Positions 1 through 40,795 of a stretch of DNA of 40,795 bases are shown here, one piece after another. Source of the DNA: Candidatus Avelusimicrobium pecoris. Its GTDB lineage: Bacteria > Elusimicrobiota > Elusimicrobia > Elusimicrobiales > Elusimicrobiaceae. The notes beneath the pieces were generated by a model, which was given only the letters and a program-made list of their open reading frames with translations, searched no databases and was not told where the DNA came from. The translations under genes and the position numbers were made by a program. The stretch lies in contig CACWMG010000010.1 in the NCBI GenBank assembly GCA_902761975.1, positions 1 to 40,795 on the forward strand, read 5' to 3'. How positions within the stretch are numbered: the first letter of the stretch is position 1; each line of letters opens with the position of its first letter.

Positions 1-2
1 AT

Positions 3-409
3 AATAAGAAGACTGGGGAAAAAATGAGGGTGGTGAATTTGCTGCAATTCACTAATATCAATGTACTTCCTTTTTCAGACAATATACCGGCAGAGGTCAT
101 TACCTATTTGGATCCGACGGTTGAAAGCCTGCGGTTTGATGAAAAAGATCAAAAAGCAGTTATTCGCCTGAAGTTCAAGGGAAAAGAAGAAATCGTGATG
201 AATAATCCGATTCAGCTAAATAATTATTTGTCTTCCGGTACTGTAAAGGGTATGATTACGTTTACGTTGGCCCAGGAAGTATTACAAAAGGGTGGTTACA
301 TTGTCGTTGATGAGGTGGAGAACCACTTTAATAAAGAAATTGTAACGACGTTGATGCGCTTCTTTATGGATAGTAAGTTAAATAAGAATGGCGGCACCTT
401 GATTTTTTC
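3..409 (+). pseudogene. AAA-family ATPase fragment (AAA15-like), truncated at both ends
   Basis: The reading frame is already open at the left edge, so the first Met at 24 is probably internal. A Walker-B-like segment, VVDEVENHFNKE (about residues 93-104 from that Met), is followed by a strand ending GGTLIFS. This fits the C-terminal half of AAA15-type (COG1106-like) ATPases, often found in defence or OLD-like proteins. In that family, as I remember it, LIFS is followed by a T-H-Y type motif. Here the frame instead runs into DNA that encodes a GGDEF domain in another frame, so residues after about 130 (to the stop at 533) are not real ATPase sequence. The Walker A half is missing. It is either a genuine gene remnant or half of an assembly chimera. 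Confidence 0.6.
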
Positions 410-817
410 AAACACATTAACGATAATTACGGCCACCAAATTGGGGACTGGGCCTTACAAGAGGTTAGCCGAGTGGTGCGTACCAGCTTACGCCAGACCG
501 ACGTGCCGTGCCGCTTTGGGGGGGACGAAATGATGATTATGCTCCCCAGCACCAATAGTGAAGAATCCAAAATTATCGCCAAGCGTCTTAAAGAACGCAT
601 CAATGCCCTTACTTTGCCCACCAAATACACGGGGGGGGAGGAAGTCCACATTTCCATTAGCCAAGGGATTGCCACCTATCCTATGGACGCAAACAGCACG
701 GAAGAACTACTGGAAAAAGCCGACAAAGCCCTTTACGTAGTCAAGAAAAACGGACGCGGATTCTTTGCGGTGTACCGCGAAGTGGCCGACCAAACCCACG
801 ATTACAAAAAAGAATAA
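401..817 (+). pseudogene. GGDEF (diguanylate cyclase) domain, C-terminal fragment
   Basis: Read in the frame ending at the stop at 815-817, the sequence gives FKHIND, then YGHQIGD, then RFGGDE at about 515-532, followed by ISQGIATYP and a helix with ADKALYVVKKNGR. These are the substrate-binding, active-site and C-terminal signatures of GGDEF domains, which make cyclic di-GMP. The active-site loop is intact as GGDEM. Everything upstream of the DxDxFK motif (usually a sensory domain and the first GGDEF strand) is missing. The upstream DNA belongs to an ATPase in another frame, and there is no credible start codon with a ribosome-binding site. As it stands the gene is broken. If the junction is an assembly error, the real gene continues on another contig. 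Confidence 0.8.
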
Positions 818-847
818 AACCTTTCTTTTTTCTTCCTAAAAAAATAG

Positions 848-876
848 TTGACAATCCTCTTAAAACTTGCGAAAAT
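848..876 (+). promoter_or_regulatory. Candidate sigma70 promoter for the FlgD-Ig/PorV genes
   Basis: A perfect -35 (TTGACA, 848-853) is followed after 17 bases by a weak -10 (GAAAAT, 871-876, four of six matches). It would start transcription near 883, giving a leader of about 125 nt before the ATG at 1010. Confidence 0.45.
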
Positions 877-894
877 TTATGTGTGTAGGTTTAT

Positions 895-975
895 ACCCGC
901 ATGTGCGGGCCGCCTTGCACGTGAAGTTATACGCAATTCCGGCGTAAAGTAAATAGTAATTTTCCGTCGGGAAAG
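895..975 (+). other. Structured 5' leader before the giant FlgD-Ig gene
   Basis: The leader contains the hairpin CCCGCATGTGCGGG (about 896-909) and further GC-rich segments. Its TACCCGC...ACGCA pattern loosely resembles the leader at 31388-31440 ahead of the other giant gene. It could be a regulatory RNA element or an mRNA-stabilising structure. I do not recognise a known riboswitch class. Confidence 0.3.
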
Positions 976-1009
976 TATTAGTTTTAAACACTAAGGGACT
1001 AAAAACGAA

Positions 1010-4000
1010 ATGACAAAACTTCAGCATTTTTTCAAAACTTTTTTTAACGTTCGGACGGTCGTTACGTCTATTTTCTCAATTATTTTGGTGGCCATGTGTG
1101 TTCCGTTATCCCAGGCCCAAACTGTAAATACCCAAAGTACTGGGGTGTATTATCGTGAAGGGGTAAGTTCTGCAAGTGAAGCCCTTTACTGCAACTTTTC
1201 TCCAAGTGATTTAGATGCAAATGATGATAGAAGTTTTGCTTTTGGTCCTAAGCCAACAAGTAATCGTACAAGTGATGACCCCTGGGTAAGTTCCGGTTTG
1301 ATTGAATATGACCAACCCTATCCCGCTCCTACACAGGACAATTATTATCCCAACCATTGTTTGGGGTTGTGTGCCCAATTTTCTTGTAGCAACTTGCCGG
1401 TCGGTCAATCTACCTACTCTATTGCGTTTCCGCTCCAACGTATTACGTTTGATATTTTCAAATATTACAACGGCAAAAACCCTAAAAACCCGGATGAATT
1501 ACCCACTATTCGGTCTATTGATGTTTATCCCAAAGGCAATAGCGAGAATAATAGCGGGAATTATAAAGACTATACCTGTGGCTCTTATCACTGTACAAAT
1601 GCCGGATCCGACGACGGTACTGATTTAGCCGATTGTTTAGGGGCCCACTGGATTTGTGATGGCACCAACGAAGGCACAAGTAAGTGCTGGCGTTCTACTA
1701 TGTCTTCGGATGAGTGTACCTCCTATGGTACCTACGGACATAGTGGGTATGATTGTTATTACTATCATGATGGAGTTGTGGCGAGTTCGGCGGATGTTTA
1801 TCAAGGGTGTAATAGAGGTACCGGCCATAGCGATTGTCTGTTATTTGACTATAACGGTGCTGAAACTAACAAAACTTTATCTTTCTGTACAGGTTGGGAC
1901 GGTTTTTATGAAATGGCGGGCGAATTTGGTAAATCCAACGGCCAATTCGGTTTCCGTGCCACGGCTTATACCAACGTTCCTTCGGACGGTGTAATCGCAG
2001 ACCGCATTGAAATTGAAGAAACCGGCGTTTATCCCGGCCACAACGGCGCTACCCAAGTGCCGATACAAATTGACGTAACCAACGTCCACACCGTGCGCAG
2101 TACGCCCAGCCTGGTGGGGACGATTACCCCGGTATCTGCCCAACCTTATACATTTACCTATCGGTTGAGTAAAGATTCGGACGTGCGTATTGCCATTTTT
2201 GATGCCTCTACGTTAGATGACGCTATGTACGCGTATGCGGCGTCGGACCAAGCGCAAGGGAACACCTCTAACCAAACCAGTTTTGCGGCTAGCTTTGGGG
2301 ATGCTACCAAAAAGATTGTCCGCACCTTAGTAGATTGGCAACCCCGCACCGGCGAAGGCATGAAAGGGACCGATAAGGATACCCAAATTGCCGATTTTGA
2401 CTCGTGGGATGGGCGCAATGATGCGGGATTATTACTCCCCGCGGGTAACTATTTAGCTTCTATTCAAGCCAAATCCCAAGACGAATGGCCCGGCATTGAT
2501 TTCTCCCGCGCCGTTACGCGCCAAGTATCCTTAGACCCATTGAAACTAACGGACGTACAAGTAACCGGGCTGAATAAAAAATCTACCGCTTACGCTACTA
2601 TTTCTTATGTACCTACCGAAGCTTCCACCGTGTATTGGGAAGTTTATACGCCTGGTACCAACTTTAAAACGGTGGTGGCTACGGAAGAAGGACATCAAGT
2701 GTCTGCCGTGCTCACCAACTCTTCTGCCCCTACAGGGACGGGCCCTGTGCTTGAAAACACAGGCACCCTGGTGTACCGCAGTTCTGAGCAGAAATCCGGC
2801 CGTATGAACTATACCCAGCGTTGGGACGGTACCTGCCAAGCCCTGGACGCAAGTGGCAACCCCACCAATTGTACACGCACGTACGCTAAAGGCGAGAAAA
2901 AATCCAACGGGCAAATTGCCACGGCGGGTGAAACCGAAACGTTTGCTTACGGTGCCCCCATGCCGGACGGCAACTACGTCTACGTATTATGGGCGGAAAT
3001 CCCCTATAATGGGTGCTACAAAAACGCCGCTGCTACCACCTCAGGCAATTATCACGGGGCCCCCAGCTTTACGGCAAATGCAACTTGTGAATATTCTGCG
3101 GCCAACAACAACAAACAATTTACCGGTGTAAAAACCTTAAAATATACCACAGGTACTTTACCTTTGGAACGTGGTTTAGTGGGTATTACCATGCAACCGG
3201 TTGCGTATGCTACTTTGGGCTCTACGCCCAATGCCTACGGCATGGATCCGTTTAAGTTCAAATACGCCTTAGACCGCGACGCACAAGTAATTGCCACCAT
3301 AGAAAATACCGCCGGGGTGGTCGTCAAATACCTCACGTTGCAGGAGGGCGAACCTGGCGTTGCCCAGCAGTTAAACGAACTCTCTTGGGACGGGCGCGAT
3401 GAACAAGGCCGTATGGTGTACCCCGGTACTTATATGTTCCGCGTCAAAGCGCTAGACGCTATGTTCCCGGCACAATCTAACGAAGCCATTACCATATTCC
3501 CTGTGGATATGTACCGTGTGGTAGATGTGTCCACTACGGACGTATATGGCGATTCTAATGCCAAAGCTACCATTTCTTACCATTTGTCTAAAACGATGAA
3601 TGCGCAGATTAACATCTATAATAAGGACGTAGTCATCCCGGATTATAACAGCACTATCGGGGATTATAACTACGCGACGGTAACCGCTACCTACTCGGGC
3701 CAAAGAAACGGGGTTACTTCGTTAAGTAATGTATCTATCACGCCTACGGGCGGGGTAGCCGCCACCAGCGGTACTATTCCGCAAAACGGGTCCTTAGTAG
3801 AATATACAGCTAGCGGCTCGGATGTGTACCGCAATATGTGGACCAGTGCGGCTGAGTATAGCATCGTGGGCGACCGTGATAAAAACGCCGATTTAACTGT
3901 CCAAGGTGCCAACAGCAACGAACCTGCTACCGGTGCCTATACGGTTTACTTAAAACAGGAAAAACTAAACATAAATGCCGATACAACTGCGGTGTGGCCG

Positions 4001-5917
4001 CCCCGTATTTGTAACAAAACCACGGATAGTGCCATTTTTACGAATAACTACGTAGATCCGGCTAAGGTCAACACGAACAAAACGGCTTGTATCTATGTAA
4101 ATGATACGTCGTTTACGAACTATCCGGCCAACGCACAGGAAGCGGCCTCCGGCGTGGTAGATGTGCGCTTGCAACCGATCCACACCTTTGACCGCTCCAA
4201 GCTAAGCTATGGGGACAACGCCATTAACACCGAAGAGTGGGACGCGCTTTATTTCTACAATCCTACTCCGGCGGAAGGGCGCCATACAGCTGAAGAAATT
4301 GCCAAGTGTAAAAACACCAAAGAAAAGGCCAACTGCCCTTACGAAATGGTGCCGGACGGTCAGTATCCGTTCTATCTCTCGGCGCGCTCCAACGAGCCGT
4401 TTAACCGCTATTATTATGATAATTTGCGCGACGGTGCAAACACTACCTATAATAATATTTCCGGTTCGCCGTTTAAAACGCAGGCCGAAATTAAACAAGA
4501 AAACTACCTCTACGCCTCGGACAAAGTGGTCAGCAAAATTAACGTAACCCGCGGCCCGGTGTATTTCTTGGATGGTATGGTGGATGTGTTCCCCAACGCG
4601 CCGCAGCTGTTTAACGCATCTTCCACCACGCTTACGTTTATCCCGCCGTACGAGATTAACTTTGCCATCTCCCGCGCCGCCACGGTAGAAGTAGCCGTCG
4701 TTGCGCTGGAAGCGGGTATGTGCTCGCCGGTAACGGACAACGTCAAATCTAGCACTGTAAACGTGTACGAATCGCGCACCAACGTGGCAGGGGACATTTG
4801 TAAGTTCCTCTCTACCATGACTATTTTGAATACAGGCAATTTTGATGCCAACGCGATTCGCAAAATGTATTGGGACGGTACGGACCATAACGGCAATTAC
4901 GTCAAACCCGGTATTTACGAGTTCCGCCTTACCGCGCGCAATTATCCGGACCCGGGCTTGTACCAACCTACGGTAAAATCTATTACTAAAAACATTGATT
5001 TGTTGAAAGTATATGACCTATTGGAAGCGGATAATTATGCTATTTCTACCCGTGGCCAGGATATGAAGATTGGTTATCAGGTCTCTGTGCCTATGAAAGT
5101 AGCTATCCAAATCTTCAAACCGGGTACCACTATTTACGACTATTCCAAAGGCACGCTTCGCAACCCGACTACGGGCAAAGAAGTCAAAGATATTCACGAA
5201 GTACTTGTGCGTTCTATTGTGGGTATCCGCCCCGGTACGACCCTTATTGAGGAAGTGTGGGACGGACGCGATTATGCCCAGCAAGAAGTGCCGGACGGAA
5301 TTTATCCGTTCCGCTTTGTAACCTCGCTTGATTCTGCCGCGATTGACAGTGTAACGGGCGAAATCTTGTTTGGGGATGACACTTCTACAGACCGCACCAA
5401 GTGGAAAGTCAACCGTGTGGCGGATACTTACCAGTATCAAAACTTGCATAAGGCTACGGTAGCAGTGGGTGACGGACGCTTTGTGTGCGACGATTGGAAG
5501 AAAACAGTTTTCTTCTACCCCAACCCGTTCAACGACGCTAGCAAAGGTACCTTGGAAATTACCAAGATGCCGGTGCCGGGTACGGTATCCATTAAGTACT
5601 TCAACTTAGCGGGCGATATGGTACGCGATAGCGACTACACCTGTGTGGACGCCAACAACTACCAAACCACGATGGGGGAACGGCTTTACTTCCAACCGGA
5701 CAATAATGTCAGCTCCACCCGTTTAACGCCCGAGGAGTTAGACCCGCAAACCGGTGCTTTCCAAAACATCCGCAACGCAGCGTTGCGCTGTAAGTGGGAC
5801 CGCACCAACCAACACGGTAAAAAGGTAGCGCGCGGGGTGTACTTTGGCTTGGTAGATTTTAGAGCCTACAACGGGCGCGAACACTGCCAAAAAGTGGTAA
5901 AGATTTTAATCCCGTAA
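1010..5917 (+). CDS. Giant secreted protein with repeated FlgD-like Ig domains
   Basis: This 1635-residue protein has a signal peptide (basic start, hydrophobic core about 15-31, LSQAQ cleavage region) and should be exported. After a Cys- and Tyr-rich N-terminal region (about residues 60-300) come FlgD-type Ig modules, recognised by WDGR/WDGT followed by G..VxxGxYxFR. They occur near residues 465, 792, 1287, 1416 and 1595. The C-terminus has YPNPF near 1502, then FNLAGDMVR, WDRTN and a final KVVKILIP, the arrangement of a FlgD-like C-terminal domain resembling type IX sorting domains. The ATG has AAGGGA about 10 bases upstream. The next gene encodes a PorV-family barrel, which in other bacteria works with such C-terminal domains. 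The likely role is a surface or pilus-associated adhesin (inference). No catalytic motif was seen. Confidence 0.8.
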   Translation: MTKLQHFFKTFFNVRTVVTSIFSIILVAMCVPLSQAQTVNTQSTGVYYREGVSSASEALYCNFSPSDLDANDDRSFAFGPKPTSNRTSDDPWVSSGLIEYDQPYPAPTQDNYYPNHCLGLCAQFSCSNLPVGQSTYSIAFPLQRITFDIFKYYNGKNPKNPDELPTIRSIDVYPKGNSENNSGNYKDYTCGSYHCTNAGSDDGTDLADCLGAHWICDGTNEGTSKCWRSTMSSDECTSYGTYGHSGYDCYYYHDGVVASSADVYQGCNRGTGHSDCLLFDYNGAETNKTLSFCTGWDGFYEMAGEFGKSNGQFGFRATAYTNVPSDGVIADRIEIEETGVYPGHNGATQVPIQIDVTNVHTVRSTPSLVGTITPVSAQPYTFTYRLSKDSDVRIAIFDASTLDDAMYAYAASDQAQGNTSNQTSFAASFGDATKKIVRTLVDWQPRTGEGMKGTDKDTQIADFDSWDGRNDAGLLLPAGNYLASIQAKSQDEWPGIDFSRAVTRQVSLDPLKLTDVQVTGLNKKSTAYATISYVPTEASTVYWEVYTPGTNFKTVVATEEGHQVSAVLTNSSAPTGTGPVLENTGTLVYRSSEQKSGRMNYTQRWDGTCQALDASGNPTNCTRTYAKGEKKSNGQIATAGETETFAYGAPMPDGNYVYVLWAEIPYNGCYKNAAATTSGNYHGAPSFTANATCEYSAANNNKQFTGVKTLKYTTGTLPLERGLVGITMQPVAYATLGSTPNAYGMDPFKFKYALDRDAQVIATIENTAGVVVKYLTLQEGEPGVAQQLNELSWDGRDEQGRMVYPGTYMFRVKALDAMFPAQSNEAITIFPVDMYRVVDVSTTDVYGDSNAKATISYHLSKTMNAQINIYNKDVVIPDYNSTIGDYNYATVTATYSGQRNGVTSLSNVSITPTGGVAATSGTIPQNGSLVEYTASGSDVYRNMWTSAAEYSIVGDRDKNADLTVQGANSNEPATGAYTVYLKQEKLNINADTTAVWPPRICNKTTDSAIFTNNYVDPAKVNTNKTACIYVNDTSFTNYPANAQEAASGVVDVRLQPIHTFDRSKLSYGDNAINTEEWDALYFYNPTPAEGRHTAEEIAKCKNTKEKANCPYEMVPDGQYPFYLSARSNEPFNRYYYDNLRDGANTTYNNISGSPFKTQAEIKQENYLYASDKVVSKINVTRGPVYFLDGMVDVFPNAPQLFNASSTTLTFIPPYEINFAISRAATVEVAVVALEAGMCSPVTDNVKSSTVNVYESRTNVAGDICKFLSTMTILNTGNFDANAIRKMYWDGTDHNGNYVKPGIYEFRLTARNYPDPGLYQPTVKSITKNIDLLKVYDLLEADNYAISTRGQDMKIGYQVSVPMKVAIQIFKPGTTIYDYSKGTLRNPTTGKEVKDIHEVLVRSIVGIRPGTTLIEEVWDGRDYAQQEVPDGIYPFRFVTSLDSAAIDSVTGEILFGDDTSTDRTKWKVNRVADTYQYQNLHKATVAVGDGRFVCDDWKKTVFFYPNPFNDASKGTLEITKMPVPGTVSIKYFNLAGDMVRDSDYTCVDANNYQTTMGERLYFQPDNNVSSTRLTPEELDPQTGAFQNIRNAALRCKWDRTNQHGKKVARGVYFGLVDFRAYNGREHCQKVVKILIP

Positions 5918-5930
5918 AAGGAGTTCATGC

Positions 5931-5941
5931 TATAATATAAT
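5931..5941 (+). promoter_or_regulatory. Overlapping -10-like TATAAT boxes before porV-like gene
   Basis: Two overlapping TATAAT hexamers (5931-5936 and 5936-5941) lie in the 39-base gap after the giant gene. No -35 is visible. An AAGGAG (5918-5923) serves a two-codon ORF (ATG CTA TAA at 5927) and not the real start at 5957. Confidence 0.25.
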
Positions 5942-5956
5942 AGAGCATAAAAATTT

Positions 5957-6937
5957 ATGAAACTATCAAAACTAATTACTGCAGGTCTTTTGGTGGGGGT
6001 GCTTAGCACAAACGCCATGGCTATTTCTAAAAATGCGGGTACTAGTGCCGCGGCATTTTTAAAGATTGATGCGGGTACTCCACGTGCCCAAGCTTTAGGT
6101 AATGCTTTTGTATCAGTGGCGGACGGCCCGGAGGCGTTATTTTGGAACCCGGCCGGGGCTGCCAGTGCCACCACGCGTGAGGTACAATTTACGTATTTAG
6201 ACTATTTACAAGGGTACAAAGCGCGTACGCTTGCTTATTTGCAACCTATTGGTAAAACTATTATTGGTTTAACCGTGAACTATATGGATATGAAAAACTT
6301 TGACTTTCGCGATTGGCAAGGCCGTCCCAATCCGGAAGTGGGTGTTCCGGTGCAGAACTTTGTAGGTAGCCTTTCTATTGCCCGTGGATTTTTCAACCAA
6401 CGCTTGCAATTAGGTGGTACGGCTAAGTATATATCCGAACGGTTGGATAACGGAAATGGGGGGCATAACTATTATGATAACGTCGGTTTTGACGCGGGTG
6501 CTAAATTACGCATGGTCAACTGGCTTGGTTTTGGTGCTGCCGTGGTGAACTTAGGGGACAAAGACGAAATGCCTCGTGGGTTTCGCGCAGGGGCCGATTT
6601 GAACACCCGTTACTTTACCATTTCCGGTGAATATATGAAATACCGTGATGACCGTGGCCGTTACGGGGTTGGTTTAGAAGTCCATATTCCCGAAGATTTG
6701 CTTCAGGTTGCCCGGTTTGATTTGCGCGTAGGATATTACACCCGTGATAATACCGGTATCAATACGGATGATAAATGGGTCAAGAAAATTGGCTTAGAAG
6801 AAACTTCCCGCGTGTCCTTTGGGTTTGGTATTTACAGTGCTGAACTTTTTGGCTACGGGGCTTCTATTGACTATGCCGTTACGCCCTTTGGGGCACTGGG
6901 TACTTCGCAACAGATTGCGATTGCCTTACAGTTTTAA
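5957..6937 (+). CDS. PorV/PorQ-family outer-membrane beta-barrel protein (UPF0164-like)
   Basis: This 326-residue protein has a signal peptide (about 1-22, cleavage after NAMA). The mature start carries the family hallmark: GTSAAAFLKI, then RAQALGNAFVSVADG, then LFWNPAGAA (about residues 28-72). Alternating amphipathic strands follow to the end, which finishes in an aromatic residue (ALQF) typical of outer-membrane barrels. PorV acts in Bacteroidota type IX secretion as a shuttle for proteins with C-terminal sorting domains. Relatives in other phyla are uncharacterised and often sit beside FlgD-Ig proteins, as here. The start lacks an obvious ribosome-binding site (only GAG at 5943), but the signal peptide fixes it. 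The Tad genes begin 3 bases downstream, suggesting co-transcription. Confidence 0.8.
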   Translation: MKLSKLITAGLLVGVLSTNAMAISKNAGTSAAAFLKIDAGTPRAQALGNAFVSVADGPEALFWNPAGAASATTREVQFTYLDYLQGYKARTLAYLQPIGKTIIGLTVNYMDMKNFDFRDWQGRPNPEVGVPVQNFVGSLSIARGFFNQRLQLGGTAKYISERLDNGNGGHNYYDNVGFDAGAKLRMVNWLGFGAAVVNLGDKDEMPRGFRAGADLNTRYFTISGEYMKYRDDRGRYGVGLEVHIPEDLLQVARFDLRVGYYTRDNTGINTDDKWVKKIGLEETSRVSFGFGIYSAELFGYGASIDYAVTPFGALGTSQQIAIALQF

Positions 6938-6940
6938 CGT

Positions 6941-7120
6941 ATGTTAAAAACAGGAAAGATACTTTTTAATAAAAAAGGCCAAAGCGCGGTAGAATATATC
7001 ATTGTGGCGGCGGGACTAATGGGGGCGTTCTTATCTTTCTATGTGTTGTATTCGCACTTGGTTCCCCAACAGTTTGACCAAGGTGCTCGTGTGATTTTGA
7101 CAGATTATAGTACCAATTAA
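6941..7120 (+). CDS. Short Flp/TadE-type prepilin (class III signal)
   Basis: This 59-residue gene begins with a short basic leader ending KKGQSAVEYIIVAAG. That is the G|QxxxEY cleavage site of Flp-type (type IVb) prepilins, with Glu at +5 and Tyr at +6, followed by a hydrophobic helix of about 20 residues. The C-terminal part (about 25 residues after the helix) is short. It starts 3 bases after the porV-like stop and lacks a clear ribosome-binding site, so translation is probably coupled. It is likely a minor pilin beside the better-expressed pilin at 7144. An active-site-free protein this small would be missed by automatic callers, but the motif is strong. Confidence 0.85.
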   Translation: MLKTGKILFNKKGQSAVEYIIVAAGLMGAFLSFYVLYSHLVPQQFDQGARVILTDYSTN

Positions 7121-7124
7121 AAAT
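7097..7124 (+). promoter_or_regulatory. Possible internal promoter for the major Flp pilin
   Basis: A perfect TTGACA (7097-7102) lies inside the end of the preceding prepilin gene. The best -10 is poor (TAAAAA, 7118-7123, 15-base spacer). A dedicated promoter would fit a highly expressed pilin, but support is weak. Confidence 0.25.
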
Positions 7125-7143
7125 TTAACAGGTAGGAGGAGTT

Positions 7144-7368
7144 ATGAAATACATCGTCATGTTGCAAAACAAAGTAGATGCGCTCAAAGCCAATGCCTTG
7201 GGGATGCTCACTAAAAAAGAAGGGCAAAACACGGTAGAATACGTGCTGATGCTCGTAGTAGTAGTGGGGATTGCCTTAGGGGTAGGTGCTGCTGTAAAAG
7301 GTTTTATGCCCGAAGTGTATGAAAACGTCAAGCAGAAAATCTTGGGCGGTATTAACAGCGCCAACTAA
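7144..7368 (+). CDS. flp: Flp-type pilin, probably the major Tad pilus subunit
   Basis: This 74-residue prepilin has a leader of about 35 residues ending KKEGQNTVEYVLMLVVVVG, which contains the G|QxxxEY site for the prepilin peptidase TadV/CpaA. A hydrophobic polymerisation helix and a short tail (KGFMPEVYENVKQKILGG) follow, as in Flp pilins. The strong ribosome-binding site AGGAGGAG (7133-7140) is the best in the operon and suggests high expression. It sits between another prepilin and a TadE-like pseudopilin at the head of the Tad machinery. The leader is longer than the usual 10-26 residues. The peptidase itself is not in this window. Confidence 0.88.
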   Translation: MKYIVMLQNKVDALKANALGMLTKKEGQNTVEYVLMLVVVVGIALGVGAAVKGFMPEVYENVKQKILGGINSAN

Positions 7369-7371
7369 ACT

Positions 7372-7857
7372 ATGCAAATTTTTCATAGGAGGCGCGGCCA
7401 GGTAACGGTGGAGCTGATGCTCATTTTGCCGGTATTCATGCTGATGATCTTCTTTGTGCTTGAATACGGCAACATTGCTTATCGTACACTTGTATTAAAC
7501 CACGCTTCCTATGAATTTGCTCGTATTGCTGCTTTAGTAGGGGTAGATGCGCCCAGTGGCCCGGCAAACCGGACCGTTATGCAGCAGAAAATAGACCAAG
7601 CCAAGCGCAAGGTCTTTGGACGCGAAGCTGAACGGTTAAGTGTCCAAATCAAGGTGGAAACCACCGGTATGGACCCGATGTTTAAGCGTCACCGCCACCA
7701 AGATGTAGTGGTAACACTTACGTATCCGGCTAAATTAGTGTTCCCGGGAACTAGCTATATTTTAGCGGATGAGCCCCGCCGGGAGGGAATCCGTAAGATT
7801 TACGCCTCGGCGCGTATGCCGGTAGAGAAAGGTTATTTAAGTTCGGACCAACGCTAG
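7372..7857 (+). CDS. TadE-like pseudopilin
   Basis: This 161-residue protein opens with MQIFHRRRGQVTVELMLILP. The basic leader and RGQxxxEL site are the TadE-type pseudopilin processing signal, followed by one hydrophobic helix (about residues 13-33). The body (residues 35-161) is predicted extracytoplasmic and contains FARIAALVG and a beta-rich region. TadE-family pseudopilins are needed for Flp pilus assembly, possibly as initiation or tip subunits. The start is 3 bases after the major pilin stop, with no separate ribosome-binding site, implying translational coupling. A second TadE-like gene lies at 23216. Confidence 0.8.
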   Translation: MQIFHRRRGQVTVELMLILPVFMLMIFFVLEYGNIAYRTLVLNHASYEFARIAALVGVDAPSGPANRTVMQQKIDQAKRKVFGREAERLSVQIKVETTGMDPMFKRHRHQDVVVTLTYPAKLVFPGTSYILADEPRREGIRKIYASARMPVEKGYLSSDQR

Positions 7858-7906
7858 TGCGAACGTACAGATTTGACAAAGTTAATTTAGGTTGTAAGGA
7901 GAACAA

Positions 7907-8662
7907 ATGAGAAAAGGTCTTTTATTTCCGCTGTTACTTGCCATTTTGGCGGCCCTTGTATATGCTATGATTGTCAGCCGTGCTGAAAAAAAACTCAACG
8001 ATTCTAAAAACGTCAAATACGTTTTTGTTCCCACGCGCGATATTAAAGAACGCGAAGTAATTAAGCGCGATTTTGTCAAGACTGTTCCCGTACCGGCGGC
8101 TTATCTGCAAAAAGATGCTTTTACCTATACTACGGATGCGGACTTTAAAGCTATTGAAAATGCGGTAGCCCGCGTGCAAATTCCTAAAGGCAACCAAATT
8201 TCTAAATATGCTATTACCTCTCTCTCGCCTGAAGCCGGCCTTTCCAGCAAAATCCCGGTGCAAATGCGTGGTTTTGTAATTAACAACGTGCCGGTGACTA
8301 CGGCTAGCCTCATTAAGCCGGATGATAACGTAGATATTTTGCTTACGTTTGCAGCGGTCATGAAAAGTGGCACGCAGCAAAACGTAACGGTAACCTTGTT
8401 ACAAAATGTAAAAGTGTTAGGCGTCGGTAACGATTTGGGCCAAGGGCTAGATGCCAAAACCGCTTCTGCCCTTAAAAATAAGGACGAAGATGCATCTGCC
8501 TATTCGGACAGCACTGCCTTAGCCCTGGCTCTTTCTCCGCGTGATGCGCAGTACTTAGCGCTTGCCCAGAAAGAGGGCGACATTTCCGTCATCTTGCGTT
8601 CGCACGGAGATGTAACCAATTATTTAATGGAAATTGCAACCTTTGAAAAATTATTTAATTAA
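7907..8662 (+). CDS. cpaB: Flp pilus assembly protein CpaB/RcpC
   Basis: This 251-residue protein has an N-terminal membrane anchor (about 4-21). Residues about 35-110 form a SAF-like domain: VPTRDIKEREVIKRDFV, then KGNQISKYAIT. The next region (LIKPDDNVDILLTF, LLQNVKVLGVG, LALSPRDAQYLALAQKEG) is the CpaB/RcpC core. In Tad systems CpaB is a periplasmic or inner-membrane-anchored partner of the secretin, thought to link the inner and outer membrane parts. AAGGAG stands about 8 bases before the ATG. The secretin gene follows 11 bases later, the canonical order. Confidence 0.88.
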   Translation: MRKGLLFPLLLAILAALVYAMIVSRAEKKLNDSKNVKYVFVPTRDIKEREVIKRDFVKTVPVPAAYLQKDAFTYTTDADFKAIENAVARVQIPKGNQISKYAITSLSPEAGLSSKIPVQMRGFVINNVPVTTASLIKPDDNVDILLTFAAVMKSGTQQNVTVTLLQNVKVLGVGNDLGQGLDAKTASALKNKDEDASAYSDSTALALALSPRDAQYLALAQKEGDISVILRSHGDVTNYLMEIATFEKLFN

Positions 8663-8673
8663 TGGGATGAGTC

Positions 8674-9420
8674 ATGACAAATAAAAAATGGATATATGGA
8701 GTATCACTTGCAGTTTTTTTAGCCAGCTTGCTCGCACCGTCTTGCGCGCAGGCCAAAAAAACGCGGCTGGTAGCCGTTAGTGCAGATGTTGTAGAAATTA
8801 GCGGTACTTTGCAAAGTGTAAAAGGGTTTTCTTGGAACCAGCTCTTTGACTTTGAAGAATCCACGATTCCCGGCGTGTTGTCCTTAGGGTCGTTTGAACG
8901 TAAAACCGCGGTTACCACGCGTTTGCGTTTAATGGAAACCGAAGGGCGTGCCCAGGTGCTATCTAACCCCAAAATTGTAACTTCTTCCGGCAGTGCCGCC
9001 AAAATTACGGTGGGTGGTAAAGTCCCTATACCGGTTGTAAATAATCAAGGGGTCGGTTCCCAACTGGAAGAATACGGTATTTTGCTTAACGTGCTTCCCA
9101 CCATCATCCCGGAGCGCAATAATTTAATTGACTTGCAAGTCCAATTATCCGTTTCCACGGTGGACTATTCCCGTACCGTTGTTATTGGTACGGCCACAGC
9201 CCCTTCATTTACCAACCGTGATGTGGAAACGCACGTGGAACTTAACAGCGGGGAAACATTGGTCATTGGCGGCTTAAAAAGCAGTGCGCGCAACGTGAGC
9301 GAAGACCGTGTGCCGTTTTTGGGCAAATTGCCTTTAATTGGCCTTTTATTTAAGAATAAAGACGTGACGGAAGAACAACGTTCTTTGTTCCTGTTTATTA
9401 CGGTAGAAATTGTAGAGTAG
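8674..9420 (+). CDS. cpaC: Tad secretin CpaC/RcpA, short form
   Basis: The 248-residue product has a signal peptide (about 1-27) and then passes almost directly into the secretin core. Matching segments are AQVLSNPKIVTSSG, then ITVGGKVPIPV, LEEYGILLNVLPTI, and the C-terminal secretin signature VPFLGKLPLIGLLF. It forms the outer-membrane pore for the pilus. Canonical CpaC proteins are roughly 450-500 residues, with a BON or N-domain region before the core. Only about 60 residues stand there now, so this is a minimal secretin. The gene looks intact: it has a good ribosome-binding site (GGGATGAG) and no upstream in-frame extension, because cpaB ends 11 bases before. Missing periplasmic functions may be supplied by CpaB or by the FlgD-Ig or TPR proteins. 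Confidence 0.88.
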   Translation: MTNKKWIYGVSLAVFLASLLAPSCAQAKKTRLVAVSADVVEISGTLQSVKGFSWNQLFDFEESTIPGVLSLGSFERKTAVTTRLRLMETEGRAQVLSNPKIVTSSGSAAKITVGGKVPIPVVNNQGVGSQLEEYGILLNVLPTIIPERNNLIDLQVQLSVSTVDYSRTVVIGTATAPSFTNRDVETHVELNSGETLVIGGLKSSARNVSEDRVPFLGKLPLIGLLFKNKDVTEEQRSLFLFITVEIVE

Positions 9421-9429
9421 TCACTGGCT

Positions 9430-11745
9430 ATGGCAGAAGAAAAAGAAATTAAATCGGAAGCTAAAATTATTGCGTTTTGCGGCCCTAAAGAAGGTGCCGG
9501 CAAAACGACGCTTGCGCTGAACTTAGCCCTAGGTTGGGCCGGTATCCAAAAACGTCCGGTGCTGGTAGTCCCATTGGACCCATTAGCGCGTCAAGAACAC
9601 AGTTTTTATTTAAACATCAAAAAACCCGTTAGCGTGGCAGATATTTTGCAAACGCTAGGTAATACCAACATTGCTGTAGTAGGGGGGTTACTGCGGGGTA
9701 AAATTTCCATGTCCCAGTGGGGGGTAGGTCTCTTGCCGCTAGGCAATACACGCGCGCAAGTGGCATCCATTAGCCCTAAAATTTTAATTCCCATTTTATC
9801 GCGCCTGGCGCAAACGTTTGATATTTTCTTGGATGTAGATTCCAGTTTCCCTATGCAGGCCTTTGCCTTTGATATTGCAGACAAAGTATTCTGGGTTACC
9901 CAGGCCACGCGCACGCACCTCAATGCCACGGTACAGCTTTTTAACGATTATAAAGAACGCCACTACCCCATGGACCGGTTAAGCGTCATTTGTAACGCTT
10001 ACGATATGCCCGGCTCTATTGCATATGACGAAATCGAACATTTTTATGCTTCGCTAGGCAACGATATTGACGTTTTCCTCCCCTGGGATGAAGACGTAAT
10101 GAGCACGTCCAACCGGCGCGAAGTGGAAATTATTGTCAATCCGCAGGCCGAATGGGTCAAAGGGCTTCGCTTGGTACTTGCCAAAATCCGCGATTTAAAA
10201 CCGGCTCCCAAAGATTGGACGGCCTCTGTAAGTGATGCGGAATTTACCCAAGCCGCGCAAGAAATCTGGAGCCCGGTGCTATTTAACGAGGGTAAAACCC
10301 AAACTACCATCAACCACGTAGCGGATGAGGACGAAAAAGGTGGCACTAAACTCTCGTTTTGGGACGATTTAAAACAAAAAGTCCATAAAGAAGTAGTCCA
10401 CACGCTTGAAATTGAGCATATTGTGGTGAGCGAGGAAAGCTCCGCCAGTGCCCAAACCCGCAAACGGGTGGCCGCTATTGTGGATGATATTTTACAAAAG
10501 CAACCCAATTTGCAGTTTTCGCGTGAACAGCGTGCCCGTTTTTCGTCAGAGCTACTAGACGAGATTTTGGGGTTAGGTCCGCTGGAAGTCTTAATGCGCG
10601 ATCCGGCCGTTACCGAAATTATGGTCAATGCCTTTGATAAAATTTTCATTGAGCAAAAAGGGAAACTTACCCTTACCAAATACAAATTTAGAAATAACGA
10701 CCAAGTGGTACAAGTCATTAAACGTATTGTGGCCCCGCTCGGCCGTCGTATTGACGAATCTGTGCCGCTCGTAGACGCGCGTTTAAAGGACGGTTCCCGT
10801 GTTAACGCCATTATTTCGCCGCTTGCGGTATCCGGCCCTACGCTTACCATCCGCCGTTTCTCGCAAAAGCCGTTCGGGCCCGAGGATTACTACCGCTTTG
10901 GTACCATTACCCCCGCCTGTATGGAATTTATTAAGCAGTGCGTTAAAATCCGCAAAAACATCATTGTCTGCGGCGGTACGGGTACCGGTAAAACGACGTT
11001 TTTAAATGCTATTTCCGGCTATATTGCGGATGATGAACGTATCATCACGGTAGAAGATACCGCGGAACTTCGTTTGCAACAACCGCACTGGGTATCGCTG
11101 GAAAGCCGTCCGCCAAACGTAGAAGGCAAAGGGGCGGTTACGATTCAAGATTTAGTCAAAAACTGTTTACGTATGCGTCCGGACCGCATTGTAGTCGGGG
11201 AGTGCCGTGGTGGCGAAGCGTTGGATATGTTGCAAGCCATGAACACCGGGCACGAAGGGTCCTTAACTACTATTCACGCCAATACCCCGCGCGACGGTTT
11301 ATCTCGTTTGGAGGCCATGTGCTTGCAAACAGGGGTAGATTTGCCGGTGCGTGTAATTCGTGAAATGATTTCTTCGGCTGTTAATATGATTGTACAGCTT
11401 TCCCGTTTTTCGGACGGTTCTCGTAAAGTAACCTACATTACCGAAATGCACGGTATGGAAAACGGCGAAATTTTATCTACCGATTTATTCCGCTACGTGC
11501 AAACGGGCGTAGATGAAAACGGCAAAGTGCAAGGGGTGTTTGCACCTACAGGCAACTTGCCTACTTTCTTTGATGAATTTGCGGCCAAAGGTTGGCCGGT
11601 GGACTCAGGCGTATTTACCCAGGGGGCCATTAAGTTGGATGCTCACGGCGAGCCCGACGTGAAATCCCTGGCAAACGCAGCGCAGCCCGCGGATCGCCCA
11701 CAGGCTCCGCAAGCTCCGTTGCCGCCTGCTCCGCCGCAGCTGTAA
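9430..11745 (+). CDS. tadA: TadZ/CpaE-TadA/CpaF fusion ATPase
   Basis: Two proteins that are normally separate are joined in one 771-residue frame. Residues about 12-270 form a MinD/ParA-like domain: deviant Walker [11 protein letters not shown] at 18-27, LDVDSSFP as the Walker B region, and VICNAYD. This matches TadZ/CpaE, the polar localisation factor. Residues about 300-720 are the secretion ATPase TadA/Cpa[29 protein letters not shown], Walker [10 protein letters not shown] near 515, [12 protein letters not shown] near 583, and the [12 protein letters not shown] box. The C-terminal tail is Pro/Ala/Gln-rich. No frameshift or internal stop separates the halves. TadA powers pilus extension at the inner membrane with TadB and TadC, which follow. 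The start has no strong ribosome-binding site and lies 9 bases after the secretin. Confidence 0.92.
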
Positions 11746-11754
11746 CGTAAACGT

Positions 11755-13377
11755 ATGAAACAAAACCGCGTACTTGTTAAATTAGGCTGTGTGCTTGGGT
11801 TGTTCCTCGTAAGTGTAGGAACGGCACAGGCCCGTTCGTTAGACGCTAAGGATCTGCGCAAAATACAATGCGCGCAGGATAAAATGCGTATTTTGGCGGG
11901 TTTTTTTAATGTAGAGTCCAAAGAAACAAGTTACACGCTTACCGATTTATGCGGCGCCGCTGCTAACAAGCCGGTTACTATGCCGGATTGGTTTAGTGAA
12001 GAACTGGCCCGTATGGACAAAAATAAAGTTGTTTTTGTTAAGACAGAAAATCAAACTTATAGCGAGGTGGATTTGTGGCGCCAGGCTTTTTCTAACGTGT
12101 ATTTGTATTTGGACCGCGCCGCCCAATCGCTAGATCCCAACCGACCTATTGTGCTGGAACAACTTTCCCGCGGTTATGTAGGAAACCGTCTTAATTTAAT
12201 GGCCACACTGGACCGTTTAAATAAAGATTTACTGCGTGGTAACCAACTGCTGGTGATGAAAGACAGTATGGACGGCCGTGCGCGTTCCATGCTTTCCACG
12301 TTGGAGCTGATTAACAACGAATTTTTCAGCACCATTGAATCGTTTTCCAGTCCGGTTTCCCAGCGCGACGACAAATACCGCAAATCCGTCATGGCCGTGG
12401 TGGTACTAGCCAATCATCTCTACGCGCAATTTATGGGCAGTCCTATTCCGGCCACTCCACCTAGCCCTGAAACATACCAAACCACACAAGCGGACCGACT
12501 TTTTAGCTTAATCCTCATTTTAATCGGTTCTGTGTTGGCTGGGATGTTTGTTTATTTCTTTATTAAAACCAAGAGCGATAGTATTGACCGTGCCTTGGAA
12601 GATTACCGTGCCAAAAGTGTGGCCTGGGCCGAAGATTTCAACCGTCAATTTATTACCATAGATGTCAAATACATTGTGATGGGTACCCTGGCTGTATTTA
12701 TGATCATTGGGTTTATGTTTGGGTGGATGATTGGCGGCTTTTTAGGGGTCTTTGTATTCTTGGCTATTTTAGCGATGGGGGGCGTCTTTAGTATTCGGGT
12801 TCCTGCCGCTATTTTAGATACTCTTAAACGGAGTCGTGGGGTCAAGGTCAACAAGCAACTCATGGACGCGCTGATTTTACTTTCTAACTCCTTACGTTCG
12901 GGGATGGACATTGTACAAGGTTTTGAAATGGTTTCTAAAGATTTACTGCCACCCATTTCGGACGAATTTGGTCTGGTGGTTAAAAACTACCAACTGGGCA
13001 CTCCTTTTGAGCAAGCTTTAGAAGGCATGGTCAACCGGGTAGATAGCCGTATGCTTTCTTATATTGTTAAAGCCATTATTATTCAGCGCCAAGTAGGTGG
13101 TAATTTGCCGGTTATCTTTGCGCGCTTGGTAGAAAACATCCGTGAAGAAAGTAAATTGGAAGAGAAACTCCAGGCTATGACGGCCCAACAGCGCATCCAG
13201 TCTATTGTAGTGAGTATTATGCCCTTTGTTATGATGATGGTGATGTTTGTATTTAACCCCACCCAAATGATTAACTTTTACACCAGCCCCATTGGGATGA
13301 TGGTATTTCTATTTTGTATTGTGTGGATTTTCATTGGGATGCAGGTGCTTCGCAAATTGGGGGACATTAAGGTTTAA
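11755..13377 (+). CDS. tadB: TadB-like inner-membrane platform protein with extra periplasmic domain
   Basis: The C-terminal half of this 540-residue protein is a type II secretion F (T2SSF) domain: ILLSNSLRSGMDIVQGFEMV, then GTPFEQALEGMVNR and QRQVGGNLPVIFARL, with flanking transmembrane helices. This is the Tad platform protein TadB. The N-terminal 245 residues are unusual. They begin with a signal peptide (ending TAQA, about residue 26) and form an alpha-helical exported region with a CAQ...CGAA cysteine pair. A transmembrane helix at about 248-270 follows. Usual TadB proteins are about 300 residues and lack this domain. It may contact the secretin complex from the periplasmic side (inference). 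tadC starts 2 bases after the stop. Confidence 0.85.
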   Translation: MKQNRVLVKLGCVLGLFLVSVGTAQARSLDAKDLRKIQCAQDKMRILAGFFNVESKETSYTLTDLCGAAANKPVTMPDWFSEELARMDKNKVVFVKTENQTYSEVDLWRQAFSNVYLYLDRAAQSLDPNRPIVLEQLSRGYVGNRLNLMATLDRLNKDLLRGNQLLVMKDSMDGRARSMLSTLELINNEFFSTIESFSSPVSQRDDKYRKSVMAVVVLANHLYAQFMGSPIPATPPSPETYQTTQADRLFSLILILIGSVLAGMFVYFFIKTKSDSIDRALEDYRAKSVAWAEDFNRQFITIDVKYIVMGTLAVFMIIGFMFGWMIGGFLGVFVFLAILAMGGVFSIRVPAAILDTLKRSRGVKVNKQLMDALILLSNSLRSGMDIVQGFEMVSKDLLPPISDEFGLVVKNYQLGTPFEQALEGMVNRVDSRMLSYIVKAIIIQRQVGGNLPVIFARLVENIREESKLEEKLQAMTAQQRIQSIVVSIMPFVMMMVMFVFNPTQMINFYTSPIGMMVFLFCIVWIFIGMQVLRKLGDIKV

Positions 13378-13379
13378 CT

Positions 13380-14267
13380 ATGAGTAACTTGATGCTAGTG
13401 ATGCTTAATTTGTTGTTGCTGATAGGGGCGGGTGCCACATTTATATTTATTTTCCGCCTGTTCGCTCCTTCCACGCAAAAGGAAGAAATCGTGGATATTG
13501 CAGTGCGCCGTTATAAATCGGCTTCCAGTTTTGCCCGTTTAAACCCCGATGAAAAACTTATTGATAAACTGGCTGTGTTTTGTTTAAATACGTTTCATTT
13601 AGAAGATTCTTTAGAAGAAATGTATTTGCAATTGGGTAGCCCGGAAAAGCCCCAACCCGTGGATATTTTGTACACTAAAATTATTGCGGCGGTGGCGTTG
13701 CCGGCAGCCATGATGTTGTTATTTAAGTCGTTTTGGCCCATTATTTTCTTGCCGGTAGGTTTTATCTTGCCGGATGTGCTTATTAAAGGGCGCATCCAAA
13801 AACGCCAGCAAGAAATTTTGGGTAACTTTTCTACTACGGTGGATTTGGCGGCGTTAATTATTGAGTCCGGGCTCGACTATTTAACCGCGTTTGAAAGAAT
13901 TATCAAAGTAGCGCGTGAAAAAACAATTTTGGAAGAAGAATTAGATAAAACCATTGGGGAAATTAAACTGGGGTATTCCCGGCGCGAAGCCCTAGAGCGT
14001 TTTGCCGCCCGTACGGGTGTGCAAGAAGTGCGCTCGCTAGTGGGGCTGATTATCCAGTCGGACGAACTGGGTACCAGCCTGGTGGATTTGTTGCGCAATT
14101 TCTCGGCCGATTTACGCTCCCGCCGTTTGAACAAGGCCGAAAAATTAGCTGCCCAGGCCTCCACCAAGATGTTGTTTCCCTTATTTATCTTCATCTTTCC
14201 TACGATTTTTATTTTAATTTTGTCCCCGATGCTCAGCGGCCTTTTTTCCGGCGGACTCGGGTTTTGA
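13380..14267 (+). CDS. tadC: TadC-like inner-membrane platform protein
   Basis: This 295-residue protein has an N-terminal membrane helix (about 4-26), two more at about 94-135, and a T2SSF domain. The domain is marked by LAALIIESGLDYLTAFERI, GEIKLGYSRREALERFA and IIQSDELGTSLVDLLRNF. A C-terminal helix ends in LSGLFSGGLGF. Length and layout match TadC, the second Tad platform protein, which pairs with TadB around the ATPase TadA. It begins 2 bases after tadB, so the two are surely translated together. Confidence 0.88.
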   Translation: MSNLMLVMLNLLLLIGAGATFIFIFRLFAPSTQKEEIVDIAVRRYKSASSFARLNPDEKLIDKLAVFCLNTFHLEDSLEEMYLQLGSPEKPQPVDILYTKIIAAVALPAAMMLLFKSFWPIIFLPVGFILPDVLIKGRIQKRQQEILGNFSTTVDLAALIIESGLDYLTAFERIIKVAREKTILEEELDKTIGEIKLGYSRREALERFAARTGVQEVRSLVGLIIQSDELGTSLVDLLRNFSADLRSRRLNKAEKLAAQASTKMLFPLFIFIFPTIFILILSPMLSGLFSGGLGF

Positions 14268-14276
14268 GGAATGCGT

Positions 14277-15737
14277 ATGAATAAACATTTGGTACTGATG
14301 AGTGTTTTGTGGGGGCTGGCTACTGCGGCTAGTGCCTCCACATTTAACCGCGAAGTTCCCGTCCGCCAATATGGTAAAGAAGCGGGCATGATGTTGGACT
14401 TAGGAAAAATTTCACTGGGTACACTTAATGACGTGGAAGAAAAAAAACAATATCTATCCACCGTTCAGTTGGAAAAACAGCGCATCCAAAACTATACGTT
14501 GCGTATGGTGTATGAAAACGCCTACCAACTTTATAAACAAGGCGACTATCAACGCGCCCAAGAACTTGCGCAAACCATTTTAAGTATTGACCCTAATTTT
14601 AAGCAAGCCCAAACTTTGGCCACCCAAGCCAATCACATGGGCACCTATGGTACGGTTTCCGAATCGCAAGTATTGGACGCCAAATTTAAAGAAGCTGCCG
14701 CTTTGTACGACAGTGGCCGCTTGGTGGAAGCGAACGACAAATTAAACGAAATTTTGACCATTCGTCCCGGCAATGCACGTGCTTTGGCGTGGAAACGTCA
14801 AATTGATGCCGAAATTGCCAAAGAATATGCCCGTCGTGGGGACGTAGCCAATAAGCAAGGGGACTATCAAGCCGCTGTGGACGCGTGGTACAATTCACTC
14901 TTAATGCGCAAGGAAGATCCCTCCTTAGTTGCCAAGATATCCGAAGCAGAGTCCAAACTGCGCCAACAGCAACTCCAATCCAATATGAAACAGGCCCTAG
15001 AATTGTATAACCAAGGTAAATATGTAGAGGCTTACGCCGTTTTTGAACGTATCCGTAAAATCCAACCCGGGGACGTACGTGTACAAAAATATATGTCTCA
15101 GCTTAAAAACGAGATTGCCGGTGGTTATTATACGGCCGGGTGTCAGGCTTACAACACCTACCATTTTGACAGGGCCATTTCGTATTGGAATAACGCCAAA
15201 AAATGGGGAGCTGATAGTGCTGCTATGGACACGCTGATTAAGAACGCTCGTACCTCTAAGGAACGATATCTGCGTAACCAAGAATTGCGCGCGCAACGGG
15301 AAGAAATGGAAGCCAAACAGGCAGAAATAGCTGCCCAGCAAGCGGCTGAAAAGGCCAAACAAAAGACGGAAGAATTGGCGCAAAAGATTGAAGACCAAGA
15401 TTTGATTGAAACCATCACGGTAGATAACCAAATTCCTACCTTAACACCTACTCTGGGGACTACCACAACTACTACAACTACTACCACTACCACTACCGGT
15501 TCTTCTATGCCGGGTGTGTCGGAAGTAGTGCCGGGGTTGTCGGGTGGGGTAACCCGTGTGTCGGCGGAGGCGAGTGCCGCCTCACGCGCCAAATATATTG
15601 AAGGCTTAGATGCGTTCAACCAGGATGATTTTGAACGTGCACGCCAAGCCTGGATTGCTGCCAAGCAATTAGACCCGGGCAATACGGACGCCGAACTGGG
15701 GTTGCGTAAAGTAGAAGAGTTAATGATGGTTAAATAG
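14277..15737 (+). CDS. Exported TPR protein (TadD-like position) with polythreonine tract
   Basis: I choose the ATG at 14277 over the in-frame one at 14271 because GAGGA (14266-14270) is 6 bases from the former and touches the latter. The 486-residue product has a signal peptide (ending ATAASAS) and TPR repeats at about residues 70-310 (AYQLYKQGDYQRAQELAQ, then EAAALYDSGRLVEANDKL, LELYNQGKYVEAYAVFE). A charged coiled coil follows at about 320-380, then 13 consecutive Thr codons, a Gly/Ser linker, and a last TPR (GLDAFNQDDFERARQAW). In other Tad loci this place is held by TadD, a TPR lipoprotein needed for pilus assembly. This one has no lipobox and is larger. Confidence 0.78.
   Translation: MNKHLVLMSVLWGLATAASASTFNREVPVRQYGKEAGMMLDLGKISLGTLNDVEEKKQYLSTVQLEKQRIQNYTLRMVYENAYQLYKQGDYQRAQELAQTILSIDPNFKQAQTLATQANHMGTYGTVSESQVLDAKFKEAAALYDSGRLVEANDKLNEILTIRPGNARALAWKRQIDAEIAKEYARRGDVANKQGDYQAAVDAWYNSLLMRKEDPSLVAKISEAESKLRQQQLQSNMKQALELYNQGKYVEAYAVFERIRKIQPGDVRVQKYMSQLKNEIAGGYYTAGCQAYNTYHFDRAISYWNNAKKWGADSAAMDTLIKNARTSKERYLRNQELRAQREEMEAKQAEIAAQQAAEKAKQKTEELAQKIEDQDLIETITVDNQIPTLTPTLGTTTTTTTTTTTTTGSSMPGVSEVVPGLSGGVTRVSAEASAASRAKYIEGLDAFNQDDFERARQAWIAAKQLDPGNTDAELGLRKVEELMMVK
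15459..15497 (+). repeat. ACN codon microsatellite (13 Thr)
   Basis: Thirteen consecutive threonine codons (ACT/ACC/ACA mixture) sit in the linker of the TPR protein. The units are in frame, so length changes of whole codons would keep the gene open. Confidence 0.95.
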
Positions 15738-15745
15738 GAGTAAGT

Positions 15746-16852
15746 ATGAAATTAACTTCTAAGTGGCTTTTATGGTTTGTACTAGTTACGGTATATGCGG
15801 CCGTAATTGGGGGTCTGTTTTACTACAATTTATTCAAATACGTATTTGATACAAAACTGCAAAATGAAATGGTGGAAATGATTCGCTACCGTGCCCCGCA
15901 ACTGGTGCAAGGGCTAGCGGCTAAACCGAAACAAGTGTCTTTCAATGAAGCCAACCAAATGAAAGATATGATGCAAAATGATGCCCGCGTTAAAAGTGTT
16001 ATTTATCTAAATTATGACGGTTCTATCCGTTGGCACGAAAATGTGAAATTTTTAGGAATGTCCTACACGGACTATAATAACGCCGTGGGCTTTGACAGTA
16101 ACGCCCCTGTTCAAGCTATCCGCACCGCAGAGCCGCGTGCTATTTTAACAGGCCGTGGTGAGACGTATGATATGGCGATTCCGCTGCTAGCCAAAGGCAA
16201 CACGGTAGCTGGGGTAGTGGATTTGACCGTTTCCCGTGCGGCCGCGCGGGAACTCATTCACTCTTCTATGGTGCGCTATTGTATTGGCGTGCTTGTAATG
16301 ATTTTACTGATTGGCGGGGTGCTGTATTTATTCTTGCTTCTTAAAGTAATTCGTCCGCTAGTCAGCTTGAAAGACAACATAGAGGCCGTTTCTTTGAATA
16401 ATCTAACTTTTGAGGTTGCCGATCGGCGGGATGAAATAGGGGATGTAGCCCAAGCTGTTAAGGGACTACTTAGCAAACTTAGTGAAGACATCAAAGGCCT
16501 TGAAAACGTAGAAATTATGTCCCTGGAGAAAGAAAAAACATGGTGGAAATCTATTCTAGGAGTGGTGGTGCCCAAAGGGACGCGCGCTCTTATTGTGGAT
16601 GAAAATAACAATGTGCTCTATACCAACTTTGAATTTAATGTTGCTGAAAAACAAACTGTTCACTTGCTAGATATTTTTGATGCCCGTCAGCAAGAAATTA
16701 TCCAAGCGGTGGGTGAAGCCCTTGAAAACCCCAGCAAAGTTATACGTACTAGCGTGGTAAATCAAGGGGTAAAATGTTTGGTACGTGCGGTGCAACTGCC
16801 CGATGATGCAGGCAAAAACCGCATTGTGGTGGTGTTGGAGCCGGGAAAATAA
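15746..16852 (+). CDS. Membrane sensor with HAMP domain and no kinase
   Basis: This 368-residue protein has an N-terminal transmembrane helix (about 8-28) and an exported domain (about 30-172) with a PAS/dCache-like pattern (SVIYLNYDGSIRWHEN, YDMAIPLLAKGNTVAGVVDL). The second helix is at about 176-198, with a HAMP region (RPLVSLKDNIEAVS...RRDEIGDVAQA, about 203-245). The cytoplasmic C-terminus has a PAS-like start (ALIVDENNNVLYTNFEF). No histidine kinase, GGDEF or methyl-accepting segment follows. It may relay an envelope signal to the Tad ATPase or to the kinases 1.5 kb downstream (inference). It has a clear AGGAG ribosome-binding site. Confidence 0.7.
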   Translation: MKLTSKWLLWFVLVTVYAAVIGGLFYYNLFKYVFDTKLQNEMVEMIRYRAPQLVQGLAAKPKQVSFNEANQMKDMMQNDARVKSVIYLNYDGSIRWHENVKFLGMSYTDYNNAVGFDSNAPVQAIRTAEPRAILTGRGETYDMAIPLLAKGNTVAGVVDLTVSRAAARELIHSSMVRYCIGVLVMILLIGGVLYLFLLLKVIRPLVSLKDNIEAVSLNNLTFEVADRRDEIGDVAQAVKGLLSKLSEDIKGLENVEIMSLEKEKTWWKSILGVVVPKGTRALIVDENNNVLYTNFEFNVAEKQTVHLLDIFDARQQEIIQAVGEALENPSKVIRTSVVNQGVKCLVRAVQLPDDAGKNRIVVVLEPGK

Positions 16853-16866
16853 TTTTAGGAGAATAT

Positions 16867-17136
16867 ATGAAAGTAGAAATTAAAAAAGTAGCTGTTAAAG
16901 ATGTTTTATTTTCTGTTTTCCCGTTAGCCGTATTTGTCATTATGTTGCTAACGGCATGTTTGGAAATTTTCAAACCGGAAGCTACCCTCACTGTGTCTTA
17001 TTTAATGGGGCTGGTGCTTTATGCTATCCAAGGGACGCTCATTTTCTTAGTGTCTACGGTAGTATTCGTAGCGGTGTATAACTTTTTGTGTGCATTAGGA
17101 ATTCGTGGTGTACGCGTAGAATTGGAAGATAAATAA
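16867..17136 (+). CDS. Small two-helix membrane protein
   Basis: This 89-residue protein has two predicted transmembrane helices (about 17-36 and 45-75) and short charged ends (MKVEIKKVAVKD at the start, RVELEDK at the end). AGGAG lies at the right distance from the ATG, and the gene sits 14 bases after the HAMP sensor and 14 before the thioredoxin-fold gene, so it belongs to the operon. The pattern (two helices, a final charged segment) resembles DUF3566-like or general small membrane proteins, but I cannot assign a family. It may be an accessory of the pilus platform or the sensor. Confidence 0.65.
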   Translation: MKVEIKKVAVKDVLFSVFPLAVFVIMLLTACLEIFKPEATLTVSYLMGLVLYAIQGTLIFLVSTVVFVAVYNFLCALGIRGVRVELEDK

Positions 17137-17150
17137 AAAAGAGGTGAGTT

Positions 17151-18092
17151 ATGAAAAAAATAGTTGTTATATGTATTTGTACTTTACTGGCAATACCCGT
17201 TTTAGCGGCGCAAAATACAAAGAAAAAAAGCACTGCTAAAAAAGCAAAGGTCGACTTTGTAGTGGTAGAGTCAGGTGAGTATGCTGCTGGCAAAGAAGAT
17301 GCTGGATTGACGGCGGGTTTGTCTAGTTTCCTAGGTGTGGAACCGGTGGTAAAAAAGATGACTCAATTGCAAGCATTGCAAGACCCTGCTTTGGCTAACT
17401 TGGATTACAGCTTTTTACCAGTCTATTTAATTAAAAAGACAGATGCTGTGCGCAAAAAAATGGAGCCGCATATTCAACGGGGTTACGTACAAGAAACGGC
17501 CGATTACATTGTGCTTACGCATCAAACCCGCACCGGTGTTTATACAAATGCGCAGGCCAAACCTGGCGTGATGGAAATTTTTGTGATGTCCCAATGCCCT
17601 TATGGGGTCATGGCGGAAAATGCTGTCATTGAAGCTAAGAAAAATGGGGAATTTCCGCAAGACAAAATCGTTAAAATCCGCTACATTGTCAGCTACGACA
17701 ACGCCAACGGTTTTTCCAGTATGCACGGCTCTGGCGAGTGGGAAGAAGACGTCCGCCAACTGTTAATTGCTAAGTATTATCCTTCCAAATTATGGCAGTA
17801 TTTGTCTATTCGTAACAAAGACTACCGCTCCAGCCGTTGGGATAAAGCCATGAAAGAAGCAGGCATCAATCCCAACAAAATTATGAAAAAGTTTGATACG
17901 GAAGGGTTGGAATTGTTAAAAGCGGAAGCCGAATATAGCAAAAAATACGGCATTAGTGCTTCGCCTACCTTCCTATGGGAAGGTAAAGTACAGCTGGATT
18001 TTGGAACTGCCGCCCAAATTGACGGGTTCTCTTTCTTGGTTCCTAATCGTACGCGCGGCAATGCACAGGCCGCTCCCGCCGGTAACTGCTAG
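17151..18092 (+). CDS. Secreted thioredoxin-fold protein with CPYG active site
   Basis: This 313-residue protein has a signal peptide (cleaved near AIPVLAA). The C-terminal domain begins MEIFVMSQCPYGVMAE, with a thioredoxin-like strand and Cys149 in CPYG, and ends with the conserved cis-Pro region ISASPTFLWEG. Only one Cys is in the active site (CPYG, not CPYC), and the only other mature Cys is the last residue, C313, so it is monothiol or uses a distant partner. Related DsbA/DsbG- or GILT-like proteins act on disulfides in the periplasm. Its operon position points to folding of Cys-containing pilus or surface proteins, such as those at 1010, 22071, 23216 and 31469 (inference). A terminator-like hairpin follows. 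Confidence 0.72.
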   Translation: MKKIVVICICTLLAIPVLAAQNTKKKSTAKKAKVDFVVVESGEYAAGKEDAGLTAGLSSFLGVEPVVKKMTQLQALQDPALANLDYSFLPVYLIKKTDAVRKKMEPHIQRGYVQETADYIVLTHQTRTGVYTNAQAKPGVMEIFVMSQCPYGVMAENAVIEAKKNGEFPQDKIVKIRYIVSYDNANGFSSMHGSGEWEEDVRQLLIAKYYPSKLWQYLSIRNKDYRSSRWDKAMKEAGINPNKIMKKFDTEGLELLKAEAEYSKKYGISASPTFLWEGKVQLDFGTAAQIDGFSFLVPNRTRGNAQAAPAGNC

Positions 18093-18111
18093 TTTTAAGT
18101 TGTAAATGATA

Positions 18112-18144
18112 GGGGGCGGGGTTTTTACACCCGGCCCCCATTTT
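18112..18144 (+). terminator. Terminator-like hairpin ending the first Tad operon
   Basis: A GC-rich stem pairs GGGGGC..GGG (18112-18120) with CCC..GCCCCC (18130-18139) around a T-rich loop. It is followed by ATTTT. The T-tract is short, so termination may be partial. Confidence 0.6.
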
Positions 18145-18186
18145 GCAAAGTGCAGGTGTGCTTAGCATGCGCAGGTGGTAGCAAAT

Positions 18187-20076
18187 ATGCAAATCAAACG
18201 TTTTCAAGGATTGTTTGTAAAGGCAGTTGTGGTGCTGGGGATTATTTCCTTAGTGCCTGTGCTTTTTATTGGCTACCGCGTGATGCGCATTAACAGCCGC
18301 CTGCTTACCAATGAGCTATTGCAAAAACAACAAACGGTATCTAGCCGTTTAGCGGCTGCTGTACGTAATTCCATTTCTTCTAAAGAACAATTGCTGGCTG
18401 AATTTGGGGACCTACATACCGATTTTGGCAGTCACCATTTAATCACACAGCCTGATTTAGATTACTTGCGGGAGCGTAATCCTTCTTTATTTTATTTAAC
18501 TGTTTTTTCTACCAAGGGAAGCAAAATTTTTGATACGGGTACGGCTCCTCAAATTAGTGATACATTACTTGAGCAAATGTTGCAAACCTGTTTAGCCGGT
18601 AACCGATTTATCAGTGATGTTTTAATATGGGACGATCAGCCTTTCGTTTGGATGGCTGAGCCGTTACACCGTTACGTAGCCGATACTACCGTTACCGGGG
18701 TGCTTGCCAGTGCGTTATATGTAGAGGATATTAGCAAGTCGCTATTGCAAATGTATCCGCTGGATATGGATGCGGTGCTAGTGTCTAACCAAGGGGATCT
18801 ATTGTCTTACAATGGAGCTCCGGGAGGGTTGGATGATTCGTCGTCTGTGCGGCTGAAAGAAACGTTACAAGCTATTGACGAACAATTGGGTGACCAAGAC
18901 AGTGGTTCTGTGATGTTGCCGGATGGCGCTAAAATGTTGGTTTCTGTGGCACACGTAGCGCAGGTGGATTGGCGCATTTACGTATTTCAATCCGCTGATT
19001 TACCTATGAAGCTTTTTCTAGAGAACTTGTTCCATTCTTCCTGGTGGGACGTGGTATGGGTGGCCGGTATAATGGTTTTGTTTGTGGGGGTTGTAAGTTA
19101 TTTGGTTATTATCCCTATTACACGCCCGTTAGCACGTTTGCGTGCGGCGGCAGTTAAATTGCGTGAGGATGATGATTTTGTAGTTACCCGCCAAGATGTA
19201 GAAATCCCGCATAACGAAATTGGAGAGTTAGCCAGTGTTTTTGTGGATATGTCCCAAACTTTGCATAAACGTCGCCAAGAACTTATGCATACACAAGAGG
19301 AACTGGCACACATGAACCAGGCGCTAGAAAAACGTGTGGAGGCCCGTACGCGCGAACTTAAAAAAGCCACGGCGGACTTAGTCAAGGCCGAGCGCTTGGT
19401 AGCCATTGGGCAAATGGCCTCTATTATCAGCCACGAAATTCGCAACCCGCTTGCGGTTATCAGTAACGCTACACGTCTAATTAAAATGCTAGTGCGGCCA
19501 ACGGATCAAAAAATTCTTAAACAGTTTGGTATTATTGAAGCCGAAATTCGACAAGCCAACAGCATTATTAGCGAAGTGCTAGGCTACGCCCGTACGCGCG
19601 AGATGATTTTAAGCACGGTGGAAGTCAACAGCTACGTGCGGGAAATTGCCCTTTCGTTCCCCAAACAGCCTGGTATTGTACTCAAAGAAGTATTGGACGA
19701 AGAAAGTGTCCGCGTAAAAATAGATGCTGAAGAAATTAAGCAGGCCTTGCGCAACCTTATTTCCAACGCGGTGGAAGCTATGCCCAACGGTGGCACAGTT
19801 ACAGTAGGCACTAAAGTAGGCAAACGCGTGGTTTGTTTGTACGTAGCGGACGAAGGCCCTGGCCTTACCGAGGAAATTCGCCAAAATATGTTTTCTCCCT
19901 TTTTTACCACCAAAGCGCGTGGTACGGGGCTTGGTTTAGCGGTGGTGCGCAAAGCCATTACGCGCCACAAAGGCAAGCTACTTATTAAAAGCGAGCTGGG
20001 TAAAGGGACCTGTTTTCAAATTTATCTAAAAATTTATCGTCGTATGGGGGATACTACCTATGGAGAAGCAAGTTAA
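18187..20076 (+). CDS. Membrane sensor histidine kinase
   Basis: The ATG at 18187 is preferred over the in-frame GTG at 18175, because AGGTGG (18173-18178) lies 8 bases before the ATG. The 629-residue protein has a transmembrane helix near residues 10-30, a long exported sensor domain (dCache-like, about 35-275), a second helix (about 285-305) and a HAMP-like stretch (PITRPLARLRAAA). A coiled coil, then the HisKA box (SIISHEIRNPLA, His416), N box (LRNLISNAVEAMPNGG), G1 box (ADEGPGL) and G2 box (GTGLGLAVV) follow. These are an intact NtrB-like kinase core. It overlaps the next gene by 17 bases. The partner is likely the REC-kinase hybrid or the NarL-type regulator. The pilus gene context suggests pilus control. 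Confidence 0.9.
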   Translation: MQIKRFQGLFVKAVVVLGIISLVPVLFIGYRVMRINSRLLTNELLQKQQTVSSRLAAAVRNSISSKEQLLAEFGDLHTDFGSHHLITQPDLDYLRERNPSLFYLTVFSTKGSKIFDTGTAPQISDTLLEQMLQTCLAGNRFISDVLIWDDQPFVWMAEPLHRYVADTTVTGVLASALYVEDISKSLLQMYPLDMDAVLVSNQGDLLSYNGAPGGLDDSSSVRLKETLQAIDEQLGDQDSGSVMLPDGAKMLVSVAHVAQVDWRIYVFQSADLPMKLFLENLFHSSWWDVVWVAGIMVLFVGVVSYLVIIPITRPLARLRAAAVKLREDDDFVVTRQDVEIPHNEIGELASVFVDMSQTLHKRRQELMHTQEELAHMNQALEKRVEARTRELKKATADLVKAERLVAIGQMASIISHEIRNPLAVISNATRLIKMLVRPTDQKILKQFGIIEAEIRQANSIISEVLGYARTREMILSTVEVNSYVREIALSFPKQPGIVLKEVLDEESVRVKIDAEEIKQALRNLISNAVEAMPNGGTVTVGTKVGKRVVCLYVADEGPGLTEEIRQNMFSPFFTTKARGTGLGLAVVRKAITRHKGKLLIKSELGKGTCFQIYLKIYRRMGDTTYGEAS

Positions 20077-21178
20077 AATTTTAGTAGTGGATGATGATAA
20101 CAACCTACGCGAAACGCTGGTAGATTTGCTAGAAATTGAAGGCTACAAAGTGTACCAGGCCGGCACGGCTGCGGAGTGTTTGGATATTTGCGCCAGTGAA
20201 TTTTTTAACGTCATTTTAATGGATTACAATTTGCCGGATGAAACCGGGCTAGATGTTATCCGCAAAATCCGCTCTTTTAACCAAGATACGCAAATTATTA
20301 TGATTACCGCCTATGCTTCCTTAAACTCTATTGTGGAAGCTATGCAAGAGTCGGTATATGATTTCCTTATGAAGCCGGTAGATTTTGATTACTTAAAACG
20401 CACTATTAACCGCGCGCTAGATAAGTATTTTTTGGAACAAAGTAACAAAGAACTCTTGGCTGAACTTAAAACCCGCAATGCCGACTTGGACCGCTTAAAT
20501 AATATGAAGTCCAAATTTTTCTCCATTGTTTCGCACGATTTGTCCAATTCGCTCATGACGCTTAAAATGAGCTTTGATATGCTTAAAAAGAAACTCACCC
20601 CTAGCGAGGACCAGCAAAAAAAACTCATGTTTATGGATGAATCTATCGGCCAAATAGAACATTTAATTAAAGACCTGGTGGATTGGGCCGCTATTGAAAA
20701 AGGCAAACTGCGTATAGAGAAAGCCCCGTTTGAGCTGTCGGGCAGTTTGCAAAAAACGGCTGAAATTTTTAAAGAAAAAGCGGCCAAACGTAACATTGTT
20801 GTTACCTTTGAAAGTGTGGGAGAAATCCCTGTGGTTGCCGACGAAAAACGCATCCGCCAAGTGATCTCCAATATTTTAGAAAACGCGGTGCGTCACACGC
20901 CTGATAACGGCCACATCAGCATTGTAGTTAGTAAAATTGACGCAAAAAATGCTAAAGTATCGGTAACGGACTCTGGGGATGGAATTGAGCCGGATATGGC
21001 CCCGCAGTTGTTCACCAGCTTTACGCAGGTGGGGGATAAGAACCGTGTAGGGCGTTTGGGACTAGGGTTGTCCATCGCCAAAGATATTATTTTAAATCAC
21101 GAGGGGCGCATTTGGGCCCATAGTGAAGGCTTAGGAAAAGGGGCATCTTTTAATTTTACGTTGCCCATTGCCCAATAG
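20060..21178 (+). CDS. REC-histidine kinase hybrid (receiver first)
   Basis: This soluble 372-residue protein has a receiver domain (residues 1-120: VDDD near 10-13, VILMDYNLPD with phospho-acceptor Asp55, MITAYAS, LMKPVD). A coiled-coil linker leads to a HisKA box (SIVSHDLSNSL, His159) and an HATPase domain with N box (VISNILENAVRHTPDNG), G1 (TDSGDGI) and LGLGLSIAK. There is no membrane segment or output domain. A receiver ahead of a kinase is typical of relay proteins: it could take phosphate from the upstream kinase and modulate its own activity. It starts inside the upstream gene, so translation is coupled. Confidence 0.9.
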   Translation: MEKQVKILVVDDDNNLRETLVDLLEIEGYKVYQAGTAAECLDICASEFFNVILMDYNLPDETGLDVIRKIRSFNQDTQIIMITAYASLNSIVEAMQESVYDFLMKPVDFDYLKRTINRALDKYFLEQSNKELLAELKTRNADLDRLNNMKSKFFSIVSHDLSNSLMTLKMSFDMLKKKLTPSEDQQKKLMFMDESIGQIEHLIKDLVDWAAIEKGKLRIEKAPFELSGSLQKTAEIFKEKAAKRNIVVTFESVGEIPVVADEKRIRQVISNILENAVRHTPDNGHISIVVSKIDAKNAKVSVTDSGDGIEPDMAPQLFTSFTQVGDKNRVGRLGLGLSIAKDIILNHEGRIWAHSEGLGKGASFNFTLPIAQ

Positions 21179-21200
21179 TTTGAAGTCGTAAGAGGAGTTT

Positions 21201-21887
21201 ATGCCAACAACAAAGAAAAAGAAAATCACTGTCTTAATTGCAGATGACCAAACCTTGTTCCGGGAAGGTATCAAAGATATTTTAACCGGCGAAAAATGGG
21301 TGGAAGTAGTCGGGGAGGCATCCGACGGTTTAGAAGCCGTATCCCTGGCCAAAAAACTTAAACCTGATGTGGTGCTGATGGATATTAAACTGCCCAAAAT
21401 GGACGGTATTAACGCTACACGCAAAATCCGTGAAGCATGCCCGCAGGTAAACGTGCTGATGCTTTCCAGCTTTGAGGACGAAGCCCACGTATTAGACGCT
21501 ATCCAAGCGGGTGCTAACGGCTACTTGTCAAAAATGTTGCCAGCCGCAGAACTGGTCAATTCCATTAAAACGTTCACGAGCGAAGGCCTCATGATTCCCC
21601 AACAACTTATGGGTAAACTGTTACACGGCTTGCGTAAAATGGGAGACGGCGCAATGCCCAGCCAAGCCACACTTACTAAGACGGAAATTAAAATTATGGA
21701 CCTCTTGGGTAAAGGGATGAGCAATAAAGAACTTGCCAAAGAGTTAAATTGTAGCGTCAAAACAATTAAAAATCACTTAAACAGCGCCTTCCACAAATTA
21801 GGGGTAAGCAGCCGCACTGAAGCGGTGGTAAAAGCCATTGAAAAAGGGCTCATTTCCTCCGAAGGCAACATGGTAATTGAAGAATAA
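21201..21887 (+). CDS. NarL/FixJ-family response regulator
   Basis: This 228-residue regulator has a receiver domain (DDQ at about 15-17, VVLMDIKLPKMDG with Asp61, KMLP near 112) and a C-terminal LuxR-type helix-turn-helix (TKTEIKIMDLLGKGMSNKELA, then SVKTIKNHLNSAFHKLG). The ribosome-binding site is GAGGAG. It is the only DNA-binding protein of the signalling group and the likely output. The downstream pilin genes begin 5 bases after its stop, and a repeat-flanked promoter for the next operon lies at 24042. Binding there is a reasonable guess, not shown. Confidence 0.9.
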   Translation: MPTTKKKKITVLIADDQTLFREGIKDILTGEKWVEVVGEASDGLEAVSLAKKLKPDVVLMDIKLPKMDGINATRKIREACPQVNVLMLSSFEDEAHVLDAIQAGANGYLSKMLPAAELVNSIKTFTSEGLMIPQQLMGKLLHGLRKMGDGAMPSQATLTKTEIKIMDLLGKGMSNKELAKELNCSVKTIKNHLNSAFHKLGVSSRTEAVVKAIEKGLISSEGNMVIEE

Positions 21888-21892
21888 CGGCT

Positions 21893-22069
21893 ATGAAACT
21901 TATCAAACCGGAAAAAGATTCACTCTCCCGCGGGCAAGCCACCATTGAGTATGTACTCATGTTGGTGTCCGTGGTGGTGATTTTTTCCGCGTTTATTACT
22001 ACGTTTCATACCGATATGGTGCATTATATTTTCTCGTTTATCGGGCAACTTTTGCCCGAGGGACAATAA
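21893..22069 (+). CDS. Short Flp-type prepilin (third copy)
   Basis: This 58-residue gene has a basic leader ending SLSRGQATIEYVLMLVSVVV, which is a G|QxxxEY class III prepilin cleavage site followed by a hydrophobic helix. The tail (about 25 residues, ending LLPEGQ) is short. It starts 5 bases after the response regulator and ends 1 base before the next ATG. It is similar in layout to the prepilins at 6941 and 7144, so the locus has three Flp-type subunits. It is probably a minor or specialised pilin expressed with the regulators. Confidence 0.85.
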   Translation: MKLIKPEKDSLSRGQATIEYVLMLVSVVVIFSAFITTFHTDMVHYIFSFIGQLLPEGQ

Positions 22070-22070
22070 T

Positions 22071-23216
22071 ATGCATCCGCTTACATACCGTGCTTTACGC
22101 ACCTTGCGTAGCCGCCGGGCACAACTCCTCTTGCCCGCTGTGCTTCTGTTACCGCTGTTTGTGCTGGTTATTTATTTACTGGTGGAAGTGACCAAAGTTT
22201 CCATTGCCAAGGTCCGCCACCAGTTTGCATTAGATAACGCTGCTTACTCACAAATGACCACTGTAAGCGTGTTTTTAAACGCGGTGGGGCTATTAAACGG
22301 GCCGCTTCCGTACCGTGTGATGCGCACCTATGATGAACCGCTTAAACTGGTAGACCAGCAAAATACTTACCGCGGGCGGGATAATTTAACCGTATTTGAC
22401 TTGTTTTTCCAAGCGGGGGCCGTGCCTACCGTGGCTCCCGACTATGAATGGGGCAGTAATCCGCCGCCCAAATCCGCCTCGACCGACTGGGGGGTGCATT
22501 ATGTAAAACGGGGGGATTGGGCTACCGGTCCTGACGGAGAGGACGAAGCCAAATCGTATGACCGTAAGGACTGGGAAAAAGAAAACCCCGCCGCCATTAC
22601 GGAGCGGGTAGTGTTAATGAACCGGGAAATCGTGCGCAAACACTACGTATCTGCCAAACAGGTTGGTTTGCCGGCCATGAAAGCCTACTTAAATACCTAC
22701 GTGCAAGTGGGCGATACCTTTAATTTGCAAAAAGATTTGTACCAAAAACTTATTAAAAATGCGGGTATCTTTCGCGAAGGGTACTACCTAAATGTGGATG
22801 ATTGTAAAAAAGGAGAATGTGCCCGTCAAAGTGCCAGCCATTTGGCCCCGTATTTATCTATCCCTACCAAACGGCAAGAGGCCGATGAGCTAATGATGTT
22901 TGTATCCGCCTCGGATATGGCGGGGGGAACCGGCGGTGCGATTGAAATTCCGCTCCAAATGACCGAAATGGGGGCCGAACCGCTATTCTTGTTTGCATAC
23001 GTGGACGGCGCGGGCCGGGCACGGTTGCGCCAGTTAAAACGCGGGGTTACGCTCAAGCAAAATTTCCCGTTGCCTAAGAACCATTTTAATATCAATTTAA
23101 CTAGTAAATACAAACCGTACGTGCGCAATAAAGTCATTATGAGCTGCCCTCGTACCAGTAACAACTGCGTGTGGCCCAACCCGCTACCCAAATATAACGT
23201 AACGCTGAGGCCCTGA
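22071..23216 (+). CDS. TadG-like/pseudopilin-like exported protein
   Basis: This 381-residue protein begins RSRRAQLLLPAVLLLPLFVL, an Arg-rich leader then a single hydrophobic helix (about 22-45), like TadE/TadG proteins. The exported part (about 50-381) has no enzymatic motif that I recognise. It contains a helical stretch (SIAKVRHQFALDNAAYS), a paired-Cys segment (DDCKKGECAR) and a C-terminal SCPRTSNNC pair. TadG proteins are larger minor pilins that may sit at the pilus tip. The order Flp, TadG-like, TadE-like within 2 kb supports this. It starts 1 base after the prepilin and overlaps the next gene by 1 base. Confidence 0.65.
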   Translation: MHPLTYRALRTLRSRRAQLLLPAVLLLPLFVLVIYLLVEVTKVSIAKVRHQFALDNAAYSQMTTVSVFLNAVGLLNGPLPYRVMRTYDEPLKLVDQQNTYRGRDNLTVFDLFFQAGAVPTVAPDYEWGSNPPPKSASTDWGVHYVKRGDWATGPDGEDEAKSYDRKDWEKENPAAITERVVLMNREIVRKHYVSAKQVGLPAMKAYLNTYVQVGDTFNLQKDLYQKLIKNAGIFREGYYLNVDDCKKGECARQSASHLAPYLSIPTKRQEADELMMFVSASDMAGGTGGAIEIPLQMTEMGAEPLFLFAYVDGAGRARLRQLKRGVTLKQNFPLPKNHFNINLTSKYKPYVRNKVIMSCPRTSNNCVWPNPLPKYNVTLRP

Positions 23217-23755
23217 TGAAGAAACTATTTTCTTATAACCGCCGCGGTCAAGCCACTACCGAAATGGTCCTCCTGTTTCCGGTACTAATTATTTTTGTGC
23301 TTTTTATCATTAAAATTTTTGGGCTTTTAGTACTAAACCAGAAAATGCAAATTGCAGGCACCTATGCGGCCCGGCGCTATCAGCTCCAGTCCCACGTGAC
23401 CGATTATTATGAAAAAGGGTGGGACCGCCGCTTCCTTAAAAAGGATGTCCAGCGCAAAGTAGAAGAAATCGTAGGCTTTAATAACCCGGGGATGCGTCAA
23501 TTTTTAAGTCTAAATAGTTTCCGCTTGGATGTAAATACGGATAATAACTGGACCAAAATTACCCTTACCGCCAACACCAAAGCCCCGCGTATTAAGTTTT
23601 TGTGTAATTACGATAAAGACCGTGTGTGCGACCGGGACCGTTATTGCCTTAAAGGCTATAGTTTTTTGTGTGAAGACGGAGCCCGCATCCAAGTTATCAA
23701 ATACGCCGGTAAAAACGAACGTCCCGCCCCGTACGCCCGCCCCGAAAACCGCTAA
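23216..23755 (+). CDS. TadE-like pseudopilin (second copy)
   Basis: This 179-residue protein begins with NRRGQATTEMVLLFPVLII, a TadE-type processing signal and hydrophobic helix (about 12-35). The body has a Cys-rich patch (residues about 125-146: CNYDKDRVC, then YCLKGYSFLC), which could form two disulfides. It resembles the pseudopilin at 7372 only in its N-terminus. It starts in the stop codon of the preceding gene. The spacing suggests it closes the second Tad-related operon. Confidence 0.8.
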   Translation: MKKLFSYNRRGQATTEMVLLFPVLIIFVLFIIKIFGLLVLNQKMQIAGTYAARRYQLQSHVTDYYEKGWDRRFLKKDVQRKVEEIVGFNNPGMRQFLSLNSFRLDVNTDNNWTKITLTANTKAPRIKFLCNYDKDRVCDRDRYCLKGYSFLCEDGARIQVIKYAGKNERPAPYARPENR

Positions 23756-23768
23756 TGGAGGGTGTCCC

Positions 23769-23811
23769 TTTTGTGCGTCAAATGAACATTACAGGGCTAT
23801 TTTTTAGGCCT
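23769..23811 (+). repeat. 43-bp direct repeat, copy 1
   Basis: This segment starts TTTTGTGCGTCAAAT and ends TTTTTTAGGCCT. It matches 24000-24042 at 41 of 43 positions. The 3' half forms an imperfect hairpin (AGG.CTA with TAG.CCT around a T-run) with a mismatched central pair in both copies. Confidence 0.92.
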
Positions 23812-23999
23812 AAATAAGTTGAACACCGGGGAAATAGAGGATAAGATGATTTTTCAGATTTGAGCCGTATTTGCGGGGCAAGTTGCCCGTATAGGCGTAC
23901 CTGAATGGTACGTCAAGGGCAAGGGACCGTAAAGACGGCCAAATGTGGAAAATTGTATCGCTGGCAAGCAACAAAATTTAAAAATCACGCGTTTTTAAA
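23812..23999 (+). other. Non-coding 188-nt segment between the direct repeats
   Basis: I see no gene here. It contains several short hairpins: GGGCAA/TTGCCC near 23880-23892, GGCGTACC/GGTACGTC near 23896-23916 (one wobble pair), and CCGT/ACGG around AAAG near 23929-23938. The closely spaced hairpins suggest a structured RNA or a protein-binding region. It matches no riboswitch class I know. Confidence 0.4.
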
Positions 24000-24005
24000 T
24001 TTTGT
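23971..24005 (+). repeat. AT-rich perfect inverted repeat (14-bp arms)
   Basis: The arms ACAAAATTTAAAAA (23971-23984) and TTTTTAAATTTTGT (23992-24005) are perfect reverse complements around a 7-base loop. The right arm overlaps the start of direct-repeat copy 2. It could act as a bidirectional terminator or a binding site. Confidence 0.85.
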
Positions 24006-24042
24006 GCGTCAAATAAACATTACAGGACTATTTTTTAGGCCT
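24000..24042 (+). repeat. 43-bp direct repeat, copy 2, abutting the -35 box
   Basis: This matches 23769-23811 with two differences (AAATAAAC for AAATGAAC, and CAGGAC for CAGGGC). Its last base coincides with the first T of the -35 hexamer (24042), the usual place for an activator site. Confidence 0.92.
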
Positions 24043-24070
24043 TGACAAATTGCCCTTGGCTATCTATACT
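24042..24070 (+). promoter_or_regulatory. Strong sigma70 promoter for the novel membrane-protein operon
   Basis: TTGACA (24042-24047), a 17-base spacer, then TATACT (24065-24070). It is the best promoter in the window. Transcription would start near 24077, giving a leader of about 83 nt to the ATG at 24160. Confidence 0.8.
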
Positions 24071-24159
24071 AGTAGTAAGGTGTATCACTCTGTGTTTGAG
24101 CGCATATTTGTATGGTGCGGGTCAACAAGAGTAGTTTTTATTTGTATAGGGTTAGCTAT

Positions 24160-25500
24160 ATGTTCACATTTAAACCAAAGAAAGTTTTTGAAAAACTAAA
24201 TAAGATGGACCGCAAACAAGCCTACACCATTGGTGCGATTGCCGTGGTAAGCATTGTGGCCCTACTCATGTTAATTTCCGCCATGACCAGTGGCGAAAAC
24301 GGCTCTTTTGAAGGGATGAAAGCCCGCGGGTATGACCTAGCCAATATGCCCTTTGCTACGGACGAAGCGGAAAAATATTTACTGGCCAACGCCTACCCGG
24401 ATATGCGGGAAAACGGCTCTACGCTCTTGTACTCGGCTGAAGAGAAACAAGCCCGCCAGGAGGCCGACGAAGAGGCCGCTGAAGAAACCGAAGAATCCTC
24501 TTTTGAGGGGGATAGTGCTGCGGAAAATGACTCCTATGCTAGCCGTGATTCGGGCTACGGTAGTTATAGTGGATCGGGCCGTGGGGGCCGCGGCGGTGGT
24601 AGCAAGACGGAAATTGGCCAGTTGGGCACTGCCAATATGGCTCATTCCGGGGGGAGTGGTGTAAATGCTACGTATGGTCCGTCGGGGGATTTCCGGCAAT
24701 TTAAAGGGCGTGAAAACCGCGGTAATGAGGCCCCGGTTGCGTTAAAGACCAATAATGCCCGTAACGCATTATCGCAATTTCGCTCCGGTAGTTTAGCCGC
24801 CGCCCATATCCAGCAAAATAAAATGGCTAACGCCGGTAAAGCCCTTTATGGGGGTAATGTAGCTGGCAGTGATGCGTTTGGCAAAGACGGGGTAGATTTA
24901 AGCAAATTGCAAAATGGGGGTTTTACGCTAGATACTTCTGCTCCCCCTACTTCCACGGACTTGGACAATTTAGATAAACAAGTGGCCGACGCCGCCAAAA
25001 AAGCCGAGGAAAAAAAGAAGGCAGAAGAAAAACGCTCCTGGTTTGAAGACTTGCTGATTAACCTGGCCCAGCAAGCGGCCCAGTCTTTGATGGGTGCTGT
25101 AATGGACGGCGTAGGGGACAGCATTAAGGGGGCTATTAACGGAAATGCTGCATCACGTGCGGCCCGCAAACAGTACGGGGCTCAGGTGGCCGGGTCCAAT
25201 TATGAAAATCTTTCTGCAGAAGATAAGGCCTATTTGGCCAGTGTATCGAAGGGGCAGGATGAGTGGAATAAAATGAAACCCAAAGAACGTGCCAAACTGA
25301 TGAGTCATTCTACGGTAGCTGTTACGCGTGGGCAAGAGGCCAAAGTAGAACAAATCGGCAAGGCACAGGGATCCACGGATACAGCTAGGTATTTTCAACA
25401 GAAAAAAGACGATGAAGGAAAAGTCCCAGATGGACAAGTGCGGGACGCTAGTGGGAGACTTTGTGATTCGGGGAAATTAAAAGATGGTAAGTGTCCGTAG
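24160..25500 (+). CDS. Large single-pass membrane protein, unknown family (pair A, copy 1)
   Basis: I choose the ATG at 24160 over 24112 because AGGG stands about 9 bases before it and the resulting basic N-terminus (MFTFKPKKVFEKLNK) fits the sister proteins. The 446-residue protein has one transmembrane helix (about 21-41). An acidic region rich in E, D and S (about 85-135), a Gly/Ser-rich stretch, and TEIGQLGTAN near residue 150 follow. Then come an Ala-rich coiled coil (about 265-310), a helical region (WFEDLLINLAQQAAQSLMGAV, about 295-325) and a C-terminus ending with CDS...GKCP. The order of features matches the N-terminal part of the 31469 protein: EIGxL, AAA-rich helix, GVDL, W-rich helix. 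I cannot name a family. Confidence 0.7.
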   Translation: MFTFKPKKVFEKLNKMDRKQAYTIGAIAVVSIVALLMLISAMTSGENGSFEGMKARGYDLANMPFATDEAEKYLLANAYPDMRENGSTLLYSAEEKQARQEADEEAAEETEESSFEGDSAAENDSYASRDSGYGSYSGSGRGGRGGGSKTEIGQLGTANMAHSGGSGVNATYGPSGDFRQFKGRENRGNEAPVALKTNNARNALSQFRSGSLAAAHIQQNKMANAGKALYGGNVAGSDAFGKDGVDLSKLQNGGFTLDTSAPPTSTDLDNLDKQVADAAKKAEEKKKAEEKRSWFEDLLINLAQQAAQSLMGAVMDGVGDSIKGAINGNAASRAARKQYGAQVAGSNYENLSAEDKAYLASVSKGQDEWNKMKPKERAKLMSHSTVAVTRGQEAKVEQIGKAQGSTDTARYFQQKKDDEGKVPDGQVRDASGRLCDSGKLKDGKCP

Positions 25501-25588
25501 AAATACTTTTTGTACGCAATTCTAACCTGTGATAAATATAGGTTGTTTTCTTAAAAAATTTGAACAGCACTATCTTAGGAGACATAGT

Positions 25589-27223
25589 ATGAAGATCTTT
25601 AAATGGCTAAAAAGCAAATCGGGCAAGTTGCCTGTTACATTAGCCCAGGCGGCGGGGATTACCGCCGTGGTGGGGGCTGCCGGTTTTGGCGCGCTGAGTT
25701 TTTTAAGCTCTCCTGCGGATAATAACAATACTTTTTTACCTCCCTCTGCCAACCAAGGGCAAGTGGTCTATGTGGCCCAAGGGGGCGGTGGTGGCCAGTA
25801 CGAGGCAAATGGGGAGGTTGGCTCGTCTTTTAAGGCGGCTCCGTCCCGCTCTATTCGGCTTGCCAACCAAGAAGCCGCCCGCCAGGCGCAAACCCGTGCG
25901 TTAGAAGAATCCGCCGGACAGTCCACTTATCAGCAACCGGGGGACGAGGTCAACCCGCAGATGCCAAAAGCCTACCAGGTTTCCAATGCGGATTTGGGCC
26001 TGGGGATGGGCTCTAATGCCGATAAACAGTTAAATGGCTCTTTAGAGGTGTTTTCTAACATTCAAAACCAACTTGCCGGCGTTACGCAAGCCGTGCATAA
26101 TGCCCAGGCCCAAGCAGGTGCCGGGCAAGCGACAGGGACTACTGCCTCAGGCAATACGTCCGGCCAAACGGCGGCACAATTAGCCAGTGCATCGCGCAAT
26201 TGGGGCAATAATGGGTTGACCCGGGCGGGGGGTGGCAGTGGCTCTGCTAATTCATTTGTGGTGCAAAACAGCGGCAAAAACGCGGATGATAAAACCGCCG
26301 CCGCGGCCGTTGCCCAAGCGGGGGATGCTATTGCCCAAGCGCAAGCCGCTATGGCTAAAATGCAGGAAGGCACCCGTATGCGTTCCCGCGCTAATTTTGG
26401 CAGTTCGGAAGGGCTCGGCCAAGATAAAGACGCCGCCGCTCAGCGTGCGCGCCGTTTTGGCAAAGGCAGAGACGAACTTTCTTTTATCCGCAAACAAACC
26501 GCCGCTATTAACGCCAATAAAACCAATGCGGCTAACGAAGGCGGGAACCCGTTCTTAGCCAGCACTAAAATTTCGGGCGGGCTTACGGTTAGTGGGGATA
26601 ATGTAACCACCGGTACGGGCTCCTCGGGCGATTTACGCAGTACCACGGATACTCAATTGAAAGGCATTAAAGGCGGTTTAGGCAATATTGAATCCCAATT
26701 GCAAGAGCGTACAAAACGCCGTCATGAACTACGCAAATGGATGTGGATTGCGTTGCCGCTTGCCATGGCTATGATTCCAGTGATTGGCGCATTGGTCGCG
26801 CTGGCCAGATTACTCGCACTCAACCCTTTTACGGCGGGCGTAGCTGCAACGTTGAGAGCTATTGCTTATGCGTTAGCTGCTGTAACTTTGTATCCGGTCA
26901 TCCAGTTGCTCATTTCGGGTATTTCTTACATGGCCCAATACGGAGCTGACGGATATTCCATTTTTGCGGCGGCTTTAGGGGCCGGGTTAACAGTGGGCGT
27001 TGGTTTAGCCCTATGGAGTTTTAACTTTGGTGCGTTTTGCTATGATATGCCCGTGTGGGTATGGGGCGCAGGCATTGCCGCTGGATTTGGTGGCTCCACC
27101 TTGTTTAAATTCTTATCTGAAAATGGCGATGGCTATACGGATGAAGAACTGGATGATAATAAAGCAGACGAGGATATAGACAAAAGGGAGGAAAACTTGC
27201 GTGATGGAGGGGGTAAACAATGA
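25589..27223 (+). CDS. Gly/Ala/Gln-rich membrane protein with C-terminal multi-helix domain (pair B, copy 1)
   Basis: The ATG at 25589 is preferred to 25529 because TAGGAGA lies 6 bases before it. The 544-residue protein has an N-terminal anchor (MKIFKWLKSKSG, helix about 18-38). A long low-complexity exported region (about 40-290) is followed by a conserved block at about 293-350 (RDEL, ANEGG, FLAS, SGG, SSGDL). A basic segment leads to four or five transmembrane helices (about 385-510), and the tail is acidic. The conserved block recurs in the 27529 product. The layout suggests a membrane-embedded channel or scaffold with a large exported linker. No known family is recognised. It overlaps the next gene by 4 bases (ATGA). 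Confidence 0.7.
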   Translation: MKIFKWLKSKSGKLPVTLAQAAGITAVVGAAGFGALSFLSSPADNNNTFLPPSANQGQVVYVAQGGGGGQYEANGEVGSSFKAAPSRSIRLANQEAARQAQTRALEESAGQSTYQQPGDEVNPQMPKAYQVSNADLGLGMGSNADKQLNGSLEVFSNIQNQLAGVTQAVHNAQAQAGAGQATGTTASGNTSGQTAAQLASASRNWGNNGLTRAGGGSGSANSFVVQNSGKNADDKTAAAAVAQAGDAIAQAQAAMAKMQEGTRMRSRANFGSSEGLGQDKDAAAQRARRFGKGRDELSFIRKQTAAINANKTNAANEGGNPFLASTKISGGLTVSGDNVTTGTGSSGDLRSTTDTQLKGIKGGLGNIESQLQERTKRRHELRKWMWIALPLAMAMIPVIGALVALARLLALNPFTAGVAATLRAIAYALAAVTLYPVIQLLISGISYMAQYGADGYSIFAAALGAGLTVGVGLALWSFNFGAFCYDMPVWVWGAGIAAGFGGSTLFKFLSENGDGYTDEELDDNKADEDIDKREENLRDGGGKQ

Positions 27224-27519
27224 AGTTAAGCGCTCAGCAAATACAACGTTTACGTAATGCTTCCAAACGTACGATTCCTCAATTCTCAAAAAGTACGATA
27301 TGGACGGTACGAGGGATAATTTTCCTTTTACTTGCGTTGTGGATTATGGGGGGAGTTTACTTAAGTAATCAGGTCAAGCAGGATGAACAACGTATAGAGC
27401 AGTCCCGCATAGAGGCGGCCCGCCGGCAAGAGTTTCAACGCCGTGGGGCGAAGTACCGGCAGGACTTGCAAAATTTTAACCAAGGCGTTCGCTCACGCAA
27501 CGTCTTTGACGGAAGATAG
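27220..27519 (+). CDS. Small single-pass membrane protein with charged coiled coil
   Basis: This 99-residue protein has a basic N-terminus, one transmembrane helix (about 28-50), then a strongly charged helix (EQRIEQSRIEAARRQEFQRR, about 57-78). It starts at the ATGA overlap with the preceding gene, so the two are likely translated together and may interact. Its form, a small single-pass protein with a coiled coil, resembles accessory subunits such as YajC-like or FtsL-like proteins, but I see no sequence match. Confidence 0.65.
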   Translation: MKLSAQQIQRLRNASKRTIPQFSKSTIWTVRGIIFLLLALWIMGGVYLSNQVKQDEQRIEQSRIEAARRQEFQRRGAKYRQDLQNFNQGVRSRNVFDGR

Positions 27520-27528
27520 GGAGGCATT

Positions 27529-29037
27529 ATGAATATACTTCGCTTTTTAAAAAGTACAAAAGGGGCCATTAAGCCACTTAACGCCCTGATTATTTCGGGG
27601 GTGGCTGGGGTTGGCTTTTTCTATGTAGCCAATACAGCCGCGGATAGACATATAGAGGCGGACCGTGCTACGCGTTCCTTAACCAGTATTTCGCAAACGG
27701 CCCCACAAGCGGGGATGCACCGTAGCGGTAACTTACTTACCTCTATTAACGTGCGCGACGGCCGCAACCAATTAGCCACCGCCGACGAACGTGCCGCTAT
27801 GGAAGGCAATAATGCGCTCTCGCGCTACAATGCCAACCAACGTGCTTTAGGAGAAATGGACGGTGCGTTAGGCCGTGCCGCCCAATTTTCGGATTCAGAC
27901 GCGGGCCTTAACACAGGCAACCGCAACGCTGTGCAAGAGCCTACCCGCTTTGAAGTAGGTAACCCCAACGCCTCTGCAGGGGGTATTGTAGTGGAAAGTC
28001 GTCCTGCCGCCTCTTCCGGTGGTGCCGCCCCACAAGGCCAAGACCGTCTGGCCAATGCTTCTATTACGCGTGCTTCCGGCAATTCGTTTAACGCAACTTC
28101 GGGTGCTGTTTCAGGTGGTATTGCTACACAAGGGGGAATACGCTCGGGTAGTGAAGGGCGCCGCTTATCGGGTGCCATGCCGGGTGGCAGTAACATTGTT
28201 TCCCAACGCGGGTTGGACGGTGCGTTAGCCAGCAACCGCAATCCGTCTTCCTTTGGGCAGGGCCGTAATGCCCGTTTAGGCCGGGGCCGTAACGCGCGGG
28301 GCGACCGGGATGAGCTTAAAGACATTGTCAAACGCTCTGCGGATGCGGCAGGTAATGCTAACGCCTCTGCTAACGAAGGTGGCCGTGCTTTCCTAGCCAA
28401 CGCCCGAAATTCCGGTGGTGTGTCCGTAGATGGCGGGGAAGATATGACACGCGGTGCCTCGTCGGGTGATTTAGCCGCTCCTACCGCCCATAAATTAAAA
28501 GCCGTAGGCAATAAACTAAATGAAGTAGATAAAAAAATAGAAGAAATGAACCAGGACCGCCGTAGTTTGACTACGCAGTTAATTGCCACGGTATTAGGTT
28601 CTATTGGTATGATGGTAGCGGGTGCTTTAATTTTAGGCAGATTAGATAAAACAATAGAAGCGTGGAAATTTGAAGCAGCAGTGGCTACCTTGCCTGCAGA
28701 TAAGGCAGCTTGTTTAGCCATGGTTAAAATGTTTACGCTTAGACGTTGGCTTACTGCTGCAGTCATGATGGCGGCTGTAGCTGCCGCCAATACGCTTTTA
28801 TTTATCAAAGCGGCCGAATTTATGGACCGTTACAACAGCATGGGCGGCACTGGGATTGCCAAATTGGCCGTCATTTTATCGCCGATTATGGTGGCAGGTA
28901 TGGTATATACAGCTATTAAACCTGGAATTTGGAAGAGCTTGGGCACTAAAATTTGGACCAAAATCAAATCGGCTTTTGATCCTGTGGGTATGCTTACAAG
29001 CCAGGTTACCAACGGATTTATGGGGTTATTTAAATAA
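27529..29037 (+). CDS. Gly/Asn-rich membrane protein with C-terminal helices (pair B, copy 2)
   Basis: This 502-residue protein has a strong ribosome-binding site (GGGAGG). It begins MNILRFLKSTKG with an anchor helix (about 20-38), followed by a long Asn/Gly/Ser/Arg-rich exported region (about 40-255). A block at about 259-315 (RDEL, ANEGG, FLA, SGG, SSGDL) matches the 25589 product in order and spacing. Three C-terminal transmembrane helices follow (about 350-370, 400-425, 440-465). It is a paralogue by domain order, but the helical part is only loosely similar and there are fewer helices. No enzymatic motif is visible. Confidence 0.7.
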   Translation: MNILRFLKSTKGAIKPLNALIISGVAGVGFFYVANTAADRHIEADRATRSLTSISQTAPQAGMHRSGNLLTSINVRDGRNQLATADERAAMEGNNALSRYNANQRALGEMDGALGRAAQFSDSDAGLNTGNRNAVQEPTRFEVGNPNASAGGIVVESRPAASSGGAAPQGQDRLANASITRASGNSFNATSGAVSGGIATQGGIRSGSEGRRLSGAMPGGSNIVSQRGLDGALASNRNPSSFGQGRNARLGRGRNARGDRDELKDIVKRSADAAGNANASANEGGRAFLANARNSGGVSVDGGEDMTRGASSGDLAAPTAHKLKAVGNKLNEVDKKIEEMNQDRRSLTTQLIATVLGSIGMMVAGALILGRLDKTIEAWKFEAAVATLPADKAACLAMVKMFTLRRWLTAAVMMAAVAAANTLLFIKAAEFMDRYNSMGGTGIAKLAVILSPIMVAGMVYTAIKPGIWKSLGTKIWTKIKSAFDPVGMLTSQVTNGFMGLFK

Positions 29038-29045
29038 TATACAGG

Positions 29046-29067
29046 GGGCGCACCCGTGCGTGCGCCC
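29046..29067 (+). promoter_or_regulatory. GC-rich hairpin before the 29079 gene
   Basis: GGGCGCAC (29046-29053) pairs with GTGCGCCC (29060-29067) around a 6-base loop. No T-tract follows. It occupies the short gap where a ribosome-binding site would be expected, and none is visible, so it may control translation or stabilise the upstream mRNA. Confidence 0.45.
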
Positions 29068-29078
29068 ACAAATTATCT

Positions 29079-30596
29079 ATGAGTGAGCATAAGCCTTTGC
29101 CGCCTAATTTCGTACCGGAAGAAGATCTCAGCATGCATGAGAACTTCGCCCCTATTATTGCGGAAAACGGGCTCATTCGCCAACCGGAAGTGCCGGACAA
29201 AGAGACCATTTTAACAGCCTCATTAACCCGCATTGATACCTTGCAGGATTTGGTACAAATCCGCCAGGCGGAAAAGAAGGAAAAAACGCTTCCTCCCCAG
29301 CCAGTTCCGCAAGAACTAACTTCTTCCGCGCCAGAAGCAAAAACAGTTCCCGCGCCTGCTGTGCCTTCTAATCCGGAACATTCGTTTGCGATCACTTCTG
29401 AAGAAAAACCAACGTTGGACTTATCTTCCGATCCCCAAGAAGGTGCGGATGGTAAGCGGTTAGGAGAGGAGAAAATTGCACAAACCACCACTTTGCCTGC
29501 CGTTATCCCAACCGCTACCACGGCACTGATGACGACGGGAAAAACCAAACACCGCAAATCCGGTTTATTTAAAAAACGTAAAAAGGCTAAAAAACATGCC
29601 AAACCACAGGCTCAGCCTCCGGCTACACCGCCGGCAACCCCTGCGTCCAAACAGGGCCATAATTCCCGGCGTTGGCCGTGGGTATTGGCTGTTTTATTAT
29701 TTTTGTTTTTAGGAAGTATTACGGGGTTAGTTCCGGTGGAAAAAATTCCGTTTTTACGTAACGTTGCGTATGCCATGGGCTTTACGAAGGACGATACTTC
29801 CCGTATTTCTTTTTTACGGGTTCTACTGGCCTGGGCTGATAAAACCATAGGACTACCGGGGGACTGGAGCGTGGATTCTTCTTCTCTGCTTGCGGGTAAA
29901 TTAGGTTCCGGCTTAGGCATTTCCACGGACGCAGAAAATATAGCGGATTTAAATGCCCGTATGACCCGTTATAATGGGCAAACCAGTTTAATCAATATGG
30001 CCGCTTTGCAAAAATTACAGCGCGAAAAAGGCCGCCCGCAAGACGGACTTCTCGGGGCGGTAATGCCGGCTCCGGGGCAGGCCGAGGCTCAAGCGGCCCC
30101 GGCCCAACTGATAGGGGACCACGTAGAAGTGCGCACGGAATCTACTCGCGTGCAGGGGGATGTTTATTTTGGCAGTGATGCCGGTGCTATTAACCGGGAT
30201 GCGCGCGACGCGTACGATTCTTCCAAAACACTTGCTAAAGTAAAGAATCCGCACATTGCCGACGGAAAGCCCATTGACTGGTTTGTAAACACCACCCAAC
30301 GTTTAATGCAAACTACGGGGCCGCTAGGGGGTGCCAACCGCCAGCTGGAAGGAACGCGTATTTCTTGGGGGGATAACGTTTCAACGGTGGGAGACCGCAA
30401 AGAGCGTAGGGATTTGTATCGGGCGTGGATTACCAGCCGTATGTCTAAATATACCTCTAATCTTATGCTTAAAAAATCACTGGCGGATGTCGGCTTTTTA
30501 GGGGCCGATATTCCTATGATGGTCGCTATGTCTGTAGGCGGTGGGGTACAAATAGATGCCGCTTCTTTTCAAGAAGACCAGGAAGGATGGGCGTAA
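29079..30596 (+). CDS. Single-pass membrane protein with basic/Pro-rich cytoplasmic part, frameshifted near its end
   Basis: This 505-residue frame starts with an acidic, then Pro-rich cytoplasmic segment (about 1-195) and a Lys-rich patch (RKSGLFKKRKKAKKH). One transmembrane helix (about 198-218) and an exported region (about 220-505) without known motifs follow. Its end, EDQEGWA then stop (30594-30596), looks premature. In the +1 frame a Cys-containing domain continues directly (RKCQEALNTAGNRI). Removing one G from the GGG at 30589-30591 would read EGWRKCQEAL and give one protein of about 728 residues. No ribosome-binding site precedes the ATG. The family is not recognised. Confidence 0.65.
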   Translation: MSEHKPLPPNFVPEEDLSMHENFAPIIAENGLIRQPEVPDKETILTASLTRIDTLQDLVQIRQAEKKEKTLPPQPVPQELTSSAPEAKTVPAPAVPSNPEHSFAITSEEKPTLDLSSDPQEGADGKRLGEEKIAQTTTLPAVIPTATTALMTTGKTKHRKSGLFKKRKKAKKHAKPQAQPPATPPATPASKQGHNSRRWPWVLAVLLFLFLGSITGLVPVEKIPFLRNVAYAMGFTKDDTSRISFLRVLLAWADKTIGLPGDWSVDSSSLLAGKLGSGLGISTDAENIADLNARMTRYNGQTSLINMAALQKLQREKGRPQDGLLGAVMPAPGQAEAQAAPAQLIGDHVEVRTESTRVQGDVYFGSDAGAINRDARDAYDSSKTLAKVKNPHIADGKPIDWFVNTTQRLMQTTGPLGGANRQLEGTRISWGDNVSTVGDRKERRDLYRAWITSRMSKYTSNLMLKKSLADVGFLGADIPMMVAMSVGGGVQIDAASFQEDQEGWA

Positions 30597-31272
30597 ATGC
30601 CAAGAGGCACTTAACACAGCCGGTAATCGCATTCACAATACCGTTCAAGAATTTAATACGTTGGTAAAATCCAATTCGCAATGGGATTTCCCGGCTAATT
30701 GTACCGAAGCATATCCGGCCGCACCCAGTTATCAGCAAAGCCGTTTTCAAGCGGGTATTAGTCGTATTGCGTCCTATTGTAAACAAATAAACACCGATTA
30801 TACCACCTTAGAAAACAAATGCTATTTACAGGTCAACCGTCCTCAAAACGTATGTGATAAAGGGATTCAAACTACCTATCAAGCGCACTGGAATAATTTT
30901 GTAGGTGCTTGCAAAAACGAATTTGATAAAGCCTTCAAAAAATGGTTTGACGAGATGTGGTGGCCCCAAAAAGGGGCTCAGTACGCCCCGCTGACCCGGG
31001 AACAAGTGTGGGAGGCTCAGCGTGAGCAGTTACGCCCTGGATATCAAAACGGGGCCTGGCAACAGGATGGTAAACAGTATAAGCAAAAAAATTATATTGA
31101 CAGCTATGTTACCTTTAATAATTCCACCAATTATCCTTCTAATGGAGAAGTAACGATGGCAGACGTGGTAAAGGACCAACAGGGTGGTAGTGGAAATTAT
31201 TTCCCCACCGAGGATAAGGATAATATGTCGCAAATGATTGTGAATCAAATGACAGAAAATAAAACATTATAG
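30556..31272 (+). pseudogene. Cys-containing C-terminal part of the preceding gene, out of frame
   Basis: This 238-codon frame begins inside the 29079 gene with no convincing ribosome-binding site or signal peptide. Yet it carries six spaced Cys residues (KCQEA, NCTEA, SYCKQ, NKCYL, NVCDK, GACKN), which suits an exported domain. The simplest reading is that it is the missing C-terminal part of the 29079 protein, separated by one inserted base. The real coding portion would then begin at about 30589. Other readings are programmed frameshifting, or a separately translated overlapping gene. The region is helical with Trp-rich stretches (WFDEMWWPQ). Confidence 0.6.
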
Positions 31273-31289
31273 ATTTTACAAATAGGGGC

Positions 31290-31317
31290 TTGAAAAAATG
31301 AGAAATAGTGTTATAAT
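31290..31317 (+). promoter_or_regulatory. sigma70 promoter for the 31469 gene
   Basis: TTGAAA (31290-31295), 16-base spacer, perfect TATAAT (31312-31317). The start would be near 31324, giving a leader of about 145 nt. Confidence 0.7.
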
Positions 31318-31323
31318 AAAAGT

Positions 31324-31468
31324 AAGAGATGTTTTGTAAGAGCTGTTGTGTAATGGGTAACCAGTTGCACGCAGCGCGTAATTTATTTTTGTACCCGCGG
31401 GGCTAGCACGGCCCGCACAGACGTAAAACGCAGTACCTACAGTTTTAGTTTATTAGGAGGAACCTGTT
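31324..31468 (+). other. Structured 5' leader of the 31469 gene
   Basis: The leader contains a hairpin pairing GCGGG with CCCGC around a TAGC-containing loop (about 31396-31415), preceded by TGTACCCGC. AGGAGG sits about 8 bases before the ATG. The TACCCGC...ACGCA.T.CC pattern loosely recurs in the leader at 895-950. I do not recognise it. Confidence 0.35.
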
Positions 31469-34400
31469 ATGCCAGAGGAAAAGAAAGATAGTTTCACCTT
31501 TAGCGATAAGATTAAAAACAGCAAACCTGCTGGCAGTAAATCTTTCGCTAAATCGTCCGCCAAAATTGGCCGGGACGGCAAACCCAAGGCAACGCTTTTT
31601 GAGCGTACCCGCCGGGATGCGCCGTTCTTTATTGCCGCTTTGGTTGCGCTGTTGTTATTGCCATTTTTGTATAAGTACAGCGGCCAAGCGACCGAGGATC
31701 AAACCTTCGCTCCCGGAATGGAAAGCGCCGAGTTTGACCCCGAACGCTACGGCTTTGATACGGCCATGGTGGAAGACCCGGACGGGCAAATTGCCCAGTT
31801 AGCCGGGCGCGATTCCCTCTCTTTAATTAAAGGGTGGGGGAACAACCAAGAAGAAGACTATGCCCGCGACGATATGGACCTGGACGCCTCTGCCTCTTAC
31901 GAGGGGGACGCCTCCGGCGAATATGCAGCCGAACGGCACTCTTCCTCTGAAATGGACGTAGAAGAAAATACGACCAACATTTATAAACGCCGTGCCCGTG
32001 CCGGTACCCGTGCCGCTTTCCGCCGTACTCAAATTGGTACGCTTAACCCGGCCGGATTGCGTCGCCCGGGTGGTAGCCGTTTAGGCATTAACAATTGGGG
32101 CGGCGGCCTTAAAAGTGCGGCCCGTAAAGTAGGTTCCGGCCCGCGCCAAGCACCTAAACCGGTTTCTTTGCAACCGCTACGTGCAGCGGGTCCTGCCCGT
32201 TCCTCCTTTGGGCAAGGTGCCGCCCAGGCGGCCCGCAGAGGGTTAGACAACATGGGTAAAGCCAACGCCGTGGAAGCGTTGCGCGACGCGTATGTAAAAC
32301 CCGTGGACCCGACCCGCACCGGCGGAGTTGATTTGTTTGCTGACGGACGCGTGGGTGGCGGCGGTAAATTGGACCATCGCATCAACATTGGCAAAGGTGA
32401 AACGCCGTGGTGGTGGGACATGATGAAAACCCGCATGCAAGAAGAATGGATGGCCCGTTTCAAACGCAAATGGAACTGGATTAACTGGATGGACAAGTTA
32501 GCCCAAAACATTTTAGGCAACCTCTTAAATTGTATTATTACCGGCGATGACGGTGGTGATGTGGATAAATTCTTGGGTATTAGTGTAGGGGGTGGCAGTG
32601 ATCCTACTTGCTGTGGTGTCTCCGAATCCAAAGCAGCCTCTAAGAAGGAAATTGAGGAAGCCGGCGGTTTTGAAAAATGGTGTAAAATTAAAACTAACCA
32701 AGCAAAACTCAAAGCACTTGGGTATAGCTGTTCAACAACCTATAAGGGCGGTGTACAGACTGACGTTGCTCTAGGCCCAGTTGAATCTCGTTTGAAATGT
32801 TTAGGGCTTAACGTAGGTGGTTATGCATCTGGTTCGTTAGGTTTAAATGGTGCCGGCATGGACTGTGCCGATATGCCTAACTACAACGTTATCCCGTCTG
32901 GGCAAGCGCGCAAATGGAACATTTATACCTATGTAGTGGCGCGTAACTACTTCCCGGAGGCGTTAAAGAATGAGTTGAATTTGACTTCTTTAAAGACTAG
33001 AAATGGCAAGCAAAACTTGCTTTGTGCCTCTATGGACCGTGCGCACGGTGGTAGCTCTTTGAACCATGCCGATATTACAGGCGGTGTGGGATATGTCAAA
33101 GCACAACAAGACGCCGCTAGACAGCATGTGATTGCGCAATCCAGGGCTACATCTAACGTGCCTGAGGAACAGCAAGAAATCCGCGAACGCACGCTGGAAT
33201 TGGACCAAGAAGCCTTGGGGGACAGCTGTGTGATTGTGGTTTCCCGCGGTAATGTGCTCCCGTACGAGGCCATGAAAAACAAAATTATGGACCTCTTCAA
33301 AGAATTAGGGGCCAATGAAACGCAGGCTGAAAAAGCGTTCTATCAATTAGATATTATGTACGTGAGCTCTTTTGCGGCCAAGAACAAACTCGCCTACGCG
33401 CAATGGTTTGAGTCGGGCCATCACTTAAAAGGCCTGCTCCCTATGCCGTATTGGGAGTTTGAAAACGCCTACATTGAACACAAAAAGATTACGCACAAAA
33501 AAGATGGCAGCCGTGACAACGTTTACCATAAAAAACGCTGGCGTATTGAAGGCGTAGATATGTTGCGTGGACCTATTTGTTATTACGACAACCTCAACTT
33601 TGAGTGCGGCCCCGAAGATACGGCCACGGCACAGTTGCACTTTAAGCAAGAGAGCTTTAAAGGTGGTTCGGGTGTAAAGCCGTCGGTAGAGGATGTACAA
33701 GTATCGGCTGAGTTCCGCTATCTGGATGAATCCAACGCAGCGGTGGAACAACCCATGATTAACCCGGATACCCGTGCTGACAATGGTTTTACGTTCACCT
33801 ATACGTTTAGCCGTATTTATGAATCAACCAAAGTCAAAAAATCCAGTGAAACCCTCAATCCGGATGGGTTAGTGGGGAATATTATTTGGAGAGCCCAACG
33901 TGGCAAACAAAAGATTGAGAAAGTCTGCCCGCTTAACCTCTCCGGGGACGGCTACACCAGATATGTGCGTGAGCGCGAGTGTACCAGCCCGCAACAAAGT
34001 GCCACATGCTGTGACAAACTGATGGGGGCAACCCCGCACCATTGGGACGCCAGCAAACCGGTTGGTAGCCAGTGTGTGGATGACACTCCTGTGCCGCCGG
34101 TGGACGGGAAAATGACGCGTTTAGCCCCGGTGCTCTCGTGGGTTCCTTTTAACGGCAAAGTAGAGTGCCGTGAAGAAGCGAGTGACGCTGCTAACCCGGC
34201 TGAAAAAGTGTTCGGTAGCTGTGATAAAGTACCGGGTATCGTCAAAAATCAGGACCAAAACTGCGGTTCTCAAATTCCGCTGATGATGGACTCGCAAGCC
34301 GCCGCCACGTTCGTGCAAAACGTTGTTAAAAAATACAACGAAGCGCACCCCAACGCGGCTAAAAAGTTAAGCGATAAGTTCTACGCCAATAAATACCCCA

Positions 34401-35209
34401 CGGACGGGGAATTTGTAGATGCGTTGTTTATTGCGAAAGACTTAGGCATCACGCAAGTTCCATCCTCGGCTGTGTGTGAGCTGGCACGTGACTTTGTACG
34501 TATGTCCAAAGATAAACACGCCGGAACTATGCCGGTGGCCGGTAGCAGTGATGACTTTAAAGGCTTAAAACGCTACTACCGCAATGAGCTTGGTGCGTTC
34601 TTGGCCTATGTACACCCTACTTCTATTCTTTACCCGAATAAATATTACGGTAAAGAAATGAGCGTGTGCGACTGGCGTTTCTTGCCCGAACCTGCCCAGT
34701 GCAGTGGGCGCAAGAGCACCATGAAGATGGGGAAAGCCTATTATTTTAACTATTACAACGACTCTAAAAACAAAGCCAGTTTAGCGGCTTATTTAGCTTC
34801 GTTTGATGATGTTAGAATTCCCAAAACTTATCCGCTTGCGCAACTAGTTCAAGGGCATGCTGATTTAGCCCACAACTGTCCTGCGGATAATTGTTCCTCT
34901 ACCCGCAATCAGTACAACAAAGATAACTACTTTGGGCTAATGATTTCGGATACGGACGCTACGGATGGCCAAGGTAACGCGTGTGTCGCGTTTGCGGGCA
35001 ATGCCACTATGTCTGTGGACAAGGCACTGGAATACGTGCAAACGGTCTGTAAAGTTGGCTTAGATGCCAAACCGTACGGCAACCAATACAGCAACCGTCC
35101 GGGCCCGAAAAAATACGTGAACGGGCAAACCTTTACCCGCACTACCACTAGCCGGTCTGGTAATGACGGTAGCACCCAAAAACAATCGGGTGGTCAAGGT
35201 AGAGGTTAA
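31469..35209 (+). CDS. Giant single-pass membrane protein with Cys-rich exported domain (pair A, copy 2)
   Basis: This 1246-residue protein has a cytoplasmic basic start and one transmembrane helix (about 53-70). An acidic D/E/S-rich region (about 120-165) and TQIGTLNPAG (near 187) follow, then an Arg/Ala-rich region, GVDLFADG (near 287) and a Trp-rich helix (WWWDMM...WMARFKRKWNWINWMDKLA, about 310-345). A very large exported C-terminus (about 370-1246) has many Cys residues, some in pairs (TCCG, TCCDK). N-terminal order matches the 24160 product. The ribosome-binding site is the strongest here (AGGAGG). I see no enzymatic motif or known fold. The final region is Ser/Gly/Gln-rich. A surface, tip or adhesive structure is possible (inference). 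It is flanked by its own promoter and a good terminator. Confidence 0.72.
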   Translation: MPEEKKDSFTFSDKIKNSKPAGSKSFAKSSAKIGRDGKPKATLFERTRRDAPFFIAALVALLLLPFLYKYSGQATEDQTFAPGMESAEFDPERYGFDTAMVEDPDGQIAQLAGRDSLSLIKGWGNNQEEDYARDDMDLDASASYEGDASGEYAAERHSSSEMDVEENTTNIYKRRARAGTRAAFRRTQIGTLNPAGLRRPGGSRLGINNWGGGLKSAARKVGSGPRQAPKPVSLQPLRAAGPARSSFGQGAAQAARRGLDNMGKANAVEALRDAYVKPVDPTRTGGVDLFADGRVGGGGKLDHRINIGKGETPWWWDMMKTRMQEEWMARFKRKWNWINWMDKLAQNILGNLLNCIITGDDGGDVDKFLGISVGGGSDPTCCGVSESKAASKKEIEEAGGFEKWCKIKTNQAKLKALGYSCSTTYKGGVQTDVALGPVESRLKCLGLNVGGYASGSLGLNGAGMDCADMPNYNVIPSGQARKWNIYTYVVARNYFPEALKNELNLTSLKTRNGKQNLLCASMDRAHGGSSLNHADITGGVGYVKAQQDAARQHVIAQSRATSNVPEEQQEIRERTLELDQEALGDSCVIVVSRGNVLPYEAMKNKIMDLFKELGANETQAEKAFYQLDIMYVSSFAAKNKLAYAQWFESGHHLKGLLPMPYWEFENAYIEHKKITHKKDGSRDNVYHKKRWRIEGVDMLRGPICYYDNLNFECGPEDTATAQLHFKQESFKGGSGVKPSVEDVQVSAEFRYLDESNAAVEQPMINPDTRADNGFTFTYTFSRIYESTKVKKSSETLNPDGLVGNIIWRAQRGKQKIEKVCPLNLSGDGYTRYVRERECTSPQQSATCCDKLMGATPHHWDASKPVGSQCVDDTPVPPVDGKMTRLAPVLSWVPFNGKVECREEASDAANPAEKVFGSCDKVPGIVKNQDQNCGSQIPLMMDSQAAATFVQNVVKKYNEAHPNAAKKLSDKFYANKYPTDGEFVDALFIAKDLGITQVPSSAVCELARDFVRMSKDKHAGTMPVAGSSDDFKGLKRYYRNELGAFLAYVHPTSILYPNKYYGKEMSVCDWRFLPEPAQCSGRKSTMKMGKAYYFNYYNDSKNKASLAAYLASFDDVRIPKTYPLAQLVQGHADLAHNCPADNCSSTRNQYNKDNYFGLMISDTDATDGQGNACVAFAGNATMSVDKALEYVQTVCKVGLDAKPYGNQYSNRPGPKKYVNGQTFTRTTTSRSGNDGSTQKQSGGQGRG

Positions 35210-35231
35210 GTAAGAGCTGTTTATTTGAAAG

Positions 35232-35259
35232 GGCGGGCCTAACGGCCCGCCTTATTTTT
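35232..35259 (+). terminator. Intrinsic terminator after the 31469 gene
   Basis: GGCGGGCC (35232-35239) pairs with GGCCCGCC (35244-35251) around TAAC, followed by TTATTTTT. This is a strong Rho-independent terminator. Confidence 0.93.
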
Positions 35260-35261
35260 GC

Positions 35262-35273
35262 TATCATATACCT
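35262..35273 (+). promoter_or_regulatory. -10-like box directly before the TPR gene (possible leaderless start)
   Basis: TATCAT (35262-35267) is 6 bases from the ATG at 35274, which is the distance from a -10 to the first transcribed base. No ribosome-binding site and no -35 is visible. The same arrangement occurs before the DUF192 gene on the other strand. Confidence 0.3.
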
Positions 35274-36965
35274 ATGCGGGGCATTCTATTTTTTTTAATC
35301 GTGTCTATAGGGGTAGGGGGGACCTTGCCTGCAAAGGCCGCTTTTCCGTTTTCATTTCGCAAAGCGCAAATCAAAACCGATTATTCCCAAACGGTGTGGG
35401 ACCGTATGATGCAGGAGCAATCTATGTTGGAAATGCGCCGCGGCATGGGGGAAATGGCCTCGTCCAATTACCAAGCCGCGTCCAACAGTTTTGCCCGCGC
35501 GGTTATCAAAAACTCCAAGGACCCGCTCGGCTACCTTTTGCTAGGGGCCTCGCTTTATTGGGCGGGCAAGGTGGACGACGCCATTAGCGAATATAACGAG
35601 GCATTGCGCCTGGACCCCAAAAACCCCATGGCCTATCAGCTTTTAGGTATTGCCGCCGGGTGGAAAGGTAACGTGCAGGAAGCGCAAGACTATTTTTTAA
35701 AAGCCAATTATTTTGACCCTAACAAGGCCGACACCCACATGAACCTCGGCTCCACGTACGCCGTCCAGCGTAATTGGGATAAAGCCCTGGAACACTTCCG
35801 CCAAGCGGTGGACCTCGCTCCGCGCGAAGCTCTCTACCACTACCAATTGGGTACGCTGTATGAAGAGCTTGGGCGCGACGTACTGGCCGAAGAATCTTTT
35901 AAAAAGGCCTTACACTATTTTTCCGGATACGAAGACGCCATGCTTAGCTTAGGTGCCTTGTACGAAAAACTAAGCCGCCCCCAAGAGGCCCTTAAATACT
36001 ACAAGCGTGCCGTTAAAACCAAACCCGGCGATTTTGTAGCGCGGCTTCGCTACGGGTTTTTGCTCGTTAAACAAGGGCAACTGGCCCAAGCGCGCGCGGT
36101 CATAGAGCAAGCTTTTTCCATTACGCGCTTTAAGCAGGATGGGCTTGCGCTTAATGCCGTGTACCGCGCTAGCGGACACACGGCCCAAGCGTTTGAACAG
36201 CAAATCAACCAGTTTAAGGAAAGCTTACAGCAAGTGCCCGTGGGCAAAGCTATTAACGTGGAAGTTACGTTGGAATATCAGCCCGCCGTTCCTTCTCAGC
36301 CACAGCCTACGCCGCGTGCCAGTACATTTGAACAGGCCTATGAACGCCTGCAAGCCGGTGGCCCTTTGCAAGCAAGTTCCGCACCGCAAACGCAAACGTT
36401 TAAGCGCATTTTTAGCTTCCCGGGTGGAAATGAAAAATCCCGCCAAGAACAAATTGACAATTTAATTAACGGCTTAAAACAAGCGGTTGCCAGCGCGCCG
36501 GAAAATTATAACGTAAGTCTTTCTATGCAAGGGCGCACGTTGGATTATAATTCGCCTTCTGCCCTGTCGCAAAACCGCACTACGCCGCCCAAGGCCGTTT
36601 ATGACCCGCGCATTGTCGGCAACGATATGGGGCTATGGGTAATGGGCCGCACGTGGATACAGTTTGTGGACGAGGCTCAAGAGGATTTAGCTGAGTACAA
36701 AAAATGTCCTACAGATAATACATGCGATTTACTCAAAGGCTTGGCCGCCCTGGCCCGCGGTAACGGACAGCGCGCGTTAGAGCGTTTTTCCAGTGCCGCC
36801 AAAACCGCTCCGCAGGACCCACTTGCCCAACTGGGCTTAGGCACGGCCGCCGTCATTAATGGCGAGGATGAAAACGCAATTGCTTTTTATAAAAATGCGC
36901 TTGGTTTAGACGAAAAAAACAAAATAGCCGCTAAAAATTTAAAAGTACTTACGGACGACAAATGA
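35274..36965 (+). CDS. Exported TPR-repeat protein
   Basis: This 563-residue protein has a signal peptide (about 1-22, cleavage near AKA) and a series of TPR repeats at about residues 60-270: NYQAASNSFARAVIKN, DDAISEYNEALRLDPKNP, WDKALEHFRQAVDLAP, LAEESFKKALHYF and PQEALKYYKRAVKTKPGD. A less structured part with Gln/Pro-rich spacers follows (about 335-440), then a last TPR region (about 470-560). The role is probably a scaffold in envelope protein complexes; the partner is unknown. It overlaps ksgA by 4 bases (ATGA), so the two are co-translated, which need not mean a shared function. Confidence 0.75.
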   Translation: MRGILFFLIVSIGVGGTLPAKAAFPFSFRKAQIKTDYSQTVWDRMMQEQSMLEMRRGMGEMASSNYQAASNSFARAVIKNSKDPLGYLLLGASLYWAGKVDDAISEYNEALRLDPKNPMAYQLLGIAAGWKGNVQEAQDYFLKANYFDPNKADTHMNLGSTYAVQRNWDKALEHFRQAVDLAPREALYHYQLGTLYEELGRDVLAEESFKKALHYFSGYEDAMLSLGALYEKLSRPQEALKYYKRAVKTKPGDFVARLRYGFLLVKQGQLAQARAVIEQAFSITRFKQDGLALNAVYRASGHTAQAFEQQINQFKESLQQVPVGKAINVEVTLEYQPAVPSQPQPTPRASTFEQAYERLQAGGPLQASSAPQTQTFKRIFSFPGGNEKSRQEQIDNLINGLKQAVASAPENYNVSLSMQGRTLDYNSPSALSQNRTTPPKAVYDPRIVGNDMGLWVMGRTWIQFVDEAQEDLAEYKKCPTDNTCDLLKGLAALARGNGQRALERFSSAAKTAPQDPLAQLGLGTAAVINGEDENAIAFYKNALGLDEKNKIAAKNLKVLTDDK

Positions 36966-37732
36966 CCGGACGCCACATCCAAAAATACGGACAGCACTTT
37001 TTAATTTCCCCGCGTGTCATTAACGAAATTGTGGACGCGGCCGAGGTGCTTAAAGCCCCGCAACTGGTGGAAATCGGCCCCGGCCAAGGCGCGCTGACGC
37101 AGGAACTTGTGGCGTGCGGTCGCACGGGTTTTACCGTTGTAGAAATTGACCCGGAAATGGTGCAATTTTTACGTGCCCATTTGTCGCCAACGGCCCAAGT
37201 AACTATTTTACAAGCCAACTTTTTAGCGTTTGATTTAGCCACGCTCCCAGCTGTTCCCACGCAATTTGTAAGTAATTTGCCGTATATTGATGCCGCTGAA
37301 ATTTTAGACAAAGTCCTTTCCTACCCGTATTTTCAAACGGCGGTGTTTATGTTTCAAAAAGAACAAGCGCAAAAAATTACCGCCAAACCCGGTGAAAAAG
37401 GTTATGGGGCCCTGTCGGTGCTTAGCCAGTTGCGCGCGCGTATTTCGCTTATTTGTAACGTCGGCAAAGGGAGTTTTAACCCGCCACCTAAGGTGGATTC
37501 GCGCGTGTTGGCATTTGAAAAAATTTCGGCTCCCGCCAATTTCTCTGCTGTAAAGCGTGTGGTGCAAGCCAGTTTTTTGCACCGTCGTAAAACGTTGTTA
37601 AACGCGCTTTTGCTCTCAGGCTACGAACGCGAAAAAATCCTAGCCGCCTTACACGCGCAAAATTTACCGCATACCGTCCGCCCCGAACAACTGACCCCCG
37701 CCCAATTTGTGCAAATGGTCGGCCAATTATAA
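36962..37732 (+). CDS. rsmA: 16S rRNA dimethyladenosine transferase RsmA (KsgA)
   Basis: This 256-residue protein matches RsmA in length and motifs: QKYGQHFLISP at the start, the SAM-binding loop VEIGPGQGALT (about 39-49), EIDPEMV, the catalytic loop SNLPYIDAAEIL (about 103-114), then FQKEQAQKI, YGALSVLSQ and FNPPPKVDS. It dimethylates two adjacent adenines near the 3' end of 16S rRNA. It follows the TPR gene with ATGA overlap. It is a housekeeping gene and the only one in the window with such a clear role. Confidence 0.93.
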   Translation: MTGRHIQKYGQHFLISPRVINEIVDAAEVLKAPQLVEIGPGQGALTQELVACGRTGFTVVEIDPEMVQFLRAHLSPTAQVTILQANFLAFDLATLPAVPTQFVSNLPYIDAAEILDKVLSYPYFQTAVFMFQKEQAQKITAKPGEKGYGALSVLSQLRARISLICNVGKGSFNPPPKVDSRVLAFEKISAPANFSAVKRVVQASFLHRRKTLLNALLLSGYEREKILAALHAQNLPHTVRPEQLTPAQFVQMVGQL

Positions 37733-37743
37733 TTTGCTATACT
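37728..37743 (+). promoter_or_regulatory. -10 boxes for the structured RNA and pilin
   Basis: A perfect TATAAT (37728-37733) in the stop region of rsmA, and a second -10 match TATACT at 37738-37743. The -35 region (about 37706-37711, TTTGTG) is weak. Transcription would start near 37740 or 37750. Confidence 0.4.
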
Positions 37744-37986
37744 ATAGATACTTTAATAGTAAGGAGGAATTGTAAGCCCATACATATAGTTTAATTATTT
37801 TTGGCATTGCGTATTTGTGCGCAACTCACTTGCAAAAGTGCAGTATCTAACCAAAAATAGCCGCTAGTAGGTACCAATCGGGTGGCCACCCGAGCGGTAC
37901 TGAATGTTTCCTGCCCCTAACGGGGCAGGACTACGGCTGTTATATTGGGTTTGTAGATACTGGCCCGGTATAACAGCCGTTTTTTG
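37740..37986 (+). ncRNA. Candidate structured RNA or leader with intrinsic terminator, upstream of pilin
   Basis: Five helices are visible in this non-coding segment: TTGCG/CGCAA (37807-37824); CACTT/AAGTG with a GCAA (GNRA) tetraloop (37827-37840); GTACC/GGTAC enclosing the palindrome CGGGTGGCCACCCG (37871-37900); CCTGCCCC/GGGGCAGG (37910-37929); and a 12-bp terminator stem. Identical TAGATAC segments at 37745 and 37954 could each pair with GTATCTA (37843-37849), so two folds compete. The second of these lies in the terminator loop. This is the pattern of a switch or a trans-acting RNA. No class I know fits. Confidence 0.6.
37933..37986 (+). terminator. Intrinsic terminator upstream of the pilin gene
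   Basis: ACGGCTGTTATA (37933-37944) pairs perfectly with TATAACAGCCGT (37969-37980) across a 24-base loop, followed by TTTTTTG. It lies 40 bases before the pilin start, so the pilin mRNA needs read-through or a separate promoter. Confidence 0.85.
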
Positions 37987-38025
37987 TTGTGCGCGGGCCC
38001 GGTAAACTAATAAAGGAAAAATAAA

Positions 38026-38646
38026 ATGAATAAAGCAAATGTAGTAGCAAAAGTGTATGGGGCATGTGCGAGCATGACCATGGCCTGTAAAGGACATCTT
38101 GATGCATGTCGGGTTAGCACCCGACCTATGAAGGTGACGGACAATTTAACGGGCTTTACGCTGATTGAGCTCTTAATGGTTGTTCTCATAATTGGAATCT
38201 TGGTTGCAGTAGCACTGCCGCAATATCAATTGGCAGTGGCTAAATCACGCGTGGCCACTATATTACCGATTATTAAAAGTATAGGAACTGCTGAGGAAGT
38301 TTATTATTTGGCAAATGGTGATTATGCCTTAAATTTCTCTGATTTGGACGTCAATCTTCCCGCAGATTGTACGAGAGTAGAGGATAATACAACGAGTATG
38401 AAACTAAAATGTGGCGCAGACTTTATTTTTGATATTCCCTCTGATAAGGTAGGAATCTTTGTAAATTACTGTCCGGGAAATAACACGAATTTTAGCACAT
38501 GTTCAAATACGCGTTCTTTCCAAATTCAAAAATTTTTTGAACATATTGAAGAAACTGCGCGTGCCAGTTCTCAGGGAAAATGGATTTGTCAGCCAATACC
38601 TGGTTCTGCTTTTGGCCAAAAAGTTTGTAGTTCTTTATCGTTCTGA
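38026..38646 (+). CDS. Type IV pilin (GFTLIEL family) with very long leader
   Basis: This 206-residue protein contains TGFTLIELLMVVLIIG: the PilD prepilin peptidase site after Gly43, Glu at +5, and a hydrophobic polymerisation helix. The mature protein (164 residues) has AVAKSR and Cys pairs in the C-terminal half (DC, KC, YC, TC, IC, VC). The leader of 43 residues is far longer than the usual 6-30 and contains three Cys. The start at 38026 is supported by AAAGGA. An in-frame ATG at 38128 would give a leader of normal length (9 residues), but it has no ribosome-binding site and directly follows a hairpin. This is a classical type IV pilin or type II secretion pseudopilin, a different class from the Flp-type subunits in the Tad locus. 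Confidence 0.85.
   Translation: MNKANVVAKVYGACASMTMACKGHLDACRVSTRPMKVTDNLTGFTLIELLMVVLIIGILVAVALPQYQLAVAKSRVATILPIIKSIGTAEEVYYLANGDYALNFSDLDVNLPADCTRVEDNTTSMKLKCGADFIFDIPSDKVGIFVNYCPGNNTNFSTCSNTRSFQIQKFFEHIEETARASSQGKWICQPIPGSAFGQKVCSSLSF
38108..38125 (+). promoter_or_regulatory. Hairpin in the pilin leader just before the internal ATG
   Basis: GTCGGGT (38108-38114) pairs with ACCCGAC (38119-38125) around a TAGC loop, ending 2 bases before the in-frame ATG at 38128. The TAGC loop also occurs in the leader hairpin near 31404. Confidence 0.6.
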
Positions 38647-38655
38647 TTAATTTTC

Positions 38656-38695
38656 CAAAATCCGCTCGTGGTTTTAAACGGGCGGATTTTGTTTA
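38656..38695 (+). terminator. Intrinsic terminator after the pilin gene
   Basis: CAAAATCCGCTCG (38656-38668) pairs with CGGGCGGATTTTG (38679-38691), 13 pairs with one wobble, then TTT. It may also serve transcripts from the minus strand because the stem is A/T-flanked. The remaining 120 bases up to 38816 hold nothing I can identify. Confidence 0.85.
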
Positions 38696-38816
38696 AGAGC
38701 AATTTTTGACAGCCGCATTTACGAGCGCGGTTTCTTCTTACTTTTTGGATGTGCAAAATTGGCACTTTTTAACTAGCGTTTCTTGTGGTACTAAACCAGG
38801 ATTCATGGACAGTTGC

Positions 38817-40262
38817 TTATGACCCTTGCTCAGCGGTAGCTGTTAACGGCAGTAAGTCTTGCTTGTAGGCAAAATCAAACACCACGCCCGCTACAAATTT
38901 AAGCTGATTATACAAATCATCTTCGTGGATATGCTCGTCTGCGGCGTGGGCGGTATTGCCTACTAAGGGGTCCATTTCCGGACCCAAACCGTAGGTAATT
39001 ACGCCCAGTTTGCGCAAAATTTCGTTATCGCCCGACGCCGGGCTTAGCCCCGGCACGGTAATTGCCCCGGGCAGTAACTTGCCCGCCGTATGTTGAATAG
39101 AGCTAAATAGTTCGTCTGTGCCGTCCATGGGCTTAGGGCCTGGGGTTTGGGGGCGTTCCAGTACTTCCAAAATAATAGAGTCGTCGTCCTTAAATAACGC
39201 TTGTAACTGGGCCAAAAATTCGTCGGGGTCCGTATCGGGCAGTAAGCGCACATTTAGCACCGCACTGGCCGCCGCACTGGTCGCACCGGGGTCAGCCGGA
39301 GAAGATACTTGTGTGGGGGTCAACGTGTCTTTGAGTTGTGTTTTAAAAAACGGGTCACGCGCCATTACTTCAGCGGCGGTTTGACGATTTTGCGGGTTTT
39401 TATCAAACAAAAGCATTTGCAAGGTAGTTTTTCCGTCCTCATCTTGTAAAGGCAAAATTGCGTTAAACAACGTTTGGACGGGGGGCGTTACCCGCGGGGG
39501 TAAATTTAAATTTTCAATTTTAGCCAGTGCCTGGGATAAATTATACACGGCATTATTTTCCTGGGGGATAGAGGTGTGCCCCTCTTTGCCTAGGGCGGTA
39601 ATTTTAATGTCCATATACAGCTTGGTGGCGGCCTCGGCAAATACAATATCTGTGCCGTCCTTGTCCTTAATAATGCCACCGCCCTCGTTTAAGGCGTAAC
39701 CGGGTTTTATTTTGTCCCAATGCGTATTTTTAAGCCATAATAGCCCCGGCTCACTGCCGCTTTCCTCACCGGAAGTAGCCAAAAAAATCAGGTCGCGCAC
39801 CGGTTTTTGCGGTTGCTTAGCCAGCCAAGTAAATAGGGCTACATAGGCGGCGGTGTAATTTTTGGCGTCCGTGGCACCTAACCCATAAATAGCCCCGTCT
39901 TTTTCCACCGCTTGAAAGGGAGGGACGGTCCACCCGTCTTGAACGTTGGCTGTGTCTAAGTGGGTAATAAGCAGCAAAGGTTTTTGGGTGGGATCGGTGC
40001 CCTTAATACGGGCCATTAAATTGGCGCGCCCTTGGTAGGGGACGAAAATATCCCAATCTACATGATGCTTGTTAAATTCTTTGTAAATATAGCGTGCGGC
40101 GGAAATTTCGTCGGGGTTATTAACAGAAGTGTCAATTTGAATTAAATTTTTAAGGTGTTTTTTGGCGGAGGCGTTTAGTTCGTCCCACGTCGCATTTTCC
40201 ACCGCGCCAATGGGTAACGTCCCCATACACAAAGTTACCAGAAACGCAATCTTATTTTTCAT
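38817..40262 (-). CDS. Exported M20-family metallopeptidase/hydrolase
   Basis: This 481-residue protein has a signal peptide (about 1-20). The M20 zinc-site pattern is present: THLDTANV (His101, Asp103), GLGATDAKN (Asp132), SGEESGSE (catalytic Glu166, zinc Glu167), LNEGG, and a C-terminal His in NTAHAADEHI. The dimerisation domain contains GKEGHTSIPQENNAV. Such enzymes remove residues from peptides or dipeptides, or deacylate amino acids; the substrate cannot be told from sequence. Most M20 enzymes are cytoplasmic, so a signal peptide places this group outside, as for carboxypeptidase-like and PM20D1-like members. It overlaps the upstream DUF192 gene by 11 bases, so they are co-transcribed. 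Confidence 0.88.
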   Translation of the reverse strand: MKNKIAFLVTLCMGTLPIGAVENATWDELNASAKKHLKNLIQIDTSVNNPDEISAARYIYKEFNKHHVDWDIFVPYQGRANLMARIKGTDPTQKPLLLITHLDTANVQDGWTVPPFQAVEKDGAIYGLGATDAKNYTAAYVALFTWLAKQPQKPVRDLIFLATSGEESGSEPGLLWLKNTHWDKIKPGYALNEGGGIIKDKDGTDIVFAEAATKLYMDIKITALGKEGHTSIPQENNAVYNLSQALAKIENLNLPPRVTPPVQTLFNAILPLQDEDGKTTLQMLLFDKNPQNRQTAAEVMARDPFFKTQLKDTLTPTQVSSPADPGATSAAASAVLNVRLLPDTDPDEFLAQLQALFKDDDSIILEVLERPQTPGPKPMDGTDELFSSIQHTAGKLLPGAITVPGLSPASGDNEILRKLGVITYGLGPEMDPLVGNTAHAADEHIHEDDLYNQLKFVAGVVFDFAYKQDLLPLTATAEQGS

Positions 40263-40692
40263 ACGTAAAAGTTAATTGGGCTCCCGGAACGACGTTGTGT
40301 TTGGCGGCTGTTTGGGCGGCTAGTTCCACCACATACTGCCCATAGCCCACGGCGTAGGCTACTTCTTCGTCGGGTGTATAAGTATAGGAGTGGGGCACCT
40401 CGGCCGCTACACTGGTAACTGTTTTATGGGAATTTACAAACACCATATCCAGGTCAATTAAGGTGTTTTTCATCCAAAATGCTTGCTCTTGGTCTTGGTC
40501 AAACACAAAAATCATGCCCTCATTTTCGGGCAAGTTTTTTACAAACATGAGCCCGCGCTCTTGCTTAGCGGGGGTATCGGCTACCCGTGCTTGTACCACA
40601 AAACCGTCAGGCAAGGTAACAGGGATAGTTCGGTAGGTGTTACAGGCCGTTACACTTAGCAAAGCCGCTAACAAAAGTAAGCATTTTCTCAT
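40252..40692 (-). CDS. DUF192-family lipoprotein
   Basis: This 146-residue protein has a lipoprotein signal (LLAALLSVTAC, lipidated Cys17). The DUF192 (COG1430) pattern covers most of the rest: RVADTPAKQERGLMFV, LPENEGMIFVF, AFWMKNTLIDLDMVFV and AVGYGQYVVEL. The fold is a small beta-barrel of unknown function, common as exported or lipid-anchored proteins. Its start lies 7 bases below a -10 match and no ribosome-binding site is visible. The 3' end overlaps the M20 gene start by 11 bases. Confidence 0.88.
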   Translation of the reverse strand: MRKCLLLLAALLSVTACNTYRTIPVTLPDGFVVQARVADTPAKQERGLMFVKNLPENEGMIFVFDQDQEQAFWMKNTLIDLDMVFVNSHKTVTSVAAEVPHSYTYTPDEEVAYAVGYGQYVVELAAQTAAKHNVVPGAQLTFTYEK

Positions 40693-40698
40693 ATAAAA

Positions 40699-40704
40699 AG
40701 TATA
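40699..40704 (-). promoter_or_regulatory. -10 box for the DUF192-M20 operon (possible leaderless start)
   Basis: TATACT on the minus strand (40704 to 40699) ends 6 bases before the ATG at 40692. This is the -10 to +1 distance and would give an mRNA that starts at or near the ATG. No -35 is evident. Confidence 0.35.
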
Positions 40705-40752
40705 GCAAATTGTCTTTTTTGTTGTTTGTTTTTAAATACCCTATTGACAATC

Positions 40753-40795
<43 letters not shown>

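What the first reader, a model, noticed from the sequence alone, without database searches (positions are those of the whole stretch)
1010..6937. FlgD-Ig giant protein with a PorV-family partner: type IX-like surface attachment near a Tad locus
The giant protein ends in a FlgD-like C-terminal domain with a YPNPF motif and final Lys-rich strand, similar to sorting domains recognised in type IX secretion, where PorV is the shuttle. The adjacent gene is PorV-like. No other type IX component is visible, so either the rest is elsewhere or the pair works differently, such as with the Tad secretin or as a pilus-linked adhesin.
Basis: partly seen in the sequence, partly recalled or inferred. Interest (0 to 1): 0.6.

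Follow-up and report, generated by a model that had tools for sequence, protein, structure and literature searches.

The report
Type IX-like export, one carrier per cargo
A gut bacterium of the phylum Elusimicrobiota carries a giant surface protein with a type IX-style export tag, its own carrier protein next door and a distant relative of the type IX outer-membrane channel elsewhere in the genome, which suggests that a stripped-down type IX-like export route exists outside the bacteria in which that system is known.

Summary
Window 1010-5917 encodes a 1635-aa protein whose last ~145 residues form a type IX-like C-terminal domain (CTD); 5957-6937 encodes a PorV/PorQ-family barrel. The genome is an Elusimicrobiaceae MAG. 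A profile of it matches solved SprA and nothing else in the PDB. In six genomes 46 of 60 CTD stretches lie directly upstream of a PorV-family gene (0.17 expected), and CTD and PorV divergence correlate (41 pairs, r=0.84). SprA, CTD and PorV are largely lost together in one reduced genus. The PorU domain was found in 1 of 149 genomes; PorM and PorN in 0 of 149, without a working positive control. In the genus the pair heads a Tad pilus cluster (TadE in 41 of 41 loci). Best reading: a type IX-like route without detectable sortase, in which each type A-like cargo has its own PorV carrier, probably also its anchor. In the papers I could search, type IX is confined to the FCB group and type A cargos share one PorV. 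New variant of a known kind; energy source and anchoring unproven.

The parts
1010..5917 (+). Giant exported protein, 1635 aa, FlgD-type Ig domains in the body; cargo
   Evidence: ORF; PF13860 two stretches; ORF ending in the same CTD upstream of PorV in 32 of 41 related loci; 8 loci have no ORF room there (contig starts), 1 (L017) has an upstream ORF that stops early
1010..1117 (+). Probable Sec signal peptide, aa 1-36 (read by eye, no predictor run)
   Evidence: hydrophobic stretch followed by SQA-QT in the translation
3239..3454 (+). Best FlgD_ig domain of the body
5477..5914 (+). Type A-like C-terminal sorting domain with four Cys invariant in 26 aligned members
   Evidence: model pLDDT 74; PorU CTD Z 9.1, PorZ CTD Z 8.0, RemA CTD Z 7.9 among other Ig domains
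5957..6937 (+). PorV/PorQ-family outer-membrane barrel, presumed cognate carrier
   Evidence: NCBIfam PorV_fam 86.1 bits, cut-off 90; 41 related loci
6941..7120 (+). Small prepilin-like ORF (59 aa, GQSAVEY motif), 3 bases after the PorV stop
   Evidence: sequence; a counterpart with the motif in 41 of 41 loci; no Pfam match
7144..7368 (+). Flp-type prepilin-like ORF (74 aa, GQNTVEY motif)
   Evidence: counterpart in 41 of 41 loci; weak Flp1_like E=0.004, below cut-off
7372..7857 (+). TadE-like protein
   Evidence: PF07811 45.8 bits
7907..8662 (+). CpaB/RcpC
   Evidence: PF16976 63.5 bits
8674..9420 (+). Short secretin (248 aa)
   Evidence: PF00263 144 bits, aa 87-248
9430..11745 (+). TadZ-TadA fusion (ParA-like plus T2SSE ATPase)
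   Evidence: PF01656 and PF00437
11755..14267 (+). Two T2SSF membrane proteins (TadB/TadC type), 11755-13377 and 13380-14267
   Evidence: PF00482
14271..15737 (+). TPR protein of the Tad cluster
   Evidence: TPR families
848..876 (+). Promoter-like site upstream of the giant (consensus match only)
   Evidence: 10 of 12; 15 such sites found in the region against 9.1 expected, so weak

Best explanation
The pair is a cargo and its dedicated carrier in a divergent type IX-like secretion route. The giant is exported by Sec (inferred from the signal sequence), folds its type A-like CTD in the periplasm, crosses the outer membrane through the SprA-family translocon encoded elsewhere in the genome, and is collected by the neighbouring PorV-family barrel. 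Because no PorU-type sortase is detected, the CTD is probably not cut off and the cargo probably stays at the surface bound to its own PorV, as is reported for type B cargos and their PorP/SprF carriers in Bacteroidota. Shown by computation: the CTD, the PorV family, a SprA homologue in the genome, repeated adjacency, correlated divergence, largely joint loss, and linkage of this pair to a Tad cluster. Inferred: transport, carrier specificity, anchoring, an adhesive role beside the Tad pilus. Unknown: the energy source.
For: SprA: TIGR04189 matches in 129 of 149 phylum genomes, all below its cut-off; alignment A2 of 16 such proteins matches F. johnsoniae SprA in three collinear pieces at E=4e-35; both PDB sequences matched at E<=10 are SprA; own genome C12:5-4087 plus C35:2-1105. 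CTD: PorZ/PorU/type A relatives, Ig-like model. Pairing: 46 of 60 CTD stretches have a PorV-family gene <=700 bp downstream on the same strand, 0 upstream, 0 on the other strand, 0.17 expected. Correlated divergence: 41 pairs, Mantel r=0.84, p=1e-4; 33 non-redundant r=0.61, p=1e-4; nearest neighbours agree in 29 of 41. Joint loss: SprA/CTD 125 both, 16 neither, 4 and 4 mixed; within genus g25 13 both, 11 neither, 1 and 1 mixed, p=2.7e-5; all 10 genomes without a PorV_fam match lack SprA and CTD matches. Precedent: cognate shuttle encoded immediately downstream of type B substrates (PMC12618676, passages).
Against: PorU domain in 1 of 149 genomes; PorM and PorN 0 of 149, controls silent. Homology of SprA and of the window's PorV is remote and below curated cut-offs; the PorV model is poor (pLDDT 48), and the PorV alignment A4 matches no PDB chain, not even PorV. 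All 13 training CTDs came from PorV-adjacent genes, which favours adjacency. 14 of 60 CTD stretches have no PorV neighbour; in G023 one CTD end lies upstream of opp-like genes, so one PorV may serve two cargos. Four genomes have CTDs without a SprA match (G084, G108, G141, G162) and 10 of the 20 SprA-less genomes keep a PorV_fam match. Correlated divergence may only mean duplication of the pair as a unit. In the own genome only one CTD protein was found.
Confidence: 0.7

Rival explanations
1. The giant and PorV are parts of the Tad machinery: the giant is a pilus-linked adhesin, and the PorV-like barrel or the Tad secretin brings it out without SprA.
For: PorV, two prepilin ORFs and TadE follow each other in 41 of 41 loci of the genus, with CpaB and further Tad genes as far as the loci reach; the order also holds in four genomes of genera g11, g12, g13 and in three of three genomes checked of another family.
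Against: Those three other-family genomes hold 8, 16 and 18 paired CTD stretches, of which one each is the Tad-linked pair that I examined; a second pair of G087 has no Tad gene within the 16 kb fetched. The CTD is of type IX kind and SprA is present.
Confidence: 0.15
2. Canonical type IX secretion with PorU and the PorKLMN motor too diverged to be detected or missing from incomplete assemblies; the giant is cut and attached by a sortase.
For: SprA itself is only visible below cut-off; own genome 85.5% complete; a PorU-type domain is detected in one genome, G046.
Against: Of 122 genomes at least 90% complete and at most 5% contaminated, one has the C25 domain; PorM and PorN 0 of 149, with silent controls.
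Confidence: 0.1
3. Coincidental neighbours: a FadL-type porin after a periplasmic or otherwise exported Ig-repeat protein; the type IX resemblance is shared ancestry of Ig and barrel folds only.
For: Unrelated Ig domains reach similar structural Z; PorV_fam score under cut-off; unrelated fly Brain tumor protein entries score better than PorU in the CTD profile search.
Against: Adjacency 46 against 0.17 expected and 18 of 26 with an independent model, joint loss, correlated divergence, profile matches to SprA and to the PorZ CTD as best PDB hits.
Confidence: 0.05

Closest known systems
Bacteroidota type IX secretion: SprA/Sov translocon with PorV carrier and type A CTD
   Same: SprA-family translocon, PorV/PorQ-family barrel, Ig-like CTD related to TIGR04183, PorU and PorZ CTDs
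   Different: Remote homology; SprA-like ORFs mostly 1700-1900 aa among the rows listed against 2403 in F. johnsoniae; in family f2 many PorV-family genes, most CTDs having one directly downstream, instead of one PorV for all type A cargos (PMC12618676 passages); PorU domain in 1 of 149 genomes, PorM and PorN not detected
Type B CTD substrates with cognate PorP/SprF shuttle encoded immediately downstream (SprB-SprF, Fjoh_3952-Fjoh_3951)
   Same: Cargo gene directly followed by its carrier gene, several pairs per genome, adhesin-like cargos (PMC12618676 passages)
   Different: Here the CTD is type A-like and the carrier is of the PorV/PorQ family; no PorP/SprF search was done
PorZ of P. gingivalis
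   Same: Its CTD is the best PDB match of the CTD profile, E=4e-11
   Different: PorZ is an attachment-complex protein (PMC11285876, passages); the giant is an Ig-repeat protein at a Tad cluster
FlgD hook-cap protein
   Same: Body domains match FlgD_ig
   Different: No flagellar gene was noticed in the window genes scanned; the match reflects the Ig domain only (inference)

Membership tests
Type IX secretion system | SprA/Sov outer-membrane translocon | tested here: met
   Homologue: A2 profile to 6h3i E=4e-35; own genome. Below the TIGR04189 equivalog cut-off
Type IX secretion system | Cargo with a conserved C-terminal sorting domain | tested here: met
   PorZ/PorU CTD 13 of 13, TIGR04183 12 of 13 members at E<=1; PorZ CTD in PDB E=4e-11. 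The window protein passes no type IX signal cut-off by itself
Type IX secretion system | PorV-family carrier | tested here: met
   PorV_fam over full profile, 86.1 bits against 90; relatives above it in 19 of 41 genomes. The model also rings, below cut-off, in 1 of 14 control genomes (Bacteroides ihuae)
Type IX secretion system | PorU C-terminal signal peptidase/sortase (C25 domain) | tested here: not met
   Not in own genome; 1 of 149 genomes
Type IX secretion system | PMF motor and OM hub (GldL/M, GldK/N) | tested here: inconclusive
   GldM and GldN 0 of 149, but no control genome rang; GldL and GldK not searched
Type IX secretion system | PorP, PorT, PorE, SprE, SkpA, Plug | not tested
   no genome searches left
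Type IX secretion system | CTD- and SprA-dependent surface display | not testable with these tools
   needs experiment
Single shared PorV for all type A cargos (Bacteroidota pattern) | One PorV for all type A cargos | tested here: not met
   46 of 60 CTDs with adjacent PorV-family gene in six genomes; 9-36 PorV_fam matches per genome in the 16 genomes of family f2. Within the window's own genome there is one good PorV_fam match and one CTD, so there the point is moot
Tad pilus system (neighbouring cluster) | Flp prepilin, TadE, CpaB, secretin, TadZ, TadA, TadB, TadC | tested here: met
   prepilin identity rests on motif and a weak Flp1_like match

The most novel reading that the evidence does not exclude
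Elusimicrobiota carry a phylum-wide type IX-like system outside the FCB group that works without a PorU sortase and without the GldLM motor: a SprA-family channel serves many type A-like cargos, each extracted and permanently anchored by its own PorV paralogue encoded next door. Reduced gut lineages have pared it down to one or a few cargos, above all the Tad-linked giant. It may resemble an early, anchor-only form of type IX secretion.
Probability: 0.4. Interest if true: 0.78.

Novelty: new variant of a known kind. Interest (0 to 1): 0.64.

Why it matters
Passages that I read place type IX secretion only in Bacteroidota or the FCB group, one stating that its genes are absent from other phyla (PMC11285876 and PMC4793230), and say that type A cargos all use one PorV (PMC12618676). 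NCBI taxonomy puts Elusimicrobiota as a phylum of its own. A SprA-PorV-CTD set across another phylum, with one carrier per cargo and no detectable sortase, would widen the known range of the system, show which parts form its core, and offer a natural test of whether the carrier is also the anchor. The Tad linkage suggests a two-part attachment kit in gut bacteria.

Tried and rejected
PDB sequence search with the PorV-like protein alone (E<=1) and with its 10-member alignment (E<=10) gave nothing. PDB search with the giant gave FlgD at E=0.03 and a chance-like hit at 0.6. The first SprA alignment (5 members, A1) gave no PDB match at E<=1; the broader one (A2, 16 members) did. Pfam has no match at E<=0.01 to the four SprA-like proteins scanned.

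The PorV structure model is poor (pLDDT 48, pTM 0.55); Foldseek lists many barrels, PorV 6h3i_F being rank 7 by E-value with the highest query TM-score (0.46) of the 50 rows shown. I do not lean on it. For the CTD, Foldseek ranks C5a peptidases first and PorU sixth; the top VIA row is an unrelated peptidase (Vpr, Z 9.9) and many Ig domains score near 8, so the fold alone does not identify it. In the CTD profile search of the PDB three fly Brain tumor protein sequences (E about 5e-5) stand between PorZ and PorU; I take them as chance.

The idea that the CTD is far better conserved than the rest of the giant is only partly true: the four blocks of the last 285 residues have 0.72-0.87 mean identity to the window among 23 other near-full-length giants, the other blocks 0.13-0.80. 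The idea that the own genome holds several cargos was not borne out (one CTD), with 85.5% completeness as caveat.

13 of 90 family genomes show no CTD; in seven CTD hits that I fetched from five others the hit is cut by a contig end, which I take as assembly breaks at repeated giant genes; I did not prove this for each genome. A SprA match was present in the eight of those 13 that I checked.

Literature (open-licence papers only): no paper held SprA, PorV and Elusimicrobi together. Type IX or T9SS with Elusimicrobi gave five papers in all; I saw passages of all five and none reports the system in this phylum. The one paper with PorV and Elusimicrobi means porcine rotavirus. Ten papers with SprA, Elusimicrobi and outer membrane were seen in the listing only and look unrelated. 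PMC9143113 was seen in the listing with the start of its abstract. The Elusimicrobium minutum genome paper is not held.
Full report
WHAT IS THERE. The window is bases 1-40795 of contig C10 of a 1.24-Mb, 85.5% complete MAG. Its closest relatives among 41 fetched loci are uncultured Elusimicrobium/Elusimicrobiaceae MAGs, several labelled from rumen, colon, rectum or faeces. The giant (1010-5917) has a signal-like N-terminus, FlgD-type Ig domains in the body and a C-terminal domain that is strongly conserved within the genus, with four cysteines invariant among 26 aligned members. The next gene (5957-6937) is a PorV/PorQ-family barrel. Right after it come two prepilin-like ORFs with the GQxxxEY motif and then a Tad cluster.

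THE C-TERMINAL DOMAIN. A 13-member alignment (A3) was made from four genus CTDs and nine CTDs of other genomes, all from PorV-adjacent genes. Each member matches the CTD region of NCBIfam PorZ and PorU, and 12 of 13 match the type A sorting tail TIGR04183, at E<=1. The best PDB match is the CTD of PorZ (5m11, E=4e-11); then come three fly Brain tumor protein sequences (E about 5e-5, taken as chance), PorU (0.002) and FlgD. The AlphaFold model of the window CTD (pLDDT 74) aligns with the PorU CTD (Z 9.1), the PorZ CTD (Z 8.0) and the whole RemA CTD (76 of 76 residues, 2.1 A, Z 7.9), among many other Ig domains and below one unrelated peptidase.

A SPRA-FAMILY TRANSLOCON. TIGR04189 (SprA) gives sub-cut-off matches in 129 of 149 sampled genomes of the phylum and in 0 of 14 controls; the listed ORFs are mostly 1700-1900 aa. 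Three full-length proteins and the own-genome fragment match SprA at 65-120 bits; the only other NCBIfam row is a 28-bit phage protein match of one of them. An alignment of 16 full-length ones matches F. johnsoniae SprA (6h3i) in three collinear pieces with E=4e-35, and nothing else in the PDB at E<=10. In the window's genome the gene is split over contig ends: C35 (profile positions 2-376) and C12 (416-1766). LptF/LptG genes lie beside it in the two loci scanned (positions).

CARGO AND CARRIER COME IN PAIRS. In six genomes 60 CTD stretches were found, and 75 PorV-family genes after merging fragments. 46 CTDs have a PorV-family gene within 700 bp downstream on the same strand; none has one upstream or on the other strand; 0.17 are expected by chance. 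Per genome: G000 1 of 1, G016 1 of 2, G087 2 of 2, G026 8 of 11, G031 16 of 20, G034 18 of 24. All training CTDs came from such pairs, so I repeated the count with Pfam FlgD_ig: 18 of the 26 stretches listed for G026, G031 and G034 (34 found in all) have the downstream neighbour, none upstream or opposite. FlgD_ig itself rings in 5 of 14 control genomes, so that domain alone is not special to this system. For 41 pairs of three genomes (one second CTD before the same PorV and the four pairs of the other three genomes left out), distances between CTDs and between PorVs correlate: r=0.84 overall; 0.65, 0.95 and 0.67 within genomes; 0.61 after removing close copies (33 left); all p<=0.0011; the nearest neighbour agrees in 29 of 41. 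The pairs have therefore diverged as units. That fits cognate carriers, but duplication as a unit explains it too. Two cargos scanned from family f2 carry fn3, bacterial Ig and beta-helix, or carboxypeptidase-regulatory domains before the FlgD_ig-like end.

LARGELY LOST TOGETHER. In the same 149-genome sample SprA is undetected in 20, the CTD in 20 and PorV_fam in 10. SprA and CTD: 125 both, 16 neither, 4 and 4 mixed. All 10 PorV-less genomes lack both others, but 10 of the 20 SprA-less genomes keep a PorV_fam match. Within genus g25 (26 genomes) SprA and CTD are both present in 13, both absent in 11, mixed in 2, p=2.7e-5. All 20 SprA losses sit in one family (f10), 12 of them in genus g25 and mostly in small genomes, so they are not independent events, and fragmentation may explain some mixed cases.

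WHAT IS MISSING. The C25 domain of PorU occurs in 1 of 149 genomes and not in the window's genome. GldM/PorM and GldN/PorN profiles match 0 of 149, but no control genome rang either, so this is not proof of absence. GldL, GldK, PorP, SprE and others were not searched.

THE TAD LINK. In the 41 genus loci PorV is followed by TadE in 41, and by CpaB and further Tad genes as far as each locus reaches. The giant with its CTD lies directly upstream of PorV in 32; 8 loci start within about 260 bases of PorV, and L017's upstream ORF stops early. The order also holds in four genomes of genera g11, g12 and g13 and in three of three genomes checked of the other family, whose CTD there resembles the window's type. 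In those three it is one pair among many; in the window's genome it is the only CTD found. The reduced gut lineage thus seems to have kept the Tad-linked pair above others. A GGDEF-protein gene (498-532 aa) lies upstream of the giant in 23 loci, which hints at c-di-GMP control of adhesion; that is inference.

MECHANISM. In F. johnsoniae PorV docks on the lateral opening of SprA, binds the CTD and is pulled away with the cargo by energy input; type B cargos use other carriers that then anchor them (PMC10994853, passages). Type B cargos often have their PorP/SprF carrier encoded next to them, and two tested ones need it (PMC12618676, passages). The Elusimicrobiota arrangement looks like the type B logic carried out with type A-like CTDs and PorV-family carriers. 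Without a detectable sortase, retention of the CTD and anchoring through PorV is the simplest fate. Transport, specificity and anchoring are inferred, and the energy source is unknown.

VERDICT. Novelty claims rest on the searches over open-licence papers only.

Noticed in passing
window 1-817: The left contig end joins an AAA-type ATPase fragment (3-533) out of frame to the C-terminal 114 aa of a GGDEF protein (473-817); 23 relatives have the GGDEF gene full length (498-532 aa) at this place. Possible chimera or rearrangement at the contig end.
   Followed up: partly
window 8674-9420: The Tad secretin is only 248 aa, little more than the secretin domain (aa 87-248), with little room for the usual N domains.
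   Followed up: no
window 9430-11745: TadZ-like ParA domain and TadA ATPase are fused in one 771-aa protein; a relative is found at this place in related loci that reach far enough.
   Followed up: no
L088-L094: In several relatives contigs end inside the last 30-45 codons of a giant gene; G023 has a second such 43-codon end upstream of opp-like genes, G043 and G120 have tandem giants. Suggests duplicated giants with near-identical 3' ends.
   Followed up: partly
L083 8581-13201: G087 has a second giant-PorV pair with no Tad gene within the 16 kb fetched.
   Followed up: partly
G000:C16:25642-26742: A second, much weaker PorV_fam match (33 bits) in the window's genome, perhaps another FadL-like barrel.
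   Followed up: no
window 31469-35209: A 1246-aa protein without Pfam or NCBIfam match at E<=0.01, with a hydrophobic stretch near its N-terminus.
   Followed up: no
genus g25 genomes of the phylum sample: Small genomes (0.5-1.4 Mb) of which 11 of 26 lack both SprA and CTD matches and 10 lack PorV_fam as well.
   Followed up: partly

What the first reader, a model, noticed from the sequence alone, without database searches (positions are those of the whole stretch)
24160..35209. Operon of large unknown membrane-anchored proteins beside a Tad pilus, built from two paralogous pairs
Five large proteins and one small one, none matching a family I know, lie together with their own promoters. Each has a basic N-terminus, a transmembrane anchor and a long low-complexity exported part. 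24160 and 31469 share the order acidic region, EIGxL/QIGxL, Ala/Arg-rich helix, GVDL and Trp/amphipathic helix. 25589 and 27529 share RDEL, ANEGG, FLA, SGG, SSGDL in the same order, then membrane helices. Together with the small 27220 protein this suggests a duplicated two-part unit forming an envelope-spanning complex or a secreted surface structure, perhaps a pilus-associated extra apparatus.
Basis: partly seen in the sequence, partly recalled or inferred. Interest (0 to 1): 0.85.

Follow-up and report, generated by a model that had tools for sequence, protein, structure and literature searches.

The report
Unknown envelope operon linked to pilus
A set of membrane-anchored proteins that match no known family, conserved across much of the bacterial phylum Elusimicrobiota and found almost only in genomes that also carry a Tad pilus, probably forms an extra cell-envelope complex for that pilus and is preceded by two previously undescribed RNA hairpins.

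Summary
A1 (24160), B1 (25589), S (27220), B2 (27529), C (29079) and A2 (31469) are real genes of no known family by Pfam, NCBIfam, PDB-profile or Foldseek tests, kept in the same order beside TadG/TadE in relatives. B1/B2 are true full-length paralogues. A1/A2 are not such a pair: they share only a ~115-column segment, and A1 also shares ~65 columns with B1/B2. ORFs 29079 and 30556 are one gene broken by a frameshift. Better profiles find A2 in 187 of 341 Elusimicrobiota genomes; 179 of these carry the Tad marker RcpC, against 96 of 154 genomes without A2. In one sister family the operon A1-B-B-C-A2 lies apart from Tad genes, so it is a separable module. Each of its two promoters is followed by a covarying RNA hairpin absent from Rfam; the first follows the genes when the system is split. 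Best explanation: an Elusimicrobiota-specific inner-membrane-anchored, periplasm-spanning complex that supports or regulates the Tad machine. The envelope part is well supported; the Tad role is inferred from co-occurrence and linkage.

The parts
24042..24070 (+). Promoter P1, TTGACA-17-TATACT, before A1-B1-S-B2-C
   Evidence: 11 of 12 consensus positions; 10 or more of 12 in 23 of 25 orthologous loci, 0.6 expected
24082..24141 (+). Structured leader RNA element A (5-bp outer stem, invariant UGUUUGAG/GGGUCAnCA inner part, variable P2 stem, U-rich tail)
   Evidence: covariation: 98.7% of cells paired, 21 double-changed cells against 4.2 shuffled; R1 hit 71 bits; no Rfam match
24160..25500 (+). 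A1: bitopic protein with low-complexity linker holding the shared segment and a C-terminal amphipathic helix
   Evidence: TM 19-46; conserved in loci; the upstream ATG at 24112 lies inside RNA element A, so 24160 is the likely start
25589..27223 (+). B1: N-terminal TM, long linker, shared segment, C-terminal multi-helix membrane domain
   Evidence: TM pattern; full-length paralogue of B2
27220..27519 (+). S: small bitopic protein with a charged, coiled-coil-like tail
   Evidence: TM 25-52; small TM proteins at the same place, or just after B2, in relatives
27529..29037 (+). B2: paralogue of B1
   Evidence: AlphaFold2: residues 320-485 mostly with pLDDT about 90 or more; helices 316-385, 389-438, 442-463, 465-486
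29079..30596 (+). C, 5' part: about 200-aa cytoplasmic N-tail, TM 199-223, conserved juxtamembrane segment
30556..31272 (+). C, 3' part (Cys-rich, probably helical end) in another frame; gene broken by a frameshift near 30590
31290..31317 (+). Promoter P2, TTGAAA-16-TATAAT, before A2
   Evidence: 10 or more of 12 in 28 of 42 loci
31335..31389 (+). Structured leader RNA element B
   Evidence: covariation: 100% of cells paired, 24 double-changed cells against 8.3 shuffled; one full-length copy per genome, just upstream of A2 where compared; no Rfam match
31469..35209 (+). A2: about 50-aa cytoplasmic tail, TM 49-72, linker with shared segment, invariant PWWWDMMK, large Cys-containing region with beta-sandwich parts
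35230..35253 (+). Predicted intrinsic terminator after A2
   Evidence: 10-bp stem with 8 G-C pairs then T-run
35274..36965 (+). Exported TPR protein, neighbour of A2 or C across the family
   Evidence: TPR domains; follows A2 in g1 and g15, follows C in g12
22071..23216 (+). TadG-like protein upstream of the operon
   Evidence: synteny; no Pfam hit, pilin-like N-terminus by inspection
23216..23755 (+). TadE minor pseudopilin upstream of the operon
   Evidence: PF07811 E 2.1e-5, over cut-off; TadE also near A1 or B genes in L140, L157, L161, L165

Best explanation
The operon encodes an Elusimicrobiota-specific, inner-membrane-anchored complex that spans or fills the periplasm and serves the Tad pilus machine as an accessory scaffold or regulator. 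Shown by sequence: the families, their conservation, predicted topology, shared segments, Tad co-occurrence and linkage, promoters and covarying leader RNAs. Inferred: each protein is held in the inner membrane by its N-terminal helix and extends a flexible linker into the periplasm; the segments shared by A1, A2 and B1/B2 let the subunits co-assemble; B returns to the membrane through its helical domain and forms a base; C and A2 carry the Cys-containing outer parts, A2 reaching towards peptidoglycan or outer membrane; the assembly sits beside the Tad basal body and stabilises or regulates it. The leader RNAs set the amounts of the two mRNAs.
For: A2 in 187 of 341 phylum genomes and 38 of 100 genera, so an old conserved system. 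RcpC is present in 179 of 187 A2+ genomes against 96 of 154 A2- (lists compared by hand; Fisher p 2e-15 by genome, 0.001 by genus, not corrected for phylogeny). RcpC and A2 lie 14-24 kb apart in 29 of 30 genomes of the window's genus that show both on one contig, and TadG and/or TadE sit next to the operon in f1, f14 and f15. In f15 and g14 genomes the Tad secretin or RcpC is 27-40 kb upstream on the same strand. When the set is dispersed (G117: A1-B-S, A2, and C-TPR-ksgA at three loci) all parts are kept. RNA element A sits in front of A1, and again in front of the second A1 or the separate A2, which ties these genes together. Topology. Shared segment.
Against: In f2 the operon is unlinked from Tad in the genomes inspected, as it is in g12 genomes. 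Many Tad+ genomes lack A2, so Tad does not need it. No interaction, localisation or expression data exist. The canonical alignment role is taken by RcpC (PMC12307814), which is present here. Co-occurrence counts are confounded by shared ancestry. The short secretin is found in A2-less genomes too, so it gives no specific support to a replacement-of-periplasmic-domain role.
Confidence: 0.5

Rival explanations
1. An independent envelope or secretion complex of Elusimicrobiota that merely neighbours Tad in some families because of ancestral gene order; its function is separate (for example cell-envelope integrity or export of a substrate).
For: Unlinked from Tad in f2 and g12; many Tad+ genomes lack it; downstream TPR and ksgA neighbours are not Tad genes.
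Against: Nearly strict co-occurrence with Tad (179 of 187) and repeated adjacency to TadG/TadE in f1, f14 and f15.
Confidence: 0.3
2. A surface-exposed or secreted adhesin layer: the long low-complexity and Cys-containing parts of A2 and C are displayed outside the cell, perhaps at the pilus tip or base.
For: Large, fast-evolving Cys-containing A2 C-terminus with beta-sandwich regions; Tad secretin available as an exit.
Against: N-terminal tails of about 50 to 200 residues before the TM helix in A2 and C fit neither a cleaved signal peptide nor a prepilin; B returns to the membrane.
Confidence: 0.12
3. Peptidoglycan-tethered envelope stabiliser: A2 ties the inner membrane to peptidoglycan, as OmpA-like inner-membrane anchors do.
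For: Two outgroup A2 C-termini give sub-threshold OmpA (PF00691) hits, E 8e-4 and 0.012.
Against: No OmpA signal in the window's own A2 nor in the other A2 proteins scanned (1 of 33 members, an outgroup).
Confidence: 0.08

Closest known systems
Tad (type IVc) pilus machine, including the RcpC/CpaB alignment complex (PMC12307814; in situ architecture PMC13170226)
   Same: Present in the window (two Flp-like pilins, TadE, RcpC, secretin, TadZ-TadA fusion, TadB, TadC, TPR protein) and co-occurring with the operon; RcpC is likewise a single-TM periplasmic protein
   Different: A1, B, C and A2 match none of the Tad component families; the known Tad set needs none of them and many Elusimicrobiota Tad+ genomes lack them
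Kil, the Tad-like killing apparatus of Myxococcus (PMC8460266)
   Same: A Tad-like core with many extra genes of unknown function and an unusually short secretin
   Different: The paper highlights FHA-domain proteins and predicted OM lipoproteins; neither was recognised here. No similarity search between the two protein sets was made
VirB6/TrbL family (PF04610) of type IV secretion
   Same: Polytopic membrane domain plus a large extra-membrane part, like B
   Different: Only one of 28 B proteins gives a sub-threshold hit (E 0.02)
OmpA-like peptidoglycan-binding proteins (PF00691)
   Same: Weak signal at the C-terminus of A2 in two outgroup genomes
   Different: Absent from the window's A2; not a defining feature of the family
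Known leader RNAs and riboswitches (Rfam 15)
   Same: Promoter-proximal covarying hairpins in an mRNA leader
   Different: No Rfam match; restricted to one system in one family, unlike metabolite riboswitches

Membership tests
Tad pilus core components | A1, B, C or A2 match a Tad component family | tested here: not met
   No Pfam or NCBIfam hit; no HMM-HMM similarity to the TadE or TadG-like neighbours
Tad pilus accessory | Genomes with the operon carry Tad | tested here: met
   179 of 187 (compared by hand)
Tad pilus accessory | Physical linkage to Tad genes across families | tested here: inconclusive
   Met in f1 (g1, g14, g15, g16), f14 and f15; not met in f2 and g12
Tad pilus accessory | Required for piliation | not testable with these tools
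   No experiments available
Type IV pilin-like proteins | Short leader with prepilin-peptidase site followed by a hydrophobic helix | tested here: not met
   Sequence inspection: N-tails of about 50 aa (A2) or 200 aa (C), and about 45-75 aa in the f2 homologues of B, before the TM; no pilin family hit
VirB6/TrbL (PF04610) | Profile match over cut-off | tested here: not met
   Best E 0.02, one of 28
OmpA-like (PF00691) | Profile match over cut-off at the A2 C-terminus | tested here: not met
   20.2 bits at best, cut-off 27.2, only in outgroup genomes
Any solved fold | Significant Foldseek or sequence match in PDB | tested here: not met
   A2 Foldseek best E 2.6e-3 with low TM-score; B2 best E 0.06; no sequence hit below E 0.3
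Paralogous pair B1/B2 | Homology along the whole length | tested here: met
   100% probability, E 2.7e-54; against controls
Paralogous pair A1/A2 | Homology along the whole length | tested here: not met
   Only about 115 columns
Structured RNA (elements A and B) | Covariation beyond shuffled and slid controls | tested here: met
Known Rfam family | Match at gathering score | tested here: not met

The most novel reading that the evidence does not exclude
A previously undescribed class of multi-protein envelope machine of the class Elusimicrobia, built from otherwise unrelated membrane-anchored proteins that share a common interaction segment, coupled to Tad pili, and controlled in one family by two single-locus structured leader RNAs.
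Probability: 0.35. Interest if true: 0.8.

Novelty: new variant of a known kind. Interest (0 to 1): 0.62.

Why it matters
Tad pili are widespread, yet how lineages have modified them is poorly known. This would be a lineage-wide addition to a Tad machine made of protein families with no recognised relatives. One genome holding all parts has the size of the cultured Elusimicrobium minutum (identification by size only, from memory), so it may be experimentally testable. The two leader RNAs are new structured RNA candidates with one target system and could explain how a split operon stays co-regulated.

Tried and rejected
OmpA-like end of A2: only sub-threshold hits in outgroup genomes, none in the window. 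VirB6-like B: one sub-threshold hit in 28. 'The operon replaces the missing periplasmic domains of the short Tad secretin': the short secretin (about 240-280 aa) is found in A2-less genomes as well, so there is no specific support. Fold search of A2 and B2: no significant match. First impression that the system is confined to the window's genus was wrong; better profiles extended it to seven families. First impression that g12 genomes lack B was wrong: in G117 and G118 a B-like protein follows A1 but escaped those profiles. Rfam search for a known riboswitch in the leaders: none. A separate 238-aa protein at 30556: rejected as the 3' part of C. No search outside the phylum was made beyond the single genome-contig scan, which used only A2.

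Full report
What is there. The window is contig C10 of a 1.24-Mb Elusimicrobiota genome; its relatives are rumen and gut Elusimicrobium metagenome bins. A Tad locus occupies 6.9-15.7 kb (two small pilin-like ORFs, TadE, RcpC, a 248-aa secretin, a 771-aa protein joining a ParA/MinD-type domain to the T2SSE ATPase, two T2SSF proteins, a TPR protein), followed by two-component genes, a TadG-like protein and a second TadE. Then come A1, B1, S, B2, C and A2. None matches a Pfam family; A1, B1, S, B2, A2 and an intact C orthologue reach no NCBIfam cut-off; profiles of A2, B and C find nothing convincing in the PDB.

Are they real and conserved? A first search with the window's A2 found it in 46 of 48 other genomes of the genus and none of 32 in the next family. 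Loci fetched from public genomes show the order TadG-like, TadE, A1, B1, S, B2, C, A2, TPR, ksgA again and again, with S after B2 in one subgroup. A profile of the A2 N-terminal 400 residues spanning several genera then found A2 in 187 of 341 genomes of the phylum. In sister family f2 an A1-B-B-C-A2 operon is kept in the genera inspected (L104, L105, L148-L155; one locus has a third, short B-like ORF and some have an unrelated gene inserted). In f14 and f15 B genes and A2 lie together, in L140 with A1 and a TadG/TadE pair upstream, in L157 with TadE.

Two pairs? B1 and B2 are full-length paralogues, but the tree of their C-terminal halves puts the two B genes of the window's genus together, apart from the two B genes of f2, so the duplications look separate; other genomes have one or three copies. 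A1 and A2 share a segment of about 115 columns, twice as strong as the best shuffled control, and A1 shares about 65 columns with B1 and B2. The f2 family shows the same A1-B sharing independently (97 columns). The simplest reading is a common module in otherwise different proteins.

A broken gene. ORFs 29079-30596 and 30556-31272 together correspond to one 700-779-aa protein in close relatives and to contiguous positions of the C model. Whether the frameshift is real or an assembly error cannot be told here.

Topology. Hydropathy gives one N-proximal helix in A1, B1, S, B2, C and A2, and several more at the C-terminus of B. AlphaFold2 gives a confident helical membrane domain for B2 residues 320-485 and low confidence for most of the rest. 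A2 residues 290-1246 are only moderately predicted (mean pLDDT 69.5), with beta-sandwich-like parts but no significant structural match; B2 has none either.

The Tad connection. RcpC, a Tad marker, is found in 275 of 341 genomes. I compared the two lists by hand: 179 of 187 A2-positive genomes have RcpC, 96 of 154 A2-negative ones do. Fisher's test gives p 2e-15 by genome and 0.001 by genus, uncorrected for shared ancestry. In 29 of 30 genomes of the window's genus that show both genes on one contig they lie 14-24 kb apart. In f15 genomes G221, G237 and G240 and in G120 the Tad genes are 27-40 kb upstream on the same strand. In f2 and g12 the two are unlinked in the genomes inspected. So the operon is an add-on found almost only with Tad, but Tad exists without it.

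A dispersed but complete set. Genome G117 is one contig of 1,643,562 bases, which I recall as the size of Elusimicrobium minutum Pei191 (not checked further). There the parts lie at three places: A1-B-S, A2 and C-TPR-ksgA. Keeping all parts after dispersal argues for a functional unit.

Regulation. Strong promoter matches precede A1 and A2 and are conserved in orthologous loci, but not before B1, S, B2 or C. Between promoter and start codon lie two different conserved hairpins. Both show covariation beyond shuffled and slid controls; single-sequence folding is only weakly better than chance for the window's element A (z -1.0), and better for element B (z -2.3) and for element A of other genomes (z -3.4, -4.7). 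Rfam has no match. Element A occurs in 81 genomes, all in family f1, as a rule once per genome. In the operon loci I examined it lies at the A1 promoter; in L063 and L109 each of the two tandem A1 genes has its own copy, and in G117, G116 and G118 one copy precedes A2 and the other A1. For the remaining genomes the downstream gene was not checked one by one. Element B is found in 38 genomes of the window's genus, upstream of A2 where compared. Such restriction to one system speaks against a general metabolite riboswitch; a protein-binding autoregulatory site, an attenuator or a 5' mRNA stabiliser are all open.

How it most likely works. An inner-membrane base made by B, with A1, C and A2 anchored around it, tethered by flexible linkers and assembled through the shared segment; C and A2 provide the outer, Cys-containing parts. 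In Tad systems RcpC is the known conduit between membranes (PMC12307814; see also PMC13170226), so this set would be an additional scaffold or regulator. The Kil system of Myxococcus (PMC8460266) shows that Tad cores can recruit many unknown proteins. Tad systems had been reported in Elusimicrobia (PMC6668835). Everything about assembly and function here is inference.

Limits. Most genomes are fragmentary bins. Only A2 was searched in the named genome collection, and nothing was searched systematically outside the phylum. Co-occurrence was not tested on a tree.

Noticed in passing
window 24082-24141 and 31335-31389: Two covarying leader RNA hairpins without Rfam match, tied to this system in family f1; mechanism unknown (autoregulation, attenuation or mRNA stabilisation).
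   Followed up: partly
window 8674-9420: Tad secretin of only 248 aa (essentially the secretin domain); short homologues (about 240-280 aa, one frame of 346) were the best hit in all 18 genomes searched across the phylum, with or without the A2 operon.
   Followed up: partly
window 9430-11745: A 771-aa protein joining a ParA/MinD-type (TadZ-like) domain to the Tad ATPase.
   Followed up: no
window 1010-6937: Large protein with FlgD Ig-like domains and a weak CHU_C (type IX signal) hit next to a UPF0164 (PorV-like) protein, possibly type IX-like secretion; they stay near the Tad/A2 region in L028.
   Followed up: no
window 35274-36965: Exported TPR protein; best NCBIfam scores to PilW-type TPR proteins are below cut-off; neighbour of C or A2 across family f1.
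   Followed up: partly
window around 30590: Frameshift splitting gene C; real mutation or assembly error not decided.
   Followed up: yes
window 6941-7368: Two small Flp-like pilin ORFs in tandem before the first TadE.
   Followed up: no
L140:15764-17473 (minus strand): FtsH-like AAA/M41 protease between TadE and A1 in an f15 genome.
   Followed up: no

What the first reader, a model, noticed from the sequence alone, without database searches (positions are those of the whole stretch)
37740..37986. Undescribed structured RNA with mutually exclusive pairings and a terminator ahead of a pilin gene
Two identical TAGATAC segments (37745-37751 and 37954-37960) can pair with a single GTATCTA (37843-37849). 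The second one is in the loop of a perfect 12-bp intrinsic terminator, so the pairing would form a pseudoknot or alter terminator folding. Between them lie four more helices, one with a GCAA tetraloop. This is consistent with a riboswitch or attenuator controlling pilin expression, or with a free-standing small RNA.
Basis: partly seen in the sequence, partly recalled or inferred. Interest (0 to 1): 0.65.

Follow-up and report, generated by a model that had tools for sequence, protein, structure and literature searches.

The report
Multicopy RNA switch with private barcodes
The stretch in front of a pilin gene is one of dozens of copies of an apparently undescribed folding RNA that looks like an on/off switch for the next gene; every copy keeps the same fold but carries its own private pairing code, which would matter because it hints at RNAs that recognise their own kind.

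Summary
Window 37740-37986 is one of 42 diverged copies in this genome of a leader RNA with no Rfam match. The class also occurs in related gut Elusimicrobiota, with up to about 50 copies per genome. In this genome 38 of 42 copies lie 41-382 nt before a pilin motif; elsewhere it also precedes other surface and accessory genes. The pairing between the terminator loop (37954-37962) and 37841-37849 exists in 42 of 42 copies, with a different sequence in each. The other TAGATAC (37745) lies at the promoter and its pairing is chance. Best reading: a transcription attenuator. The loop helix plus P4 (37856-37863 with 37934-37941) forms an antiterminator around a P5-P6 three-way junction, and is exclusive with P1 plus the terminator. 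Two features are unusual. The loop helix behaves as a locus-specific barcode: it mostly differs between loci whose RNAs are otherwise at least 85% identical, and in one near-identical locus pair both strands were replaced together. The P5 apex carries a self-complementary hexamer (20 different ones overall), which suggests homodimerisation by a kissing loop. The attenuator is well supported, dimerisation moderately, and trans self-recognition is inference. Nothing here shows transcription.

The parts
37738..37743 (+). -10-like promoter box TATACT; transcript start expected a few bases downstream
   Evidence: Consensus only; similar boxes lie upstream of P1 in most own copies. No transcript data.
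37795..37860 (+). P1: 37795-37804 with 37851-37860 (TTATTTTTGG with CCAAAAATAG), enclosing P2 and P3; its 3' end overlaps the P4 5' strand
   Evidence: Fold; P1 found in the own copies, 10-11 pairs in most, as few as 6 in two.
37808..37823 (+). P2 hairpin
   Evidence: Fold.
37827..37840 (+). P3 hairpin with GCAA tetraloop
   Evidence: Fold; hairpin kept, sequence variable.
37841..37849 (+). Barcode helix, 5' strand (CAGTATCTA)
   Evidence: 7 or more contiguous Watson-Crick pairs with the terminator loop in 42 of 42 own copies, mean 9.6, against 44 of 1722 cross-copy.
37856..37863 (+). P4 5' strand (AATAGCCG), antiterminator inner stem
   Evidence: Covariation; 138 of 158 copies with 7 or more pairs.
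37870..37901 (+). P5 hairpin; apex carries the palindrome TGGCCA (37883-37888)
   Evidence: Covariation; palindrome excess at P5 apices.
37902..37909 (+). Conserved junction GAATGTTT (consensus GARTGTTT) between P5 and P6
   Evidence: Alignments.
37909..37930 (+). P6 hairpin
   Evidence: Covariation.
37934..37941 (+). CGGCTGTT: P4 3' strand and at the same time part of the terminator 5' arm
37933..37985 (+). Intrinsic terminator: stem 37933-37951 with 37962-37980, then T tract
   Evidence: Fold; 6 or more pairs in 155 of 158 copies.
37954..37962 (+). Barcode helix, 3' strand (TAGATACTG) in the terminator loop
38026..38646 (+). Downstream gene: type IV pilin-like protein with N-terminal methylation motif
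   Evidence: PF07963 22.2 bits against a cut-off of 21.2.

Best explanation
It is a cis-acting leader RNA, one copy of an undescribed multicopy class, that most likely works as a transcription attenuator. While it is being made, the 9-10 bp barcode helix plus P4 forms first and encloses the P5-P6 three-way junction (antiterminator, gene on). Once the 3' arm has been transcribed, CGGCTGTT can leave P4 for the terminator while P1 re-forms (gene off). What biases the choice is not known. The conserved three-way junction and the self-complementary P5 loop point to a bound partner, most likely a second copy of the same RNA through a kissing loop. Status of the steps: the helices and their conservation are shown by comparison; the switch is shown by sequence overlap and predicted energies only; dimerisation is inferred from covariation of the palindrome; any effect on expression is inferred.
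For: 42 copies in the genome with a clear score gap, 38 of 42 with an N_methyl pilin motif 41-382 nt downstream on the same strand. Covariation of P4, P5 and P6: 14 of 19 pairs changed on both sides, 0 of 500 shuffles as high on any measure. P4 and terminator share one strand: P4 has 7 or more pairs in 138 of 158 copies and the terminator 6 or more in 155 of 158; where the shared strand reads CTATT, P4 carries the matching T in 9 of 9 copies. Predicted folding up to the end of the barcode contains both P4 and the barcode helix in 40 of 42 own, 83 of 84 other genus, 23 of 25 f21 and 87 of 90 g14 copies; folding of the longer transcript turns to the terminator in 25 of 42, 79 of 84, 23 of 25 and 69 of 90. 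Six-nt palindromes at P5 apices: 106 of 133 copies, 32 of 44 unique apices, shuffled mean 6.0, maximum 14; second genus 26 of 42 unique against 6.0; second family 6 of 11 against 1.5; the P6 apex is at chance, P3 and P2 too.
Against: No transcript, probing or reporter data. In 17 of 42 own copies the predicted full fold lacks the terminator pairing, so the two states are close in energy or the prediction fails there. 13 of 42 own copies lack a perfect 6-nt palindrome, several keeping only its central 4 nt. The P4 3' strand hardly varies, so P4 is supported mainly by one-sided changes plus a few two-sided ones. Shuffle controls ignore relatedness. The terminator could simply end a free small RNA.
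Confidence: 0.72

Rival explanations
1. The barcode helix and the terminator coexist: the terminator loop kisses the strand between P3 and P1, so the RNA is one static pseudoknotted fold, perhaps a free-standing small RNA ending at the terminator, rather than a switch.
For: The inner terminator pairs close a loop made almost wholly of the barcode strand, and inner-stem pairing is better within than between copies (9.1 against 7.0; that script had anchor errors in some non-own copies). A promoter-like box and a strong terminator delimit a discrete RNA.
Against: P4 would then be unexplained: it covaries, was chosen unprompted by RNAalifold and shares a strand with the terminator. The RNA sits on the same strand just before a gene.
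Confidence: 0.2
2. Metabolite riboswitch: the conserved three-way junction (GARTGTTT and CTACGG) binds a small ligand; the palindrome and barcode are incidental.
For: Conserved junction nucleotides and a terminator/antiterminator platform; variable surface genes downstream.
Against: Downstream genes share no pathway. A ligand does not explain a locus-specific helix or palindromes confined to the P5 apex.
Confidence: 0.3
3. The barcode varies only because any helix will do there, so it drifts by neutral compensation and carries no specificity.
For: All 42 own barcode 10-mers differ, but their pairwise similarities look random; cross-copy complementarity is at chance (2.6% against 2.1% shuffled), so no avoidance of cross-talk is visible.
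Against: Pairs of RNAs 85% or more identical at unrelated loci have barcodes with mean identity 0.57 (87 of 139 at 0.6 or less), while homologous loci keep the barcode (29 of 33 pairs; 21 of 25 after removing repeats). L029/L032: flanks 95-99% identical, core 98%, barcode 40% on both strands.
Confidence: 0.3
4. A mobile or selfish repeat that spreads by inserting before genes and has no regulatory role.
For: High and very uneven copy number between genomes of one genus (1 to about 50) and near-identical cores at unrelated loci.
Against: Fixed orientation and short distance to the next gene, compensatory changes typical of RNA helices, a conserved junction, terminator and promoter-like boxes; no exact pattern match in viral contigs.
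Confidence: 0.06

Closest known systems
Transcription-attenuating leaders and riboswitches (terminator/antiterminator type, e.g. T-box leaders; recalled)
   Same: Alternative antiterminator and terminator sharing one strand, directly upstream of a gene
   Different: No Rfam family matches; the antiterminator outer stem has a different sequence at nearly every locus; palindromic apical loop; up to about 50 copies per genome
OLE, GOLLD and ROOL homo-oligomeric RNAs (PMC12286853: passages and section 8 read)
   Same: Symmetric kissing loops whose palindromes change together (that paper: GGCC to GAUC or AGCU in OLE) taken as evidence for pairing between two molecules; ROOL was found in rumen
   Different: Those RNAs are longer and do not carry a terminator switch ahead of varied genes as here; no dimer has been observed for this RNA; 20 different hexamers here
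Plasmid replication leaders with RNAI and pseudoknot (IncI/IncK; PMC10724649, passages seen)
   Same: Loop pairing in a leader decides expression, and small sequence changes create new compatibility groups
   Different: There a separate antisense RNA and translation control; here the two complementary strands are within one RNA, chromosomal copies are many, and the switch is a terminator
HIV-1 dimerisation initiation site (recalled)
   Same: Hairpin loop with a self-complementary hexamer; some loops here have the same 2+6+1 layout (AA-UUGCAA-A)
   Different: Unrelated RNA; layout varies between copies; the window loop (TGGCCA) has no flanking purines

Membership tests
Any Rfam 15 family | Match at or above the family's gathering score | tested here: not met
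   Window: none at gathering and none near it with relaxed filters; 13 diverse loci: only rRNA, in L018.
Transcription attenuator | Intrinsic terminator before the gene | tested here: met
   (155 of 158 copies).
Transcription attenuator | Conserved antiterminator exclusive with the terminator | tested here: met
Transcription attenuator | Read-through changes in response to a signal | not testable with these tools
   No expression data.
Riboswitch | Binding of a defined small ligand | not testable with these tools
   Only a conserved junction is seen.
Homodimeric RNA (OLE/GOLLD-like kissing loop) | Palindromic loop with symmetric covariation | tested here: met
   exceptions in 13 of 42 own copies.
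Homodimeric RNA (OLE/GOLLD-like kissing loop) | Dimer observed | not testable with these tools
   Needs native gels or mass photometry.

The most novel reading that the evidence does not exclude
A bacterial system of self-addressed leader RNAs: each locus carries a private barcode helix and a palindromic dimer loop, so transcripts of one gene recognise their own siblings in trans and set terminator versus antiterminator gene by gene, letting one genome run dozens of pilin and surface genes as independent RNA-level feedback or bistable switches.
Probability: 0.28. Interest if true: 0.93.

Novelty: new variant of a known kind. Interest (0 to 1): 0.8.

Why it matters
A regulatory RNA class with about 50 copies in genomes of 1.1-1.7 Mb, each with its own helix sequence, would be among the most densely used leader RNAs known (my judgement). 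It gives a simple handle on how these little-studied gut and rumen bacteria could control a very large pilin repertoire (85 N_methyl matches in this 1.24 Mb assembly). If the palindrome and the barcode mean what they suggest, it would be a natural case of RNA self versus non-self recognition in gene regulation, testable in vitro with short transcripts.

Tried and rejected
Pairing of 37843-37849 with the first TAGATAC: rejected as chance. Hairpin sequestering the Shine-Dalgarno sequence after the terminator: clear by eye in some copies, weak overall (6 or more bp in 23 of 124 against 7.8% cross-copy), so not part of the common mechanism. The P5 palindrome pairing elsewhere in the same RNA: not above swapped copies (20 of 132 against mean 18.7). 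Barcode matching the downstream gene or upstream region: none. Avoidance of cross-talk between barcodes: none visible. Strict pilin association: holds in the own genome, but only 4 of 22 readable first ORFs in f21 and 50 of 79 in the sister genus score as pilins; two g14 ORFs counted as non-pilin there (L269, L297) look like pilins by eye. The weak hits G173 and G292 have no recognisable core or barcode and were left out of further counts; G300 was not inspected.

Rows dropped and corrections: the first anchor for the terminator 5' strand was wrong in many copies, some own ones included (it picked CGGC inside P6). The P6 control and the helix numbers are therefore superseded; the P5 results do not depend on that anchor, and the own-genome barcode count was the same with the corrected one. 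Copies dropped for lack of an anchor: one (L107), five full-length copies plus one reverse-strand match, one (L259). G314 (weak, f21) was read but not carried into the f21 counts. L124 lacks 5' sequence (contig end) and counts as a miss. Short reverse-strand matches and both L013 matches were not used. Six of 96 sister-genus copies failed the barcode test. Four of them are in G104 and could be assembly chimeras or real changes: their strands matched no other copy beyond 7 bp. The 33 homologous-flank pairs include four loci fetched twice and four repeats of the same pairs; I count 25 independent pairs, 21 of them unchanged. The 139 unrelated-flank pairs were not cleaned in the same way, and the flank threshold (0.68) was set when the script was written, without a sensitivity check.

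Full report
What is in the window. The RNA lies between a KsgA/RrnaAD-like methyltransferase gene (36962-37732) and a pilin-like gene (38026-38646). The described elements are at the stated places. Folding is much stronger than in dinucleotide shuffles (z -5.8, z -7.75). Rfam gives nothing.

A multicopy family. A DNA search of the own genome (1.24 Mb, 59 contigs, 85.5% complete) found diverged relatives, each in front of a pilin-like ORF. A covariance model from seven of them found 42 copies with E below 1e-3 and then a gap to 0.42. An N_methyl search of the same genome gives 85 matches, 81 over the cut-off. 38 of the 42 RNAs have such a match 41-382 nt downstream on the same strand. Of the other four, two are within 200 nt of a contig end and two have none in 1500 and 722 nt.

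Distribution. With model R1, 57 of 66 genomes of the genus match at E 0.01 or better. With a three-helix model from 91 sequences, 94 of 340 genomes of the phylum match: two genera of the own family (g1, g14) and, in another family assigned only to the same phylum, genera g78, g82, g85 and g86. The weak hits G173 and G292 looked spurious on reading; G300 was not read. Copy number is very uneven: many genomes have 1-7, others about 20-52. A 99% complete genome (G112) has 43 matches and G104 has 52 (such totals can include a few short reverse-strand matches, as one search shows). An exact degenerate pattern over 84,980 named genomes matched 48 stretches: 46 titled Elusimicrobium, Elusimicrobiaceae, Elusimicrobiales or Elusimicrobia, mostly rumen or gut assemblies where a source is named, and two titled only as uncultured bacterium; no match in viral contigs. 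The RNA is not tied to pilins everywhere: first readable ORFs were pilins in 100 of 123 copies of the genus, 50 of 79 in g14 and 4 of 22 in f21. Others include glycosyltransferases (GT2, GT8, GT9), polysaccharide pyruvyl transferase, LicD, an outer-membrane barrel, a DNA methylase, an HsdR-like protein, a metallo-beta-lactamase fold protein and lipoprotein-like ORFs (by eye).

Structure. RNAalifold on the 42 own copies, unprompted, gave a three-way junction of P4, P5 and P6 (the rows had been aligned with a model that held P4 and P5). Counting these pairs gives 96.8% paired cells and 14 of 19 pairs changed on both sides; no shuffle of 500 is as high on any measure, and slid partners pair in 25-52% of cells. 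The shuffles do not correct for relatedness. P1 (consensus CTGTTTTTGG with CCAAAAACAG) encloses hairpins P2 and P3.

The barcode helix. The strand just before the P1 3' strand pairs with the terminator loop. In 42 of 42 own copies there are 7 or more contiguous Watson-Crick pairs (mean 9.6), while strands from different copies average 4.35 and reach 7 in 44 of 1722 cases. With corrected anchors the counts are 42 of 42 own, 84 of 90 other copies of the genus and 25 of 26 in f21, then 90 of 96 in g14 and 34 of 34 further copies. All 42 own 10-mers differ, with pairwise similarity near random. The window's other TAGATAC shares this complementarity by chance.

Locus specificity. Among pairs of RNAs at least 85% identical outside the helix, pairs with homologous flanks mostly keep the helix (29 of 33; 21 of 25 after removing repeats), whereas pairs at unrelated loci mostly differ (87 of 139 at identity 0.6 or less, mean 0.57 with core mean 0.88; 12 of 139 are 0.9 or more). 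P3, also variable, is more conserved than the helix in the same bins. In L029 and L032, the same locus before an HsdR-like gene with flanks 95-99% identical, both strands of the helix, about 110 nt apart, were exchanged together while the rest stayed 98% identical. Slow neutral compensation does not explain this pair well (inference). It is a single case from two genome assemblies.

Mutual exclusion. CGGCTGTT is both the 3' strand of P4 and part of the 5' arm of the terminator. P4 reaches 7 contiguous pairs in 138 of 158 copies and the terminator 6 or more in 155 of 158. In nine copies the shared strand reads CTATT and P4 has the matching T; elsewhere T is there in 30 of the 144 paired copies (C-G 114, T-G 30). 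Folding each transcript only to the end of the barcode yields P4 and barcode together in 40 of 42, 83 of 84, 23 of 25 and 87 of 90 copies; folding to the T tract yields the terminator in 25 of 42, 79 of 84, 23 of 25 and 69 of 90 (only copies with a helix of 7 or more were folded, so the barcode part is partly built in). In the window the truncated fold contains both helices without constraint at -72.3 kcal/mol, and the full fold has the terminator at -88.6. The mechanism proposed is therefore an antiterminator made of barcode helix plus P4 competing with P1 plus terminator. Predicted energies are not kinetics.

The palindromic P5 loop. The P5 apex holds a 6-nt palindrome in 106 of 133 copies of the genus, 32 of 44 unique apices, against a mean of 6.0 (maximum 14) for shuffled and 5.1 (maximum 10) for half-swapped apices; P3 and P2 apices are at chance and so is P6 with corrected anchors (3 of 116 unique). 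Partly independent sets: f21 15 of 26, 6 of 11 unique, shuffled mean 1.5 with maximum 6; g14 65 of 93, 26 of 42 unique, shuffled mean 6.0 with maximum 14, P6 9 of 66 unique. In the pooled 226 copies 170 have one, of 20 kinds. In the own genome it is 29 of 42, and recurrent exceptions such as CTGATCCC keep a 4-nt palindrome. The middle bases of a hairpin apex cannot pair with each other, so symmetry kept through sequence change argues for pairing between two molecules. The same argument is made for OLE and GOLLD in PMC12286853 (section 8 read). The complement is not found elsewhere in the same RNA above chance.

Literature. Searches for Elusimicrobi with pilin, riboswitch with pilin, Elusimicrobi with structured-RNA terms, Elusimicrobium minutum with type IV pili and the lineage names listed nothing whose title or abstract describes this RNA; these searches cover open-licence PMC papers only. 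From PMC10724649 I saw passages on plasmid incompatibility set by RNA loops.

Verdict. A real, widespread RNA class in gut Elusimicrobiota with an attenuator architecture, and two uncommon features (locus-private antiterminator stem, self-complementary loop) that suggest self-recognition between transcripts. The first two claims rest on comparison; the last is an inference to be tested.

Noticed in passing
own genome; window 38152-38217 is one example: 85 N_methyl (type IV pilin) matches in a 1.24 Mb incomplete genome, 47 of them without this leader; what so many pilins do is unexplained.
   Followed up: partly
window 38086-38135; also L002, L005, L006, L007: The part of several pilin genes before GFTLIELL holds in-frame palindromic repeat DNA (e.g. 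GTCATCCTGAACTCGATTCAGGATC, GTCCCCCTTGTGGGGAAA), like palindromic elements inserted in a leader peptide that is cut off (resemblance to Rickettsia elements recalled, not tested).
   Followed up: no
window 37760-37775: A Shine-Dalgarno-like AGGAGG followed by TTG-TAA (a start-stop) lies between promoter and P1; L003 (GTG-TGA) and L074 (TTG-TAA) show the like. Possibly an old upstream ORF or a ribosome site.
   Followed up: no
L004, L056, L057, L075 just after the terminator: In some own copies the Shine-Dalgarno sequence of the pilin can pair with the bases after the T tract; weak over all copies.
   Followed up: partly
L279:1620-1765, L266:494-641, L275:371-516, L281:360-507 (G104): Four copies of one 52-copy genome have barcode strands that do not match each other or any other copy examined; assembly chimeras or functional exceptions.
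   Followed up: partly
L317, L311, L312, L324, L340, L341 and neighbours (g14): In the sister genus several copies precede small TPR-like proteins (KEFxxLIKKYP..YxxRAxLYxxxxxYxKAxxDY), a second paralogous gene family under this leader (by eye).
   Followed up: no
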